The translations under genes and the position numbers were made by a program. Shown here one piece after another: positions 1-56,549 of a DNA stretch of 56,549 nt (its first letter is position 1; the number at the start of each line of letters is the position of its first letter). Under the pieces are notes generated by a model, which was not told the origin of the DNA, ran no database searches, and saw only the letters and a program-made list of their open reading frames with translations. The stretch comes from a virus. Location of the stretch: positions 1 to 56,549 of the IMG/VR virus record IMGVR_UViG_3300032265_000524, one strand, 5' to 3'.

Positions 1-138
1 ACACCAATTTATGAACACTTGATGAACAGTCGTGGTGGTTATAATGCCTTGCGTATAGCGCAAGAGGTCAAGGAAGATCCTAAAGCACAAAAATATCTCA
101 AAGAGAGTTTATTAGCGATAATAAACAAACTCCAATAA
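1..138 (+). CDS. C-terminal 45 codons of an upstream gene, truncated by the window edge
   Basis: Frame 1 is open from the first base to a TAA at 136-138 and encodes 45 residues ending LLAIINKLQ. The tail is charged and probably helical, and holds no motif I recognise. The gene ends 13 bases before gp22 and is evidently cotranscribed with it. In T4 the gene just upstream of 22 is 21, the prohead protease, so position suggests that identity. The visible residues do not prove it, and a small core gene like 67 or 68 is equally possible. Confidence 0.6.
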   Translation, partial: TPIYEHLMNSRGGYNALRIAQEVKEDPKAQKYLKESLLAIINKLQ

Positions 139-151
139 TAAGGAGAATCAC

Positions 152-1246
152 ATGTTGGATGCGTTAAAACAATTATTTGAAAACAATGTGATTTCAGAAG
201 AGATCAAAGAGTCAATCGAAGCAGCTTGGGATTCAAAAATCAATGAAGCCCGTGAAGAAGTTGCACATCAATTACGCGAAGAATTTGCTCAAAAATATGA
301 GCACGATAAAGGTGTAATGGTCGAAGCTATCGATAAGATGGTGACAGATCAATTATCATCGGAAATCGTTGAATTTGCTGAAGATCGTAAGGCACTAGCT
401 GAAATGAAAGTTAAGCTAGCTCAAGAAAAGAAGAAGACAGCGGCAGTAATGAAGGAATTCGTTACACGTCAACTAGCTTCAGAAGTTACTGAGTTGCACG
501 AAGATCAAGTAGTTATGGCTACTAAATTTGGTAAGTTAGAACAATTCGTTGTAGAAGCTCTTGCTCAAGAAATTACAGAATTTTACAAAGATAAACAAGA
601 TTTGGCAGAAACCAAAGTACGTTTGATCCGTGAAGGAAAAGACCAACTAGCTAAGGTAAAAGCCCAATTTGTACAGCGTGCCGCAGAGAAAGTCGAGCAA
701 GTTGTTAGTGAAGGACTACGTTCTGAACTACACAGCTTGAAAGAAGACATCGATGCTGCTCGTCGTAACGACTTTGGACGTAAACTATTTGAAGCATTCG
801 CTAGCGAATATCAAACTAGTTACCTAAGCGAAAAGTCCGAGACTGCAAAATTACTCAAGGTTATAGACCTGAAAGAGTTAGCTGTATCAGAAGCTCAACA
901 AGCTGCTGAAGAAGCTGCCGCTCTACTAGAAAGTAAGGAAGCAGAAATTGCGTCTTTGAAAGAAGCGCAAGAAAGAAAAACAATCATGAACGAGTTACTT
1001 GCTCCGTTAAATTCAGAGCAACGTGAAATCATGGGTGAGTTAATGGAGAGCGTAAAGACTACTAAACTTAACGAAAGTTTTGAAAAGTACCTTCCAGCTG
1101 TAATTGCTGGTAATGCTCCGCAGAAGAAACAGGCACTATTAGAGGCTAAAGAAATAACCGGAAATAAGATTTCCAACACCAAACATAGCAGCGAAGCCGA
1201 AGGCAATATCATTGATATTCGTCGTCTAGCTGGACTAAAATTCTAA
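152..1246 (+). CDS. 22: Prohead core scaffolding protein, gp22-like
   Basis: This 364-residue protein is almost entirely charged and helical, rich in E, K, Q and A, and predicted coiled coil over about residues 15-280. It lies directly upstream of the major capsid gene, the position of T4 gene 22, whose product forms the internal prohead core and is degraded by the prohead protease during maturation. T4 gp22 is shorter, about 270 residues. The extra length comes from roughly 30-40-residue internal repeats starting near residues 63, 103, 132 and 172, each opening with a hydrophobic-V-x-x-x-L/A pattern followed by SE-hydrophobic-x-E. The C-terminus ends in a short basic/hydrophobic segment (IRRLAGLKF), as T4 gp22 ends in a basic tail. 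The start is set by AAGGAG eight bases upstream of the ATG. Assignment rests on position, composition and the C-terminal tail. Confidence 0.8.
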   Translation: MLDALKQLFENNVISEEIKESIEAAWDSKINEAREEVAHQLREEFAQKYEHDKGVMVEAIDKMVTDQLSSEIVEFAEDRKALAEMKVKLAQEKKKTAAVMKEFVTRQLASEVTELHEDQVVMATKFGKLEQFVVEALAQEITEFYKDKQDLAETKVRLIREGKDQLAKVKAQFVQRAAEKVEQVVSEGLRSELHSLKEDIDAARRNDFGRKLFEAFASEYQTSYLSEKSETAKLLKVIDLKELAVSEAQQAAEEAAALLESKEAEIASLKEAQERKTIMNELLAPLNSEQREIMGELMESVKTTKLNESFEKYLPAVIAGNAPQKKQALLEAKEITGNKISNTKHSSEAEGNIIDIRRLAGLKF

Positions 1247-1258
1247 GGAGAATATTAA

Positions 1259-2428
1259 ATGTCAGAACTATTAAACGGACGTTGGGCAGAAACTAAGGAA
1301 GCCCTATTAGAAGGCTTGCAAGGCACAAAAAAATCAGTAATGGGTGTAACACTTGAAAATACTCGTAAGTATTTGATGGAAAGTCCAACTGCTGGTGCTA
1401 CTTCTGCTGGTAACGTTGCAACATTAAACCGCGTGATTCTTCCAGTAATCCGTCGCGTCATGCCAACTGTTATTGCTAACGAGTTGCTAGGCGTACAACC
1501 AATGACTGGCCCTGTAGGTCAAATTCACACTCTACGTGTTCGTTACGCAGATAACTTTACTGGATCTGGTAGCCCAAGTACAGTAGCAGGTGAAGAGGCT
1601 CTATCACCATTCAAGATTGCTGAAGGTTACTCAGGTAACTCAACAGGCAAAGCTGGTGCAACAGCTTCATTTGAAGGCCAACCTGGTAACAGACTAAGCA
1701 TTCAAATCTTGAAACAAACAGTTGAAGCTAAGACACGTAAATTGTCAGCTCGCTGGACATTTGAATCTGCACAAGATGCTCAAGCCCAACAAGGTATTGA
1801 TATCGAAGCAGAAGTAATGGCTGCATTAGCTCAAGAAATTACAGCTGAAATCGACCAAGAAATCTTAGCTTCATTGCTATCATTGGCTGGTTCTTCAATT
1901 GAAACTTTTGACCAAGCAGCAGTTTCAGGAACAGCAACATTCGTAGGTGATGAGCATGCTGCTCTAGCAGTTCAAATCAACCGCGTTGCTAACTTGATCG
2001 CTCAACGTACACGTCGTGGCGCTGGTAACTGGGCTGTTGTAAGTCCATTTGCTTTAACAATTCTACAATCTGCTACTACTAGCGCATTTGCTCGTACAAC
2101 AGAAGGTACTTTTGAAGCTCCTACTAACACCAAGTTCGTTGGTACATTAAACAATGCAATGAAAGTTTATGTTAACTCATATGCTTCAGATGCAACTGAT
2201 GTATTGATCGGTTACAAAGGTGCTAGCGAAAGCGATGCAGCAGCGTTCTATTGCCCATACATTCCATTGATGAGCAGTGGCGTTGTTTTAGATCCAACAA
2301 CATTCGAACCAGTCGTATCATTCATGACACGTTATGGCTATGTTGAATTGTCAAATACAGCTTCATCTCTAGGTAACGCAGCTGACTACCTAGGTCGTGT
2401 AGCTATTGCAAACGTTAAATTCAGTTAA
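1259..2428 (+). CDS. 23: Major capsid protein, gp23-like
   Basis: This 389-residue protein is the HK97-fold capsid subunit of T4-type heads. Recognisable stretches are NRVILPVIRRVMPTVIANEL (residues about 60-79), LLGVQPMTGPVGQI just after it, KLSARWTFESAQDAQAQQGI near 160-180, and EITAEIDQEIL near 200. All are hallmarks of the gp23 family. It is shorter than T4 gp23 (521 aa), with most loss outside these blocks. The N-terminal arm (1-41) is charged and precedes L-M-E|S at 39-42, which fits the (L/I)xE| cleavage rule of the T4 prohead protease and would be a propeptide junction. AAGGAG lies nine bases upstream of the ATG. gp22 ends 12 bases earlier, so the two genes form one late unit, and a terminator follows. 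Confidence 0.95.
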   Translation: MSELLNGRWAETKEALLEGLQGTKKSVMGVTLENTRKYLMESPTAGATSAGNVATLNRVILPVIRRVMPTVIANELLGVQPMTGPVGQIHTLRVRYADNFTGSGSPSTVAGEEALSPFKIAEGYSGNSTGKAGATASFEGQPGNRLSIQILKQTVEAKTRKLSARWTFESAQDAQAQQGIDIEAEVMAALAQEITAEIDQEILASLLSLAGSSIETFDQAAVSGTATFVGDEHAALAVQINRVANLIAQRTRRGAGNWAVVSPFALTILQSATTSAFARTTEGTFEAPTNTKFVGTLNNAMKVYVNSYASDATDVLIGYKGASESDAAAFYCPYIPLMSSGVVLDPTTFEPVVSFMTRYGYVELSNTASSLGNAADYLGRVAIANVKFS

Positions 2429-2453
2429 TCTGTTTTTAATAATGACACATGCG

Positions 2454-2477
2454 AAAGGGCTCTTAGGAGCCCTTTTT
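2454..2477 (+). terminator. Intrinsic terminator after the major capsid gene
   Basis: A perfect 9-bp stem (AAAGGGCTC / GAGCCCTTT) closes a TTAG loop and runs into T residues. It sits 26 bases after the gp23 stop and just before a late-promoter-like box, so it separates the capsid unit from the next one. Confidence 0.85.
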
Positions 2478-2485
2478 CATTGTGT

Positions 2486-2493
2486 GCTAAATA
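2486..2493 (+). promoter_or_regulatory. Putative late promoter box GCTAAATA
   Basis: GCTAAATA, followed by C, resembles the T4 late -10 box TATAAATA and is identical, including the trailing C, to the box at 9412. It lies between the gp23 terminator and the next gene, so a transcript would begin near 2499 and carry a leader of about 85 bases. Confidence 0.55.
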
Positions 2494-2498
2494 CAAAG

Positions 2499-2583
2499 TA
2501 TGGCTCACAATGGTGTGAGTTTTATGCGGAAATCCAACCGCGTATCGGCCTAGAACGCCGTGTTTTCTATAAGGAGAAACAAA
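2499..2583 (+). promoter_or_regulatory. Structured 5' leader of the 2584 gene
   Basis: The leader holds three consecutive inverted repeats: CTCACA/TGTGAG around 2504-2519 (extendable by a G-T pair), GCGG/CCGC at 2526-2541 (extendable outward), and CGGC/GCCG at 2546-2560. They end before the AAGGAG ribosome-binding site at 2571-2576. Most late genes here have no such leader. Function is unknown; mRNA stabilisation is one possibility. Confidence 0.4.
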
Positions 2584-3642
2584 ATGGGACGTCCTTTAAA
2601 TAAGAAATATTTTGGTAATCGTAACTTAGGCGCTACAGGTACAGATACTTCAGCAGATGCTGGTATTGGTGGTCAGGCAGTTGGCAGCGTAGCATTAGGC
2701 GGTACTAATAACTCAACAGGTTTTACCAACGGTTCAACTTCACAAGCAACATTTTCAGCTCCAACTATTGCCAACGGTGTAACAGCTACTGGTACAGTAG
2801 TAACTTATGCAGCTGGCGCATTGACTAATGCAACAACATATACAACAGCAAGCGGTACAAAAGCAGCCGCAAACATTACAAGTAAAACTGTTACTGTAAA
2901 ATCAACAAGTGGTTCTGGTACTGGTGCTACATTCAGTATTACAACAACTGGTGGCGCAGCTTCATACAGTCTTGGTTCTAACGTAACTGTTACTTTAGTG
3001 GCCGCAGGTTCTGGTTATGCAACAACTAACACTATCACTATCGATGGTGCTGACATGGGCGGTGTAACTTCAACAAACGATTTTACATTTACTCTAGCAA
3101 CATTTGTTGCCACAAGTGGTACAATTTCAAGTATCACTATTACTAACAAGGGTTCTGGTTATACATCAGCACCAACATTGACATTAACAACAGGCACAAA
3201 AGGTACATTAACTGTAACTCCAGCACTAGCACCTGATACTGGTAACGTTGGCAGCTCAACATATCGTGAAAATGCTATTATTGCGTATGCATATATCAGC
3301 GGCTCACTACGTGAAGTTGATATTGTTGAACAAATTTCAAGTAAGCGTTACAAAGTCAGCTATGGTGGAAACAACTACATTGCACGTATCCGTTATGATG
3401 CAGTTGCTGATGGAACATACGGTTACACAGCAGCCCAAGGTTACGAATTAAATATCGTTGCCCTTGACAGTGCCGGTGGTTCTTATCTAGTTCGCAAGCT
3501 ATATGGTCGTACATGTACATTAAATCCAGTGGCTATTTCACGTTTAAGTGCTTCAGCAGGCTCAGCAATTTCCGCTGGTGTTCAAACCAAATGGTCATTT
3601 GCTTCAGCAACAACTGGTGTTGTACAAATCGAAAACGCTTAA
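2584..3642 (+). CDS. Virion structural protein with GSGY repeat modules
   Basis: The ATG at 2584, eight bases after AAGGAG, is preferred over an upstream in-frame ATG at 2560; it gives 352 residues starting MGRPLNKKYFGN, an opening I associate with structural proteins of T4-like marine phages. The first 80 residues are Gly/Thr/Ser-rich. Residues about 100-220 carry GSGY-type beta modules (GSGYATTNTITIDG with a downstream GG...ND, then GSGYTSAPTLTL). Similar modules recur in the two giant proteins. The C-terminal 130 residues, with SGSLREVDIVEQISSKRYKV, look like a separate compact domain. It follows the capsid gene with its own promoter, terminator and structured leader, which fits an abundant head or tail surface protein. 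The exact role is not known. Confidence 0.7.
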   Translation: MGRPLNKKYFGNRNLGATGTDTSADAGIGGQAVGSVALGGTNNSTGFTNGSTSQATFSAPTIANGVTATGTVVTYAAGALTNATTYTTASGTKAAANITSKTVTVKSTSGSGTGATFSITTTGGAASYSLGSNVTVTLVAAGSGYATTNTITIDGADMGGVTSTNDFTFTLATFVATSGTISSITITNKGSGYTSAPTLTLTTGTKGTLTVTPALAPDTGNVGSSTYRENAIIAYAYISGSLREVDIVEQISSKRYKVSYGGNNYIARIRYDAVADGTYGYTAAQGYELNIVALDSAGGSYLVRKLYGRTCTLNPVAISRLSASAGSAISAGVQTKWSFASATTGVVQIENA

Positions 3643-3650
3643 TTAGGCAT

Positions 3651-3666
3651 GGGGGCTCCGGCCCCC
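3651..3666 (+). terminator. Very stable GC hairpin with UNCG-type loop
   Basis: GGGGGC-TCCG-GCCCCC is a 6-bp all-GC stem closed by a C(UCCG)G loop of the exceptionally stable UNCG class. No T-tract follows, so it may act as a 3'-end stabiliser or processing block rather than a simple terminator. The next gene starts only 17 bases later without a clear promoter, which suggests partial read-through. Confidence 0.5.
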
Positions 3667-3683
3667 TAACTTAAGGATAAAGA

Positions 3684-4895
3684 ATGTCAAGAGTACTTAA
3701 AGTCAGTGAAGGCAATTATCGAGTAACGGTCCAGAACGGTGGTGATATCACCTTGGATGCAACTCCGGCAGGTACTATTACAGTCATTGGTAACCTAAAT
3801 GTAACAGGTTCAACAACTACGGTATCGTCAACTAACACAAATTTAGCTGATAATATTTTACTACTCAATCAAGGTCAAACTGGTAATGGTATTAGTAGCA
3901 CAGCTGGCTATACTTCAGGTATTGAAGTAGCACGTGGTAACTATTCAAATGCTCAGTGGTTATTTAATGAAACACTATCTCACTGGGATTCAACACCGTT
4001 ATCTTTAACAGCAACAGCAACAGCCAGTACTGGAAATTTAATAACATTAAGTTCAGTATTAACATTATCACCAGGTGCTACAGTTGTGTTTAGCGGTGCT
4101 GTGTTTGGTAATGTGCAATCAAGTCAAACATATTTTATTTTATCAGTAAGCGGTAATCAAGTTACTATCAGTACACAATACGGTGGAAGTGTATTTGCAC
4201 TTGCTAGTGCTACTGGTTCTATGACAGCAACAATTACAGGTCGTCCATCATTAGGTGCATGGCAAGGCCGCACAAAAGATCTAGTATTAACTGGAGTTGT
4301 AGCAGCGTCTATTGGTACTACAGCAGGTAGTGACCTTGCATTTGACATGCAGAACGCAGGCAGTCATGTGGTAGTAGTTAATGCTCCTACTTATGAAACT
4401 ACAATTACAAATCCACAAACACTAGTTACAAAACTGTTTGTTCAAAACTATGTCGGTGCTTCAGCATTAAATCCTGGGCAAGCAGACGTTACAACTATCT
4501 ACTATAGTCCAAATAATGCAGTAACTATTAATAGTCGAGCAACAGCAACTAGCAGTAGTATACAATTTTTTATCAATGAAGTAGCAAGGGCACAGATTAC
4601 TAATTCTGGTCTAACTGTTGATAACGTAAACACTTATCAAAACACTATACAAAATACAGCAGCAAATCGTAATCTTGTACTAACATCAGTAAATACTAAC
4701 GTTGAAATTAACGGCATTCTTAACTTAGATGACACTAGCACTAGTCCAACACTAGCCAGCGGCACTAGCAAGATTTATTCAAAAGCCGGACTTGGTCCTA
4801 CAGCTGGTAAGACTGGATTATATTTTACAAATCAAGTGTCAAGTGATGAACTTGTATCTAAGAATAGATCATTACTGTTTAGTATTTTATTTTAA
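3684..4895 (+). CDS. Tail-fibre-like virion protein with one YY module
   Basis: A 403-residue Thr/Ser/Asn-rich beta protein. The N-terminal 100 residues contain GNLNVTGSTTTVSSTNTNLA followed by NILLLNQG and TSGIEVARG, a pattern common in phage fibre or appendage proteins. Residues about 109-187 form one copy of the YY module found throughout this window (here TYFILSVSGNQVTIS, then a GG motif and GSMTATITG). The C-terminal half has short beta repeats such as RAQITNSGLTVDNV, typical of triple-beta-spiral-like shafts. The start is supported by AAGGA upstream. The next gene begins ten bases after its stop, so it belongs to the 3684-9386 operon. Host-recognition or appendage function is an inference. 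Confidence 0.65.
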   Translation: MSRVLKVSEGNYRVTVQNGGDITLDATPAGTITVIGNLNVTGSTTTVSSTNTNLADNILLLNQGQTGNGISSTAGYTSGIEVARGNYSNAQWLFNETLSHWDSTPLSLTATATASTGNLITLSSVLTLSPGATVVFSGAVFGNVQSSQTYFILSVSGNQVTISTQYGGSVFALASATGSMTATITGRPSLGAWQGRTKDLVLTGVVAASIGTTAGSDLAFDMQNAGSHVVVVNAPTYETTITNPQTLVTKLFVQNYVGASALNPGQADVTTIYYSPNNAVTINSRATATSSSIQFFINEVARAQITNSGLTVDNVNTYQNTIQNTAANRNLVLTSVNTNVEINGILNLDDTSTSPTLASGTSKIYSKAGLGPTAGKTGLYFTNQVSSDELVSKNRSLLFSILF

Positions 4896-4904
4896 GGAAT
4901 AACA

Positions 4905-5243
4905 ATGGCAATCCAAAATCAAGCAATTGGAACAGGCAACACTACAATTTTCACCAGTAGCAACTCTAATGGTGATGCTATCACTACGGTCATAGTTTGT
5001 AATACTGTTGTATTTGATCCAGCAAATCCTTTAACCGGATTATCATATCTATACCTATATGCAGTACCAAGCGGTGCAACTGTTGGACTAAGTTCACAAT
5101 TAATTGTTAACAAACTACCAATACCTGCAGGCGAAACAGTTAGTTTTGATCAAGAAAAAATGGTATTGGCCAATGGTGATAAACTAGTGGCAAAAAGCGA
5201 CACAACAAACTTAACAGCAACAGTAAGTAACTTACCAGTATAA
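4905..5243 (+). CDS. Small beta-sandwich virion protein
   Basis: This 112-residue protein has no signal peptide or catalytic motif. It alternates beta-prone segments and ends IPAGETVSFDQEKMVLANGDKLVAKSDTTNLTATVSNL. That tail resembles the C-terminal half of the 11253 protein (IPANQSLKLINGGEKLVLG, then SVNVTSS) and is loosely like the 109-residue proteins at 36704 and 37787. All of them look like a small receptor-side or capping beta domain reused several times. AAGGA precedes the ATG. Its TAA overlaps the next ATG (TAATG), so translation is probably coupled to the 5243 gene. Confidence 0.6.
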   Translation: MAIQNQAIGTGNTTIFTSSNSNGDAITTVIVCNTVVFDPANPLTGLSYLYLYAVPSGATVGLSSQLIVNKLPIPAGETVSFDQEKMVLANGDKLVAKSDTTNLTATVSNLPV

Positions 5244-5995
5244 TGAGATACCTTAGACAACAACAATTAAATCGTAGAGCGATTTTTGACAGTCGTATGT
5301 ATGTAGATATGACTGACAGTATTGTTATGAACACTACCAACAATATGTTAATGCCAAGCGGCACTACAGCTCAACGTCCAGTCAGCCCAGTAGTTGGCAT
5401 GATGCGCTACAATACTGATTCTAATGAAGTTGAGATTTACGAAGGTTCAAGTGCAACATGGCGCAATGTTCGCTATAAAGAATCAGGACAGATAACACAA
5501 CAGACTCTAGGTAATCTTGATGGCTATACAGCCTACTACGGTCCGTTAAATCCAGCTCCACCAGCAAGTAATAAAATTGCCAACGGTGCTACTTGGTCAG
5601 GTTCTAATATATTTGTTTATATTGAAAATGTTCCGCAGCTTTATACATCAAACTATACTCTAACTCAAAATCCAGTAGCAACAGTAGCAACAACAACTAC
5701 AGTGAGTAGCGGAACTACACTAACATTTGGTATTAGTGGAAGTCAAGCAACAAAAGTGATTCCTCAGGGATCTATAGTTACAGGTAGTGCAAGTCTTCAA
5801 GCTAACACAGTAGTAACAGTGAACAGTGACTACACTATAGCACTAAGCAAATCAATTACTGGCACGATTAGTAGCGGTACAACATTAACATTCACTGCGG
5901 TATCAGGCTGGTATATAACATTTAATGTTGACTCAATTGAATATATTGGATTGGTAGGTAAACCAGTAACAGCATTGATCGGTTTTGATCAATAA
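5243..5995 (+). CDS. Virion protein with RPxxPxxGxxRYNT motif
   Basis: A 250-residue protein. Residues about 40-75 hold GTTAQRPVSPVVGMMRYNTD followed by EIYEGSSATW, a motif widespread in phage fibres that also appears in the 6006 and 9560 proteins. The rest is Thr/Ser-rich beta structure, including a degenerate YY-type stretch (SGTTLTFGISG...IPQGSIVTG). The N-terminus is basic (MRYLRQQQLNRRAIF). The start codon overlaps the previous stop as TAATG. The protein probably belongs to the same appendage as its neighbours; no specific function can be assigned. Confidence 0.6.
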   Translation: MRYLRQQQLNRRAIFDSRMYVDMTDSIVMNTTNNMLMPSGTTAQRPVSPVVGMMRYNTDSNEVEIYEGSSATWRNVRYKESGQITQQTLGNLDGYTAYYGPLNPAPPASNKIANGATWSGSNIFVYIENVPQLYTSNYTLTQNPVATVATTTTVSSGTTLTFGISGSQATKVIPQGSIVTGSASLQANTVVTVNSDYTIALSKSITGTISSGTTLTFTAVSGWYITFNVDSIEYIGLVGKPVTALIGFDQ

Positions 5996-6005
5996 GGAGT
6001 AGCAG

Positions 6006-9000
6006 ATGTCAGCTGCAATGGGGCGAATCAGCGGCAACTTACTAGCTAACAATCTCACACGCAACGGTGTTGATTTAAAGTTTAGTAACACTGGTATCAG
6101 CGATACCGTATTATATCTCGGTGGCGCAAATAATCGTAAAATTGGTATTGGTAGCGAAAGCCCACTCAGCGAACTTTATGTTTATAATGCCAGCGGTAGT
6201 AATGTCAACAGTACAAATTTCTTAGTAGATACCCTTTCAACATTCCAAAATAACTGGACTGTTACAGCCAACACAATTTCATATCCTCTCGGTACTCTTA
6301 ATATTGTACCAAGCCCAGCCGCTGCTACAGTAACAGATATTAGCAGTACCAATAGCACCATTGTCAATACAGGTAATGCACTTTATAATGTAAGTGAACC
6401 TAGTGCAAATCCAGATTATGGCAGTGTGGCATTCACGGGCACAAATTCATTATCAATAGTTTCTGCTGATGCTCTAAGTTTAGGGGTTGTTGCATACACT
6501 GTTGAAGGATGGTTCTATTATGGTGCAGTTCCGACTGGCGGATTTTTATTCGGTAAGTGGGATGATACTTTAGGGTTAGAGTATGGATTAAGAGTTACTT
6601 CTGCTGTGCAGATGACTTGGTATAATAAAAACTCTAGTAATGGCAATGGAGTAACTATTGCATTTAATAGTCCACCGGCTAACGCATGGCATCACTTTGC
6701 CGCAGTTCGTTCAGGTAATACCGTTACTGTTTTCATTGATGGTGTTAGTACTGCAACTGCAACCTACGGCGGAACACAAAAAGTTAACTCCGGGGCGCCA
6801 TTTACGATTGGCGGTCGTAACAGTAATACTAACAATATAACCGCTTATATTACCTACGTTCGTGTAGTTCCCGGAAAAGCATTATACACTGCAAATTTTA
6901 CACCACCATTGCAACCTACAGCAGTCAGTGGAACCACTTTTTTGCTTCAAGCAAAAGGTCCTACAGGGATTGTTTCGTCAACTGGCATACAAGGCGGCGA
7001 TGTTGCTATCTACGGTCCTACAAATACAATTCAAAGCGGTGGTGCCGCAACCTATCCGTCGTCAACACCTGATCAAGATTTAAATTTTAGTCCTATAGGA
7101 ACATTTACCGCAACTTTAACAAATCCTTCAGGCAACTTAATTACCCTAAGTCAAAATACAAATACAATAGTAGCTGGATATCCTATTATATTCTCAGGTA
7201 CTGCATTTGGCAATATTGTATTAGGATACAAATATTATGTTTACGAAGTAGTAGATACTAGTCATATAACAATTACTGATCAGATTGGCGGCGGCGTATT
7301 TACAGTTAGTAGTGACGCTGGCACTATGACAGCTAAAGTATACGGGGTCATGTCACTAACAGCACCTAGTAGTACAATCTATGGCAGCATGCACTCTACT
7401 GGCGACATTACTCTAGACGGTAATATTGCATTGGGTATTGTCAGTCTGAACGGTATCAACAGTAGTTTAATTCCACCGGCATGGCACTATGTTGCTACTG
7501 GCAGCGCACAGTTCAGCGGCAGCAATAGTTTATCAATTGCAACTAATACAGCATTTGGATTTGCACTTAATGACTTCACACTCGAAGGATGGTATTATCA
7601 TACCTCTGGTAGTTCAAATCATCGACTATTTGATTTTAGAACAACTGAACCTAATGTAGCACCAATGCTAGGCGTTGGTAGTAGCAATCAAATTTACTAT
7701 TTTGTAAACGGCCTTAACAGAATTATTGGGTCTACACTTGCACTAAACACATGGACTCACATTGCTCTAGTAAGGGCAAGCGGTATAACCAAATTGTATG
7801 TTAACGGAACACAATCCGGTTCAGCGTACACAGATGTAAACAATTACGGCACTACAAATCCCCTACGTATTGGTACAGATTATCAAGGCTCTAACGGATA
7901 CGTTGGTTCAATGGCCAGTGTACGAGTTGTTAGCGGTACTGCTGTATACACTGGATCATTTACTCCGTCAACGGTTCCGTTAACCGCAATTACAAATACA
8001 CAATTATTATTACTAGCCACAGTTGATCAAGCAATAACTACCGATAGCAGTACAAATAATCTTGCAGTAACTAATAATAGTTCAGTAACGTATAATGCAA
8101 TAACACCATTTACGGGCACTAACAATGTTATTACCAGTGTTCAAACATACCAAATAGGTAATAGTAGTACCTTATGGAGAAATACATATTTTGGAACAAC
8201 CTACGGAAGTTATAATGTAAGTAATGTGTCTGTTAATGGTTCTACAAATACTATTTCAAATACAGCACCCAATACTGACCTAACATTAAAAGCCAACGGT
8301 ACTGGTGGACTGTTTGTAGTCGATTTAAGATTTAGTCAAAATGATATTAAAAATATCAAAGCTAATCCAGCAAATGATGCAGAAAGCAGTATTACCCTAG
8401 TTCCAAACGGCACTGGAATTTTTAGTATTACTGGTACGAATGCAGTTCAATTAGCCTACGGTAACGATTACAATCCTTTTACAATTTCAGCTCCAGCAAG
8501 TGTAGCAGGAAACTCAGCATCATGGCCGTACAATATACCTACTCTTAACGGTGCAGTCGGCTCTTGGTCAGGCACAGGTACTAGCATAGATGGAGTTACT
8601 CTGTATGTAACATCATATCAAAAAGCTGCTGCCTTTTATAGTGACAGCGGCCATTTTATCCCTTACACTGTTCCAGTAGGTCTAGCAAACAGCCCAGGTA
8701 CATTTAGTTATATCAGCAAGACAGGCCGCACTCTATCTCAAAACGGTGAAATTCGCTTAAACAGTAAGTATAATATCTATGAAGGTTATCAGCCCAGCGG
8801 ACTAGTTAGTTTTACTAACCTATGGGATACCAGTAGAACAACCTATGTTACTCCTGAACTGACCCCGGGGCTTGCAGATAATACTCTGAGATTTACAGCA
8901 GGCGGCAATTTAATAGCTAGTGTAGATACTAGCAAAATGTATGTGAGTGCATTAGCTACTGGTAAGGTAGGATCTTTTGGAATTCCATCAGTTACCTTTA

Positions 9001-9386
9001 CTGATAATAAATTAGCAATTGGCACTGCGAACGTTACATTTAGTCCGGCAAGCGGTAATGTTAATCTTAATACAGGCGCATCCTCGCAGTTGGTACTTAG
9101 TGGTAGTACTATTCCTAACACATTAAACACTGCATTTAGTGTTGGTGCTACAGGAACAGGTTATGTTAAGTTCACTGGCAAAGGCGGTATAGTAATTCCC
9201 TACGGTGACGATTCGGCACGCCCTGTTAATCCAGAACAGGGTACAGCACGATACAGCACAACAGCAACCGCAGGAGAAATTTTCTCTGCTACTAACGGGT
9301 GGATACCTATTTCAGGTATTAGCCCTGTGCTTAGTTCAGACCAAGTCTATGAAGTTATGGAGTTTTGGTCTCTAGTTTTGGGCTGA
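6006..9386 (+). CDS. Large tail-fibre-like adhesin with two LamG-type lectin domains
   Basis: 1,126 residues. The N-terminus (GRISGNLLANNLTRNGVDLKF, then a GIGSESP motif) is shared with the 9560 protein, so the two are paralogues. Residues about 139-302 and 498-658 are two concanavalin/LamG-type (LamG_3-like) jelly rolls: each has a TVEGWFYY or TLEGWYYH strand, an AWHHFAAVRSG or TWTHIALVRASG strand, an F/YVNG or FIDGV turn, and a YVRVVPGKALYTANFTP or ASVRVVSGTAVYTGSFTP end. A YY module lies between them (about 367-448). The C-terminus carries ITPELTPG-like (here VTPELTPGLADNTLRF) and ARPVNPEQGTARYST motifs also found in the 9560 protein. LamG folds usually bind glycans, so a host-surface-binding fibre is likely, as an inference. 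AAGGAG lies 8 bases upstream. Confidence 0.75.
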   Translation: MSAAMGRISGNLLANNLTRNGVDLKFSNTGISDTVLYLGGANNRKIGIGSESPLSELYVYNASGSNVNSTNFLVDTLSTFQNNWTVTANTISYPLGTLNIVPSPAAATVTDISSTNSTIVNTGNALYNVSEPSANPDYGSVAFTGTNSLSIVSADALSLGVVAYTVEGWFYYGAVPTGGFLFGKWDDTLGLEYGLRVTSAVQMTWYNKNSSNGNGVTIAFNSPPANAWHHFAAVRSGNTVTVFIDGVSTATATYGGTQKVNSGAPFTIGGRNSNTNNITAYITYVRVVPGKALYTANFTPPLQPTAVSGTTFLLQAKGPTGIVSSTGIQGGDVAIYGPTNTIQSGGAATYPSSTPDQDLNFSPIGTFTATLTNPSGNLITLSQNTNTIVAGYPIIFSGTAFGNIVLGYKYYVYEVVDTSHITITDQIGGGVFTVSSDAGTMTAKVYGVMSLTAPSSTIYGSMHSTGDITLDGNIALGIVSLNGINSSLIPPAWHYVATGSAQFSGSNSLSIATNTAFGFALNDFTLEGWYYHTSGSSNHRLFDFRTTEPNVAPMLGVGSSNQIYYFVNGLNRIIGSTLALNTWTHIALVRASGITKLYVNGTQSGSAYTDVNNYGTTNPLRIGTDYQGSNGYVGSMASVRVVSGTAVYTGSFTPSTVPLTAITNTQLLLLATVDQAITTDSSTNNLAVTNNSSVTYNAITPFTGTNNVITSVQTYQIGNSSTLWRNTYFGTTYGSYNVSNVSVNGSTNTISNTAPNTDLTLKANGTGGLFVVDLRFSQNDIKNIKANPANDAESSITLVPNGTGIFSITGTNAVQLAYGNDYNPFTISAPASVAGNSASWPYNIPTLNGAVGSWSGTGTSIDGVTLYVTSYQKAAAFYSDSGHFIPYTVPVGLANSPGTFSYISKTGRTLSQNGEIRLNSKYNIYEGYQPSGLVSFTNLWDTSRTTYVTPELTPGLADNTLRFTAGGNLIASVDTSKMYVSALATGKVGSFGIPSVTFTDNKLAIGTANVTFSPASGNVNLNTGASSQLVLSGSTIPNTLNTAFSVGATGTGYVKFTGKGGIVIPYGDDSARPVNPEQGTARYSTTATAGEIFSATNGWIPISGISPVLSSDQVYEVMEFWSLVLG

Positions 9387-9401
9387 TAAACAAGCCCAAA
9401 A
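9376..9401. terminator. 9-bp hairpin over the stop codon of the 6006 gene
   Basis: TTTTGGGCT (9376-9384) pairs perfectly with AGCCCAAAA (9393-9401) around an eight-base loop. The stop codon TGA starts at the last base of the left arm. The right arm ends in A residues on this strand, so it is not a textbook rightward terminator. It may protect the mRNA end. Confidence 0.4.
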
Positions 9402-9411
9402 ATTCAAAACA

Positions 9412-9419
9412 GCTAAATA
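9412..9419 (+). promoter_or_regulatory. Putative late promoter box GCTAAATA
   Basis: Identical to the box at 2486, including the following C. It starts a 140-base leader for the 9560 gene and lies ten bases after the preceding hairpin. Confidence 0.55.
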
Positions 9420-9424
9420 CTAGT

Positions 9425-9559
9425 ACTGCAAAAACTGACCAAGTTCTTGCGATATTCAACAGTGGTAAACCCGCTAAGAGCCCTTAGGGATGAGGAAGAC
9501 AGGTAACTCTAGATTCCAAATGTGGTTAACCGTGAAACACGGGGTCTATTGGAGAGCGC
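9425..9559 (+). promoter_or_regulatory. Long structured leader with possible Shine-Dalgarno sequestration
   Basis: About 135 bases with no convincing gene, unusual in this compact region. Visible pairings are CTAAG/CTTAG (9474-9478 with 9483-9487), CCGTG/CACGG (9530-9534 with 9538-9542) and TCCAA (9515-9519) with TTGGA (9549-9553). The last overlaps the GGAG ribosome-binding site at 9551-9554, so the leader could fold to block translation of the 9560 gene. It matches no riboswitch class that I can recognise. Confidence 0.45.
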
Positions 9560-11248
9560 ATGGCTGCTGTTGGTCGAATTACAGGTCCGCTCTTAAAGAA
9601 TAACCTCACACGTAATGGTGTGCCGTTAGCCTTTGAGACGAACTTACTTTATCTTGATGTTGTCAACTCTCGCGTTGGTATCAACACTGCTTCTCCTACG
9701 AATGACCTTACCGTAAACGGTACAACCCGCACAACAAATTTAACAGTTCCTGGTACAAGTACACTAGGCACTATCAGCTTTTCAAGTAATAATCTTACCA
9801 GCACTAACTCAATATTAAATCTAAGTGCCAACGGCGGAACTAGTCCTGTAGTCTATCAAACTACACTTCAAGTTGGACAAATTCAGTTATCTAATAATAC
9901 TATCAGTACATTAGGTACTCAAACATTAATTAATATTGCAGCTTCTGGTACTGGTAATATTAATCTAAACGGACCTACTACAGTTAATGGTAGCCTACAC
10001 GTAACAGGAAATATTACTGCTGACGGTAATATTCAACTTGGTGCAACATTTACTATCTTGGCGTCAGGTAATTACGGTGAATACACAATCACAGTGGCCA
10101 GCGCCGCAGGTATTAATGTAGGTTATTATGTTACAGGTACAGGTATTGGAGTTGGCGCAGTTGTTACTGTTATTAACGGTAACGTACTAACTCTTAGTCA
10201 GTCAAATACATCAGCAATTAGTAATCTAGTAACAGTACAGGCAAACGTAACAGTTAGTTTTACCGGCGAAGTTGCTAGTAACCTAATACCACTGACTACC
10301 AACAGATACGATATTGGTGGTTCAAATGCGTTATGGCGTTATCTGTATGCTGAAACAATCAATGCAGGTGTAGCAAATATTGGAAATGTTACAATCAGCG
10401 GTAACACTATTACTACCAGTGTGCCTAACAGTGACTTTACACTACAAACAAACGGAACAGGCGGAGTAGTTCTAGGTAATTTGAAGATTACAGGCAGTAC
10501 AATTACCGATACAGTTGCAGATACAAATATTACGCTAACTCCGCAGGGATTAGGTACTGTTGTAATTAACAGTACAACAAGTTTACAAATTCCATCAGGT
10601 ACAGATCTACAACGTCCAGCTAGTCCTGTGGCTGGCCAAATTCGTTATAATACTGATCGATCACGCTATGAAGGCTATACTAGCGGACAATGGTTACAGC
10701 TAGGCGGCGTTATCAGCAATGACGGAGCAACTCGCATTACACCTGAGCTAACTCCAGGTACAGCTGATAACACAATAAGATTTTATAATAATAATGCAAT
10801 AACAGTTACTATTGATAATACTAAACTGTATACTCCAACTATACAAACAAGTAATTTACAGGTAACCAACTCAACAATTTCTAGCTTGTCGGCTGGAACA
10901 GATATTAATATTACTACAACTGGTACCGGTGGTGTAGTATTAGGTAATTTAAGGTACTATCAAAACAGCCTTACAAATATTCAATCAGGCGGCGTTACAC
11001 TCTTTAGCCAAACAGGTACAGGTTATGTAAAACTTGCAGGTACTAACGGAGTAGTTTTACCAGTAGGTAATTCGACTACTGATAGACCGGTTGTATATGA
11101 AATAGGTATGATTCGATTTAACACCGATTCGCAGTATGTGGAAGTTTGGAACGGTACAGCATGGACATCAGTTGCAGGTACTAGCGCAGGTGTTACTGCG
11201 GCAACAGCACAAGACATCGGCATCGCAATAGCGATATCATTAGGATAA
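9560..11248 (+). CDS. Tail-fibre-like protein, paralogue of the 6006 product
   Basis: 562 residues. The opening (GRITGPLLKNNLTRNGVPLAF...LLYLDVVNSRVGINTASP...LTVNG) mirrors the 6006 protein. So do the centre (IGGSNALWRYLYAETIN matching IGNSSTLWRNTYFG), the shaft repeats (NTITTSVPNSDFTLQTNGTGG), and the block ITPELTPGTADNTIRF. It lacks both LamG domains. A partial beta module lies near residues 165-230. Two RPxxPxxGxxRYNT motifs occur, near residues 350 (RPASPVAGQIRYNTD) and 510 (RPVVYEIGMIRFNTD), each followed by a W-x-x-x-x-G end. Probably a trimeric fibre or fibre-base subunit. Translation may be controlled by the long leader upstream. The start is fixed by GGAG plus alignment with its paralogue. 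Confidence 0.7.
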   Translation: MAAVGRITGPLLKNNLTRNGVPLAFETNLLYLDVVNSRVGINTASPTNDLTVNGTTRTTNLTVPGTSTLGTISFSSNNLTSTNSILNLSANGGTSPVVYQTTLQVGQIQLSNNTISTLGTQTLINIAASGTGNINLNGPTTVNGSLHVTGNITADGNIQLGATFTILASGNYGEYTITVASAAGINVGYYVTGTGIGVGAVVTVINGNVLTLSQSNTSAISNLVTVQANVTVSFTGEVASNLIPLTTNRYDIGGSNALWRYLYAETINAGVANIGNVTISGNTITTSVPNSDFTLQTNGTGGVVLGNLKITGSTITDTVADTNITLTPQGLGTVVINSTTSLQIPSGTDLQRPASPVAGQIRYNTDRSRYEGYTSGQWLQLGGVISNDGATRITPELTPGTADNTIRFYNNNAITVTIDNTKLYTPTIQTSNLQVTNSTISSLSAGTDINITTTGTGGVVLGNLRYYQNSLTNIQSGGVTLFSQTGTGYVKLAGTNGVVLPVGNSTTDRPVVYEIGMIRFNTDSQYVEVWNGTAWTSVAGTSAGVTAATAQDIGIAIAISLG

Positions 11249-11252
11249 GACA

Positions 11253-11840
11253 ATGGCAACAACATTTGGTAACGCTTTATTTCCGTCAATCGGACCAACA
11301 GCAACAGTAACTACAACTGCTACTTCAAGTACATCTAGTGGAATAGTATTAACCAGCATTGTTGGATTAATTCCAGGAATGCCTATTACATTCTCAGGTG
11401 TAACAGCATTTGGTGGCATTACACTAAATCAGCAATACTATATCACTGCTATTAACTCAACAAATAGTTCAGTAACAGTGAGCATACAGTCTGGTGGTAG
11501 TAATATTACAACAGTAACAGGAACAGGTTCATTAACAGCCACTATCGTTGGCGCAACAACAATTATATCATCGGCAGCTAATGCAAGAATTACTGTTGTG
11601 GGTTTAACTTTAACAAACACAACTCCTAATCTTGTACAGGCAACAGTATATTTGATAGATGGAACTAGCAATAATAAGGCAGCTAGCTATGCGTATGGCA
11701 TTACTATTCCAGCTAATCAAAGTTTAAAATTAATCAACGGCGGCGAAAAACTAGTATTAGGACCAAGTATGTCAGTCAATGTTACTAGTTCAATAGCAAG
11801 CAGTATCGACTGCGTTGGCAGTTACGTAACGATACAATAA
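11253..11840 (+). CDS. Virion protein: YY module fused to a small beta-sandwich
   Basis: 195 residues in two parts. Residues about 27-103 are a full YY module (LIPGMPITFSG, QQYYITAI, a GG motif, then GSLTATIVG). Residues 104-195 resemble the 4905 protein and the 109-residue proteins (ITVVGLTLTNTTPNLVQATVYLID and IPANQSLKLINGGEKLVLG). It shows directly that the YY module can be joined to another domain that exists elsewhere on its own. It starts four bases after the previous stop. No strong Shine-Dalgarno is visible, so coupling to the 9560 gene is likely. Confidence 0.65.
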   Translation: MATTFGNALFPSIGPTATVTTTATSSTSSGIVLTSIVGLIPGMPITFSGVTAFGGITLNQQYYITAINSTNSSVTVSIQSGGSNITTVTGTGSLTATIVGATTIISSAANARITVVGLTLTNTTPNLVQATVYLIDGTSNNKAASYAYGITIPANQSLKLINGGEKLVLGPSMSVNVTSSIASSIDCVGSYVTIQ

Positions 11841-11853
11841 CAAGGAATAGATC

Positions 11854-12246
11854 ATGGCAGGTACTCCATTTTACGCAGGCGAATTTAATCAACAAGATAA
11901 TTTAGGAACAGGTAATCCTAGATTTTTCTACGCCTTACGCAGAACACAAGACGGCGGTCTTTATTTTGATAAAATTGATCAGTTGACCAGTAACGAAGGT
12001 ATTAGCATTAACGTAGCAGGCCCGGCTGAAAATAACTTTGAAGCATTTGAGTGGGGTGTTGATTTCTTTGACGGACGTTTAGCATCCGATCACAGCCGCC
12101 CATATCCAAATTTAAACTTTGATCAATATCGATGGGATCAAAGAAATATGTATTATTACATTAATAGTGCCGGAGTATTAGTAGCTAGAGTAAATCAGAC
12201 TTATAACTACAATACCGCAACAACAACATACAATTACGTTAGTTAA
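11854..12246 (+). CDS. Small virion-associated protein, function unknown
   Basis: 130 residues, unlike the low-complexity neighbours: rich in aromatic and acidic residues, with FYALRRTQDGGLYFDKID near residues 23-42, FEAFEWGVDFFDGR near 65-78 and DQYRWDQRNMYYYI near 92-105. It has the look of a well-packed globular domain rather than a repeat fibre. AAGGAA precedes the ATG. It is placed directly before the two giant proteins, so an adaptor role for them is conceivable, but this is a guess from position only. Confidence 0.6.
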   Translation: MAGTPFYAGEFNQQDNLGTGNPRFFYALRRTQDGGLYFDKIDQLTSNEGISINVAGPAENNFEAFEWGVDFFDGRLASDHSRPYPNLNFDQYRWDQRNMYYYINSAGVLVARVNQTYNYNTATTTYNYVS

Positions 12247-12266
12247 TTTTACTAAAAATCTATATT

Positions 12267-12274
12267 GATAAGTA
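12267..12274 (+). promoter_or_regulatory. Weak late-promoter-like box GATAAGTA
   Basis: One mismatch from the GATAAATA box at 37036, and 22 bases before the start of the 2,661-residue gene, a spacing like that of the other boxes. It lies in a 50-base gap, the only candidate promoter for that gene. Confidence 0.3.
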
Positions 12275-12296
12275 ACTAATAAGACAGGAATTTAAT

Positions 12297-15200
12297 ATGC
12301 CAGAGTTTAGAATAAGTAGTTTACGATACAGTTATAAAGGTGCTTGGCAAGCAAGTACCTCTTACACCACTGATAATATTGTTACCTATCAAGGTAATAC
12401 GTATGTTTGTCAAGCTGTTCATACTTCAACTTCAAGTTTCAACACAGACCTAAACACTGTTGTTGTTATCAGCGGCCTTAACTACAACATCTGGTTGCTG
12501 TTAGTACCTGGACATATTTGGCAGAAAAATTGGACACCTAGCACTTATTATTTTACTAATAATATTGTTTTATATCACGGTGCTCTTTACACCTGTACAA
12601 CTCAGCATACCAGTACTTCGTCGTTTGATGTAACTAAGTTTAGCATACTTGCTACCTTGGCAAACTGGAATAATGTTTGGACTACCGGCACAATTTATGC
12701 AATTGGCGATGTAGTCAAGTACGGTGGTATTGTTTATAGTTGCGCAACAGCACATACCTCGGCTGCCACAGCAGTACTAGGCCTCGAAGCTAATATTGCC
12801 AACTGGATTGTTGTTGATAACGGTATTCAATATACTGGTGCATGGACCGCTAGTAGACGTTACAAGGCTAATGATCTTGTAAAATTAAATGCTGACGTTT
12901 ATATTTGTTCAACATACCATACATCAACTTCAACATTTGATCCAACTAAGTTTACACTATATCTACCAGGCGAGCAATATAGCAACACATGGGATGCCGC
13001 GGTAGTATATCAACCAGGTGATGTAGTTAAATACGGCGGTTATGATTACGTAGGTGTTACAAATAACAACACTAATAATGTTCCATCGACTGATGCAACA
13101 GATTGGACACTGCTAACGCAGGGTTATGAATTTATGAATGACTGGTCATCATCGGTCAATTATAAAGTTGGTGATGTTGTAAGAAGAAGCGGTCAATTAG
13201 TTGTTGCAACTGTTGACCATTCAGGGCAAGATCCTGTAGCCTACGGTGTTACTACAACATACACAGCTTCCGGTAGTTCAGGTACAACATTAAAAGTAGC
13301 AGTTACAACTGGTATCACACCGGGAATGTATATTCAAGGTGTTGGTTTCAATGCAGGACAAACTGTTCTAAGAGTTGTAAGTTTTGGAACGCTACTAATC
13401 AGTGCGGCACCAAACGCAACACCAGTTGATGGCCAAACAATTTCCTTCCAAGGTATCAATCCTTTATTTTGGTCAGTCTCTGTACCAGGTACTGCTTGGA
13501 AAAATCGTTGGGCTGTAGGTACATCATACGCCATCGGCGATATCGCAGTTTGGCAAAATGCAACATATCGTTGCACACGTAGTCATGCGGCACTAAGCGG
13601 TAATAGACCAGATTTAGACACTACAAACACATACTGGGTTACTCTAGTACTACACGCAAGACACAATGCCGGTAATACTACAGGCGATTTAACCTATGCT
13701 GACTACAACGCTCAACAACAAATTGTAAACGTTGCGTTACCTATTGGTCCAGAAGGACAAGAACTAAGAGCTAGTGTACAGGCAGATGGTTCTATTGTAC
13801 CTAAATGGAATCAGATTAATCAATCAACTAACGTATTTTATGTTGCTACTACTGGTATAGACAACTATGTAACTAACGGTACGACCCAAGATACCCCATT
13901 TAAAACTATCAAGTATGCTTGTGATTTTATAGGTAAAGGCGCATTTAATCGTAATGCAACTTCCTTATTAACACTTAATAAAGAATGGATTGCACAAGAA
14001 GTCTATAACTTCATGGTGTATCAGTCAGCTAACAACATATATCCGTTTACTTCTAGCTATATCACCGATCCCGTTAAGACTCCACGTGATATACGACTAA
14101 TTGTTGATGCAGTTATTAACGATTTAGGACGCGGAGGTAATAGTCAGAGTATTGCCGCTGCTAAATCTTATTTTAATCAAGAAAATCAGGATCTATGGTA
14201 TAATACTGCGGTTGGTCTTGATTCAACTTATTATATTCCTGCATTAAATTATTTAAAAACTCTGTTAGACAGTGCTGTAAATCAATCAGCCCCAGCAAGT
14301 AATTACCAAACACTGAACGGAGTATCACAAAAGGTCAATCAAACAGTTGGACAAACTAACTCCGAAGCTGGTGCAGTTGCTACTGTAGATACACTAGTTG
14401 GTTATGTTATAACAGCAATTACAAATGCTACTGGTAATAACTTGCCAGTACCTAATACTGGATTATCATGCACAGTATTTGTTAAGACCGGCACATATCC
14501 AGAAACATTACCGATTGTTGTTCCAGAAACATGCGCTATTGTCGGCGACGAACTACGCGGTACTGTTGTGCAACCTAAATTAATTATTAATACAACAATA
14601 TCAGCATCTGCTAGCGGAACTAATAAATTTACAGCAGCATCAACTGCCGGCATGTATGATCGTTGCCCGGTACAGTTTGTAACTAGCAACCCAGACACTC
14701 CATTAAATATAGTTCCATTTGAAATTGTAGCAACAGCATTTACTGGATTTGTTACAGGAACAACATTAACAGTTACAGAAGTCACTAAAGGTACACTACA
14801 ATCTGGATTTACTCTAGTAGCCCCGGGATTAGTAATTGGTACAAAACTTACCGGACAACTAAGCAGTACAGAAACAGCTAATGCACCTAACGGCAAGGGA
14901 ACATACAGTCTAAGCGGAGATATGCAAAATTTAGCGCAAACTGTGTTTACTGGCGGTACAATGACCGCAGGTCAAACATACTATGTAATTGGTGCTACAT
15001 TAACATCAACAACATTCCAAGTCAGTGCCACACCAGGCGGCGCCGCTGTGCAACTAGTAGGCGGCACTGGTCTAATGCAAGTATTTGGTGGTGATGCTAT
15101 TCAAGATATGTTCCGTATGCGTAATGCAACTGGCCTGCGTAATATGACATTTGTAGGCAAGCTAGGAACCTTAACAGCAGCCAACACATTTGGAACACAA

Positions 15201-18200
15201 CGTCCAACTGGTGGTTCGTATGTTGCTCTAGATCCAGGTACTGGTCCTAACGATACAAATGCATGGATTATTCGTCGATCACCATATATTCAAAACGTAA
15301 CAACATTTGGTATTGGTTGTACAGGATTTAAAATTGACGGTAGTTTACACAACGGTGGTAATAAGTCAATGGTGTCTAATGACTTTACACAAATTATTCA
15401 AGACGGTATTGGTGTTTGGTGTATAGGAACAGGTGCATTAACTGAGTGTATCTCTGTGTTCTCATACTATTCATATTGCGCCTACTATGCTGAAGCAGGC
15501 GGTAAGATACGTGCTGCCAATGGTAACTCATCATACGGAGTATATGGAGCCATTGCTGAAGGATATGATACTACAGAAAGTCCTATTACGGGTAAGGTTT
15601 ATAACCGATTCTTTGGTGCTACTGCCACTGTTCAAAGTGCGTTTGGTGCCAATGCTAATCTATTGAGCATTACATATCAAAACTCAGGACAACAATATAC
15701 TCAAGCAACTACTAACTTGATCAAATATAGTGGAAACTATCTTGGACAGTTTAGCAGCCAGCAATGGAAAGATACTAACGATATTCCAACATTATCAAGT
15801 CCTAAATTATTATTACAGATTAATCAAACAAGCCCTGACGGAAATGTTAATGCTTGGACTGCATCAAGTTTTGATTCTAGTATCGGTATTGCACAAACAG
15901 TGACAATTCCAACAACTGGCGGATCATATGCAGCAGTAGGTGTTGTTAATATAGCAAGTTCCGGAGTCGGCGCATTGTTCAATGTGTCAGTGAGTGCTAC
16001 TGCATTTACTGTAACATTAAACTTTGCTGGTGCACCTAACGCAGGATATTCTATAGGCGACACTTTTAAAATTCTTGGTAGCTCAGTAGGTGGCTTAGAT
16101 AACGTACACGATATTATTATCACAGTGAGTACCTTGACTGCAAGTGCCAGTTCAATTGCAACATTTACATACGGTGGCGCAGTGCCTAGCGGCGCCGCAA
16201 TGAATTATGTTCTTAGTCAATACATCTATCAAGGAACAAGTCCAACTGTTAATCTAACAGCTACATTTGGTTCATCATACGTATCTGGAATTACATATAA
16301 TTTTGCAGCCAATACAGTTACACCATTCTCAACAGGTGGCGGATTTACTCCAATAACATATGGAGTTGTAAATCAAAATAACGGTTGGTTTAGAATTTGG
16401 TTTGCAGCATACGACCCATCAGCTGCACAAACAACATTGAAATTCACAATCTACCCAAGTGCTGTAAATAGCCAGACTACTAAGTTATACGGTTCACAAC
16501 TAGAAAGAAATACCACTTCGCTAGGATTTTATCTAACAACAAATGATAATACGTTTACTGCATTTGCAGACTATATTATCACAGGTGCTGGTAATTCAGT
16601 TCAGACAGTGGGTGAAGAATTGAGAACTAACGGGGTATTCCAAACACGTCAAACTGATCCAGGTACTGGAGTTGGCGGTCAAGGATATCTAACAGCCAGT
16701 AACGATGCGCAAGCTGGTACAGTACAGTATGTAACATTGTCACAAGCAGATAGTAATCAACCAACTAACTATGTTGGTATGCGTGTGTTTATTAACTCTG
16801 GCACAGGTGCTGGACAATATGGATATATTTCAAACTACAATGTAACAACAAAAAATGCGTATGTCTTGAAAGAGTCATTTACAAACTTACAAGTCACGGC
16901 TACCAGTAGTTTAAATAATTATCTAACATTGGCCGCTGGATCAAGTTTAGGTCAACTATATGTAGGACAGCCAATACAATTCATTCCAACATATTATACA
17001 ACTACAGTAACAGCATCTAGTCAAACAACCATAGCAATTACATCAAGTCAAGGTGGCAGCGGAGGCGGCTCCGGTCAACCAAACTGTTTCTATACATCAA
17101 ATACTGCTCAACTTACTGTTGGTATGCCTGTACAGTTTACCGGTAATACTTTTGGTGGTGTTATTACAAACTATCAATATTATGTATCAGCAATAGTTGA
17201 CAGTAATAATTTCCAGGTAGCAGTAACACTGGCACTAGTTCCAATTAGTCTAAGCACAGTAGCTAGTGGTAGCATGGGCATGGCAATTCCAGGCGGAACT
17301 AATTATCTAACTGCTACATCAACAGCAAACATGACACCATGTATGCCAGTACAGTTTACTGGTTCAACTCTTGGCGGTGGCAATATTACTAACGGTACTA
17401 TCTACTATGTACAAGATGTAATTGATAGCACTACATTTAGTATAGCGAATGCGTTAACAGTGATTTCAGTCTCAACTACAGATCAACCATCTGGCCTGTT
17501 AACTACTGCAAGCACTACTAACCTGCTGGCATTAACTCCAATTATCTTTACTGGTACAGTAATTGGCGGACTAGTATCTGGTCAGAAATATTACATTTCT
17601 GTTATTTCAAGTAACGGAACACAATTTAGTCTTTGCTCGTCATTAAGAATAACAACAGCAACCGCTACCAACGGTACTAATAGTCGAATATCTGTTGCAT
17701 CAACCGCAGGTATGGTGGTTGGTAACCCTATTAGATTTATTGGAAATACGTTTGGCGGTATTACAGCTACTCAAGTATACTATGTTGCTGGTGTGTTTAC
17801 TGGAGCAATTACAATCGCCACTACGCCAGGTGGCGGTGCGTTCCCTGTACAAAACGGTGCAGGAGCATTAATTGTTAACACTTCTGGTACTGCTGTAACA
17901 TTAACAGCAAACACCGGTGGAGCAATGATAGGAACAACAACTAGTGCTAAGATTGCGTTGTCTTACACAACAGGTGCAATGAACACCATCTACTCAACAA
18001 GTTTATTTGGTGGTGTAATAGCTGGTCAAACATATTATATTCTTAATATTGTACCAGGTACTCCAAACAATATTCAAATATCAACAACTCCATCAGGCGG
18101 CGCTCTACCAGTTAATTTAAATGCAGGTACTGGAAATATGCAATTTGGTTGGGTAGGTTGGGACCATGTTAATCCAGGAACTCCTGCAGTGGCTAGTTTA

Positions 18201-20282
18201 GATATTACCAGCGTATACTTTATTGAACCAAGGTTAACATACAGTCTTCCTGCATTCAGTCAACAAGTAGGTAACGCTGTGGTATTAGCTTCTGGAACAT
18301 ATTCCGGTATTGCCTATAGCAACTACATGTGGATGGCCATTGCTAATGCTGGTAATAGTGTTAGCGTAACTACAGACGGAACAACATGGACATCTCAAAT
18401 ATTACCAATTGCAGGCACTTGGTCTAGTATTGCAGGCGGTAATAAAACTTGGGTTATTTTACAAACCGGTTCACAACAGGCGTTATATTCAAACAATAAT
18501 GGAGCAGTCTTTCAAATATCAAATCTTCCATCATTGAATACTTGGTCGTCTGTACAGTACGGTAACAACTTTTATGTAGCACTAGCCGCTGGTACAAATG
18601 CAAGTGCATGGTCAAAAGACTACGGACAATCATGGTCTGGGATATCATTACCACAGACCGGGGCATGGTCTAACATTGCCTACGGCGCAGGTACGTTTGT
18701 TACGCTAGCACAATCATCGACTACATACGGTTATATTGCAACTCAAGGTACATCAACAATTACAGGTTGGTCTATTGGTACATTACCAATTGGTAACAAC
18801 TGGACAAGTATCTGTTACGGCGGCGGTAAATTTGTAGCAATTTCAAATCCAGCAGGATCGCCAATATACAGCTTTGATGGTATTACATGGAATATAAGTC
18901 CGTTTAGTTTCTCAGCTGATAAAATTACATATGGCCAAGGAGTGTTTGTGGCAGTAAGTGCATCAACAGGTGCAGCATATACCAGTGAAGACGGTATCAT
19001 CTGGACTACACAGACTATAGCGGCTAGCGGGTATCAAGGATTAGCATTTGGATATACTGCGTCAACTGCGGCATCACCATATAATGGTGTATTTGTAAGT
19101 ATTTCTGGTGATGCTAGTTCATCATCACAAATATTTGCAGGATGTCGTGCTAAAGGTCGAGGTGTTATATTCTCGGGAGTCATGTCAAGCGTCAATATGT
19201 TTGAACCTGGTTCAAACTATGCTGCTGGTACTGGCGCAGGCAGTGCATCTTTAACAATATTTGACCCTAACGTTACAATATTATCGGCACCTGTTCCAAG
19301 ATTAGGTAGTATGACATTATCAGGGCCGACATTTGCTAATAGAGGTTTAGGTTATAATACTAACACTACAACAATTTACATTAACGGTTCAGGATATGCT
19401 GATAACTATCAGACAGGTCTTAACTTATATGTTAGCAACTTGTCATTAGCAGTTAGACCAGGTGATGATTTAACAATTACTGGCGATCCAAACATTTATA
19501 AAGTAACAAGCTGTTTAATTTTAAATGGTACGGTGGCACCAAATATCACAGCATTACTAACCGTGAGCCCGGGAATACTAACATCATTAGCAACTGCTAA
19601 TGGTACCAACTTTATTATCAGAGAGAAATATAGTCAGTGTCGTATGACCAACCATGATTTCCTAAATATTGGATATGGAGATCAATACCAGTCTAACTAC
19701 CCAGGAGTACCGTTATCAACGAGCCTAGGCGTTACTGGAGTTGCAGCTGGAAATCAAACAGTTGAAATCAACTACGGACGTATCTTCTTTTCGTCCACTG
19801 ACCAAGACGGTAACTTCAAAGTTGGTAATTTGTTTGCTGTTCAACAGGCAACTGGTACTGTTACGATTAGTGCATCACAGTTTAATCTAAGCGGATTGAC
19901 AAAATTGACACTACAAGGTGTTGCAATTGGTTCAAGTCAGATCGTTATTACACAATTTAGTACAGATGCAACATTCGTAGCTAACTCAGATGCGATTGTT
20001 CCTACACAAAAGGCTATTAGAAGCTATCTAAGTGCTCGTTTGAGTCAGGGTGGTTCTAACACAAGTACTGGACAAGTTACATCAGGTGACGTAATTATTG
20101 GTGGACCTAATGTAATTGATAACAGTATTAGACAAATATCAGGACCAAAAGCAAACTTAGCAAGCATTAAGTTCCAATCTAAAGCTAATTTCAACGGTAA
20201 CAACGGATTTGGTCAACTAGACGGAAACGCATTTGCGTTTGATTTCTTCATTAAGAACGGTTCTCAACGAGGCAGTTTCTAA
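12297..20282 (+). CDS. Giant modular virion protein (2,661 aa) with CBM-like repeats, predicted beta-helix and seven-bladed propeller
   Basis: Residues 1-432 carry seven CBM5/12-like units (W, then Y..GDVV.Y.G..Y.C...H), the sixth and seventh separated by a module. A pectate-lyase-like start (VFYVATTGIDNYV...TPFKTIKYAC) opens a probable beta-helix, with one helical unit centred on R597 and a conserved core from about 938 (RNATGLRNMTFVG to NGNSSYGVYGAIAEGYD). At least five YY modules run in tandem near 1535-1955. Residues about 1996-2285 are seven propeller-like blades (W-x-x-V/I-x-YG-x-G-x-FVA-...-S-x-DG-x-x-W). The C-terminus holds STDQDGNFKVGNLFAVQQAT and VPTQKAIRSYL, typical of large T4-like virion proteins. 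It is the collinear paralogue of the next gene. No lyase catalytic residues can be assigned with confidence; a host-surface-binding appendage is the likeliest role. Confidence 0.8.
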   Translation: MPEFRISSLRYSYKGAWQASTSYTTDNIVTYQGNTYVCQAVHTSTSSFNTDLNTVVVISGLNYNIWLLLVPGHIWQKNWTPSTYYFTNNIVLYHGALYTCTTQHTSTSSFDVTKFSILATLANWNNVWTTGTIYAIGDVVKYGGIVYSCATAHTSAATAVLGLEANIANWIVVDNGIQYTGAWTASRRYKANDLVKLNADVYICSTYHTSTSTFDPTKFTLYLPGEQYSNTWDAAVVYQPGDVVKYGGYDYVGVTNNNTNNVPSTDATDWTLLTQGYEFMNDWSSSVNYKVGDVVRRSGQLVVATVDHSGQDPVAYGVTTTYTASGSSGTTLKVAVTTGITPGMYIQGVGFNAGQTVLRVVSFGTLLISAAPNATPVDGQTISFQGINPLFWSVSVPGTAWKNRWAVGTSYAIGDIAVWQNATYRCTRSHAALSGNRPDLDTTNTYWVTLVLHARHNAGNTTGDLTYADYNAQQQIVNVALPIGPEGQELRASVQADGSIVPKWNQINQSTNVFYVATTGIDNYVTNGTTQDTPFKTIKYACDFIGKGAFNRNATSLLTLNKEWIAQEVYNFMVYQSANNIYPFTSSYITDPVKTPRDIRLIVDAVINDLGRGGNSQSIAAAKSYFNQENQDLWYNTAVGLDSTYYIPALNYLKTLLDSAVNQSAPASNYQTLNGVSQKVNQTVGQTNSEAGAVATVDTLVGYVITAITNATGNNLPVPNTGLSCTVFVKTGTYPETLPIVVPETCAIVGDELRGTVVQPKLIINTTISASASGTNKFTAASTAGMYDRCPVQFVTSNPDTPLNIVPFEIVATAFTGFVTGTTLTVTEVTKGTLQSGFTLVAPGLVIGTKLTGQLSSTETANAPNGKGTYSLSGDMQNLAQTVFTGGTMTAGQTYYVIGATLTSTTFQVSATPGGAAVQLVGGTGLMQVFGGDAIQDMFRMRNATGLRNMTFVGKLGTLTAANTFGTQRPTGGSYVALDPGTGPNDTNAWIIRRSPYIQNVTTFGIGCTGFKIDGSLHNGGNKSMVSNDFTQIIQDGIGVWCIGTGALTECISVFSYYSYCAYYAEAGGKIRAANGNSSYGVYGAIAEGYDTTESPITGKVYNRFFGATATVQSAFGANANLLSITYQNSGQQYTQATTNLIKYSGNYLGQFSSQQWKDTNDIPTLSSPKLLLQINQTSPDGNVNAWTASSFDSSIGIAQTVTIPTTGGSYAAVGVVNIASSGVGALFNVSVSATAFTVTLNFAGAPNAGYSIGDTFKILGSSVGGLDNVHDIIITVSTLTASASSIATFTYGGAVPSGAAMNYVLSQYIYQGTSPTVNLTATFGSSYVSGITYNFAANTVTPFSTGGGFTPITYGVVNQNNGWFRIWFAAYDPSAAQTTLKFTIYPSAVNSQTTKLYGSQLERNTTSLGFYLTTNDNTFTAFADYIITGAGNSVQTVGEELRTNGVFQTRQTDPGTGVGGQGYLTASNDAQAGTVQYVTLSQADSNQPTNYVGMRVFINSGTGAGQYGYISNYNVTTKNAYVLKESFTNLQVTATSSLNNYLTLAAGSSLGQLYVGQPIQFIPTYYTTTVTASSQTTIAITSSQGGSGGGSGQPNCFYTSNTAQLTVGMPVQFTGNTFGGVITNYQYYVSAIVDSNNFQVAVTLALVPISLSTVASGSMGMAIPGGTNYLTATSTANMTPCMPVQFTGSTLGGGNITNGTIYYVQDVIDSTTFSIANALTVISVSTTDQPSGLLTTASTTNLLALTPIIFTGTVIGGLVSGQKYYISVISSNGTQFSLCSSLRITTATATNGTNSRISVASTAGMVVGNPIRFIGNTFGGITATQVYYVAGVFTGAITIATTPGGGAFPVQNGAGALIVNTSGTAVTLTANTGGAMIGTTTSAKIALSYTTGAMNTIYSTSLFGGVIAGQTYYILNIVPGTPNNIQISTTPSGGALPVNLNAGTGNMQFGWVGWDHVNPGTPAVASLDITSVYFIEPRLTYSLPAFSQQVGNAVVLASGTYSGIAYSNYMWMAIANAGNSVSVTTDGTTWTSQILPIAGTWSSIAGGNKTWVILQTGSQQALYSNNNGAVFQISNLPSLNTWSSVQYGNNFYVALAAGTNASAWSKDYGQSWSGISLPQTGAWSNIAYGAGTFVTLAQSSTTYGYIATQGTSTITGWSIGTLPIGNNWTSICYGGGKFVAISNPAGSPIYSFDGITWNISPFSFSADKITYGQGVFVAVSASTGAAYTSEDGIIWTTQTIAASGYQGLAFGYTASTAASPYNGVFVSISGDASSSSQIFAGCRAKGRGVIFSGVMSSVNMFEPGSNYAAGTGAGSASLTIFDPNVTILSAPVPRLGSMTLSGPTFANRGLGYNTNTTTIYINGSGYADNYQTGLNLYVSNLSLAVRPGDDLTITGDPNIYKVTSCLILNGTVAPNITALLTVSPGILTSLATANGTNFIIREKYSQCRMTNHDFLNIGYGDQYQSNYPGVPLSTSLGVTGVAAGNQTVEINYGRIFFSSTDQDGNFKVGNLFAVQQATGTVTISASQFNLSGLTKLTLQGVAIGSSQIVITQFSTDATFVANSDAIVPTQKAIRSYLSARLSQGGSNTSTGQVTSGDVIIGGPNVIDNSIRQISGPKANLASIKFQSKANFNGNNGFGQLDGNAFAFDFFIKNGSQRGSF
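16890..18150 (+). repeat. Tandem YY modules in the 2,661-aa protein
   Basis: Five consecutive copies contain the core YYVSAIV, YYVQDVI, YYISVIS, YYVAGVF and YYILNIV, each preceded by a GxPxxFxG strand and followed by a GG or equivalent turn. The paralogous gene has a single copy at the corresponding site, just before the WDHV segment and the propeller. Confidence 0.7.
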
Positions 20283-20308
20283 GTGGAAAAAGCAAAAACC
20301 AAGCAGAG

Positions 20309-20316
20309 CATAAATA
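20309..20316 (+). promoter_or_regulatory. Putative late promoter box CATAAATA
   Basis: A 7/8 match to the T4 late box in the 58-base gap between the two giant genes, ending 24 bases before the ATG. The same 8-mer precedes 37787 and the tail sheath gene. Confidence 0.6.
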
Positions 20317-20340
20317 TAATATCAAGAGGAATGTAATAAA

Positions 20341-23300
20341 ATGGCTGAATTTTATTTAGGTAGAATTAAATTTGTATACCAAGGTAACTGGACAACAGGT
20401 ACATCATACGTAGTTGACGACGTAGTCACTGTAAGCGGAAAAACATACATCTGCGTAGTGAGTCACCAAGCATCTACACTGTTTGTAACTGATCTTAACT
20501 TTGCACCTTCAAAGTGGAGTTTAGTATCAGATGGCCAAAGTTGGAAAAATACTTGGACAACATCAACATACTATAATGCAGGCGACTTAGTAAAGTATTA
20601 TGGTATAGTCTACCAATGTAATGCAGCACACTTCTCTAGCCCATCGGCAAGTGCTTCATCGGTTGCTGTAACATCAGCTAGTGGTGTCAACGGTTTAGCT
20701 ACCCTAACATTTAGCGCACAGTCAAGTGCTCCGTTTGCAGTTGGACAAACTATTACAGTTACCGGCATGCAGCCAAGCGGTTATAATGCTACAGCAGTTG
20801 TTACATCGTGCTCAACAACACAAGTTTCATATGCAAATAGCACAACAGGTGCTGCTACAGTTAACGGTTATGTAAATGCAGTTGGCGGTCTAGAATCTAA
20901 TCAAGCTAATTGGGACACATTTGCAAATGCATTCAACTGGAGAAACAGTTGGGCTGTATCAACATACTATCATGTGGGCGATATTGTTAGTTACGGTGGT
21001 TATGTTTACTACTGTACTACTTCACATAATTCAGCAGCTACAACAACACTAGGTCTTGAAAATAATTCCTCAAATTGGCAAGTGTTTAATGCCGGTATTA
21101 CCTATCTAGGTGCATGGAGTTCAGGTGTACGCTATCGCACAAATGACATTGTTAAACAAGGTGCAGATCTATGGATTTGCGTAAGCCCACACACATCTGG
21201 TGTAGCAATTGATGCCACTGGTACATACTTCCAAACATTCTTAAATGGCCTTGAATTTTTAAATTCGTGGACAAATTCAACTGCATATATCGCAGGTGAT
21301 ATTGTTACCTATGGCGGTTATTCATATGTAGCAACACAAAACAATACTAATCAAATTCCAAGCACAGCTACTTCTTATTGGGTAGTGTACACAACAGGAT
21401 TTAACTTTGTAGGTGATTGGAATAATTCAACATCATACAAAACTGGTAACGTTGTAAGACAATCCGGTTATACATATCTAGCTACTACCGATAGTGCTCC
21501 TATTACACAAACTGTAACGGCAGCTAATACATCAAGTAATAATGCATTTACAGTAACATCTACAACTGGTATCGTGCCAGGTATGAGTGTTAACTTTAGC
21601 TATACACCAGTAAGTGTTACAGCAACAGCAACAACAGCAACAGGTAGCTACATTCTGTTAAGTTCAACAGCCGGCCTGGCAACTGGCATGCCTGTTACAT
21701 TTAGTGGTAGCGGTCTAGTAGGTTCTGGTATCACTAACGGTCAACTGTACTATATTACAGCAATCGCTGGCGCACAAATTGTTGTTAGCTTAAACTTCCA
21801 AGGTTCTCCAATTACATTAACAAGTACAAGTTCAGGTACACGTACTGGTACTGCTGGCGGATATCAAGGCGGCGTATTAGGTACAGCTACATATTATGTA
21901 CAAAGTGTTCCAAGTTCAACAACATTTACTGTTGCTACAACACAAACAGGAACAGCATTAGCCCTGGTAGCTGCTTCTGGCATTATGACTGCTACCGTAG
22001 CAGTACAACCACCAAATGCTTCATACTGGGCAAGATTAAATAACGGTTTCCAATGGACTAACTATCCACAGACATTTGCAGCACCAACAGTTACAACAGT
22101 AACCGGTTCAGGCAGTTCTGCAACATTTTCAGTTATTGCATCAGGAACGGTTTATACAGTTACACTAACTGGCGGCGGCAGCGGATATGCAACAGGTAAT
22201 GTACTTAAGATTGCAGGTACACAAGTTGGCGGACTTAGCCCAGCTAATGATATCTTAATTACAGTTGGTACAACAACTGGTGTTATTACAGCAGGTAACT
22301 TTACATTCACTGGTTTTTCATCAACATGGCAAGCCGGTCAGTCATACAGCCTAGGTGATGTTACATTCTGGGGTGCTAGCAGTTATACTTGTGTACAGTC
22401 ACATGTATCTGCAACAGCTAATCGCCCAGATAGCGATACAACAGCAACATTTTGGAATCTACTTGCTTCAGGTGCTGAGGTTGCAACGCTAACCACACAG
22501 GGCGATACATTCTACTACGGTCCTAACGGTCCTACAAGATTACCTATTGGTACTAACGGTCAAATACTGCGTACAACAAACGGTTATCCAACATGGTCAA
22601 CTTATGGCTTAATTAATAATTTAGTTTATGTTGGTCCTCTAGGTACAGATGCACCGGCTCCAGGATTTGGTCTAAGTATAGACACTCCATGGCAAACTAT
22701 TCGTTATGCTTGCCAACAAATTGAAGCTGGATATCAAAACCCACAGGCTCAGATGCTATTGCAAATGAACAAACAGTTCATGATGCAAGAAGTTGCAAAC
22801 TATGTAACCTATACATACAAAGCATCAGTTACAGGTACAAGCACAGGAGCATTCCTAACATCTAACACTGCTGGTTTAACACTAGGTCAGCCAATTAGAT
22901 TTGCTGATGCACAAAGTTTCTTGGTAACAGGCGTTGCTGTGAGTACAACAACAACTTACTATGTAAAAGCAATTACAAATAATACTAGCTTTACAGTTTC
23001 ATTAACACTTAACGGTGCTGCTCTAAACGCAACTGGTACTGGTACTACAACAGTTAGTTATTATACATCACTAACAAGTGAAATAGCACGTGATGCTGGT
23101 ATTGTTATTGATGCATTTATATTTGATCTAGGCCATGGTGGTACAACTAAGACCACTGCCGCAGCTCTAGCATACTTTACTACTGCCGGTAACTCATTTA
23201 TTAATACAGCAGTACAGGCTCAAGCTAATGTGTTCATTGGCGCACAAAATTATCTAGCAACATTAGTTAGTCTTGTACTAGCCAACACAGCTCCAGGCAG

Positions 23301-26300
23301 TAATTATCAAACATTGAACAGCATTTCAGTAGGTAATCGCGCGATCCAGCAGATCAATGCCAACTATACAGCTGAAGCCAATACAACATCACAGGTACAA
23401 GGTTATATCTCAATTATTACTACAGGCCTAGCAGCCGGTGCTTCTACTGCTATTCCTACAGTGATTAATCCGCAGACAACTATCAGCATTAAGACTGGTA
23501 CATTTAACGAAGTATTACCAGTTAACGTGCCAAGTTTCACAGCATTAGTTGGAGACGAACTACGTTCGACTGTAGTTCAACCAATGGCTGCTGATCCTCA
23601 GTTAGCTACAGTTATTCCTAAGAATTCTGCAGCACTAACACGTATCCAATCATTAATACCAAACTTGATGAGTAATACAACAATTACTCCAACATCTGGT
23701 AACACAACTAGTCAAGTAACTTCACTACCGGCCGCAAGTGCAGGTAGCACAACAGCTATCACAAACTTAAAGGCAGCATACAACACATTGTATGATATTG
23801 TAGCAAGTGGTACTAGCAATACTCCGGTAACTATAATGCCAAGCCCAACAGGTTGGGCTGCTGGGTCATTAACCAACATTGCTTATGCATGTTCAGGTAA
23901 TGCTACTGGTTCAACAGCTGGTTATGCCAACGGTGTTGCACAAATTAAACAAAACTACGCATTCTTAGTTGGTGAGACATTAGGTTGGTTACAAACCACA
24001 TACCCATCAATTTGGTCAGCAGAAGGTCCAACAAATACAGTTAGTGGATATAGAGATATTTCACACATTTTAGATTCTATCGTTTACGATATGACCTATG
24101 GTGGTAATTCAATGAGCGAAAGAGCTGGTAGTTCTTATTACTCATTCTATGCTCTAAATATTCTTGCTAGCGAAAAAGCACCGTTCATTCAAGCAATTCA
24201 ACGTTTACAAACAGTTATTGCTAGTGTTATAACAACAACTTCAGTATCACCTACAAACACTACAGTTGCACAAGTAACTAGTGGTAGTGCAGGTAGTACT
24301 AATGCAGCAACTTACGCTCAAGCATTATTAACTATGGTAATTGATTGGATCAGCAATGGTTCAGCAGATGCAGTAGTAATGCCTTACACTGGTTGGATTA
24401 GCTCTGACCTACAAGCAGCGGTTGCCGCAGTTAACGCACAAATCGCAAACAACAATATCCAATTAGATACACTAGGTTGGGTAACAAAGTATTATCAAAA
24501 TGTACCATTAAGTCAATCACTTACACAACGTGATGCTGGCCTAACCGCAACATATCTAGCATACGACATGGCATTTGGTAGTAACTTTAATGCTATCCAA
24601 TGCGGTCGTGCTTATTGCCGTACTAACACTAGCGATATTGCTCTACGCACTACTGCTGAGTTAGCACCAACACTTGGCGCAATCAACTTCCAATACTACA
24701 AAGTTAAACAGATTGCTGCATCAGGTGCAACAGCACAGATTCAAACAACTATCGATGACATCAATGCATTCTTAGTTGGCGGTGTTGCTCCTCCAGTAAT
24801 TACATGGCCACAACCTGCATTACCTTCTGGTATTACATATCCAGCAGTTGCAGGCTCAAATGTAACAGGTACTGGTACTAGTGCAACATTTAACATTACA
24901 CGTTACAATAACGGTAATGGTACAATTACAACTACTAATGGTACTATTGTAAATGCAGGCGGTAGTGGTTACTCAGTTGGTAATACAATTAAGATTCTTG
25001 GTACACAAATTGGTGGTGCATCACCAAGCAACGATCTAGTATTACGAGTTTCGCAAGCTAATGCTGGCGCAATCGTAGCAGTAACAGAATCAACAGTACA
25101 TGGTGCATTAAGATTATTAGAATCTAACCGTGCATTTATTCTAGCTGAAATTATTGCTTACATTAATGCTAACTATTCAAGCATTACAACAGATCCTAAC
25201 TACACAGTTGCAAAAACACAACGTGACATGGGTTATGTTTTAGACGCTATCCACTACGATTTACTATACGGTGGTAACTGGCAATCACAAGATGCTGGTA
25301 TGGCCTACTACTCAGCATTGTACGGCTCACAAATTACCAGTGGGTTTGGTACAGCATTTGTAGCAACTCTTGGATATGCAAGTACTATTGCACAAAGCAT
25401 TATTACAAACACCGCAGTTGGCAGCCCGTTGCAAGTTACAGTATCACAAGTACTAGCAGGTGCTACACAAACAACTGGTAATTCAGGTATTGCTACAACA
25501 GCAGGTGCATTGTTTACAATCGTAACTAACATTGTTACTAGCGGTTTAACAAACGGCGTTCCAACAAAGACAGTTACAACTATTGCAGGTACTAATACAT
25601 TTACAACTAGTGCAGCGCACGGTCTAAGTATTGGTGACATTGTTATTCCACAAACAACAAGCAACGGTCTAGTATCAACTGTAATTGGTTCTGGTACACA
25701 ATATTTTGTTGCTAGCATACCAGCTAACAATCAATTTACATTATCAGCTAGTTACAATGGCACAACGCTAACATCATTTACAAACGGTACAGGATTAACT
25801 ATTGCTGTTCAAACTATTAATATGCCATACATTGCATGGACAGGTACAACTAATCTTGCAGCCTTCCAAGCAGTTAGTTCAGCTCTAGTAGCTAACTATC
25901 AATCACAAGTAGTAACATTTATTAATACAAACTACTCAGCATTGACATATAACTCAACCTACGCACAACGCGATACTGTTAAAGTTACTCGTGCTGCGAT
26001 GTATGATATGTTGTTAGGTAGTAATTTTGCAAGTATTACAGCAGGTCGTGCTTATAATAGAACACAAGATTATCTAGTTCAAGGCTATGAAAAAACAGCA
26101 ACTGTCGCTGCACTAAATTATCTAATAACATTAGTAGCAAGTACACTAAGCCCATATACCGCCCAAGCTACTTCAGCTACAGGCAGTATTAGTTTAATAA
26201 TTAACTATCTATCATCTGCTAGCAACACAGTAAAACCAGAAGTTAACGGTACTGTAACTTATAACAATAACGTTAATCTGATCAAAGGTGCTGAAATTTT

Positions 26301-29300
26301 ACGTGCTAACATTCCATTCTTAGCAAGTGAAGCAGTTGCTTACTATGCAGCCAACTATGGCGGTACAGTATCAACATTAGCAGCCAGCGGTAATTTAATT
26401 ACAACTAGTGGTAATCATAACTTAAATGTAAATGATCCAGTAAAATTCTCAGGAACAGCAGCCGGTGGTATTGCTATCAATACAATCTATTATGTTGCTA
26501 GTACTCCAAGTAATACAACATTTACAATCACAACTGTTGAGGGATACCTAAATACTAATACTGGTACAACATATCCAGTAGTAACACTTTCAAGTGTTGG
26601 CAGCCCAACATTAACAGTTGCCTACTATCACGATGCAACTCAAACTAGAAGTGATATATCATACTTCTTAAATGCAATCGTGTATGACTTACAATATACA
26701 GGTAACTATAGAAGCTTAAGAGCAGCACAAGTATTATACAACGCTGTAAACGGCTCACAATTAAGCAACATGTGGTTAGTACGTAATGGTTGCGGTGTAA
26801 GAAACATGACCTTAACTGGCCTAAACGGCACGTTAACAGTTGCAAACGCCTATGGAACAAAACGTCCAACAGCAGGTGCGTACACATCATTAGATCCAGG
26901 ATTTGGTCCTTATGACTCAAATGCTTGGGTGTCAAGCCGTTCTACTTATGTACAGAACGTTACTTTGTTTGGTAATGGTTGTACAGGTCTTAAGATCGAC
27001 GGAGCACTACACGCAGGCGGTAACCGTTCTATTGTTGCTAACGACTACACAACAATTATGTCCGACGGTATTGGTGCATGGTGTACAGGTAGCAACGCCT
27101 TGACAGAACTTGTTTCAGTATTCTGTTACTACAGTTACTCTGGTTACTTAGCAGAGCTAGGTGGTAAGATTCGTGCTACTAATGGTAACAGTTCATATGG
27201 TACATACGGTGTTATAGCTGAAGGTGTTGACTCATACGAAGTACCATTGTACGCTAACCTAAATAATCAAGCTAACGGTGCTTATATCACTAACGTTCTA
27301 ACAGACAGTGTAACTCAAGTTCTACGTATGGAATATGAAAACGCTGGTCAAAATTACTCTAACGTACAATACACTATCGGTGGTACAGGCTATAACACTG
27401 TAACAGTTGGTAATGAATTCCGTGACGGTGCAGTATTTGAATCACGTTTAATTGATCTTAATGACGGTAACGGTGTGGGTGGCGCAAACTATCTAGCACA
27501 GGCTAACATTGGTCAAGGCGGCAATACATATAGTATTACAATCGCAGGTACTGACTTACAATTAGCCACAGCATATATTGGTGAACGCATCGTTCTAACA
27601 GCAGGTTCCGGTGTTGGACAAAGTGCATTTATCGTTGCATTTAACAACGGTAGTAAAACAATGCTAGTAGCAAAAGAAGGATTTACAAGTTTAACTGTAA
27701 ACTCTGCAAGTGCAACAACTAATGCCTTTACACTAGCAAGTGGTAATACTAATACATTGTACGCAAATATGCCAATTTGGTTTACTGGTACAGCAATCGG
27801 TGGAGCAAATATCTCTGTAGCTAACCCAGCAACAACCCCAGGTAGTATTCCGTTCTATGTAATTGGTACATCATTAACTCTTAATGGTACAACTTTCCAA
27901 GTTGCGGCATCGAGCGGTAGTACAACTCCAGTGGTATTAAATAATGATTCAGGTACTATGACTGTAGTAGCTGCAGGTTGGGATCATGTAATTCCAGGTA
28001 AGGCAATTGCTTCTGCACTTGACTTAACTAGCCAATATATTATTGAACCAAGACTAACATATTCAGCTCCGGGATACACAGCAACAGCAAGAACATTACC
28101 AAGCTCGCAAGAGTGGACTGCGGTAACATACGCAGCAGGATACTATGTTGCAGTTTCAGGTACTCCATTGGGTTCAAATACAGCAGCTTATTCATCAGAC
28201 GGTAAAAACTGGTCATTAAGTGGTCAATTACCAACATCACAAAACTGGCAATCAGTCACCTACGGAGGCGGCCAAGGTGCAGTAGCAACAGCAGTTGTTG
28301 GTGGCTTAGGCGGTGTAGGTTGTATATTATCATGTACATTAGGTACAGGACTTGCTTCACAACAAGTTGCATCAGTAACAGTAGTTGCTGGCGGTACAGG
28401 CTATTTGACTGCTCCAAGTATTGTGTTTACAAGTGCTAGCGGCACAGGTGCTGTAGCAACATGTACAGTGTTAAATGGTGTAGTTCAAACTGTAACAGTT
28501 ACTTCACCAGGTAGTAGCTATGCTACAGTTCCTACTGTAGTAGCCGCAACAGACAGATTGACCAGTATCATTGTTAACCGTGCAGGTCAAGATTACTGTA
28601 TTGCTCCAAACGTCACAGTTTCAGGTGGTGGTTCAAGTAGTCAAGCCACAGCTCTTGCATCAGTAAGTAACAACGGTCTTTCAACAATTACATTGTTAAC
28701 TGTAGGTTCAGGATACACTAGTACACCTACTGTGACTATCACAGATACTAATGCTAAATTTATTGCAACAGCCAACGGTGTTATCAACACAGCATATCAA
28801 TCACCAACTAATTTATCTGGTACTTGGACATCAGGTGGATCATTACCAGCTACAAGTTTCGTAGCAGTAACCTACGGTACAATTAGTTCAACACCAACAT
28901 GGGTAGCAGTAGGTGGTACAAATTCAGCAGCAAGTTCATCAGATGGATTAAGCTGGATTAGTAAAGTTATTCCTACACTAGCGTTAGGTTCATACGTAAG
29001 CGTGGCATACGGTGCAGGTTATTTTGTAGCAATTTCAAACAGTACAGCAACAGCCTACTCATTAAATGGTAATACATGGACAGTAGGTGGTGCATTACCA
29101 AGCGCACAAAATTGGAATAGTGTAACATTTGGTAACGGACGTTTTGTAGCTGTTTCAGGTACAGGTACAGCAACTGCCTACAGTATTGACTTTGGTCTAA
29201 CATGGACATCATTTGGTGCAGGTCTTCCAAGTGTACAAAACTGGAAAGCTGTTACATACGGCCAAGGAACATTCTTGGCAATCAGTGATGACGTAACTGC

Positions 29301-32300
29301 TCCATTATCTGTATCAAGCGTAAGTCGAGTTGGTGCAGCATCAATTTCAACTGTATCGCGTGTTGGTACAGCGGCTGTAAGCACAGTTGCACGTGTGGGC
29401 AATGCTCCAACATCGACATATCAACGCTATGGTACATTTAACTTCTACTCAACAGCACGTTCAGGTTCAACAGTAACAGTTAATACTGGTACTGCTGTTC
29501 AAACTTCACTAGCTACCGCAGTAGTAACAACAAGTATTGTTGGTTTATCAGGACAGTTTACTATTGCTGTTAGCTCAACATCTGGCATTTACAAAGGCAT
29601 GTTGGTAACCGGTACAGGTATTGGTGCTGGCGCAACAGTTTCAAACTCATGGGACGGATCATCTTCAGTATTATTAACTGTAGCTAACAGTTCAAACCCA
29701 AGTGGTACAGGTACATTTGGTAACAATGCTGTGACAGTTGGTAGTACCGCAGGTATTACTGTAGGTACAAACGTAGCTGGTACAAACGTAAGTGGCACAG
29801 TTTCAGCAGTATACACTTCACCAGGTAACGTGGTAATACTAAGTGCTACTAACGGTGGTACACCAAGTGGTACAGGTACATTCTATACAACTGTCGCACA
29901 CGGATTAACAGTAGGCGGCGTAACAACAACTGCTACAGGTACAATTAATACTAACTATGTAACTGTTGGCAGTGTAGCAGGTCTAATGGTTGGCATGAGT
30001 GTATCAGCAGGTACTGGTTTTGTAATTGGTTCTACAATTACAGCGATCAACGGTTCTACACTAACACTGAGTAGTGCGTTAACAACAAGCCCATCAAGTG
30101 GCTCAGTAACATTTACCTATAACGTAACTGTCGCTAACAGCACAAGTGGCCTAGACACAACCAACGTAGCTATTACTGTAACAACTACATCAGCATTTAC
30201 CTACACACTAGGTAGCGGTACTGTTGCTACAACATATACAACAACTGGTCTAATTACTCCAAGCACAATTACAGCATTTGTAACAACTACAAGTGCTGGG
30301 TTATGGAATACTATAAGCACAACAAGTACAACAGGTACTATTGTTAATAATGTAATCCCAACAGCAATCACCGTAGCAAACACTTCTGGTGTTTACACTG
30401 GTATGGCAGTTAATGATCTATACGGTTCAGCAACACTAACACCAAGTGCTACAAACGCAAGTGGCAACGTAATCACTGTTCCAAGTACAGCAACACTAGT
30501 ACCAGGACAGCCAGTGCAATTTACCAGTACACCTGCAACAAGTATAATAAACGGTAGTGCTAATAGTTCACAAAGTATTTCAATTACCGGCGGGGTACTA
30601 ACAGGTACAGTTGGAACATTGACCTACGCAGCACAGGCTACAATACCTTTTGTTCCAAACGAAACTATTACAATTACTGGTGCAAATCCTCCAACACTAA
30701 ATGCAAACTGGGTAGTTCAATCTGCTACTAAGACTAGTGTGACATTTGCTACAGCATTAAGCAGTGCCGCAGTAACACCAACATTAACTGGTGCTGCCGT
30801 AGGTACACCTGGTGTATTTACAGTAAGTTCTACAACTGGTCTAGTAGTAGGCGAGGCAATTACATTTACAAACGTAATTCAAACTCCGACACTAACAGCA
30901 ACAACTAATGCTTCATTCACCACAACTGGCTCAGGTATTAGTGGATCAACACTGACTATTGGAACTATTACAGGTGGTACAGTAGTTATAGGTGCTGTTA
31001 TTTCAGGCGGAACTATTCCAGCTGGTACATATATTACTGCTAACCTAGCCGGTGGTAGTACTAACGGCTCTACATGGAGTATTAGTAACTGGATTGGGAC
31101 TTCAATACCTACACAAACTACACAGGCAATTAACGGTGCAGTAAACTTAATCACATTGACTAATACTACAGGTATTGTAATTGGTGAGTCATTTATTCCA
31201 ACCACAACTAACGGTGGATTAACTGGTTTATCAACTTACTATGTAACTGAAGTTATTAGTGCATCTAATCAAATTGCAGTCAGCACGAGTTATCTAGGTA
31301 CAGCTAATCAGACATTAACTACTACAACAGGTCGTACAGATGCTACAACATTTGGCAGTATATTTGGCGGCCTGACATCAGGTACAACTTACTATATTGC
31401 AACATTACCAGTTAGCCCAGTAAACAGCATGACTCTAAGTACAAGTGCTTCATTAACACCGACATTTAACGTAACAACTGGTGCTAACGGTTCATGGACT
31501 AGTTCAGCTGGTGCTGTCCTAGCGGCAGGTACTATTGCAACTGGTGCAAACGTTGTTCCATTGGCAAGCACTTCAGGTCTAGTAACTGGTCAATCAGTTT
31601 ACTTTAGTGCTCCAACAACTGCTAGCGGTACAGTGATATCAACTAATTCAACCGGCAACTTAATACAGGTTAATAATACAACCAGTTTGGCAATCGGTAA
31701 GAGTATTACATTTAATGGAACACTAGCCGGTACTAATTTAACAGTTGGTCAACAGTATTTTGTGTTGACAATTCCAACTCCGGGAGCCAACGGTACAATT
31801 ACTGTTGCTAACACACCGGGCGGCACAGCAGTAGTAGTTAATACTATAGCATCATTTGGTACGCCTCCAGGATTTACATCAAGCTATGCAATTTCAGGCA
31901 GCGCATTGAACACCTATAGTTCAGGTACACCAACAGTTGCTGGTTCTGTAGGTAGCAATATTGCTATCAACACACAGGGACTTGGATATGGTGTTGGACA
32001 ACCAGTAACATTTGGCAGTGCGTTTGGTAACGTCACTACAAGTACAACTTACTTTATTCAAAGTTTGAATACAGCAGGTATCAATGGATACATTGCTCCG
32101 GGTACTGCTACATCGTTTACAGGTAGTATTTCAGGTACAACATTGACAGTAACCAGTGTGCCAACAGGTTCTGGTATTACAACAGGTATGGTATTAAGTG
32201 GTGGTACTATTGGTACTAGCGTATATATTGTATCTAACGTATCAGGAACTGGTACAAGTGCTTCAAGTTCATGGACAATTAATACCACAGTATCACAGAC

Positions 32301-35300
32301 ATCAACAACAATTACAGCAACACCAGTGTTACTAACAGTAACCACTGTTGGTAGTGGTACAGTAACTCCTGGTATGTATCTAAGTGGTGGTTCAGTAACT
32401 GCTAATACTATAATTGTTGCTAACAGTTCAGGTAGTGGTGGTACTGGTACATACTTTGTAAACATTAATCAATCTAGAGATAGTGCAGGTACTCCTGGTA
32501 GCTATAATGCAACTGCGATCAGCATTACCACAAGCCAAGGTGGCGGCGGCGCATTAACAGTAGGCCAAGGCGGTACAGGAACTGCTACTATCGCAGGTGC
32601 TGTACAACTAGCATCTATAAACGGACTAGTATCAGGCTCAACAATTACATTTGGTGGCTCAACAGGCGCAAGTGGTATTTCAACAGGTACTACACAGTAC
32701 TACATTGTTGATGTTATTGGTTCAGGTATTCCTGGTGTAATCACAATTTCGTCAACATTTAATGGCGCATATACAAGTATTACAGGTGCTTCATTATCAA
32801 GTGCTACATTTACAGCTGGTGCTCCAGTTCAAATTAGTGTAGCATCAACAGGCTCCTTGGCTACACAAACTATTGCAGTTACATCTACTAGTGGTAATAA
32901 TATTACTACAACTAGTTCAGTAACTGGATTAGGTATTACAGCAGGGCAACCAGTAACATTTGCATCAAGTTTAGGTAACATTATTGCTGGTACAGTTTAC
33001 TATGTATTGACTGCTAGTGGTACAACAATGACTATCAGTCAACAGTCAGGTGGCAGTACATTTGCTGTTGGTACAGGCGGTAGCAATACAGCAAATATAC
33101 AAGGTACTGTACAGCTGGCATCTACAACTGGTCTAACAGTAGGTCAGCCAGTAACATTCAGTGCAGCTTCAATTCCAGGAACTGTAACCGCTACAAATGC
33201 TACAGGTAACTTAATTACTGTTGGCAATACAGCAGCATTGGTAATTGGTCAGGCAATATCGTTTAGCGGTACACTAACAGGCACAGGTATAACAAGCGGA
33301 GTTACATACTACATATTGACTATTCCAACACCAGGTGCTGGTGGTACAATTACAGTCAGCCTTGCATATGGCGGATCAGTTCTACCAGTGTTAACTAATG
33401 CTTCAGTAACAGCTAGTTACTCAGCAGGTGGTCCAGGCTATGTAACACCTAATGCTACTGCTACAAGTTCATCTGGTAATACTGTAACATTGTCAAGTGT
33501 AACAGGCGTATCAATTGGCCAACCAATAACATTTACTGGGGCAGGTCTAGTAGGTAGTTTAATTGTAGGAGGTCAAACATACTACATCCTAAGTATAGCA
33601 AGTACTAATATTACTATAGGCCTCACACAGGGTGGCTCAGCTGTGACATTGGGTAATGCTAGTTCAGGTACACTAACTGCTACAATTGGTGGTAATTTAT
33701 TTGGTAACTTGAATGCTAGTTTATTCTACTATATTACAACAATTTCTGGTAATACTTTAGCAATTAGCCAAACACAAGGTGGCACACCATATGTGCATAT
33801 CTTGGCACAAGGTCTGGCTTCAGGTACAGCAGGTGGTACAGCATTTGGTAATATGCTATCAGGAATTCCATACTATATCACAAGTATAACTGGTAACAAT
33901 CTTACAATTAGTACAACATTTGGCGGAACAACATTTGTTCCAGGTAATGCAGCTGGCGCAGCAACAACTTCTACAGGTGGCCTAACAAATACTGGTATAA
34001 CTCCGAGTACTATTTACTTTGTATTAGCAGTTGCTTCAACAACAACATTTACAGTATGTGCAACACAATATGGTACACTAGCAGTTCCGCTAGTAACAAC
34101 TAACCTAGGAGCTACTTCAGTACTATCGGGAGGTTATTTACCAGCAAACACTACGGTATTCAGCGTTAACTATCAAACAAATACTGTAACATTAAGTGCT
34201 AATCCTATTGCACCAATGTCAACTATATCAATATTCTTCCTACCAATTGTAACAATCGGTAGTACACTAGCAGTTGACGGTACATTTACAATTAATCCTG
34301 TAAGTGCAACAGTGTTTAGTTTAACGACAACAGGTGCTAACGTTGCAGCTGGCACAGCGATCGCTACTGGTCTAGCTACATTTGTAACACCAACATCAAC
34401 TGTTGTTACAAGCGTACCGCACGGATACCTAACAGGTTATACTGTTAATCTTTCAGGTGTTGTAACAAGCGGTCCTACTGGATTTGACCAAACTGGTGTG
34501 TCAATTAACGTAATTAACAGTACATCGTTTACATTTACCAACACAGGTTATGCTTCTTTAGTAGCTACAAGTGCTACAACAGGCACTGTAACTCCAAATA
34601 CACCGTCAGCATTTGCTACAATCACAACTAGTGCTCCACACTACTTTACAACAGGATTGTCAGTAACTGTTTCAGGTGTTTCAACAACTGGCTTTAACGC
34701 CAGCGGAGTAACTGTAACTGTAACTGGTGCTAACACATTTACGTACAGTAATTCAGGTATAAGTGTAGCAACAACAGCAGTTACCGGCGCTTCGGCAAGT
34801 TCAACAAGCAATATTGCTACATTAACAACACAAACAGTACACGGATTGTCAACTGGTAACACAGTAACAATCGTTGGTACAGGTGTTACTGGATTTGACA
34901 TTGCCAATGTAACTATTACAGTTACAAGCACTGTAGCATTTACCTACGCAGATGCAGGTTCAAGTATTGGTGCTACATCAACAACTGGTTTTGTCTACTT
35001 GCCAAGTAACGTGGCAGCAACAAGCCCAGACGGTTTAAACTGGACTTCACGCACATTGCCAAGCGCATCAAGCTGGCGTGCCGTGGCATTTGGTAATCCA
35101 AATAGCAATCCACTATTTGTTGTAGTGTCTGACACACCGGGTACATTTGCAGCCAGTGTGCGTACAGGTGCTACATCACAAGGTCGTGCAAAAGTAATCA
35201 GCGGCGCAATCAGCGAAGTACGTATGATTGAGCCAGGTTCAGGATATCCAAAAGGCACAATTTCAGCAACCTATGCTCCTGTGGTAATGACAGTTAACAG

Positions 35301-36681
35301 TTCAAGTACTACTAACATTACTGTAGCCGCAACAATTACTGGCGTAGTAGCAAATCAACCAGTTACATTTGCAAGCACAGTTGGAACATTGGCAGCTAAT
35401 ACAACATATTATGTTGTTACTGCTAGCGGTACAACACTGACAGTTTCAAACGTAGTTGGCGGTTCTGCACTGTCAGTAGGTACTACAACTAGTTTAAGTG
35501 TATCAGCAACTACACAAAGTATAGTGGTTGTTGACAATACTGAAAACTTAGTGGCAAATCAACCAGTTGAGTTCCAAGGAACACTAACAGGATCTGGTTT
35601 GTTAACAAATACTCAATACTATCCAATTACAGGTAGTATCTCAAGTACAAGTTTTGCAGTGACACTAACTAGTGGAACATTGGCTCCAGTTGGATTGTCA
35701 GCAGCTACATTAAGTGCTACTTACACAGCAGGTCCAATCTTTACTATCACAGACGTTAATAAGACTAGAGCAGCAAGTATCAGAGTTAGAACTGGTAACG
35801 GTGTATTAGGTAACCCAACCTTTACTAACCGTGGTAATAACAATACCACTTCAAGTGCTACTGTAACTGGCGATGGTTTCTCAGATATCTATCAACCAGC
35901 TAACTTTATCAACGTTAATAATATGTTCTCAATCCCAACACCGGGTGCAAACGTAACATTTGCAAGTGTACCAGGCGTATACTACAAACTAGTTACAATT
36001 TCAAACATTCTTGGTGTCGCTGGTAATTATACTGCTACATGGCAGATTAATCCTTCATTGACAACATACTTGGCCCCGGCACACAATGATTTGATTACAA
36101 CAAGATTGAAATACAGTCAAACACGTTTAACAGGTCATGACTTCTTGTACATTGGTACTGGTAACTTTACGCAAACTAACTATCCAAATGTTAATATTGC
36201 TAATGCTATCCAAGCAAATCAACAGTTGTTTAGCGGTGGCGGACGAGTGTTCTTTACAAGTACTGACCAAGATGGTAACTTCAACGTTGGTAACTTGTTT
36301 GCTGTTCAACAGGCAACTGGTACAGCTACAATTAACGCTAGTGCATTTAACTTGTCAGGACTACAATCCTTACAGTTAGGTAACTTAACAGTTGGTACAG
36401 GATCTGCGGTTATTACTAGCTTCAGCTCAGACCCATATTTTACTGCTAACAGTGACAATATTTTACCAACACAGAAAGCTATTAAGACCTTCATCACATC
36501 ACAAATTGGTGGCGGACAATCTAGTTTGAACGTAAATACACTGACAGCTGGTGTTGTGTTTATTGCGGGTAACGTGATAACTACAACAACTGGTGGACAG
36601 ATCCAGGTAAAAGCAAAGATGAACTTTGTAGGCGGTATCGACGGTGCAGCAGTAGCAATGCCGTTCTTTATGCAAAGATAA
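20341..36681 (+). CDS. Giant modular virion protein of 5,446 residues
   Basis: An uninterrupted 16.3-kb gene. It follows the plan of the 2,661-aa protein: seven CBM5/12-like W/Y/H units (residues 1-700, with insertions), a beta-helix start (LVYVGPLGTD...PWQTIRYACQQI, about 760-800), a core from M2144 (RNGCGVRNMTLTG to NGNSSYGTYGVIAEGVD), a seven-bladed propeller from about 2591, and a C-terminus with STDQDGNFNVGNLFAVQQAT and LPTQKAIKTF. Differences are expansions: six helical RD...YGGN units instead of one, about 19 YY modules, a ~165-residue GSGY-repeat insertion in blade 2 (2644-2808) and a ~1,900-residue insertion in blade 6 (2985-4888). No signal peptide, membrane segment or protease site is evident. 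An AGAGGA lies ten bases upstream of the ATG. Likely a very long adhesin or decoration fibre; the function is inferred. Confidence 0.85.
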   Translation: MAEFYLGRIKFVYQGNWTTGTSYVVDDVVTVSGKTYICVVSHQASTLFVTDLNFAPSKWSLVSDGQSWKNTWTTSTYYNAGDLVKYYGIVYQCNAAHFSSPSASASSVAVTSASGVNGLATLTFSAQSSAPFAVGQTITVTGMQPSGYNATAVVTSCSTTQVSYANSTTGAATVNGYVNAVGGLESNQANWDTFANAFNWRNSWAVSTYYHVGDIVSYGGYVYYCTTSHNSAATTTLGLENNSSNWQVFNAGITYLGAWSSGVRYRTNDIVKQGADLWICVSPHTSGVAIDATGTYFQTFLNGLEFLNSWTNSTAYIAGDIVTYGGYSYVATQNNTNQIPSTATSYWVVYTTGFNFVGDWNNSTSYKTGNVVRQSGYTYLATTDSAPITQTVTAANTSSNNAFTVTSTTGIVPGMSVNFSYTPVSVTATATTATGSYILLSSTAGLATGMPVTFSGSGLVGSGITNGQLYYITAIAGAQIVVSLNFQGSPITLTSTSSGTRTGTAGGYQGGVLGTATYYVQSVPSSTTFTVATTQTGTALALVAASGIMTATVAVQPPNASYWARLNNGFQWTNYPQTFAAPTVTTVTGSGSSATFSVIASGTVYTVTLTGGGSGYATGNVLKIAGTQVGGLSPANDILITVGTTTGVITAGNFTFTGFSSTWQAGQSYSLGDVTFWGASSYTCVQSHVSATANRPDSDTTATFWNLLASGAEVATLTTQGDTFYYGPNGPTRLPIGTNGQILRTTNGYPTWSTYGLINNLVYVGPLGTDAPAPGFGLSIDTPWQTIRYACQQIEAGYQNPQAQMLLQMNKQFMMQEVANYVTYTYKASVTGTSTGAFLTSNTAGLTLGQPIRFADAQSFLVTGVAVSTTTTYYVKAITNNTSFTVSLTLNGAALNATGTGTTTVSYYTSLTSEIARDAGIVIDAFIFDLGHGGTTKTTAAALAYFTTAGNSFINTAVQAQANVFIGAQNYLATLVSLVLANTAPGSNYQTLNSISVGNRAIQQINANYTAEANTTSQVQGYISIITTGLAAGASTAIPTVINPQTTISIKTGTFNEVLPVNVPSFTALVGDELRSTVVQPMAADPQLATVIPKNSAALTRIQSLIPNLMSNTTITPTSGNTTSQVTSLPAASAGSTTAITNLKAAYNTLYDIVASGTSNTPVTIMPSPTGWAAGSLTNIAYACSGNATGSTAGYANGVAQIKQNYAFLVGETLGWLQTTYPSIWSAEGPTNTVSGYRDISHILDSIVYDMTYGGNSMSERAGSSYYSFYALNILASEKAPFIQAIQRLQTVIASVITTTSVSPTNTTVAQVTSGSAGSTNAATYAQALLTMVIDWISNGSADAVVMPYTGWISSDLQAAVAAVNAQIANNNIQLDTLGWVTKYYQNVPLSQSLTQRDAGLTATYLAYDMAFGSNFNAIQCGRAYCRTNTSDIALRTTAELAPTLGAINFQYYKVKQIAASGATAQIQTTIDDINAFLVGGVAPPVITWPQPALPSGITYPAVAGSNVTGTGTSATFNITRYNNGNGTITTTNGTIVNAGGSGYSVGNTIKILGTQIGGASPSNDLVLRVSQANAGAIVAVTESTVHGALRLLESNRAFILAEIIAYINANYSSITTDPNYTVAKTQRDMGYVLDAIHYDLLYGGNWQSQDAGMAYYSALYGSQITSGFGTAFVATLGYASTIAQSIITNTAVGSPLQVTVSQVLAGATQTTGNSGIATTAGALFTIVTNIVTSGLTNGVPTKTVTTIAGTNTFTTSAAHGLSIGDIVIPQTTSNGLVSTVIGSGTQYFVASIPANNQFTLSASYNGTTLTSFTNGTGLTIAVQTINMPYIAWTGTTNLAAFQAVSSALVANYQSQVVTFINTNYSALTYNSTYAQRDTVKVTRAAMYDMLLGSNFASITAGRAYNRTQDYLVQGYEKTATVAALNYLITLVASTLSPYTAQATSATGSISLIINYLSSASNTVKPEVNGTVTYNNNVNLIKGAEILRANIPFLASEAVAYYAANYGGTVSTLAASGNLITTSGNHNLNVNDPVKFSGTAAGGIAINTIYYVASTPSNTTFTITTVEGYLNTNTGTTYPVVTLSSVGSPTLTVAYYHDATQTRSDISYFLNAIVYDLQYTGNYRSLRAAQVLYNAVNGSQLSNMWLVRNGCGVRNMTLTGLNGTLTVANAYGTKRPTAGAYTSLDPGFGPYDSNAWVSSRSTYVQNVTLFGNGCTGLKIDGALHAGGNRSIVANDYTTIMSDGIGAWCTGSNALTELVSVFCYYSYSGYLAELGGKIRATNGNSSYGTYGVIAEGVDSYEVPLYANLNNQANGAYITNVLTDSVTQVLRMEYENAGQNYSNVQYTIGGTGYNTVTVGNEFRDGAVFESRLIDLNDGNGVGGANYLAQANIGQGGNTYSITIAGTDLQLATAYIGERIVLTAGSGVGQSAFIVAFNNGSKTMLVAKEGFTSLTVNSASATTNAFTLASGNTNTLYANMPIWFTGTAIGGANISVANPATTPGSIPFYVIGTSLTLNGTTFQVAASSGSTTPVVLNNDSGTMTVVAAGWDHVIPGKAIASALDLTSQYIIEPRLTYSAPGYTATARTLPSSQEWTAVTYAAGYYVAVSGTPLGSNTAAYSSDGKNWSLSGQLPTSQNWQSVTYGGGQGAVATAVVGGLGGVGCILSCTLGTGLASQQVASVTVVAGGTGYLTAPSIVFTSASGTGAVATCTVLNGVVQTVTVTSPGSSYATVPTVVAATDRLTSIIVNRAGQDYCIAPNVTVSGGGSSSQATALASVSNNGLSTITLLTVGSGYTSTPTVTITDTNAKFIATANGVINTAYQSPTNLSGTWTSGGSLPATSFVAVTYGTISSTPTWVAVGGTNSAASSSDGLSWISKVIPTLALGSYVSVAYGAGYFVAISNSTATAYSLNGNTWTVGGALPSAQNWNSVTFGNGRFVAVSGTGTATAYSIDFGLTWTSFGAGLPSVQNWKAVTYGQGTFLAISDDVTAPLSVSSVSRVGAASISTVSRVGTAAVSTVARVGNAPTSTYQRYGTFNFYSTARSGSTVTVNTGTAVQTSLATAVVTTSIVGLSGQFTIAVSSTSGIYKGMLVTGTGIGAGATVSNSWDGSSSVLLTVANSSNPSGTGTFGNNAVTVGSTAGITVGTNVAGTNVSGTVSAVYTSPGNVVILSATNGGTPSGTGTFYTTVAHGLTVGGVTTTATGTINTNYVTVGSVAGLMVGMSVSAGTGFVIGSTITAINGSTLTLSSALTTSPSSGSVTFTYNVTVANSTSGLDTTNVAITVTTTSAFTYTLGSGTVATTYTTTGLITPSTITAFVTTTSAGLWNTISTTSTTGTIVNNVIPTAITVANTSGVYTGMAVNDLYGSATLTPSATNASGNVITVPSTATLVPGQPVQFTSTPATSIINGSANSSQSISITGGVLTGTVGTLTYAAQATIPFVPNETITITGANPPTLNANWVVQSATKTSVTFATALSSAAVTPTLTGAAVGTPGVFTVSSTTGLVVGEAITFTNVIQTPTLTATTNASFTTTGSGISGSTLTIGTITGGTVVIGAVISGGTIPAGTYITANLAGGSTNGSTWSISNWIGTSIPTQTTQAINGAVNLITLTNTTGIVIGESFIPTTTNGGLTGLSTYYVTEVISASNQIAVSTSYLGTANQTLTTTTGRTDATTFGSIFGGLTSGTTYYIATLPVSPVNSMTLSTSASLTPTFNVTTGANGSWTSSAGAVLAAGTIATGANVVPLASTSGLVTGQSVYFSAPTTASGTVISTNSTGNLIQVNNTTSLAIGKSITFNGTLAGTNLTVGQQYFVLTIPTPGANGTITVANTPGGTAVVVNTIASFGTPPGFTSSYAISGSALNTYSSGTPTVAGSVGSNIAINTQGLGYGVGQPVTFGSAFGNVTTSTTYFIQSLNTAGINGYIAPGTATSFTGSISGTTLTVTSVPTGSGITTGMVLSGGTIGTSVYIVSNVSGTGTSASSSWTINTTVSQTSTTITATPVLLTVTTVGSGTVTPGMYLSGGSVTANTIIVANSSGSGGTGTYFVNINQSRDSAGTPGSYNATAISITTSQGGGGALTVGQGGTGTATIAGAVQLASINGLVSGSTITFGGSTGASGISTGTTQYYIVDVIGSGIPGVITISSTFNGAYTSITGASLSSATFTAGAPVQISVASTGSLATQTIAVTSTSGNNITTTSSVTGLGITAGQPVTFASSLGNIIAGTVYYVLTASGTTMTISQQSGGSTFAVGTGGSNTANIQGTVQLASTTGLTVGQPVTFSAASIPGTVTATNATGNLITVGNTAALVIGQAISFSGTLTGTGITSGVTYYILTIPTPGAGGTITVSLAYGGSVLPVLTNASVTASYSAGGPGYVTPNATATSSSGNTVTLSSVTGVSIGQPITFTGAGLVGSLIVGGQTYYILSIASTNITIGLTQGGSAVTLGNASSGTLTATIGGNLFGNLNASLFYYITTISGNTLAISQTQGGTPYVHILAQGLASGTAGGTAFGNMLSGIPYYITSITGNNLTISTTFGGTTFVPGNAAGAATTSTGGLTNTGITPSTIYFVLAVASTTTFTVCATQYGTLAVPLVTTNLGATSVLSGGYLPANTTVFSVNYQTNTVTLSANPIAPMSTISIFFLPIVTIGSTLAVDGTFTINPVSATVFSLTTTGANVAAGTAIATGLATFVTPTSTVVTSVPHGYLTGYTVNLSGVVTSGPTGFDQTGVSINVINSTSFTFTNTGYASLVATSATTGTVTPNTPSAFATITTSAPHYFTTGLSVTVSGVSTTGFNASGVTVTVTGANTFTYSNSGISVATTAVTGASASSTSNIATLTTQTVHGLSTGNTVTIVGTGVTGFDIANVTITVTSTVAFTYADAGSSIGATSTTGFVYLPSNVAATSPDGLNWTSRTLPSASSWRAVAFGNPNSNPLFVVVSDTPGTFAASVRTGATSQGRAKVISGAISEVRMIEPGSGYPKGTISATYAPVVMTVNSSSTTNITVAATITGVVANQPVTFASTVGTLAANTTYYVVTASGTTLTVSNVVGGSALSVGTTTSLSVSATTQSIVVVDNTENLVANQPVEFQGTLTGSGLLTNTQYYPITGSISSTSFAVTLTSGTLAPVGLSAATLSATYTAGPIFTITDVNKTRAASIRVRTGNGVLGNPTFTNRGNNNTTSSATVTGDGFSDIYQPANFINVNNMFSIPTPGANVTFASVPGVYYKLVTISNILGVAGNYTATWQINPSLTTYLAPAHNDLITTRLKYSQTRLTGHDFLYIGTGNFTQTNYPNVNIANAIQANQQLFSGGGRVFFTSTDQDGNFNVGNLFAVQQATGTATINASAFNLSGLQSLQLGNLTVGTGSAVITSFSSDPYFTANSDNILPTQKAIKTFITSQIGGGQSSLNVNTLTAGVVFIAGNVITTTTGGQIQVKAKMNFVGGIDGAAVAMPFFMQR
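23065..26763 (+). repeat. Six diverged helical units (RD...DA..YDL.YGGN) in the giant protein
   Basis: Units are anchored by an Arg-Asp pair at residues 917, 1238, 1397, 1628, 1877 and 2103, followed by a YD-x-x-x-GG/GSN element and an A-G-x-x-Y helix. Examples are RDMGYVLDAIHYDLLYGGN and RDISHILDSIVYDMTYGGN. Spacing is 159-321 residues because beta modules are interspersed. The 2,661-aa paralogue has one unit (R597). Confidence 0.7.
29308..29472 (+). repeat. Five tandem 33-bp (11-residue) repeats at the insertion boundary
   Basis: Residues 2990-3044 read as five 11-mers of the form x-x-S-T-V-x-R-V-G-x-A (SVSSVSRVGAA, SISTVSRVGTA, AVSTVARVGNA, PTSTYQRYGTF, NFYSTARSGST). The first three are close copies and the last two degenerate. 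They sit exactly where propeller blade 6 gives way to the large insertion. Confidence 0.8.
29473..35005 (+). repeat. Large module array inserted in propeller blade 6
   Basis: About 1,850 residues of Thr/Ser/Gly-rich beta modules. I count eleven YY cores (e.g. TYYVTEV, QYFVLTI, VYYVLTA, TYYILSI, YYITTIS, IYFVLAV). Three tandem HG-type units are anchored by His at 4694, 4767 and 4834 (pattern H-x-x-TG-x-x-V-x-x-SGV-x-x-x-GF), and several VGMxVxGxG variants also occur. Blade 6 resumes at 4891 with the TSPDGLNWTSR strand. Confidence 0.75.
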
Positions 36682-36703
36682 AAATTAAAAAGGAAGAAAT
36701 AAC

Positions 36704-37033
36704 ATGGCAACAGGAAGATTAGGCAACACTCAATTAGTAGCAAGTACACTAACTAGCGTTTACGCAGTTACAGCTGGCTACTACTCAGTGTTCAACGTTT
36801 CGATTACTAATACAGGAACTAGCAGTACAACATTTAGTATAGCTTTAAGCACCGCTACTGTCGCAGGTAACGTGTTGGCTAGCGAATATATTGAATCTGG
36901 CACAACCTTGATCGGTAATGGTGTATTTGAACGTACAGGTTTAGTATGTGGTGCAAACATGAACGTATGGGTTACAACACCAGGTTCTGCTATAAACGTT
37001 ACAGTTTATGGTATTGAAACATCAACATCATAA
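36704..37033 (+). CDS. Small beta-sandwich virion protein (109 aa), copy A
   Basis: 109 residues starting MATGRLGNTQLVA. It is clearly paralogous to the 109-residue product at 37787: both share MATGRLG, a central VLASEYIESGTTLIGN / PIASEWIEYNTVLTGN block, the FERTGLV / LERTGII strand, and a GIE-S-T end. All-beta composition and lack of catalytic motifs suggest a head, collar or fibre decoration protein. AAGGAA lies upstream. It follows the giant gene by 22 bases and is probably cotranscribed with it. Confidence 0.65.
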   Translation: MATGRLGNTQLVASTLTSVYAVTAGYYSVFNVSITNTGTSSTTFSIALSTATVAGNVLASEYIESGTTLIGNGVFERTGLVCGANMNVWVTTPGSAINVTVYGIETSTS

Positions 37034-37035
37034 TA

Positions 37036-37043
37036 GATAAATA
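37036..37043 (+). promoter_or_regulatory. Putative late promoter box GATAAATA
   Basis: Seven of eight bases match the T4 late box. It begins two bases after the preceding stop codon and ends 19 bases before the next ATG. Confidence 0.55.
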
Positions 37044-37062
37044 TAAGAACTAGGAAAAAAAC

Positions 37063-37722
37063 ATGGCTCGTTATAATACCGCAACCCAGTCGCAAGTAAT
37101 TAATACTACTGCAACCGTAGGAGCACCGTATCAAGGGGTGTTCACTAAATTTACTGGCACCCCACCGTACACAGTGACTCTACCAAACCCAGTACTATAT
37201 CCAGGTCAACAGCAACAGTTTTATAACGCTACAACTGGCGTGGTAACATTGCAAGCTGGTGGTACTGCTACATTTGTTGGTATTGGTGTCGGTACTGCTT
37301 CAACAACGCCAACTGGCCAAGGTGCTCCAGGCGGTACAACGTTTACCATGGAACCTAATTCATCTATTAGAATTGTATCTGATGGTACTAACTATGTTAT
37401 TATTGGCAGTGTTGGCGGTCCTAAAACAGCTACAGAATTAACAACCACCAGCACAACTGCACTAACTCCGTCAGGATTCAACGTAACAATATTCCCAACG
37501 GGTGCTGGTATAACAACCATTAATAGCGGTACAACAGGCGCAATGGATAACATCATTATTGGTGCTAACTGTGCTGTTGCTGCGACATTTACCTGTGCTA
37601 CGATCGTAGCTCAACCTACTACATTAACGCAGGTTGCTAACAAGTGCTATGTTGACAGAATCGCTAGAAAAGTTACAGCAGCCCAATTCTTTATATCAAG
37701 TTCTAGCGGATTTGGGGTCTAA
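37063..37722 (+). CDS. Virion protein, beta-rich, function unknown
   Basis: 219 residues. The N-terminal half contains PPYTVTLPNPVLYPGQQQQFYNAT and later SSIRIVSDGTNYVIIG, a pattern of the small phage fibre domain in which a 'TLP' strand is followed by a GxxxxF strand and a terminal SDGTxYxxIG. The 38135 product has a similar layout (FTITLPATANLIDGDTIQIVD...YGWYITR). The C-terminal half is Thr-rich with a NIIIGANCAVAATF strand. No enzymatic motif is seen. It lies between the two 109-residue paralogues and has its own late-type box. Confidence 0.6.
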   Translation: MARYNTATQSQVINTTATVGAPYQGVFTKFTGTPPYTVTLPNPVLYPGQQQQFYNATTGVVTLQAGGTATFVGIGVGTASTTPTGQGAPGGTTFTMEPNSSIRIVSDGTNYVIIGSVGGPKTATELTTTSTTALTPSGFNVTIFPTGAGITTINSGTTGAMDNIIIGANCAVAATFTCATIVAQPTTLTQVANKCYVDRIARKVTAAQFFISSSSGFGV

Positions 37723-37751
37723 CATAAAAATATTGAGTAATGCATAAAAAG

Positions 37752-37759
37752 CATAAATA
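37752..37759 (+). promoter_or_regulatory. Putative late promoter box CATAAATA
   Basis: The same 8-mer as at 20309 and 52542, in a 64-base gap, ending 27 bases before the ATG of copy B. GGAG at 37774-37777 is the ribosome-binding site. Confidence 0.6.
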
Positions 37760-37786
37760 ACATAAGAGAACACGGAGAATCAATAC

Positions 37787-38116
37787 ATGGCAACAGGAAG
37801 ATTAGGAAGTTCTGACTTAGCGGCAGCAACTTACACAACACTATATACTGTACCGGCAAATACCTATACAGCAATTTCTGTTAACTTTGTTAACAGAGCA
37901 AACACTCAAGTAAGCATCAGAATGTCGATAAGTGCTACGGCCAACGTTGGCTCTCCAATTGCATCTGAATGGATTGAGTATAACACCGTACTAACCGGTA
38001 ACCAAGTTCTAGAAAGAACAGGTATCATTGCAGATACAGGTGCTAACATTGTAGTATGGGCTAGTTCAGCACTAGTAACAGCTTATGCTTTTGGCATTGA
38101 ATCATCTACTACGTAA
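37787..38116 (+). CDS. Small beta-sandwich virion protein (109 aa), copy B
   Basis: Paralogue of the 36704 protein, of equal length, with the same MATGRLG opening, ASEWIEYNTVLTGNQVLERTGII block and GIESSTT end. It is diverged enough that the duplication is not recent. It lies two genes downstream of its partner with its own promoter, so the two copies may be expressed at different levels or occupy different positions in the virion. Function unknown. Confidence 0.65.
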   Translation: MATGRLGSSDLAAATYTTLYTVPANTYTAISVNFVNRANTQVSIRMSISATANVGSPIASEWIEYNTVLTGNQVLERTGIIADTGANIVVWASSALVTAYAFGIESSTT

Positions 38117-38134
38117 TAAGTTAAAGGAAAAACT

Positions 38135-38455
38135 ATGGGACGCAATATTACAACAACTGGAGCACAAACTGGAACTACTAGATATATTTCTAGCACATAT
38201 TCAGCATTGGCCAACGATAGAATTATCTGCACAGCAGGTGGTTTTACAATCACATTGCCAGCAACTGCAAACTTGATCGACGGCGATACAATTCAAATTG
38301 TCGACATTCAAGGTAACTTTGGTGGTTCGCCTGTTACTGTTAACAGTAACGGTGCAGCAATTCAAGGAACAGTACAAAACGTATCATTGAACGTTAATAA
38401 TACTACAGTAACTATCGTATATGCTCCATCATACGGTTGGTATATCACAAGATAA
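38135..38455 (+). CDS. Small fibre-domain protein (106 aa)
   Basis: 106 residues beginning MGRNITTTGAQTGTTRYISSTYSALANDR. FTITLPATANLIDGDTIQIVD followed by GNFGGSPVTV and a final YGWYITR is a compact beta domain I recognise from the ends of many phage tail-fibre proteins, where 'TLPA...GDxIxIxD' repeats. Here it stands alone as a gene. AAAGGA lies eight bases upstream. It probably forms part of the same appendage as the next five genes. Confidence 0.6.
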   Translation: MGRNITTTGAQTGTTRYISSTYSALANDRIICTAGGFTITLPATANLIDGDTIQIVDIQGNFGGSPVTVNSNGAAIQGTVQNVSLNVNNTTVTIVYAPSYGWYITR

Positions 38456-38483
38456 TACAGAACAGATTAAAGGGCGAAATTAA

Positions 38484-39278
38484 ATGGCTACAGTTGGACT
38501 TGGACAATTATTGGTTAACAGCACGAGTTCCGCGGCTCAACAATACAAACAAAACGTATTTGCGATCTATAACGGCTCGGTTAACCCACAGAACGGTGGA
38601 ACATGTTGCTGCTTTATAGTACCCTCTGGTGTTGGTGCATCATGGGTAACGTTTGAGCTGTTCGGTGGTGGTGGTGACGGCCCTGGTGGCTGCTGCTGTA
38701 TGGGTGCCTATAATGGTCCCGGTGGCGGCGCCTACGTTAAAAAGACTTTGCAAACAACAGCTGGTTGTGCCTACATTCTATGTGCAGGCTCATCAGGTTG
38801 CTGTCAAGTCAACTGTTGCGGCACTTGCGGATTCCCTAGTTTCGTAGTATGTGCTGGTAACTCAACAACTGCTGCTTGTGCTACAGGCGGAGCAGGTGGT
38901 TGTGGTCTATGCTGGCACGGTGGTTTCAATAACTGTACTGGTGTTTGCGTAGCAATGTTTACATCAGGATGTTCTAGCAGTTTAGGTGACTTTATTGTTC
39001 CATCTATGCAGAGCACACAAAAAGATTCAAACTATTGTACACAGTATAGCTATACATGGCAAGCTGGTACACCAAAATTAAGTAATAATAGCTGTCATAC
39101 ATTTGATATTTGTACCATTGGTATGGCACACTCAGGCTGTATGATGGTCGGTAGTTACACACCTGTTACACCATGTTCAGGTCCAGGTAGTCCTGGAATT
39201 GCTGGTGAAGGCTGCGGAGGCGGCTGCTGTTGGGGTAGCTGGGGCATGGGCGGCATGGTTGTAGTAACTTGGGGTTAA
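38484..39278 (+). CDS. Cys/Gly-rich virion protein 1 (28 Cys in 264 residues)
   Basis: 264 residues with 28 cysteines by count, many as CC or CCC. The N-terminal 55 residues are ordinary. CCC at 41-43 is followed by the signature WVTFELFGGGGDGPGGCCC at 54-72, shared with two other proteins in this cassette. The remainder alternates Gly-rich and Cys-rich stretches and ends in a WGMGGMVVVTWG strand. Gly-rich segments in phage adhesins such as gp38 can form polyglycine-II bundles that display receptor-binding loops. The cysteines could cross-link such a bundle or bind metal. The protein is intracellular before lysis, so disulphides would form only after release. Role inferred. Confidence 0.6.
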   Translation: MATVGLGQLLVNSTSSAAQQYKQNVFAIYNGSVNPQNGGTCCCFIVPSGVGASWVTFELFGGGGDGPGGCCCMGAYNGPGGGAYVKKTLQTTAGCAYILCAGSSGCCQVNCCGTCGFPSFVVCAGNSTTAACATGGAGGCGLCWHGGFNNCTGVCVAMFTSGCSSSLGDFIVPSMQSTQKDSNYCTQYSYTWQAGTPKLSNNSCHTFDICTIGMAHSGCMMVGSYTPVTPCSGPGSPGIAGEGCGGGCCWGSWGMGGMVVVTWG

Positions 39279-39296
39279 TAAAAGGAATTAATAAAA

Positions 39297-40013
39297 ATGA
39301 CAAGTAAAAATTTAGCATTAGGAAGTTTAAGTCCAGAGGACGCACAAGCGGCAGCAGAAGCGCATGTTGGTGAAGCTGCGACATCTGAGAGATTTGAACG
39401 TATTACATTTGAATTTGAATACGCTGTACCTGACGAGTACCTAAGTCAGTCAATGTCTAAAGGCTTAAAGGCCAAGTGGACATACAGTGGTCCTAAAACA
39501 CTTTATGTATTTGTTAAACAAGATACACATAAATTAGAGGGAAAATTTCACTATCACGAAGGCGATGACGGTCATCTAATCCCAACACCTCCAGGTGAAG
39601 TTAAAATTGCTATTGATCCAACTAAAGAACCATTAGTTGCTAGTATCATTTATAATGACTTAGACTACGGTACATTGCCTCATACAGAGGAGCCTTTACC
39701 AAACGGTAAAACATATGGTGCTCCAATTCCTACACCTCCAGATCACTGCTATGAAGTAGAAGAAATTGAATGGGATCCAGTAGCTGAGAAATTTAAAACT
39801 CCAACAGTACTAAAAGTCCCACATATGACATGGGACGGAATTAAAGCGTCTCGTAATAATATGCTAAAGTGGTCAGATATGAAAGTACGTACTTGTAACC
39901 CTGCTGAAGTCAAAGCATGGGAAGATTTCCGTAAAGAATTAAGAGATTTACCAAAAGTATGGAAGGATATCGATGCTTGGAAAGTACAACTCCCAGAACA
40001 ACCAAGTGCTTAA
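39297..40013 (+). CDS. Tail-assembly-chaperone-like protein A
   Basis: 238 residues, soluble, acidic at the start. Residues about 35-75 (ITFEFEYAVPDEYLSQ...WTYSGPKTLYVFV) match residues about 8-52 of the 41585 protein. The C-terminal segment near 175-225 (PHMTWDGIKASRNNMLKWSD, then WEDFRKELRDLPKVWK) resembles the phage tail-fibre assembly chaperone domain (W...R..RN.LL..SDW...W..YRQ.LRDI, the family called Phage_tail_APC). It sits between two Cys/Gly-rich proteins. A likely role is folding or trimerising them, as Tfa proteins do for fibres. This is an inference from motif and position. Confidence 0.65.
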   Translation: MTSKNLALGSLSPEDAQAAAEAHVGEAATSERFERITFEFEYAVPDEYLSQSMSKGLKAKWTYSGPKTLYVFVKQDTHKLEGKFHYHEGDDGHLIPTPPGEVKIAIDPTKEPLVASIIYNDLDYGTLPHTEEPLPNGKTYGAPIPTPPDHCYEVEEIEWDPVAEKFKTPTVLKVPHMTWDGIKASRNNMLKWSDMKVRTCNPAEVKAWEDFRKELRDLPKVWKDIDAWKVQLPEQPSA

Positions 40014-40027
40014 TAGGGTATAACTAA

Positions 40028-40813
40028 ATGGCAACAATCAACTTATCAGTTTTATTTCCAGATACTCGATATTCTACCACTTCATCAGGCTTAACTAATA
40101 CCTATTCAACTTTTAACGTTTACAACACTAGTTTAAACTCAGCGTGTAACGGTGGACAATGTTGTTTATGGACAGTACCAGCAGGCGTATGCTGGGCTAA
40201 GTTTGAAGTATGGGGTGGTGGTGGATCGGGTGGTGGCGCATGCTGCTGTGAACAACCTTGCTACCCGGGTGGATCAGGTAGCTATGCTAGAAGAACAATT
40301 CCTGTAACTCCGGGTAATTCATTTACAATCTGCGCTGGCGGTAATGGAAGTTGCCAAGGGCCATGCTGCGGACAAACTGGATATGACACCTGGGTACAGA
40401 GCAACGGTACAACACAGGTACAACTCAATCTATGTGCATCAGGCGGTTACTGGGGATCAACAGGATGTTTCTTTGGATTTGGATCATGCTGTTCATGCTC
40501 AGCATGCCAATACGGTGCATATTGTGGCGCAGACTTTGGTGTTTGCGGATCACGCGGTGGAACTCGTTTAAGTAATTGCGGCTATGACTCATATGCGTAT
40601 GTACCAGGGCCAACATACATCGGTGCTGGTATACAAATTACTATGGACTTCTGTCAAGCGTTGTCAGGTAATCAAATGATGACATCATTCAATTGTGGAT
40701 CAGCTTATGCTGTATTCCCAGGAGGCGGCATGTCGGGCGCAAGCGTACAGGGTGGTAACTGTTGTTGCGGTGGTATGGGTGCCGGTGGACTTGTTACTGT
40801 AACATATAGATAA
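40028..40813 (+). CDS. Cys/Gly-rich virion protein 2 (26 Cys in 261 residues)
   Basis: Paralogue of the 38484 and 40827 proteins. CNGGQCCLWTVPAGVCWAKFE (40-60) leads into VWGGGGSGGGACCCEQPC (61-78), then Gly/Cys blocks such as CFFGFGSCCSCSAC, and the MGAGGLVTVTYR end. By count it has 26 cysteines. The three proteins share the core and the closing beta strand and differ in the Cys-rich middle, as expected for receptor-binding loops under diversifying selection. The first 40 residues are a Thr/Ser-rich head. No classical Shine-Dalgarno is obvious close to the ATG. Confidence 0.6.
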   Translation: MATINLSVLFPDTRYSTTSSGLTNTYSTFNVYNTSLNSACNGGQCCLWTVPAGVCWAKFEVWGGGGSGGGACCCEQPCYPGGSGSYARRTIPVTPGNSFTICAGGNGSCQGPCCGQTGYDTWVQSNGTTQVQLNLCASGGYWGSTGCFFGFGSCCSCSACQYGAYCGADFGVCGSRGGTRLSNCGYDSYAYVPGPTYIGAGIQITMDFCQALSGNQMMTSFNCGSAYAVFPGGGMSGASVQGGNCCCGGMGAGGLVTVTYR

Positions 40814-40826
40814 GGGCAGAATATAA

Positions 40827-41579
40827 ATGGCAACAGTAAATTTATCAAATTTAGTATATACAATTCCAGCAGTACAGGGTAATAATTATCCAAGAGAATT
40901 TTTAGTATACAACACATCGACAGGTGCATTAAACAACGGCGGCCAGTGCTGTGCGTGGACAGTTCCAGCTAATGCTAGCTGGGTAACTTTTGAAATCTGG
41001 GGTGGTGGTGGTGGCGGTGCAGGTTCATGCTGCTGTCAGTCAGGATCAGGTGCTGGTGCTGGTGCTTATGCTGTTCAAACAGTCAGTTTAACTACATACA
41101 CAGGTTGCCTATACACAATTTGTGCTGCTAGTTCAACATGTATTACACCTGGTACAGGCGGCTACGGCGGCAGCACAACATGGGTCCAAGGCCCAGGTCT
41201 AAGCAACTTCTGTGCAACAGGTGGAACATATGGTTGTACACAGTGTTTTATGTTCCAAAACTGCTATATTTGTAATATTGCACACGGATCACACTGTATG
41301 TCGGCTTTCTATGGCGCAAGCTATGGTATTGCGGGCACAGGCGGCAGTAACATCAACGTACAGAACTGCTATCAGTTTGGACAACAGTTTTCTTCACTTG
41401 CTCCAGCTACAGCTTCAGGACCACAAATTGGTCCATCAGGTTGCGTAAACGGTGGTTGCTCATGTATGCCATGCGCATTCTTTCCAGGCGGTGGCGGATT
41501 ATCTGCACAAAGTCAAAACAACAACTGCTGGTGCGGCCAATGGGGCGCAGGTGGTTTAGTTTCAGTAACATGGGGTTAA
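40827..41579 (+). CDS. Cys/Gly-rich virion protein 3 (21 Cys in 250 residues)
   Basis: Third paralogue: NNGGQCCAWTVPANASWVTFE (36-56) followed by IWGGGGGGAGSCCC (57-70), several CxxC-like pairs in the middle (GCTQC, CSCMPC) and WGAGGLVSVTWG at the end. By count it has 21 cysteines. Head residues 1-35 resemble those of protein 2 (MAT-NLS, then a YNTS element). It starts 13 bases after protein 2 and is followed six bases later by the second chaperone-like gene, so the cassette reads Cys1, chaperone A, Cys2, Cys3, chaperone B. Confidence 0.6.
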   Translation: MATVNLSNLVYTIPAVQGNNYPREFLVYNTSTGALNNGGQCCAWTVPANASWVTFEIWGGGGGGAGSCCCQSGSGAGAGAYAVQTVSLTTYTGCLYTICAASSTCITPGTGGYGGSTTWVQGPGLSNFCATGGTYGCTQCFMFQNCYICNIAHGSHCMSAFYGASYGIAGTGGSNINVQNCYQFGQQFSSLAPATASGPQIGPSGCVNGGCSCMPCAFFPGGGGLSAQSQNNNCWCGQWGAGGLVSVTWG

Positions 41580-41584
41580 TTTAA

Positions 41585-42523
41585 ATGGCTGACATGAATA
41601 ACGTAACAACAATTACAGTACCTTTCACATATGACATGCCAGACGACTATCTAGCGCAGACAAATTCGCTAGGTAAAAAAGGTGTGTATACCTATGTAGG
41701 TCCTGATACACTATATATTTTCGTTGATCAGGTAACTGGTAAATGGGACAGACGTGCTCCTCTGCATGACGGACACGACGGTAGTGAAGTTCCAGTACCA
41801 TTACATCAAGTTCGCGTAGACATCGACTGTGCTAAAGATCCATTACTAGCTGTACTAGTTGGCGGCATGCCATCAGAGCATATTCCCCCAACCAGTGAAC
41901 AACCAACAATACAAGAAACACTACCAGACGGTTCAATTTACGAGCGTCACAAACAACCAGATCCACATCATACGTATGAAATTAATGACATGGTATTTGA
42001 TTTTACTGCTAAGGAATTTCCTAAACCATATCCGTGGAAACAACCACATATGACTTGGGCAGGTATTCGCATGTGGCGTAACAGTTTACTATATCATAGT
42101 GATCATGCTGCTCTAGCAGATGATACCCCAGAAGAAGTTCAAGCACAATGGAATGAGTATCGTCAAAAACTTAAAGATATTCCAAATGTACACGGTGGCG
42201 TAAACTTTAAAACTCAAATTGATACCAGTGCAGCAGCACCGATTAATACACAAGGTCAATATGTAATACAAGTAGTAGATGCCAGTGGTATTCAAGTAGG
42301 AATGGATGTATCAACAACACTACACGATGTAACTCAAGTTTTTCAAAACTTTATTACCAATGTAGTTGCTGTAGATACTGCAAAGAAACAAGTTACATTA
42401 AGTATTCCTGTAGTTGAAGTTGTAACTGCTATCAATGCAGGTGTCACATTCCACGCAGAACCAAATACTGCACCTTGGAAAATACGTGGTCTTCAAAATC
42501 CAGACGGCGAAGGCGATCATTAA
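41585..42523 (+). CDS. Tail-assembly-chaperone-like protein B with C-terminal beta module
   Basis: 312 residues, paralogue of the 39297 protein. The N-terminal domain (VPFTYDMPDDYLAQ...YTYVGPDTLYIFVDQ) and the chaperone-like segment at about 155-205 (PHMTWAGIRMWRNSLLYHSD, then WNEYRQKLKDIP) are both present. Unlike protein A, it continues for about 95 residues with a variant of the window's beta module (YVIQVVDASGIQVGMDVS...FITNVVAVDTAKKQVTLSI). The start is five bases after the previous stop, with only a distant GGGG as ribosome-binding site, so coupling is likely. A strong terminator follows. Confidence 0.65.
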   Translation: MADMNNVTTITVPFTYDMPDDYLAQTNSLGKKGVYTYVGPDTLYIFVDQVTGKWDRRAPLHDGHDGSEVPVPLHQVRVDIDCAKDPLLAVLVGGMPSEHIPPTSEQPTIQETLPDGSIYERHKQPDPHHTYEINDMVFDFTAKEFPKPYPWKQPHMTWAGIRMWRNSLLYHSDHAALADDTPEEVQAQWNEYRQKLKDIPNVHGGVNFKTQIDTSAAAPINTQGQYVIQVVDASGIQVGMDVSTTLHDVTQVFQNFITNVVAVDTAKKQVTLSIPVVEVVTAINAGVTFHAEPNTAPWKIRGLQNPDGEGDH

Positions 42524-42537
42524 GATTATAATACCGT

Positions 42538-42565
42538 AAAAAAAGGGCATTAACTGCCCTTTTTT
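42538..42565. terminator. Bidirectional intrinsic terminator between convergent operons
   Basis: GGGCA-TTAAC-TGCCC, flanked by seven A on the left and six T on the right, gives a strong hairpin plus U-tract on either strand. It lies between the stop of the rightward 41585 gene and the stop of the leftward carbamoyltransferase gene. Confidence 0.9.
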
Positions 42566-42577
42566 ATTGACTAAATT

Positions 42578-44398
42578 TTAGTCTTCAAAGTTAGAAACTG
42601 TAATCAGTTTGCCTAGCTCTGGCAAGTACAAGTATTCAATATCTGATTCTTTAAGTGTCCAGATAGCGTCATCTAATGTTTCTACTAACGGCTCTCCACC
42701 TAAATTGAAACTAGTGTTAAACAAGATCGGAACTCCAGTGCGATCATAGAACGCTTTAATTAGATCATAATAGTGAGGATTCTGTTCTCTAGTAACTGTT
42801 TGTATACGGCAAGTGCCGTCAACGTGAATGATACTTGGAATCTTTTCTTCAATACCAGGCTGGCAGTTAACAGCATACATCATGTAAGGACTATCTTCCA
42901 TACCACGCAAATCAAACCACTCATGCACATGATCTTGTAGTATACTACCTGCAAATGGTCGGAAATATTCACGATGTTTAACTTCATTTACATAATCTTT
43001 ACCATCTTCGTATGTAGGATTAAACAGCACTGAACGATTGCCCAATGCACGTGGACCGTTTTCTGAACGTCCTTGGAATAGAGTAACAATCTTCTTATCC
43101 ATAAACAAATCAACGATATCTTCGTGGGTAGCATCTTTAATTTCTACATCTTTATACTTACTAAGGATAGCATTAACATCCTCTACCGTATAATTATATT
43201 CAAACCCTAGATATAATCCGTCTTTGTTATATGGAATTTCTGTTTCAGGATCGGAATTTTTCCACTGCATTAAGGCAGCACCGATAGCAGTGCCAGCATC
43301 ATTTGATATTGGCTCTACATAAATTTCAATACCTTCATCTTTTAATGCTTCTAAGTAGTGATAGTTAGCAACACAATTTAAACCATAACCGCCTGAAATA
43401 ACAACTTTCTTTTTACCTGTCATTTCAACCGCCTTACGGATTAGTCGCACAACCTGTTCTTGTGTTTGCGTTTGGCAAGCATAGGCTAGGTCTCTACGAT
43501 TTTGTAACAGTGTAACATCATCACCTTCACTACCATTTTCCATTAGTTCGTTAAACAACATATGATTTACCACTGCACCGTTTGGATATGTTGGAACAAT
43601 AATATTTCTATTGGCTAATGGAGCAATACCAGTATCGTCAAAAAGTGGCGGAATATTATCATTTGGCTTTCCATATGGAAATAGTCCCATGGTCTTGCCA
43701 GCTTCGATTGAATCCCAACCGCAATACCGAGTTACTGCTTCGTATACTTTAGTGACACCAGCACGATCTGTGATTAAACATTCATGTGTTCCACGTTCAT
43801 CAAACATTGAACTATCAAAGTTTTCAATTAGTACACCCGGACTAGGTCCACGTACACCTACGTGCTTGTACAGTGTAGTAAATGTATTAGGATATTCACA
43901 GTCATAAATTGACTCAGTTTCCCAACCAGTTACCTGCTCTCCAGACATATTTAATGGTAAGAATGTACCAGCACCGTCTACAATTAGTGCAACTGCTGAA
44001 TCAAATCCTGAACGATAAAAAGCACAAGCCGCATGTAGTTTATGATGTACATGACTCATATCAATAACCTGCGGGTGTTTCCAAATGTTCATTTTGCGAG
44101 CAATCAAGCCCATCTTACGAGCAAGCCCAGTGTATACATCGTCACCAGTAAAGTCAACTTTGCCAGCAGTATCCTGTAGTCGTTGTGTATGTGCAATTAC
44201 CAAATAGTCTAGTCTATCTGTATATTCTTTAATCTTCATCATGGCAGCGTATGGACCGCCATCATATTTGTGTCTGCTTAGCCGTTCTTCTTCAATACTA
44301 AAAACAATTTTACCGTTCTTGAGTAAGCACACACTGGCATTGTGCCCGCGGGCGATTGCCGCGATCCATATATCTCTACGTCCGTAATCTAATTCCAT
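42578..44398 (-). CDS. Carbamoyltransferase, NodU/CmcH family
   Basis: 606 residues, the usual length for this family, which transfers carbamoyl from carbamoyl phosphate (via carbamoyl-adenylate) to a hydroxyl. Visible motifs: GHNAS at 18-22, EEERLSRHK at 36-44, the His cluster HVHHKLH at 116-122, DGAGT at 141-145, SGGYGLNC at 335-342, and the C-terminal-domain blocks GRSENGPRALGNRSVL (443-458) and HREYFRPFAGSIL (475-487), with NTSFN near the end. Both the kinase-like N domain and the carbamoyl-phosphate domain appear intact. Last gene of the leftward operon; AAGGAAA precedes the start. With a glycosyltransferase and SGNH-like proteins upstream, sugar carbamoylation is the best guess. Carbamoylation of a modified nucleobase is the alternative. 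Confidence 0.92.
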   Translation of the reverse strand: MELDYGRRDIWIAAIARGHNASVCLLKNGKIVFSIEEERLSRHKYDGGPYAAMMKIKEYTDRLDYLVIAHTQRLQDTAGKVDFTGDDVYTGLARKMGLIARKMNIWKHPQVIDMSHVHHKLHAACAFYRSGFDSAVALIVDGAGTFLPLNMSGEQVTGWETESIYDCEYPNTFTTLYKHVGVRGPSPGVLIENFDSSMFDERGTHECLITDRAGVTKVYEAVTRYCGWDSIEAGKTMGLFPYGKPNDNIPPLFDDTGIAPLANRNIIVPTYPNGAVVNHMLFNELMENGSEGDDVTLLQNRRDLAYACQTQTQEQVVRLIRKAVEMTGKKKVVISGGYGLNCVANYHYLEALKDEGIEIYVEPISNDAGTAIGAALMQWKNSDPETEIPYNKDGLYLGFEYNYTVEDVNAILSKYKDVEIKDATHEDIVDLFMDKKIVTLFQGRSENGPRALGNRSVLFNPTYEDGKDYVNEVKHREYFRPFAGSILQDHVHEWFDLRGMEDSPYMMYAVNCQPGIEEKIPSIIHVDGTCRIQTVTREQNPHYYDLIKAFYDRTGVPILFNTSFNLGGEPLVETLDDAIWTLKESDIEYLYLPELGKLITVSNFED

Positions 44399-44407
44399 AG
44401 TTTTTCC

Positions 44408-45319
44408 TTAAAATCCACGCGGCCTAGTCGGCCATTCAAAATCTTTTATATCTGATCTAGCTATTGCATATTCGCAAGCACGTTTATCTACATTTAATTT
44501 TACATGAATTGTATCGATAAAGTCAACCACTTTATGTGCAGTCAGCATGGTTTCATCAGATATCTTTAGCCGTTTCTTTAGTTCATGTTCTATCCAAAGT
44601 ACATGCTGTCTTGGGCTAGGATGAAAATCATAAAATTGTACACGCTGTGGTATATCATAAAATAGATATGTCAGCTGAGGATATCCGTTGCACAACTCCT
44701 CAAGCGGCATTAACCAGTGATCAGCATGATCTCCCCAAATAGGTTTTTCATATACTTGCAATTCTGGCACCATTTTCCAGGCAAGTTTTTCTGTAGTCTC
44801 GCCTGCTTTTTGAACAAACTCAGTAGTTTCACCGTAGGTTTTATCATTGCGTAGGTCGCTACCTAACATTCTAATGTCGCCGATACTAGTCATGTACCAT
44901 TCACACCCTGTTGATTTTAACAAGCCCTGTGTTAGTGATATGTTATTTAGAGTGTGCATTATAAATGCAGGTTCAAAAAAGAATGTATCAATCCATTTCT
45001 TATCGTACAGTTTTTCATTAAGGTATCCAAATACACTACCCATGGTTTTCCAACCACGTGGACGACCTAGTATTTCTTCTTGATGCCACCAATCATTACG
45101 TATGTGGCTAGACCACTGTACTATTACTACATCGTTCTCGCAAAATTTATACTTCATGTTGGCTTCAGCAACACGTTCAGCAATAGCACGATTTCCCAAT
45201 CCGGACATGCCCCAGTTTTGTACTTCTGCGAATTCGATGCCTAAGAAATTTGCCCAAGTAGGCCATGCATAGCTAGTATAGCTACAACCAAATGCAAATA
45301 ATCTGCGAGGTTGTTTCAT
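44408..45319 (-). CDS. SGNH-hydrolase-like protein, copy 1
   Basis: 303 residues. The N-terminus FAFGCSYT (S13) is a block-I-type nucleophile elbow with GCS in place of GDS. NWGMSGLGNRAIAERV (35-50) supplies the block II Gly and a conserved Asn. IVQWSSHIRND (66-76) occupies the block III position. YDFHPSPRQH (230-239) gives the Asp and His of block V, though with D-x-H rather than the usual D-x-x-H. Members of this superfamily are esterases, often deacetylating or acylating glycans. Its ATG overlaps the stop of copy 2 (TAATG). Many tryptophans suit a carbohydrate-facing surface. Substrate unknown. Confidence 0.75.
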   Translation of the reverse strand: MKQPRRLFAFGCSYTSYAWPTWANFLGIEFAEVQNWGMSGLGNRAIAERVAEANMKYKFCENDVVIVQWSSHIRNDWWHQEEILGRPRGWKTMGSVFGYLNEKLYDKKWIDTFFFEPAFIMHTLNNISLTQGLLKSTGCEWYMTSIGDIRMLGSDLRNDKTYGETTEFVQKAGETTEKLAWKMVPELQVYEKPIWGDHADHWLMPLEELCNGYPQLTYLFYDIPQRVQFYDFHPSPRQHVLWIEHELKKRLKISDETMLTAHKVVDFIDTIHVKLNVDKRACEYAIARSDIKDFEWPTRPRGF

Positions 45320-46209
45320 TATATTCCTTTGTAATCAAGTGGATGCCACTTTTGTATCAATTCTACTTCAAAATTTTCTAATTTTGAATTACGATGTTTT
45401 ACTTCTTCTACGAGACCTAGTAAATCGCTATAAGGTGTATCATTTATTGGTAAATCTAGTTTTGGTTTAATCACACGGTTAATATATGATATATGCTGTC
45501 TGGGACTAGGATGCATATCTCTGAGAGATTTACCATCATCAGATTCAAATGCCCAACTTAGCATATCTTGTTTCCAAGCGTGTGGTCCTATAGGGTCTAA
45601 CCAATGCTCAGCATACTTACCCCAAATAGCATCTTTATAAAACAAAAATTTCTCGTACTCGGGATCTTCCCAAATAGTGTAATCTGGATTTTCTAAAGTT
45701 AATGCATCTCCATAACTGTCGTTTAGAATATCATTACCTAGCTTAGGCAAATCTGACATGCTGGTCATTAACCAAGTGCATCCAGTTGATTCTAACAGCC
45801 CCTGAGTAGCAACAATATTGTTTAAAGTATGCATAAAGAAAGACTGCCCATCGAAGAATTGTGCAATCCATTTTTGATCATATACCGGCTGATTAATATA
45901 GTTAAACATACTTCCGCCAGTTTTCCAACCCCCTTGCCAAGCGAGAGGATCTTTTTTCATATAGTTGAGTCTACGGCGTCCAGTATGATAATCATTACGT
46001 AGATAGCTAGACCATTGTACAATGATTATATCGTCAGAAGTAAATTTGTTTATAGCGTGACATTGGGCAACCCTCTCGGAGATTGCCCTATTTCCTATGC
46101 CCGGATAACCCCAGTTTTCAAACTGGTTAAACTCTGATCCTAAAAAGTCTGCCCATGTAGGCCAAGTATATTGTGTAAAACTACATCCAAATGCAAACAG
46201 ACGTTTCAT
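45319..46209 (-). CDS. SGNH-hydrolase-like protein, copy 2
   Basis: 296 residues, a full-length paralogue of the downstream gene: FAFGCSFTQYTWPTWADFLG at 5-24 (nucleophile S10), NWGYPGIGNRAISERV, IVQWSSYLRND and DMHPSPRQH are all conserved, and so is the central MHTLNNI...TQGLLESTGCTWLMTSMSDL block. All candidate catalytic residues survive in both copies, so neither looks like a decayed duplicate. It begins one base after the glycosyltransferase stop. Possibly the two act on different positions of one glycan, or as a heterodimer. Confidence 0.75.
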   Translation of the reverse strand: MKRLFAFGCSFTQYTWPTWADFLGSEFNQFENWGYPGIGNRAISERVAQCHAINKFTSDDIIIVQWSSYLRNDYHTGRRRLNYMKKDPLAWQGGWKTGGSMFNYINQPVYDQKWIAQFFDGQSFFMHTLNNIVATQGLLESTGCTWLMTSMSDLPKLGNDILNDSYGDALTLENPDYTIWEDPEYEKFLFYKDAIWGKYAEHWLDPIGPHAWKQDMLSWAFESDDGKSLRDMHPSPRQHISYINRVIKPKLDLPINDTPYSDLLGLVEEVKHRNSKLENFEVELIQKWHPLDYKGI

Positions 46210-46210
46210 G

Positions 46211-47212
46211 TTAACAGGTTTTACAAGTCTCAGGTGCTTTGGTTATTGCAACTGTTGACGGTGCAGAAGTATTACGATATTTTGCTGACTGTTTTAGTAC
46301 ACTTTCAATGATAGCATCTTCAATCTTATCATTCATAGTCATGATGCCATCGTTGCCTCGGTCAGCTACTTCATCCATAGTGATACGTATTGGGCTATAG
46401 CGTCTGCGACCCTCACCTAGATCCATGACTACAAAGGTGTCTTCTTCTGGGTATGAAACATTTATACCAAAGGTTGACCCCATTATAACGCTGGCTGGTT
46501 TATGGAATGCATAGGCCAAATGCTGTCCTACACTGTCGCATCCTAAGAAATAATCCGACTGTGCAATAATTGAAGCCCATTGACGTAGGCTAACATTTTG
46601 TGGAATTGCAACTAACTCTTTACAGCCATGCGCACTGAAATCAATACCAATTTCGCTCATAATAATGACTGCAAATTTCTTTTGTAGTTTCTTAACAATG
46701 CTGACTACATGATCGGCTTCAAAACTACGACCTGATGGATCAAAAATAATACCATCTTTGGCAGTAATGCCCCGACCAAACGGTTGGAAAACAATTACTC
46801 GATCTTTTTTAGTTTTGTCTTTAACTTCTTTAATGACGCTAACACCTGAAAACATCTCTTCGTTAGATAGTTTAATAAATGGGCGTTGTAGTTCGCGGAT
46901 ACCTTTGTTGTTAATTGCAATATCGTATGCCTGTGCAATTGAGCATTTTTGATTATAGTATTCCCAAACACGATATGGTTCTGGACTGACTAGATCTAAG
47001 TTGATTAATTTGTCTTCAAACAGATTTTTGTGCCAGTGATCGTAGGCACGTTCATGAAGAATTGGATGTCCTTTATAAAAGTCTGTACCACCTTCGCAGA
47101 CGATGATAAAGTCTTTACCATTTTCTTCTGCATATTTTTCTAGTGCTGGGATAGAACAAATAACTCTACCGGCACCACCGTTAATAAAGAATGCTTTTCC
47201 TCGTTGGCTCAT
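46211..47212 (-). CDS. Glycosyltransferase, GT9/heptosyltransferase-like
   Basis: 333 residues with GT-B features of ADP-heptose:LPS heptosyltransferases (GT9): an N-terminal strand and Gly-rich turn (FFINGGAGRVICSIPALEKY, 8-27), VFQPFGRG (141-148) at the start of the second Rossmann domain, and the donor-site block SDYFLGCDSVGQHLAYAFHKP (219-239) followed by SVIMGST. The family usually has D/S-S/T-G-x-x-H here, and H231 is present. It ends CKTC, an unusual Cys pair. First gene of the leftward operon, with an AAGGA site before the ATG and a strong sigma70-type promoter. It probably adds a sugar to a phage-encoded or host surface glycan. Confidence 0.75.
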   Translation of the reverse strand: MSQRGKAFFINGGAGRVICSIPALEKYAEENGKDFIIVCEGGTDFYKGHPILHERAYDHWHKNLFEDKLINLDLVSPEPYRVWEYYNQKCSIAQAYDIAINNKGIRELQRPFIKLSNEEMFSGVSVIKEVKDKTKKDRVIVFQPFGRGITAKDGIIFDPSGRSFEADHVVSIVKKLQKKFAVIIMSEIGIDFSAHGCKELVAIPQNVSLRQWASIIAQSDYFLGCDSVGQHLAYAFHKPASVIMGSTFGINVSYPEEDTFVVMDLGEGRRRYSPIRITMDEVADRGNDGIMTMNDKIEDAIIESVLKQSAKYRNTSAPSTVAITKAPETCKTC

Positions 47213-47237
47213 TTAAAAATCCTTATAATTTTAGACT

Positions 47238-47266
47238 ATGATAACATAATCTACTGCACTTGTCAA
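47238..47266 (-). promoter_or_regulatory. Near-consensus sigma70 promoter of the glycan operon
   Basis: On the minus strand TTGACA (47266-47261) and TATCAT (47243-47238) are separated by exactly 17 bases: a perfect -35 and a 5/6 -10. The -10 lies 25 bases upstream of the glycosyltransferase ATG. No TAAATA box is present, so these genes should be read by host-type RNA polymerase. Confidence 0.85.
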
Positions 47267-47712
47267 ATTAATTCTACCAAATCTAGTATGGTTTGGAGTT
47301 TTGTTTTGATTATTTTGTTTGTAAAACTGTTACGTAACCCTTGGTGTAATGGTTTTGGCGCAGAATCTAGTTTTGCCCAGCACCACCCCATGTGCTCAGT
47401 GCTTAATTCTGGAATAAATTCCTCGTTAATTACACAGAGGTATGTATGGAAATTGAATACTTTATCGTTTGAAACGAATGTTTCTAAAGGTATTGATTTG
47501 ATTACTTTGGGATTGAAACCAATTTCTTCATTGATTTCTCTTTGGAGACCTTGGTAAGCTGTTTCACCTTGTATGTTAGTACCGCCTACAAGGCCCCAAG
47601 TTCCTAGATGTTTGCCATTACTTTTTTGTAACAGTAAGAATCTACGTGTTGATTTAGCGTAAAATAACGCACCACTGCAAATAATCCGATCTGTTATAGC
47701 TCTAGCTTCCAT
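47263..47712 (-). CDS. Nudix hydrolase
   Basis: 149 residues with a complete Nudix box, GTNIQGETAYQGLQREINEE followed by IGF, matching GX5EX7REUXEEXGU exactly (about residues 44-66), including the metal-binding REXXEE glutamates. The usual lead-in GTWGLVGG is present. Nudix enzymes hydrolyse nucleoside diphosphates linked to another moiety; T4 encodes one (NudE), and such genes are common in T4-like phages. Substrate cannot be read from sequence. Its start overlaps the 3' end of gp15 by 19 bases, so it is translated from the gp14-gp15 mRNA. Its stop codon overlaps the -35 box of the next promoter. Confidence 0.93.
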   Translation of the reverse strand: MEARAITDRIICSGALFYAKSTRRFLLLQKSNGKHLGTWGLVGGTNIQGETAYQGLQREINEEIGFNPKVIKSIPLETFVSNDKVFNFHTYLCVINEEFIPELSTEHMGWCWAKLDSAPKPLHQGLRNSFTNKIIKTKLQTILDLVELI

Positions 47713-49196
47713 GAACCCGCTTTATATTCACCTTCAAACGATTTTGCCCAGTGTACACCGTTCCACACATACTGGACCCCAGTGTATATATTCGTTTGAT
47801 AGATGATGCGGCTGGATTCTTGGCTACTATTAAAGATTACGTGCCAGGCACCGGCGTGCCATTCTATGATATCATTAGCATTTGCGGCAAAAGTGCCCCA
47901 GGCTGCTGTTCCTGGATGAGTAACGTTACCTGAATCTATGTAAGTTCTATTTGTGCTTCCTGCAATGTCATCAACAATAAGGAAACGATCTCCGTCAACT
48001 ACAGCACTCATACCGTGTCCTGGATAGATTTTAGTAGGATCAATAATGGCATCAAATGTGCCCGGACTTCTTGAACGATACTGTGTACCAGTACCGTAGC
48101 CTAGCATTGGATATACGATGCCTTGGCTGTCAACGTTGGTATTAGTTGGGGTAGTATCTTGATCCCAACTGATCTGGAGCATAGTAGGATCTAGACTTGA
48201 AACGGCGATAGTACCGATTACATAAGTGCCATTTGATTGTACTAGTAATATTTTACTAACACCTGCGATGTATTTTCCATGACCACTATATTGTTGGAAT
48301 AATTCTTCCCAATTGACTGTAGTACCTTGACGAGTAGGAATATCTAATGTAGGTTCCGGCGGAACTACACTTTCACTATTTGGCATTAAAAATGCCTGAC
48401 TATTATAAACCTGTATTTGATAGTTGTCTACTGTAACTATCTGAGTACTTAATGTTGCACCTAGACTTGGTGAGTTGTCGGTTAACGGCATACCTAATCC
48501 GTCAATGTATGTGCTAGTATCTGCGGCAAAGTTGTCGTGTATGTTAGTAATGATACTAGTAATAACACCGAGATGTTTAACTTTAACAGGTGGACTAATC
48601 CATATTGGCGCGGTTAAGGTTATATTAGCAATGTCAATAGGATCAGTTGTGCCAACCGGAACTTGCCTACTTGACCAACTCATAGATGCGATACTTAGAA
48701 CACTGAGACTAGTCCAGTCAACATAGTTGTCTGTAGTTTGTATTTCCATTGTAGGATTAAACAACACTAGGATCTGTTCTAAAATTTGTAATTTTTGTTC
48801 TGTACTTGCTGACCAAATATCCACCTTCATAGTTAGCTTAAATGGTGTTGGCATTAGTCTTTCAACTGTGTAGTTACGCCCCTGACCTTGTGTATAGGTA
48901 TGTGTTCCGGTATCAATATCACGTTCTCGGAATTGTAGCTTATCGTAATGTGTAGAATCTGCTAATCGAGAACTATCTAATTCTAACCCGGAAATGTACA
49001 CAGCAATCTTTGGAACTGGTGCAATGCCATTTTCACTGTTTTGATTAATGACAGATGCTGCCTGTCTATCAGGATCACCGTACTGCACAGGTACACGGTG
49101 TAGTGTTCCATCACCGTACTTGACTACAAAGTTACTAAACACACGTATAGTCTGTACTAGATATCGTCTTATCTGCCCATCATAAAAAAATTGCAT
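47694..49196 (-). CDS. 15: Tail completion and sheath stabiliser protein, gp15-like
   Basis: 500 residues. The first 230 follow T4 gp15: FFYDGQIRRYLVQTIRVFSNFVV (T4 YFYNSSFRRYATLMGDLFSNI), HRVPVQYGDPDR (RVPITYASKEH), the P-x-I/P-KIAVYISGLELDSSR block, PTPFKLTMKVDIWSASTEQKLQILEQIL (PSPIKMIYELSIFTRYEDDMFQIVEQIL), and APIWISPPV (WMYPPV). gp15 forms the hexameric ring closing the tail and joining it to the neck. About 230 extra C-terminal residues end with an EWHAGAWHV...VWNGVHWAKSF motif that T4 lacks. Its ATG overlaps the gp14 stop (TAATG), so it is coupled to gp14. Confidence 0.88.
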   Translation of the reverse strand: MQFFYDGQIRRYLVQTIRVFSNFVVKYGDGTLHRVPVQYGDPDRQAASVINQNSENGIAPVPKIAVYISGLELDSSRLADSTHYDKLQFRERDIDTGTHTYTQGQGRNYTVERLMPTPFKLTMKVDIWSASTEQKLQILEQILVLFNPTMEIQTTDNYVDWTSLSVLSIASMSWSSRQVPVGTTDPIDIANITLTAPIWISPPVKVKHLGVITSIITNIHDNFAADTSTYIDGLGMPLTDNSPSLGATLSTQIVTVDNYQIQVYNSQAFLMPNSESVVPPEPTLDIPTRQGTTVNWEELFQQYSGHGKYIAGVSKILLVQSNGTYVIGTIAVSSLDPTMLQISWDQDTTPTNTNVDSQGIVYPMLGYGTGTQYRSRSPGTFDAIIDPTKIYPGHGMSAVVDGDRFLIVDDIAGSTNRTYIDSGNVTHPGTAAWGTFAANANDIIEWHAGAWHVIFNSSQESSRIIYQTNIYTGVQYVWNGVHWAKSFEGEYKAGSWKLEL

Positions 49197-50662
49197 TAGA
49201 AATCCGCCTTAGGTCTAAGAGCAGTTGACAAGCTCTGTTTAATAGATTCTCTGTTTTTGTATAATCCAACCTTCCACTGGCCATCGTACGGTATAGTTTG
49301 CTGTACTTGCACACCTAAACTATTAGGAATTGTAGGAAGTGTTATTTGTAGGTATGTGTTGCTTCCACTAGTATAACTAGATATCAGTGTTTGAGTCGGA
49401 TAGTCAGCAACTGTATAACTAATTTCAGTGGTATCTAGTTTGAATCCGATATATGGAACTGTTAGATATGCTACATCGTATACCTGTTTGGTTTGTATCA
49501 CATAAACACCGTTGGACAGCATGACGTATGTCTGTATAGCCGCATCATTATAGATGTAGCTGTTATCATTATTAATGAAACTTGTTTTTTGTGTTTGACG
49601 AGTATCAGTATTGGTCATGTTCATGCGTACTGCATCTTCAACTTTTATCCATCTACTACCATCAAATCTAAAAAGTCTGTTAGGCAAAAAATCTGTGCGT
49701 AAAAAGAAATCATCAGTTTGTGCATTTGCGGGAAACTGTATACCAAATCCAAAATCATAACCGTTTTGCGGATAACCATCACCGACAAGATATCCAGTAT
49801 AACCTGTACGCACTGGAACACCTGCTGTAGATGATGCATTAATATTGCTAACATTACTGGCATTTAATCCTGTTTGATTAACTGTTTCTAAAACAGGCTT
49901 GCCGTTACTTGGATCAACTGCTAGAGTATAAAATTGTCTAGTTTCAAATCCGCTCTTAGCGGCATCTGCTTCACCTTGTTGTATTACAGCATCGTTGACT
50001 GTGTACAATGCTGCCAAGTTACTCATGATATTACCAAGCGTATTACCTTGCGGGTCTGGATCTCCGTTGGCATCGGTAGCAACTTGTTTTAGGATGTCAG
50101 CAAACTGTTGTGAGTTAGTGATCTTAGTACATTTTAATCTGTATAGATGTGGATACCACGTGGCACTAAATCCTTCACTAGCACGACCTACATCTGTAAT
50201 TTGATAGTAACGAGGTAATCCAATATCCCAATCAGCAAGGGCAAAATTATCACGCAGATGTGGCAATTCAAACACATCGCCGCTCATTGGTTTGCGACCA
50301 ATACTAGCAATAATATCGTTGATATGAACGGTCATGTAGATCGTATCATTATCAAGAAACAGACCAAACTGACTTAAATTAAAATCAATATTTGCTACGT
50401 TGTAATGCCCACGTATTCTATAGATACTAGGATCGTATTTTCTATCACGGTTTTCTAGTAACAACAAATCTTGTATATTTGTAGGACTATCTGTGGCATA
50501 ATGAGGCTGATCAGCAGTAGCATTTGCAGAAGCAGTATTTGATCCTATATATTTGTGAAAATATAGGTCTGTTCCACCCACAGTAAAAGCTTCGGATATT
50601 ACTTTATCCATAAACTTATAGTCGTTACCGTGTTCCGGTTTGTATAGTGATAATCTTGGCAT
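49196..50662 (-). CDS. 14: Neck protein, gp14-like
   Basis: 488 residues against 256 in T4. The N-terminal part aligns with T4 gp14: DKVISEAFTVGGTDLYFHKY (T4 DSLVAESIQMRGVECYYVPR), then SQFGLFLDNDTIYMTVHIND and KPMSGDVFELP (T4 SNFGMQVQDEVTLSI and KEPKEGDLIYFP). gp13 and gp14 form the neck connecting head and tail. The extra middle contains QTDDFFLRTDFLPNRLFRFDGSRWIKV, a W-motif element also seen in the sheath protein. There is no Shine-Dalgarno before the ATG, but the alignment needs residues before the next Met (M18). A late-type box ends four bases upstream, so the mRNA may be leaderless. Confidence 0.85.
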   Translation of the reverse strand: MPRLSLYKPEHGNDYKFMDKVISEAFTVGGTDLYFHKYIGSNTASANATADQPHYATDSPTNIQDLLLLENRDRKYDPSIYRIRGHYNVANIDFNLSQFGLFLDNDTIYMTVHINDIIASIGRKPMSGDVFELPHLRDNFALADWDIGLPRYYQITDVGRASEGFSATWYPHLYRLKCTKITNSQQFADILKQVATDANGDPDPQGNTLGNIMSNLAALYTVNDAVIQQGEADAAKSGFETRQFYTLAVDPSNGKPVLETVNQTGLNASNVSNINASSTAGVPVRTGYTGYLVGDGYPQNGYDFGFGIQFPANAQTDDFFLRTDFLPNRLFRFDGSRWIKVEDAVRMNMTNTDTRQTQKTSFINNDNSYIYNDAAIQTYVMLSNGVYVIQTKQVYDVAYLTVPYIGFKLDTTEISYTVADYPTQTLISSYTSGSNTYLQITLPTIPNSLGVQVQQTIPYDGQWKVGLYKNRESIKQSLSTALRPKADF

Positions 50663-50666
50663 ATGA

Positions 50667-50674
50667 TATTTATC
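50667..50674 (-). promoter_or_regulatory. Putative leftward late promoter box GATAAATA
   Basis: On the minus strand GATAAATA ends four bases before the gp14 ATG. If spacing follows T4 late promoters, transcription would start at or within the start codon. It lies 4 bp from a rightward box. Confidence 0.55.
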
Positions 50675-50678
50675 GCTA

Positions 50679-50686
50679 GCTAAATA
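50679..50686 (+). promoter_or_regulatory. Putative rightward late promoter box GCTAAATA
   Basis: The same box as at 2486 and 9412, ending 18 bases before the gp13 ATG and divergent from the gp14 box with only GCTA between them. Confidence 0.55.
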
Positions 50687-50704
50687 TAGTATCGAGGATT
50701 TAAA

Positions 50705-51478
50705 ATGGCCGAAGAAACCAACTCAACAAAAGAACGCAATGCGGTATTTGAGTATGTAAAAGACATGCTAGGCGATGGCATGGTTGAAGTAGAGCTTGAT
50801 CCTAAGCACTATGAAACTGCATTAGATCGCGCAATTAACCGATTCCGTCAGCGTAGCTCAAATGCTGTTGAAGAAAGCTATATGTTTCTTGAGCTAATTC
50901 AGGATCAAAACGAGTATCGCTTACCTGATGAAGTTATTGAAGTCCGCGAAGTTTTCCGTAGAGCTATTGGTTCACGTAGTGGTTTAGGTGCAGGCGGAAC
51001 ATTGTTCGAGCCATTCAACTTGGCGTACACAAACACCTACTTGTTATCCGGTACCATGATGGGAGGTCTAGCAACATACGAAATGTTTGCTGGATACCAA
51101 AAATTAGTTGGTAAAATGTTTGGTAGCTATATTGAATATAAATGGAAACAACAAAGCCATTTATTAACAATACTGCAACGTCCATTTGCACAAGGCGAAC
51201 AGGTACTAATTCGCACTTATAACTACCGTCCAGATTATGTAATCTTAACAGATATCTATGCAAAACAATGGCTTCGTGACTATACTCTAGCAACTTGTAA
51301 AGCTATGTTAGGCGAAGCACGTAGTAAATTTGGATCTATCGCTGGCCCTGGCGGCGGCGGTATTACATTAAACGGCACTGCACTACAAGCGGCAGGCAAA
51401 GAAGAGATTGCTAATTTGGAAAAAGAAATTGATAACCTAATTCCAGGTGGCATTCCTTATACATTCGTACTTGGCTAA
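50705..51478 (+). CDS. 13: Neck protein, gp13-like
   Basis: 257 residues against 309 in T4. The N-terminus (VFEYVKDMLGDGMVEVELDPKHYETALDRAINRF) matches T4 gp13 ([34 protein letters not shown]). The C-terminus, YAKQWLRDYTLATCKAMLGEARSKFGSIAGPGGG...LNGTALQAAGKEEIANLEKEI...FVLG, matches [35 protein letters not shown]...EEARLEKEALREEL...ILVG. This is strong evidence of homology. gp13 cooperates with gp14 to complete the portal neck. It is transcribed divergently from gp14, whereas in T4 the two are adjacent and codirectional. Confidence 0.9.
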   Translation: MAEETNSTKERNAVFEYVKDMLGDGMVEVELDPKHYETALDRAINRFRQRSSNAVEESYMFLELIQDQNEYRLPDEVIEVREVFRRAIGSRSGLGAGGTLFEPFNLAYTNTYLLSGTMMGGLATYEMFAGYQKLVGKMFGSYIEYKWKQQSHLLTILQRPFAQGEQVLIRTYNYRPDYVILTDIYAKQWLRDYTLATCKAMLGEARSKFGSIAGPGGGGITLNGTALQAAGKEEIANLEKEIDNLIPGGIPYTFVLG

Positions 51479-51485
51479 AAAACTC

Positions 51486-51514
51486 TTGACCTTGTAATAA
51501 AACTGTTATATACT
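51486..51514 (+). promoter_or_regulatory. Sigma70-type promoter of the dNMP kinase gene
   Basis: TTGACC (51486-51491) and TATACT (51509-51514) are separated by 17 bases, each 5/6 of consensus. The start codon is 22 bases further on, with AGGAG between. There is no TAAATA box here. Confidence 0.8.
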
Positions 51515-51536
51515 GTAGTATCTTTAGGAGAGCTAC

Positions 51537-52232
51537 ATGATTATTGGAGTATGCGGTTTTATTGGTTCGGGCAAAGATACTATTGCCGACTATCTTACAA
51601 ATTTCCACGGTTTTCGACGCGAGTCCTTCGCTAACACACTGAAAGATTCAGTGTCCGCAGTGTTCGGTTGGGACCGTACTATGCTAGAAGGACGTACAGC
51701 AAGTGCCCGAGAATGGCGTGAGCAAGTTGATCCATGGTGGGCAGAACGCCTAAACATGCCTAATCTAACTCCACGCTGGGTCCTACAGTACTGGGGAACT
51801 GAAGTTTGTCGCAAAGGGTTCCATGATGATATTTGGATTGCCGCTCTAGAAAACAAACTACGCAACAGCAAAGACGATATTGTTATAAGTGACTGTCGTT
51901 TTCCTAACGAAATTAAATCAATTAGAGCCGCAGGTGGTATCGTAATCCGTGTAAAACGTGGCGAAGATCCTGTTTGGTATCGCGATGCTTGTGATGTCAA
52001 TGCTGGTGATAAGTGCTTAAATTATTCAAGAGCTAAATCACGCTTAGATGAACTAGGAGTACATGCTTCAGAAACAGCGTGGTGTGGAACTAAGTTTGAT
52101 GCTACACTTGATAATAACAGTAGTATAGATGATCTATATGCTGAAGTTAAAGATCTGGTACAAGATCACCTTGTTTCCAGCGGACACCTTCCTGGTGTAG
52201 AGTTCGCTGACAGTTTGCACATACCGTCTTAA
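51537..52232 (+). CDS. 1: Deoxynucleoside monophosphate kinase, T4 gp1-like
   Basis: 231 residues starting with a P-loop, GFIGSGKDTIADYL (residues 7-20). The kinase-type segment WVLQYWGTEVCRKGFHDDIWI (about 80-100) and ISDCRFPNEIKSI (about 121-133), where D and R lie on the catalytic face, are typical of phage dNMP kinases of the T4 gene 1 family. These enzymes phosphorylate dNMPs to supply DNA replication. It is an early function set among late genes, consistent with its host-type promoter. The last 86 bases overlap the HNH gene on the other strand. Confidence 0.88.
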   Translation: MIIGVCGFIGSGKDTIADYLTNFHGFRRESFANTLKDSVSAVFGWDRTMLEGRTASAREWREQVDPWWAERLNMPNLTPRWVLQYWGTEVCRKGFHDDIWIAALENKLRNSKDDIVISDCRFPNEIKSIRAAGGIVIRVKRGEDPVWYRDACDVNAGDKCLNYSRAKSRLDELGVHASETAWCGTKFDATLDNNSSIDDLYAEVKDLVQDHLVSSGHLPGVEFADSLHIPS

Positions 52233-52476
52233 GATTAGTATGACGGCAGTTATTTAAATCGCCGTCTACATGAAATACATTAAACACTGTTCTGTGTTGT
52301 GATCGAAAACCGCATTTATCACATGCGGTTTTCATTTTGTATCCTGCTGTTTGCCAACGTGGTACTACACTAATACCCTTTAGGCAGGCCTCGCACTTAC
52401 GTCTATAATAAGCGCGACCATTTTTGTAGTAGTTTAAGGCTGCCGGACGCTGTCCGCAGGAGCATAAAGGTCTCAT
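52147..52476 (-). CDS. HNH homing-type endonuclease with zinc-binding Cys clusters
   Basis: 109 residues. Cys pairs C5/C7 with C28/C31 form a first likely zinc site, and C52/C55 with C86/C89 a second. The active-site segment is VFHVDGDLNNCRHTNLKTVC (67-86), with H69, D71, D73 and N81, as expected of small HNH nucleases. The opening (RPLC.C..RPAALNYYKNGRAYYR) is one I recall from free-standing HNH proteins in T4-like phages. It lies antisense to its neighbours and overlaps the dNMP kinase gene tail to tail, as expected of an inserted selfish element. No Shine-Dalgarno is evident. Confidence 0.85.
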   Translation of the reverse strand: MRPLCSCGQRPAALNYYKNGRAYYRRKCEACLKGISVVPRWQTAGYKMKTACDKCGFRSQHRTVFNVFHVDGDLNNCRHTNLKTVCANCQRTLHQEGVRWKQGDLVPDL

Positions 52477-52481
52477 ACAAA

Positions 52482-52489
52482 TATTTAAG
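52482..52489 (-). promoter_or_regulatory. Possible late-type box CTTAAATA upstream of the HNH gene
   Basis: On the minus strand CTTAAATA ends five bases before the ATG, so a transcript would start at the A of the start codon. The match is weaker than the other boxes and could be chance in A+T-rich DNA. Confidence 0.25.
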
Positions 52490-52541
52490 CCTTTTTCACC
52501 CCTTTTTCACCTAGTATTACAGGTATAAAAACTCCAAATGC

Positions 52542-52549
52542 CATAAATA
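52542..52549 (+). promoter_or_regulatory. Putative late promoter box CATAAATA for the tail sheath gene
   Basis: The same 8-mer as at 20309 and 37752, ending 32 bases before the sheath ATG in the gap between HNH and gp18. GGAG follows at 52570-52573. Confidence 0.6.
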
Positions 52550-52581
52550 CAAATAGAATTGTATTCATTGGAGATTACAGG

Positions 52582-55500
52582 ATGGCCACATTAAATTCAC
52601 CAGGCGTAGCAGTCACAGTCGTAGACGAATCGTTCTATGTACCCGCTGCACCAGGAACCGTACCCCTTATCGTTGTTGCTACAGCGCAAGACAAATTAAA
52701 CGCTGCCGGCACCGGAACAGCTACAGCTACTAAAAAAGCTAAAGCTGGACAAGTTCAGCTAGTTACAAGTCAGAAAGATATTGGAGACCTTTTTGGTACT
52801 CCTTTCTTTGAAACTGATGCAAGCAATAATCCAATCCATGCGGGAGAGCGCAACGAATATGGACTACAGGCTGCTTATAGTTTGTTAGGTGTTTCAAATC
52901 GTGCTTATGTTGTACGTGCAGATATAGACCTAGGACAACTTAAAGCATCCGGTGCTATCCCAGCAGGTGCTCCACTAGATGGTCAGCTATGGTTAGATAC
53001 AAGTCAAACAGCATTTGGTGTATTTGAATGGAATGGTAATCCAGCAACTACAAAAGGCGGTCAATCATTTGAAGTTCAAAGCACATACGTAATTACAGAT
53101 CCACTAAAGGTAGTCAGCTACCCTAGTAATACACAACCACTAGCAAGTATCGGTACTCAAGGTGACTATGCTATAGTTTCTGTTACTAATCTCAACAGAC
53201 TATGGATGAAAAAATATCAAACAAGCACAGCCGCTGGTACATGGGTAGAAGTAGGTACAGGCGCTTGGGCAGCAAGTTGGCCAACACTAACAGGAACTAT
53301 TAACAATAGTAGTATTACATTGTTATCAGGCGATACAATTACAATCAACGGTACACAAATTACAGGTGTACTAACACTAACAGCTTTGATCACAGCGATC
53401 AACTCTAACTCAACAATTAACACATCGGGAATTACCGCAGCGAATATTAATGGATTCTTGAATTTATATTCAACTGGGGTATCTATTGTTATTGGCGGCT
53501 CGGGAATTCCAACTAAGGTAGGCGTTGCAACTGGCACATATCTAGCACCTAAGCTAAGTATTGCACCTCATACACAAATTCCTACATACGGTAGCGTAGA
53601 TAATCCAAGTTCAGCTAATGGATATCCAACAGGTAGCTTGTGGGTAAAAACAACCCAACCAAATCAAGGTGCTAACTGGTTTATTAAAAAATATTCAGCG
53701 GCAACAGCCAAGTGGACTACACTAACAACTAACCTATATGCAACTAATCAGGCAGCACTAGCTGGACTTGACCCACTAGGTGGCGGTATTAATCTAGCAA
53801 AAGGACAGTTGTATATCAAGTATGATGATGCAGAAACAGCCGATGTATTGTTAGCTAACTTTAAGGTATATGAGCGTCTAGGTGCAGGCAAGACCGATAT
53901 TAAATCAATAAACATTACAACCGGTACACTCACAGCTGGATCAAATTCATTCACAATTTCAGAAAGCGTGAATGGTAGTAGTTCGCTTACATCAGCAACA
54001 ACAGTTACATTTACAGCTAGTGCTGTTGGATATGATGCAACAGCATTACTAGCAGCACTAACAGCAGCTCTTCCAGCAAGTACAAACATTGTAACAAGTA
54101 TTAACACAACCACAAACGCTATTACAATCACACATGCACAGGGTGGTGATATTAGATTAGTTGACGGTACAAATACTCCAATTGCTAAACTATTCTCAAT
54201 AGCAAGTACTACCAACTTCTATGCTGATCCAACAAGCAACGGCAGCGATGGTAAATTTATTGCCACACAGTGGGCAGCAACAATCGGTGGTATAAGTCCA
54301 GTGATTCCAAGTGCAAGCGCACCAACAACTGTACCTGCAGATGGTACATTATGGTATGATTCAACATTAACTGATGTTGATCTTATGATTCATAATGGTA
54401 CACAGTGGGTCGGTTATCTAAACTACTCACAAATTGCATATGGCGGTCCAGCAACAACTGATGCTAACGGTCCTATCGTTAGCGGCACGATGCCAACAGT
54501 TAATAGTACTGGCGGTCCTTTAGCCAACGGTGATATTTGGGTCGATTCTAATATCACAGTGTTAGAAGGTTACCCAGTAATTTTTAGATATAACTACAAT
54601 ACGAAAACATGGGTATTGATTGATAACAGTGATCAAACTAGTGCTTCCGGTGTAGTATTTGCAGATGCACGTTGGGGTGCAACTGGTACACAAGCAGCGG
54701 CACAGTCAAGCGGCACAGGTACACCAGACAGCATCCAAGCACTGCTAACCAGCAACTTTGTTGATTTTGATTGCCCAGATCCTGCACTATATCCAAAAGG
54801 TATGTTGCTATGGAATACACGTCGTTCAGGATTCAACGTTAAGCAATATAAAGTTGGTTATGTCAATGTACTACAGCGCAATGCAATGTATCCACACACA
54901 ATGGGTGTGCTAGTTCCAGAGCTAATGACAAATTATTATCCAGATCGTTGGGTTACAGCGTCTGCTAACCAACCAGACGGTTCAGGTTCATTTGGTCATA
55001 TTGCACAACGTCAGGTTGTATTGCAAGCTCTTAAAGCAACGCTTCAAAGTAATCAACAGATCCGTGACACTGAATCACGTGTGTTTAACCTAATGGCTTG
55101 CCCAGGATATCCAGAAGTTATTCCTGATCTTGTAACATTAAACTATGACCGTGGTATTTCAGCATTTGTTGTTGGCGATACACCAGCACGTTTAACACCA
55201 GATGCAACAACATTAAGTAACTGGGGTAACAACGTTAACAAGGCGCTGTATGACAGTCAACAAGGTCTTGTAACAACTGATCCATACCTAGGTGTTTACT
55301 ACCCATGGGGTTATTCAACAGATAATCTAGGTAACGCGATTGCTGTACCTCCAAGCCATATGATGTTACGTACAATCGCTCTAAGCGACAACGTTTCTTA
55401 TCCATGGTTTGCTCCAGCAGGCACACGCCGTGGTGGTATTACAAATGCATCAGCAGTTGGTTATGTAGATTTCCAAGGCGAATTTAAATCAGTAGCATTG

Positions 55501-55941
55501 AACAGCGGTCAGCGCGATACATTGGCTAGCATTCATGTTAACCCGATTACATATCTATCTGGCACAGGCTTGGTAGCGTATGGCCAATATACACGTCAAC
55601 TAACAGCAAGCTCATTAGATCGTATCAACGTAGCACGTCTAGTAATTTACCTACGTGGCTTGTTTAATCAGTTGGCAAAACCATATGTGTTTGAACCAAA
55701 TGATAAGATCACACGTGACGAGTTAAAAGGACATGCAGACAGCTTACTATTAGAACTAGTAGGACAACGTGCTCTATATGACTACTTGACAGTATGTGAT
55801 ACAAGTAATAATACACCTGCACGTATTGATCGCAGTGAACTATGGTTAGACGTAGCAATTGAACCAGTAAAAGCAGCGGAATTTATTTACATTCCAATTC
55901 GCTTAGAAAATACTGGCGCAATCAAAGGTCTAGCAAAATAA
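52582..55941 (+). CDS. 18: Tail sheath protein, gp18-like, strongly enlarged
   Basis: 1,119 residues against 659 in T4. The start (SPGVAVTVVDES...PGTVPLIVVATA) and the last 390 residues are tail-sheath-like. Recognisable C-terminal blocks are RDTESRVFNLMACPGYPEVIP, SPWFAPAG-type (here YPWFAPAGTRRGGI), RINVARLVIYLRGLF and FEPND...LLLELVGQRALYDYLTVCD. Between about residues 135 and 725 lie extra domains: five W-motif elements (e.g. GQLWLDTSQTAFGVFEWNG, GTLWYDSTL...NGTQWVGYL) and two hook-IN-like segments, about 239-310 (GDTITINGTQITGVLTLTALITAINSN) and 442-535. In sheath proteins such insertions face outward. The sheath contracts to drive the tube through the envelope. Confidence 0.93.
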   Translation: MATLNSPGVAVTVVDESFYVPAAPGTVPLIVVATAQDKLNAAGTGTATATKKAKAGQVQLVTSQKDIGDLFGTPFFETDASNNPIHAGERNEYGLQAAYSLLGVSNRAYVVRADIDLGQLKASGAIPAGAPLDGQLWLDTSQTAFGVFEWNGNPATTKGGQSFEVQSTYVITDPLKVVSYPSNTQPLASIGTQGDYAIVSVTNLNRLWMKKYQTSTAAGTWVEVGTGAWAASWPTLTGTINNSSITLLSGDTITINGTQITGVLTLTALITAINSNSTINTSGITAANINGFLNLYSTGVSIVIGGSGIPTKVGVATGTYLAPKLSIAPHTQIPTYGSVDNPSSANGYPTGSLWVKTTQPNQGANWFIKKYSAATAKWTTLTTNLYATNQAALAGLDPLGGGINLAKGQLYIKYDDAETADVLLANFKVYERLGAGKTDIKSINITTGTLTAGSNSFTISESVNGSSSLTSATTVTFTASAVGYDATALLAALTAALPASTNIVTSINTTTNAITITHAQGGDIRLVDGTNTPIAKLFSIASTTNFYADPTSNGSDGKFIATQWAATIGGISPVIPSASAPTTVPADGTLWYDSTLTDVDLMIHNGTQWVGYLNYSQIAYGGPATTDANGPIVSGTMPTVNSTGGPLANGDIWVDSNITVLEGYPVIFRYNYNTKTWVLIDNSDQTSASGVVFADARWGATGTQAAAQSSGTGTPDSIQALLTSNFVDFDCPDPALYPKGMLLWNTRRSGFNVKQYKVGYVNVLQRNAMYPHTMGVLVPELMTNYYPDRWVTASANQPDGSGSFGHIAQRQVVLQALKATLQSNQQIRDTESRVFNLMACPGYPEVIPDLVTLNYDRGISAFVVGDTPARLTPDATTLSNWGNNVNKALYDSQQGLVTTDPYLGVYYPWGYSTDNLGNAIAVPPSHMMLRTIALSDNVSYPWFAPAGTRRGGITNASAVGYVDFQGEFKSVALNSGQRDTLASIHVNPITYLSGTGLVAYGQYTRQLTASSLDRINVARLVIYLRGLFNQLAKPYVFEPNDKITRDELKGHADSLLLELVGQRALYDYLTVCDTSNNTPARIDRSELWLDVAIEPVKAAEFIYIPIRLENTGAIKGLAK

Positions 55942-55955
55942 TCGGAGCATAACAA

Positions 55956-56549
55956 ATGGCAATTTCATCATTAAGTAAATTTACAGTTCCACTAGCATCA
56001 GACCAGAGTGCTGCTTCGCAAGGTATGTTAATGCCTAAGCTCAAGTATCGCTTTAGAGTGATGTTTGAGAACTTTGGCGTATCAACACCAACAACTGAGT
56101 TAACTAAGCAAGTACAAGACGCTGCTCGTCCCAACATGCAGTTTGCAGATCAGAAACTTGAGATTTACAACTCAACAATTCACTATGCAGGCCGTCCAAC
56201 ATGGCAAACTATGAAAGTCACATTACGTGATGATGTAACAGGTGCTGTGTCTAAGCTATGCGGCGAACAACTACAGAAACAGTTTGATTTCTTTGAACAA
56301 GCATCAGCTGCTTCAGGTGGTGATTATAAGTTTAGTATGCGTATTGAAATCCTAGACGGCGGTAATGGAACATTAACACCAAACGTACTAGAAACTTGGG
56401 AATGTTACGGTTGCTATGTTACACAGATCAACTATGGTGACATCAAGTATTCAGAGCAAACACCAGTAATGGTTGAGTTAACAATTCAACCAGATAACTG
56501 TTTACAAGTTACAGGTGGTGCTGCGGCTCCAACACAACGTACTATCGGT
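55956..56549 (+). CDS. 19: Tail tube protein, gp19-like (5' part; runs off the window)
   Basis: The frame is open from an ATG at 55956, with CGGAG upstream, to the window end (198 codons, no stop). The start MAISSLSKFTVP, then MLMPKLKYRFRVMFENFG, QFADQKLEIYNSTIHYAGRPTWQTMKVTLRDDVTG and YGCYVTQINYGDIKYSEQTPVMVELTIQPDNC, follows the T4-type tail tube fold, and the position directly after gp18 matches T4. It is already longer than T4 gp19 (163 aa). Tube rings stack inside the sheath. Confidence 0.88.
   Translation, partial: MAISSLSKFTVPLASDQSAASQGMLMPKLKYRFRVMFENFGVSTPTTELTKQVQDAARPNMQFADQKLEIYNSTIHYAGRPTWQTMKVTLRDDVTGAVSKLCGEQLQKQFDFFEQASAASGGDYKFSMRIEILDGGNGTLTPNVLETWECYGCYVTQINYGDIKYSEQTPVMVELTIQPDNCLQVTGGAAAPTQRTIG

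Follow-up and report, generated by a model that had tools for sequence, protein, structure and literature searches.

The window analyzed here (56,549 nucleotides of viral DNA, positions 1 to 56,549 of IMG/VR record IMGVR_UViG_3300032265_000524) contains a single open reading frame of 5,446 codons whose product, judged from homology and gene order, is an outsized form of the Kyanoviridae 'tail fiber-like protein', a family otherwise 1,090-1,477 residues long. We predict that it is a late structural gene of a T4-superfamily myovirus and encodes a giant tail-fiber scaffold, orthologous to the 1.1-1.5-kaa Kyanoviridae fiber, that would trimerize, contact glycans and carry docked tip proteins; we give this reading a probability of about 0.78. 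The extra length is nested, with three module types inserted within older modules, for an approximately four- to fivefold growth.

Membership in the Kyanoviridae fiber family

The phrog_9851 'tail fiber protein' family matches the giant protein at both ends, the C-terminal block at 9.1e-43. Three elements of this family are present, namely the N-terminal signature with CBM5/12-like repeats, the central core (residues 2132-2303, 41% identical to Mosig and 37% to S-CAM1) and the C-terminal block, and the neighborhood agrees, as small tip gene(s), a chaperone and a carbamoyltransferase gene lie downstream. Local alignments to the fibers of S-SSM7, P-SSM2, S-CAM1 and Mosig are colinear, beginning with the N-terminus and CBM repeats and continuing through the last CBM and a beta-helix-like start, a short KTGTF..LP..VP segment, the central core and the C-terminus. 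The fiber locus is also syntenic with those of S-SSM7, P-SSM2 and S-CAM1, including the downstream carbamoyltransferase gene. Among phage records, the C-terminus matches only cyanophages, the pelagiphage Mosig and unannotated marine virus contigs, at 42-56% identity.

Queries with the C-terminus returned 276-494 relatives from viral contigs, while a close-relative scan of 84,980 bacterial and archaeal genomes (GTDB collection) returned none. In 85 other contigs checked whole, the orthologue runs as one uninterrupted frame, and complete orthologues span 2,807-5,446 residues (51 start-to-stop sequences, near-identical ones and the window included). The C-terminal block measures 187-188 residues in every orthologue in which its anchor matched. 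The conserved C-terminus reported in the preliminary description is confirmed, with invariant columns and the strongest constraint along the giant protein (dN/dS 0.05). Modeled as a monomer, the block gave a low-confidence structure.

Nearly all relatives' contigs carry a second homologous frame upstream of the giant gene, 2,500-3,300 residues long when complete. Its counterpart in the window, the 2,661-residue paralogue, is 54.8% identical to the giant protein in the central core and also contains the beta-propeller, as found by sequence match. Two large contigs of relatives, G020 (270 kb) and G034 (278 kb), encode several more long frames of 1.1-3.1 kaa with weak copies of the C-terminal block, which are probably further fiber-type proteins. 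Giant fiber genes thus occur as tandem pairs in a widespread group within the T4 superfamily of phages; automatic annotation would give most of them no name.

Table 1. Coordinates of the giant fiber gene, its modules and the neighboring genes in the window.
Feature	Position	Strand	Remarks
Paralogous fiber gene, 2,661 aa, in tandem, without propeller array	12297-20282	+	Clearly paralogous by alignment
T4-type late-promoter-like motif ATAAATA	20310-20316	+	About 30 bp 5' of the ATG of the giant frame
Shine-Dalgarno-like AGAGGA	20325-20330	+	Read directly from the sequence
Giant tail-fiber-type protein gene, single frame, 5,446 aa	20341-36681	+	ATG at 20341, TAA ending at 36681
N-terminus (MAEF.LGRIKF) and CBM5/12-like repeats, residues 1 to ~720	20341-22500	+	PF02839, phrog_9851, cyanophage fiber homology
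Probable right-handed beta-helix start (VYVGPLGTD...DTPWQTIRYAC), residues ~757-792	22609-22716	+	Homology to P-SSM2, Mosig and S-CAM1 fibers
YY modules, residues 807-2143	22759-26769	+	8 HMM matches; interrupt presumed beta-helix core
Conserved central core, presumed beta-helix, residues 2132-2340	26734-27360	+	At most 41% identity to cyanophage and pelagiphage fibers
BNR/Asp-box beta-propeller, first part, residues ~2569-2985	28045-29295	+	Orthologous region predicted; Foldseek
Array of diverged 64-aa beta repeats, residues 2980-4891 (1,912 aa)	29278-35013	+	Inserted in one blade hairpin
Last propeller blade(s) after array, AATSPDGLNWTSR...	34993-35220	+	
C-terminal block, residue 5259 to end	36115-36681	+	Homologous to cyanophage fiber C-termini; invariant columns
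MATGRLG protein, 109 aa, first gene downstream	36704-37033	+	3e-17 to 106-aa gene directly downstream of P-SSM2 fiber
MATGRLG protein, second copy	37787-38116		
Probable tip or trimer domain, 106 aa	38135-38455	+	Homologous to C-terminal domain fused to S-SSM7 and Mosig fibers
Three Gly/Cys-rich candidate adhesins	38484-39278, 40028-40813, 40827-41579	+	Homologues downstream of cyanophage fibers
Two tail-assembly-chaperone-like genes	39297-40013, 41585-42523	+	phrog_4912 tail fiber assembly

Nested architecture of the giant protein

Because the cyanophage and Mosig fibers are so much shorter, approximately 4,000 residues of the giant protein are additions. The preliminary description had arranged its modules as a linear stack; this arrangement did not hold, as several modules lie inside other modules. 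The CBM-like units were recovered as seven stretches matching PF02839 (CBM_5_12, 2.9e-38), into which two 64-residue beta repeats are inserted (residues 427-540). The beta-helix start that was proposed to follow them is backed by homology to the cyanophage fibers and by its motif; Pfam gave no beta-helix match in the giant protein, and we infer the fold from these two lines. An HMM shows that the YY modules, earlier listed together with helical repeats, form a recurrent family (approximately 124 residues, with 5-15 matches per orthologue); their helicity was read from the sequence. A core segment matching the cyanophage fiber (residues 1032-1086) lies among them, and they are themselves interrupted by 64-residue beta repeats at residues 829-895, 1742-1810 and 2009-2068.

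This 64-residue repeat occurs in approximately 23 copies in the giant protein, singly at several places and as an array, and the length of the orthologues rises with the number of copies (r = 0.83). Self-BLAST of the whole protein, which is rich in Thr, Gly, Ser and Ala, found no strong internal repeats, indicating that the repeats are old and diverged. A pair of repeats is predicted to be all-beta (pLDDT 81), and a structure search returned no PDB match below E 0.18. The P22 coat I-domain matched the repeat by profile only (E 0.02), and E1_FCCH scored just under the Pfam cut-off. A phycobilisome-like helical module, at E 0.007 in Pfam, also fell short of the cut-off.

The propeller of the preliminary description was confirmed by AF2 models of the orthologues (pLDDT approximately 90), for which Foldseek found Ycf48, GH74 and designed propellers at E of approximately 4e-8 to 1e-7. 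It lies between the central core and the C-terminus; a sequence search among isolates gave one partial match, to a segment within the propeller. One of its blade hairpins, between YG.G.F.A and ATSPDG..W, has 8-9 residues in most orthologues and holds the array in four clades, with inserts of 1,912 residues in the window and 1,910 in its close orthologue L085, and of 1,036 (L102/L103), 777-788 (L088/L092) and 322 (L101) in the three other clades. The arrays are homologous to one another (45% over 720 residues between L088 and L102). One stretch of the L088 array is matched by two parts of the window array, suggesting duplication within the latter. In a tree of the C-terminal block, array carriers occupy four places with good support, which forces the array label to change four times. 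We nonetheless dropped four independent origins, because the arrays are homologous and a gain followed by losses, or exchange, is as likely; the distribution fits loss, exchange or repeated gain alike. Tentatively, and at less than even odds, this hairpin might serve as a dedicated acceptor for a beta-repeat cassette that can be acquired, dropped, swapped and enlarged from within (9, 322, 777-788, 1,036 and 1,912 residues), so that a lateral fiber branch of variable length would grow while the shaft and the fixed 187-residue C-terminal dock stay undisturbed. A limited literature search found no description of such nested growth or of a hairpin array.

Late-promoter motif and downstream cassette

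The sequence ATAAATA is the core of the T4 late promoter. Of the 51 orthologue sequences, a set that includes the window and some near-identical members, 50 have it within 80 bp upstream of the start, against a chance expectation of 0.005 per gene. All five NATAAATA sites in the window are directly upstream of genes; the ATAAATA positions are 20310, 37037, 37753 and 52543 on the plus strand and 50667 on the minus strand, each just upstream of a gene. The motif would allow late promoters to be mapped across this phage group.

Downstream of the giant gene is a cassette of small genes. The MATGRLG gene directly follows the fiber gene in P-SSM2, in S-CAM1 and in all four orthologue loci checked, and after it, ahead of the 106-residue protein, comes the gene for a MARYNT protein. 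The 106-residue protein matches residues 1374-1474 of the S-SSM7 fiber and 1155-1241 of the Mosig fiber (2e-9) and a separate S-CAM1 gene (9e-14). Beyond it, Gly/Cys-rich genes alternate with Phage_tail_APC chaperone-like genes. The third Gly/Cys-rich protein scores above the cut-off for PF21722 (Gly_rich_2) and the second just below it; for PF16778 (Phage_tail_APC) the second chaperone-like gene is above the cut-off and the first is weak. The Gly/Cys-rich proteins encoded in 38484-41579 have CCC motifs and a cysteine content unusual for phage tip proteins. Four orthologue loci were checked, and all have different genes where the Gly-rich ones lie here, three of the loci with triples of related genes. 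This is how a set of exchangeable adhesins on a shared scaffold would look, and the layout would be comparable to T4 genes 37 and 38.

Farther downstream, a minus-strand block (42578-47712) encodes a Nol-like carbamoyltransferase, a phrog_8954 protein, a NUDIX protein and two related proteins starting with M.RLFAFGCS(F/Y)T that look like SGNH hydrolases by eye. It is possibly a surface-sugar modification set beside the fiber genes.

Predicted function and alternative readings

In the fiber-scaffold reading, the protein would trimerize through a rod with the presumed beta-helix, and its CBM and propeller domains would adhere to host glycans. The fixed C-terminus would dock the small tip proteins (encoded at 38135-38455 and by the Gly-rich genes); these vary from relative to relative and would confer the fine host specificity. 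The extra modules would set the reach and the number of contact sites, with the array forming a lateral branch or an additional contact surface. Receptor specificity may reside partly in the exchangeable downstream proteins, although the adhesive parts might instead be in the giant protein itself. The very long adhesin of the preliminary description comes close to this, since homology, synteny, the late-promoter motif and the chaperone and tip-like genes all point to a tail fiber; the protein is better read as a fiber scaffold. A tape-measure protein was rejected: instead of a largely helical protein encoded between tail-tube and baseplate genes, we find propeller and beta-repeat modules in a fiber cassette.

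The genome is a mosaic, combining a fiber of cyanophage type with capsid and sheath genes nearest those of jumbo T4-superfamily phages (Phosso, Atu_ph07 and the Rak2/CBB group). The major capsid protein (1259-2428) is 67-72% identical to those of Phosso, Vibrio 2.275.O and the Rak2/CBB group. The tail sheath gene (52582-55941) encodes 1,119 residues, far above ordinary sheaths, and is closest to Phosso and Atu_ph07 at approximately 41% identity. The virus presumably comes from a freshwater lake, as we take from the IMG sample numbers. In 30 relatives' contigs we found no psbA-type gene, so that a cyanobacterial host is not supported.

This jumbo-phage affinity, the enlarged sheath and the many surface-type modules of the giant protein would favor a decoration or whisker protein coating the tail or head over a baseplate fiber, and phage CBB, a member of the same group, bears 119-nm tail hairs whose protein is unassigned. 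The relatives of the giant protein are nevertheless cyanophage and pelagiphage tail fibers, with no sequence match in the CBB group, and its gene stands with chaperone and tip genes; we regard a whisker as improbable. The particle-covering structure suggested in the preliminary description is conceivable given the 'hairy' phage CBB, and we found no evidence for it.

Cleavage of the translated product into several shorter ones, as a polyprotein or by autoproteolysis, would suit the extreme length and the clear module borders, and a related fiber, that of DSL-LC03, ends in an apparent S74 autoprocessing chaperone, as read from its sequence. We nevertheless think it a poor prospect, as Pfam found no S74 or other protease domain in segments of the giant protein, there is one late-promoter motif, and in all orthologues the conserved C-terminus closes a single protein. 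An S74-chaperoned tail fiber or spike was likewise discarded, with no Pfam match at E <= 0.1 in residues 4951-5446.

Integrity of the reading frame

As first described, the frame has no internal stop in 5,446 codons, nor does it contain any N. Its codon usage resembles that of its neighbors (GC 40.7%, GC3 21%, close to the neighboring structural genes). The gene is likewise uninterrupted in two further IMG/VR contigs (3300020733_000023 and 3300000439_000072; L085/L086), where its single frame has 5,441 residues. These two orthologues are one residue apart, and we count them as probably one virus assembled twice, not two independent species. Between the window and L085, 1,556 codon changes are synonymous and 681 are not, every indel adds or removes entire codons, and dN/dS is 0.12 overall and 0.05-0.24 across eleven segments, the 1,912-residue insert included. 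The giant frame is under purifying selection over its full length, and we regard it as a genuine gene, neither a chance ORF nor a chimera. The longest exact DNA repeat within it is 20 bp and tandem-repeat matches are trivial, making repeat collapse unlikely; together with the same gene in two other contigs, this largely answers the concern, raised at the outset, about a collapsed or chimeric repeat assembly. That two or more fiber genes or repeat blocks were wrongly joined is scarcely credible, even for a repeat-rich protein from a metagenomic assembly, given the organization shared with L085/L086 at 83% nucleotide identity, the selection on every segment, the lack of longer exact repeats and the presence of homologous arrays in the matching propeller hairpin of three further clades.

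Comparison with known systems

Within one orthologous family, the evolutionary route from a fiber of 1.1 kaa to one of 5.4 kaa can be read. Its natural members, at least 86, vary in module number, which makes it possible to test whether greater length brings reach, avidity or host range, and which part of the fiber system determines the host.

The giant protein is among the longest phage proteins, as proposed earlier, but it does not hold the record: PSSM7_090 of the cultured Prochlorococcus phage P-SSM7 (ADO99013.1, of phrog_701 type) is a 7,124-residue 'structural protein', intact at L255:1644-23018 and apparently little studied. Both are modular, single-frame structural proteins of T4-like phages, and they share two weak YY-type modules and a GG.GY..P module. 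PSSM7_090 is longer, belongs to another family and is encoded between the gp6 and gp9 baseplate genes; since homology over most of the length is lacking, we rejected a P-SSM7-type baseplate structural protein (phrog_701) as the identity of the giant. Giant phage structural proteins are therefore already known, and the present frame is an extreme new form of a known fiber family.

Within that family, SSSM7_113 of S-SSM7 (1,477 residues), PSSM2_301 of P-SSM2 (1,326), the S-CAM1 fiber (1,090) and Mosig_00063 (1,245) share with the giant the N-terminal MA[ED]F.LGR.KF, the CBM5/12 repeats, the central core, the C-terminal block RLTGHDFL...TDQDGNF...VPTQ.A and the small downstream genes. They are four to five times shorter and lack the YY modules, the propeller and the beta-repeat array; in S-SSM7 and Mosig the tip domain is fused to the fiber, whereas in the window it is a separate gene. 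An orthologue of the giant gene has been deposited already: A0A6J7WHK8, a 'ChiC_BD domain containing protein' of an uncultured Caudovirales phage that is annotated by its CBM alone and represented here by just the third part of a split model, is 58% identical to the orthologue L007 in the propeller and C-terminal region. WJZ47903.1 of DSL-LC03, a T4-like Synechococcus phage isolated from freshwater, has 3,161 residues, and its three YY modules, central core and C-terminal block follow one another as in the giant. It differs in that no CBM repeats or propeller were seen in it and in that a long shaft follows the block, ending in what reads as an S74-type chaperone.
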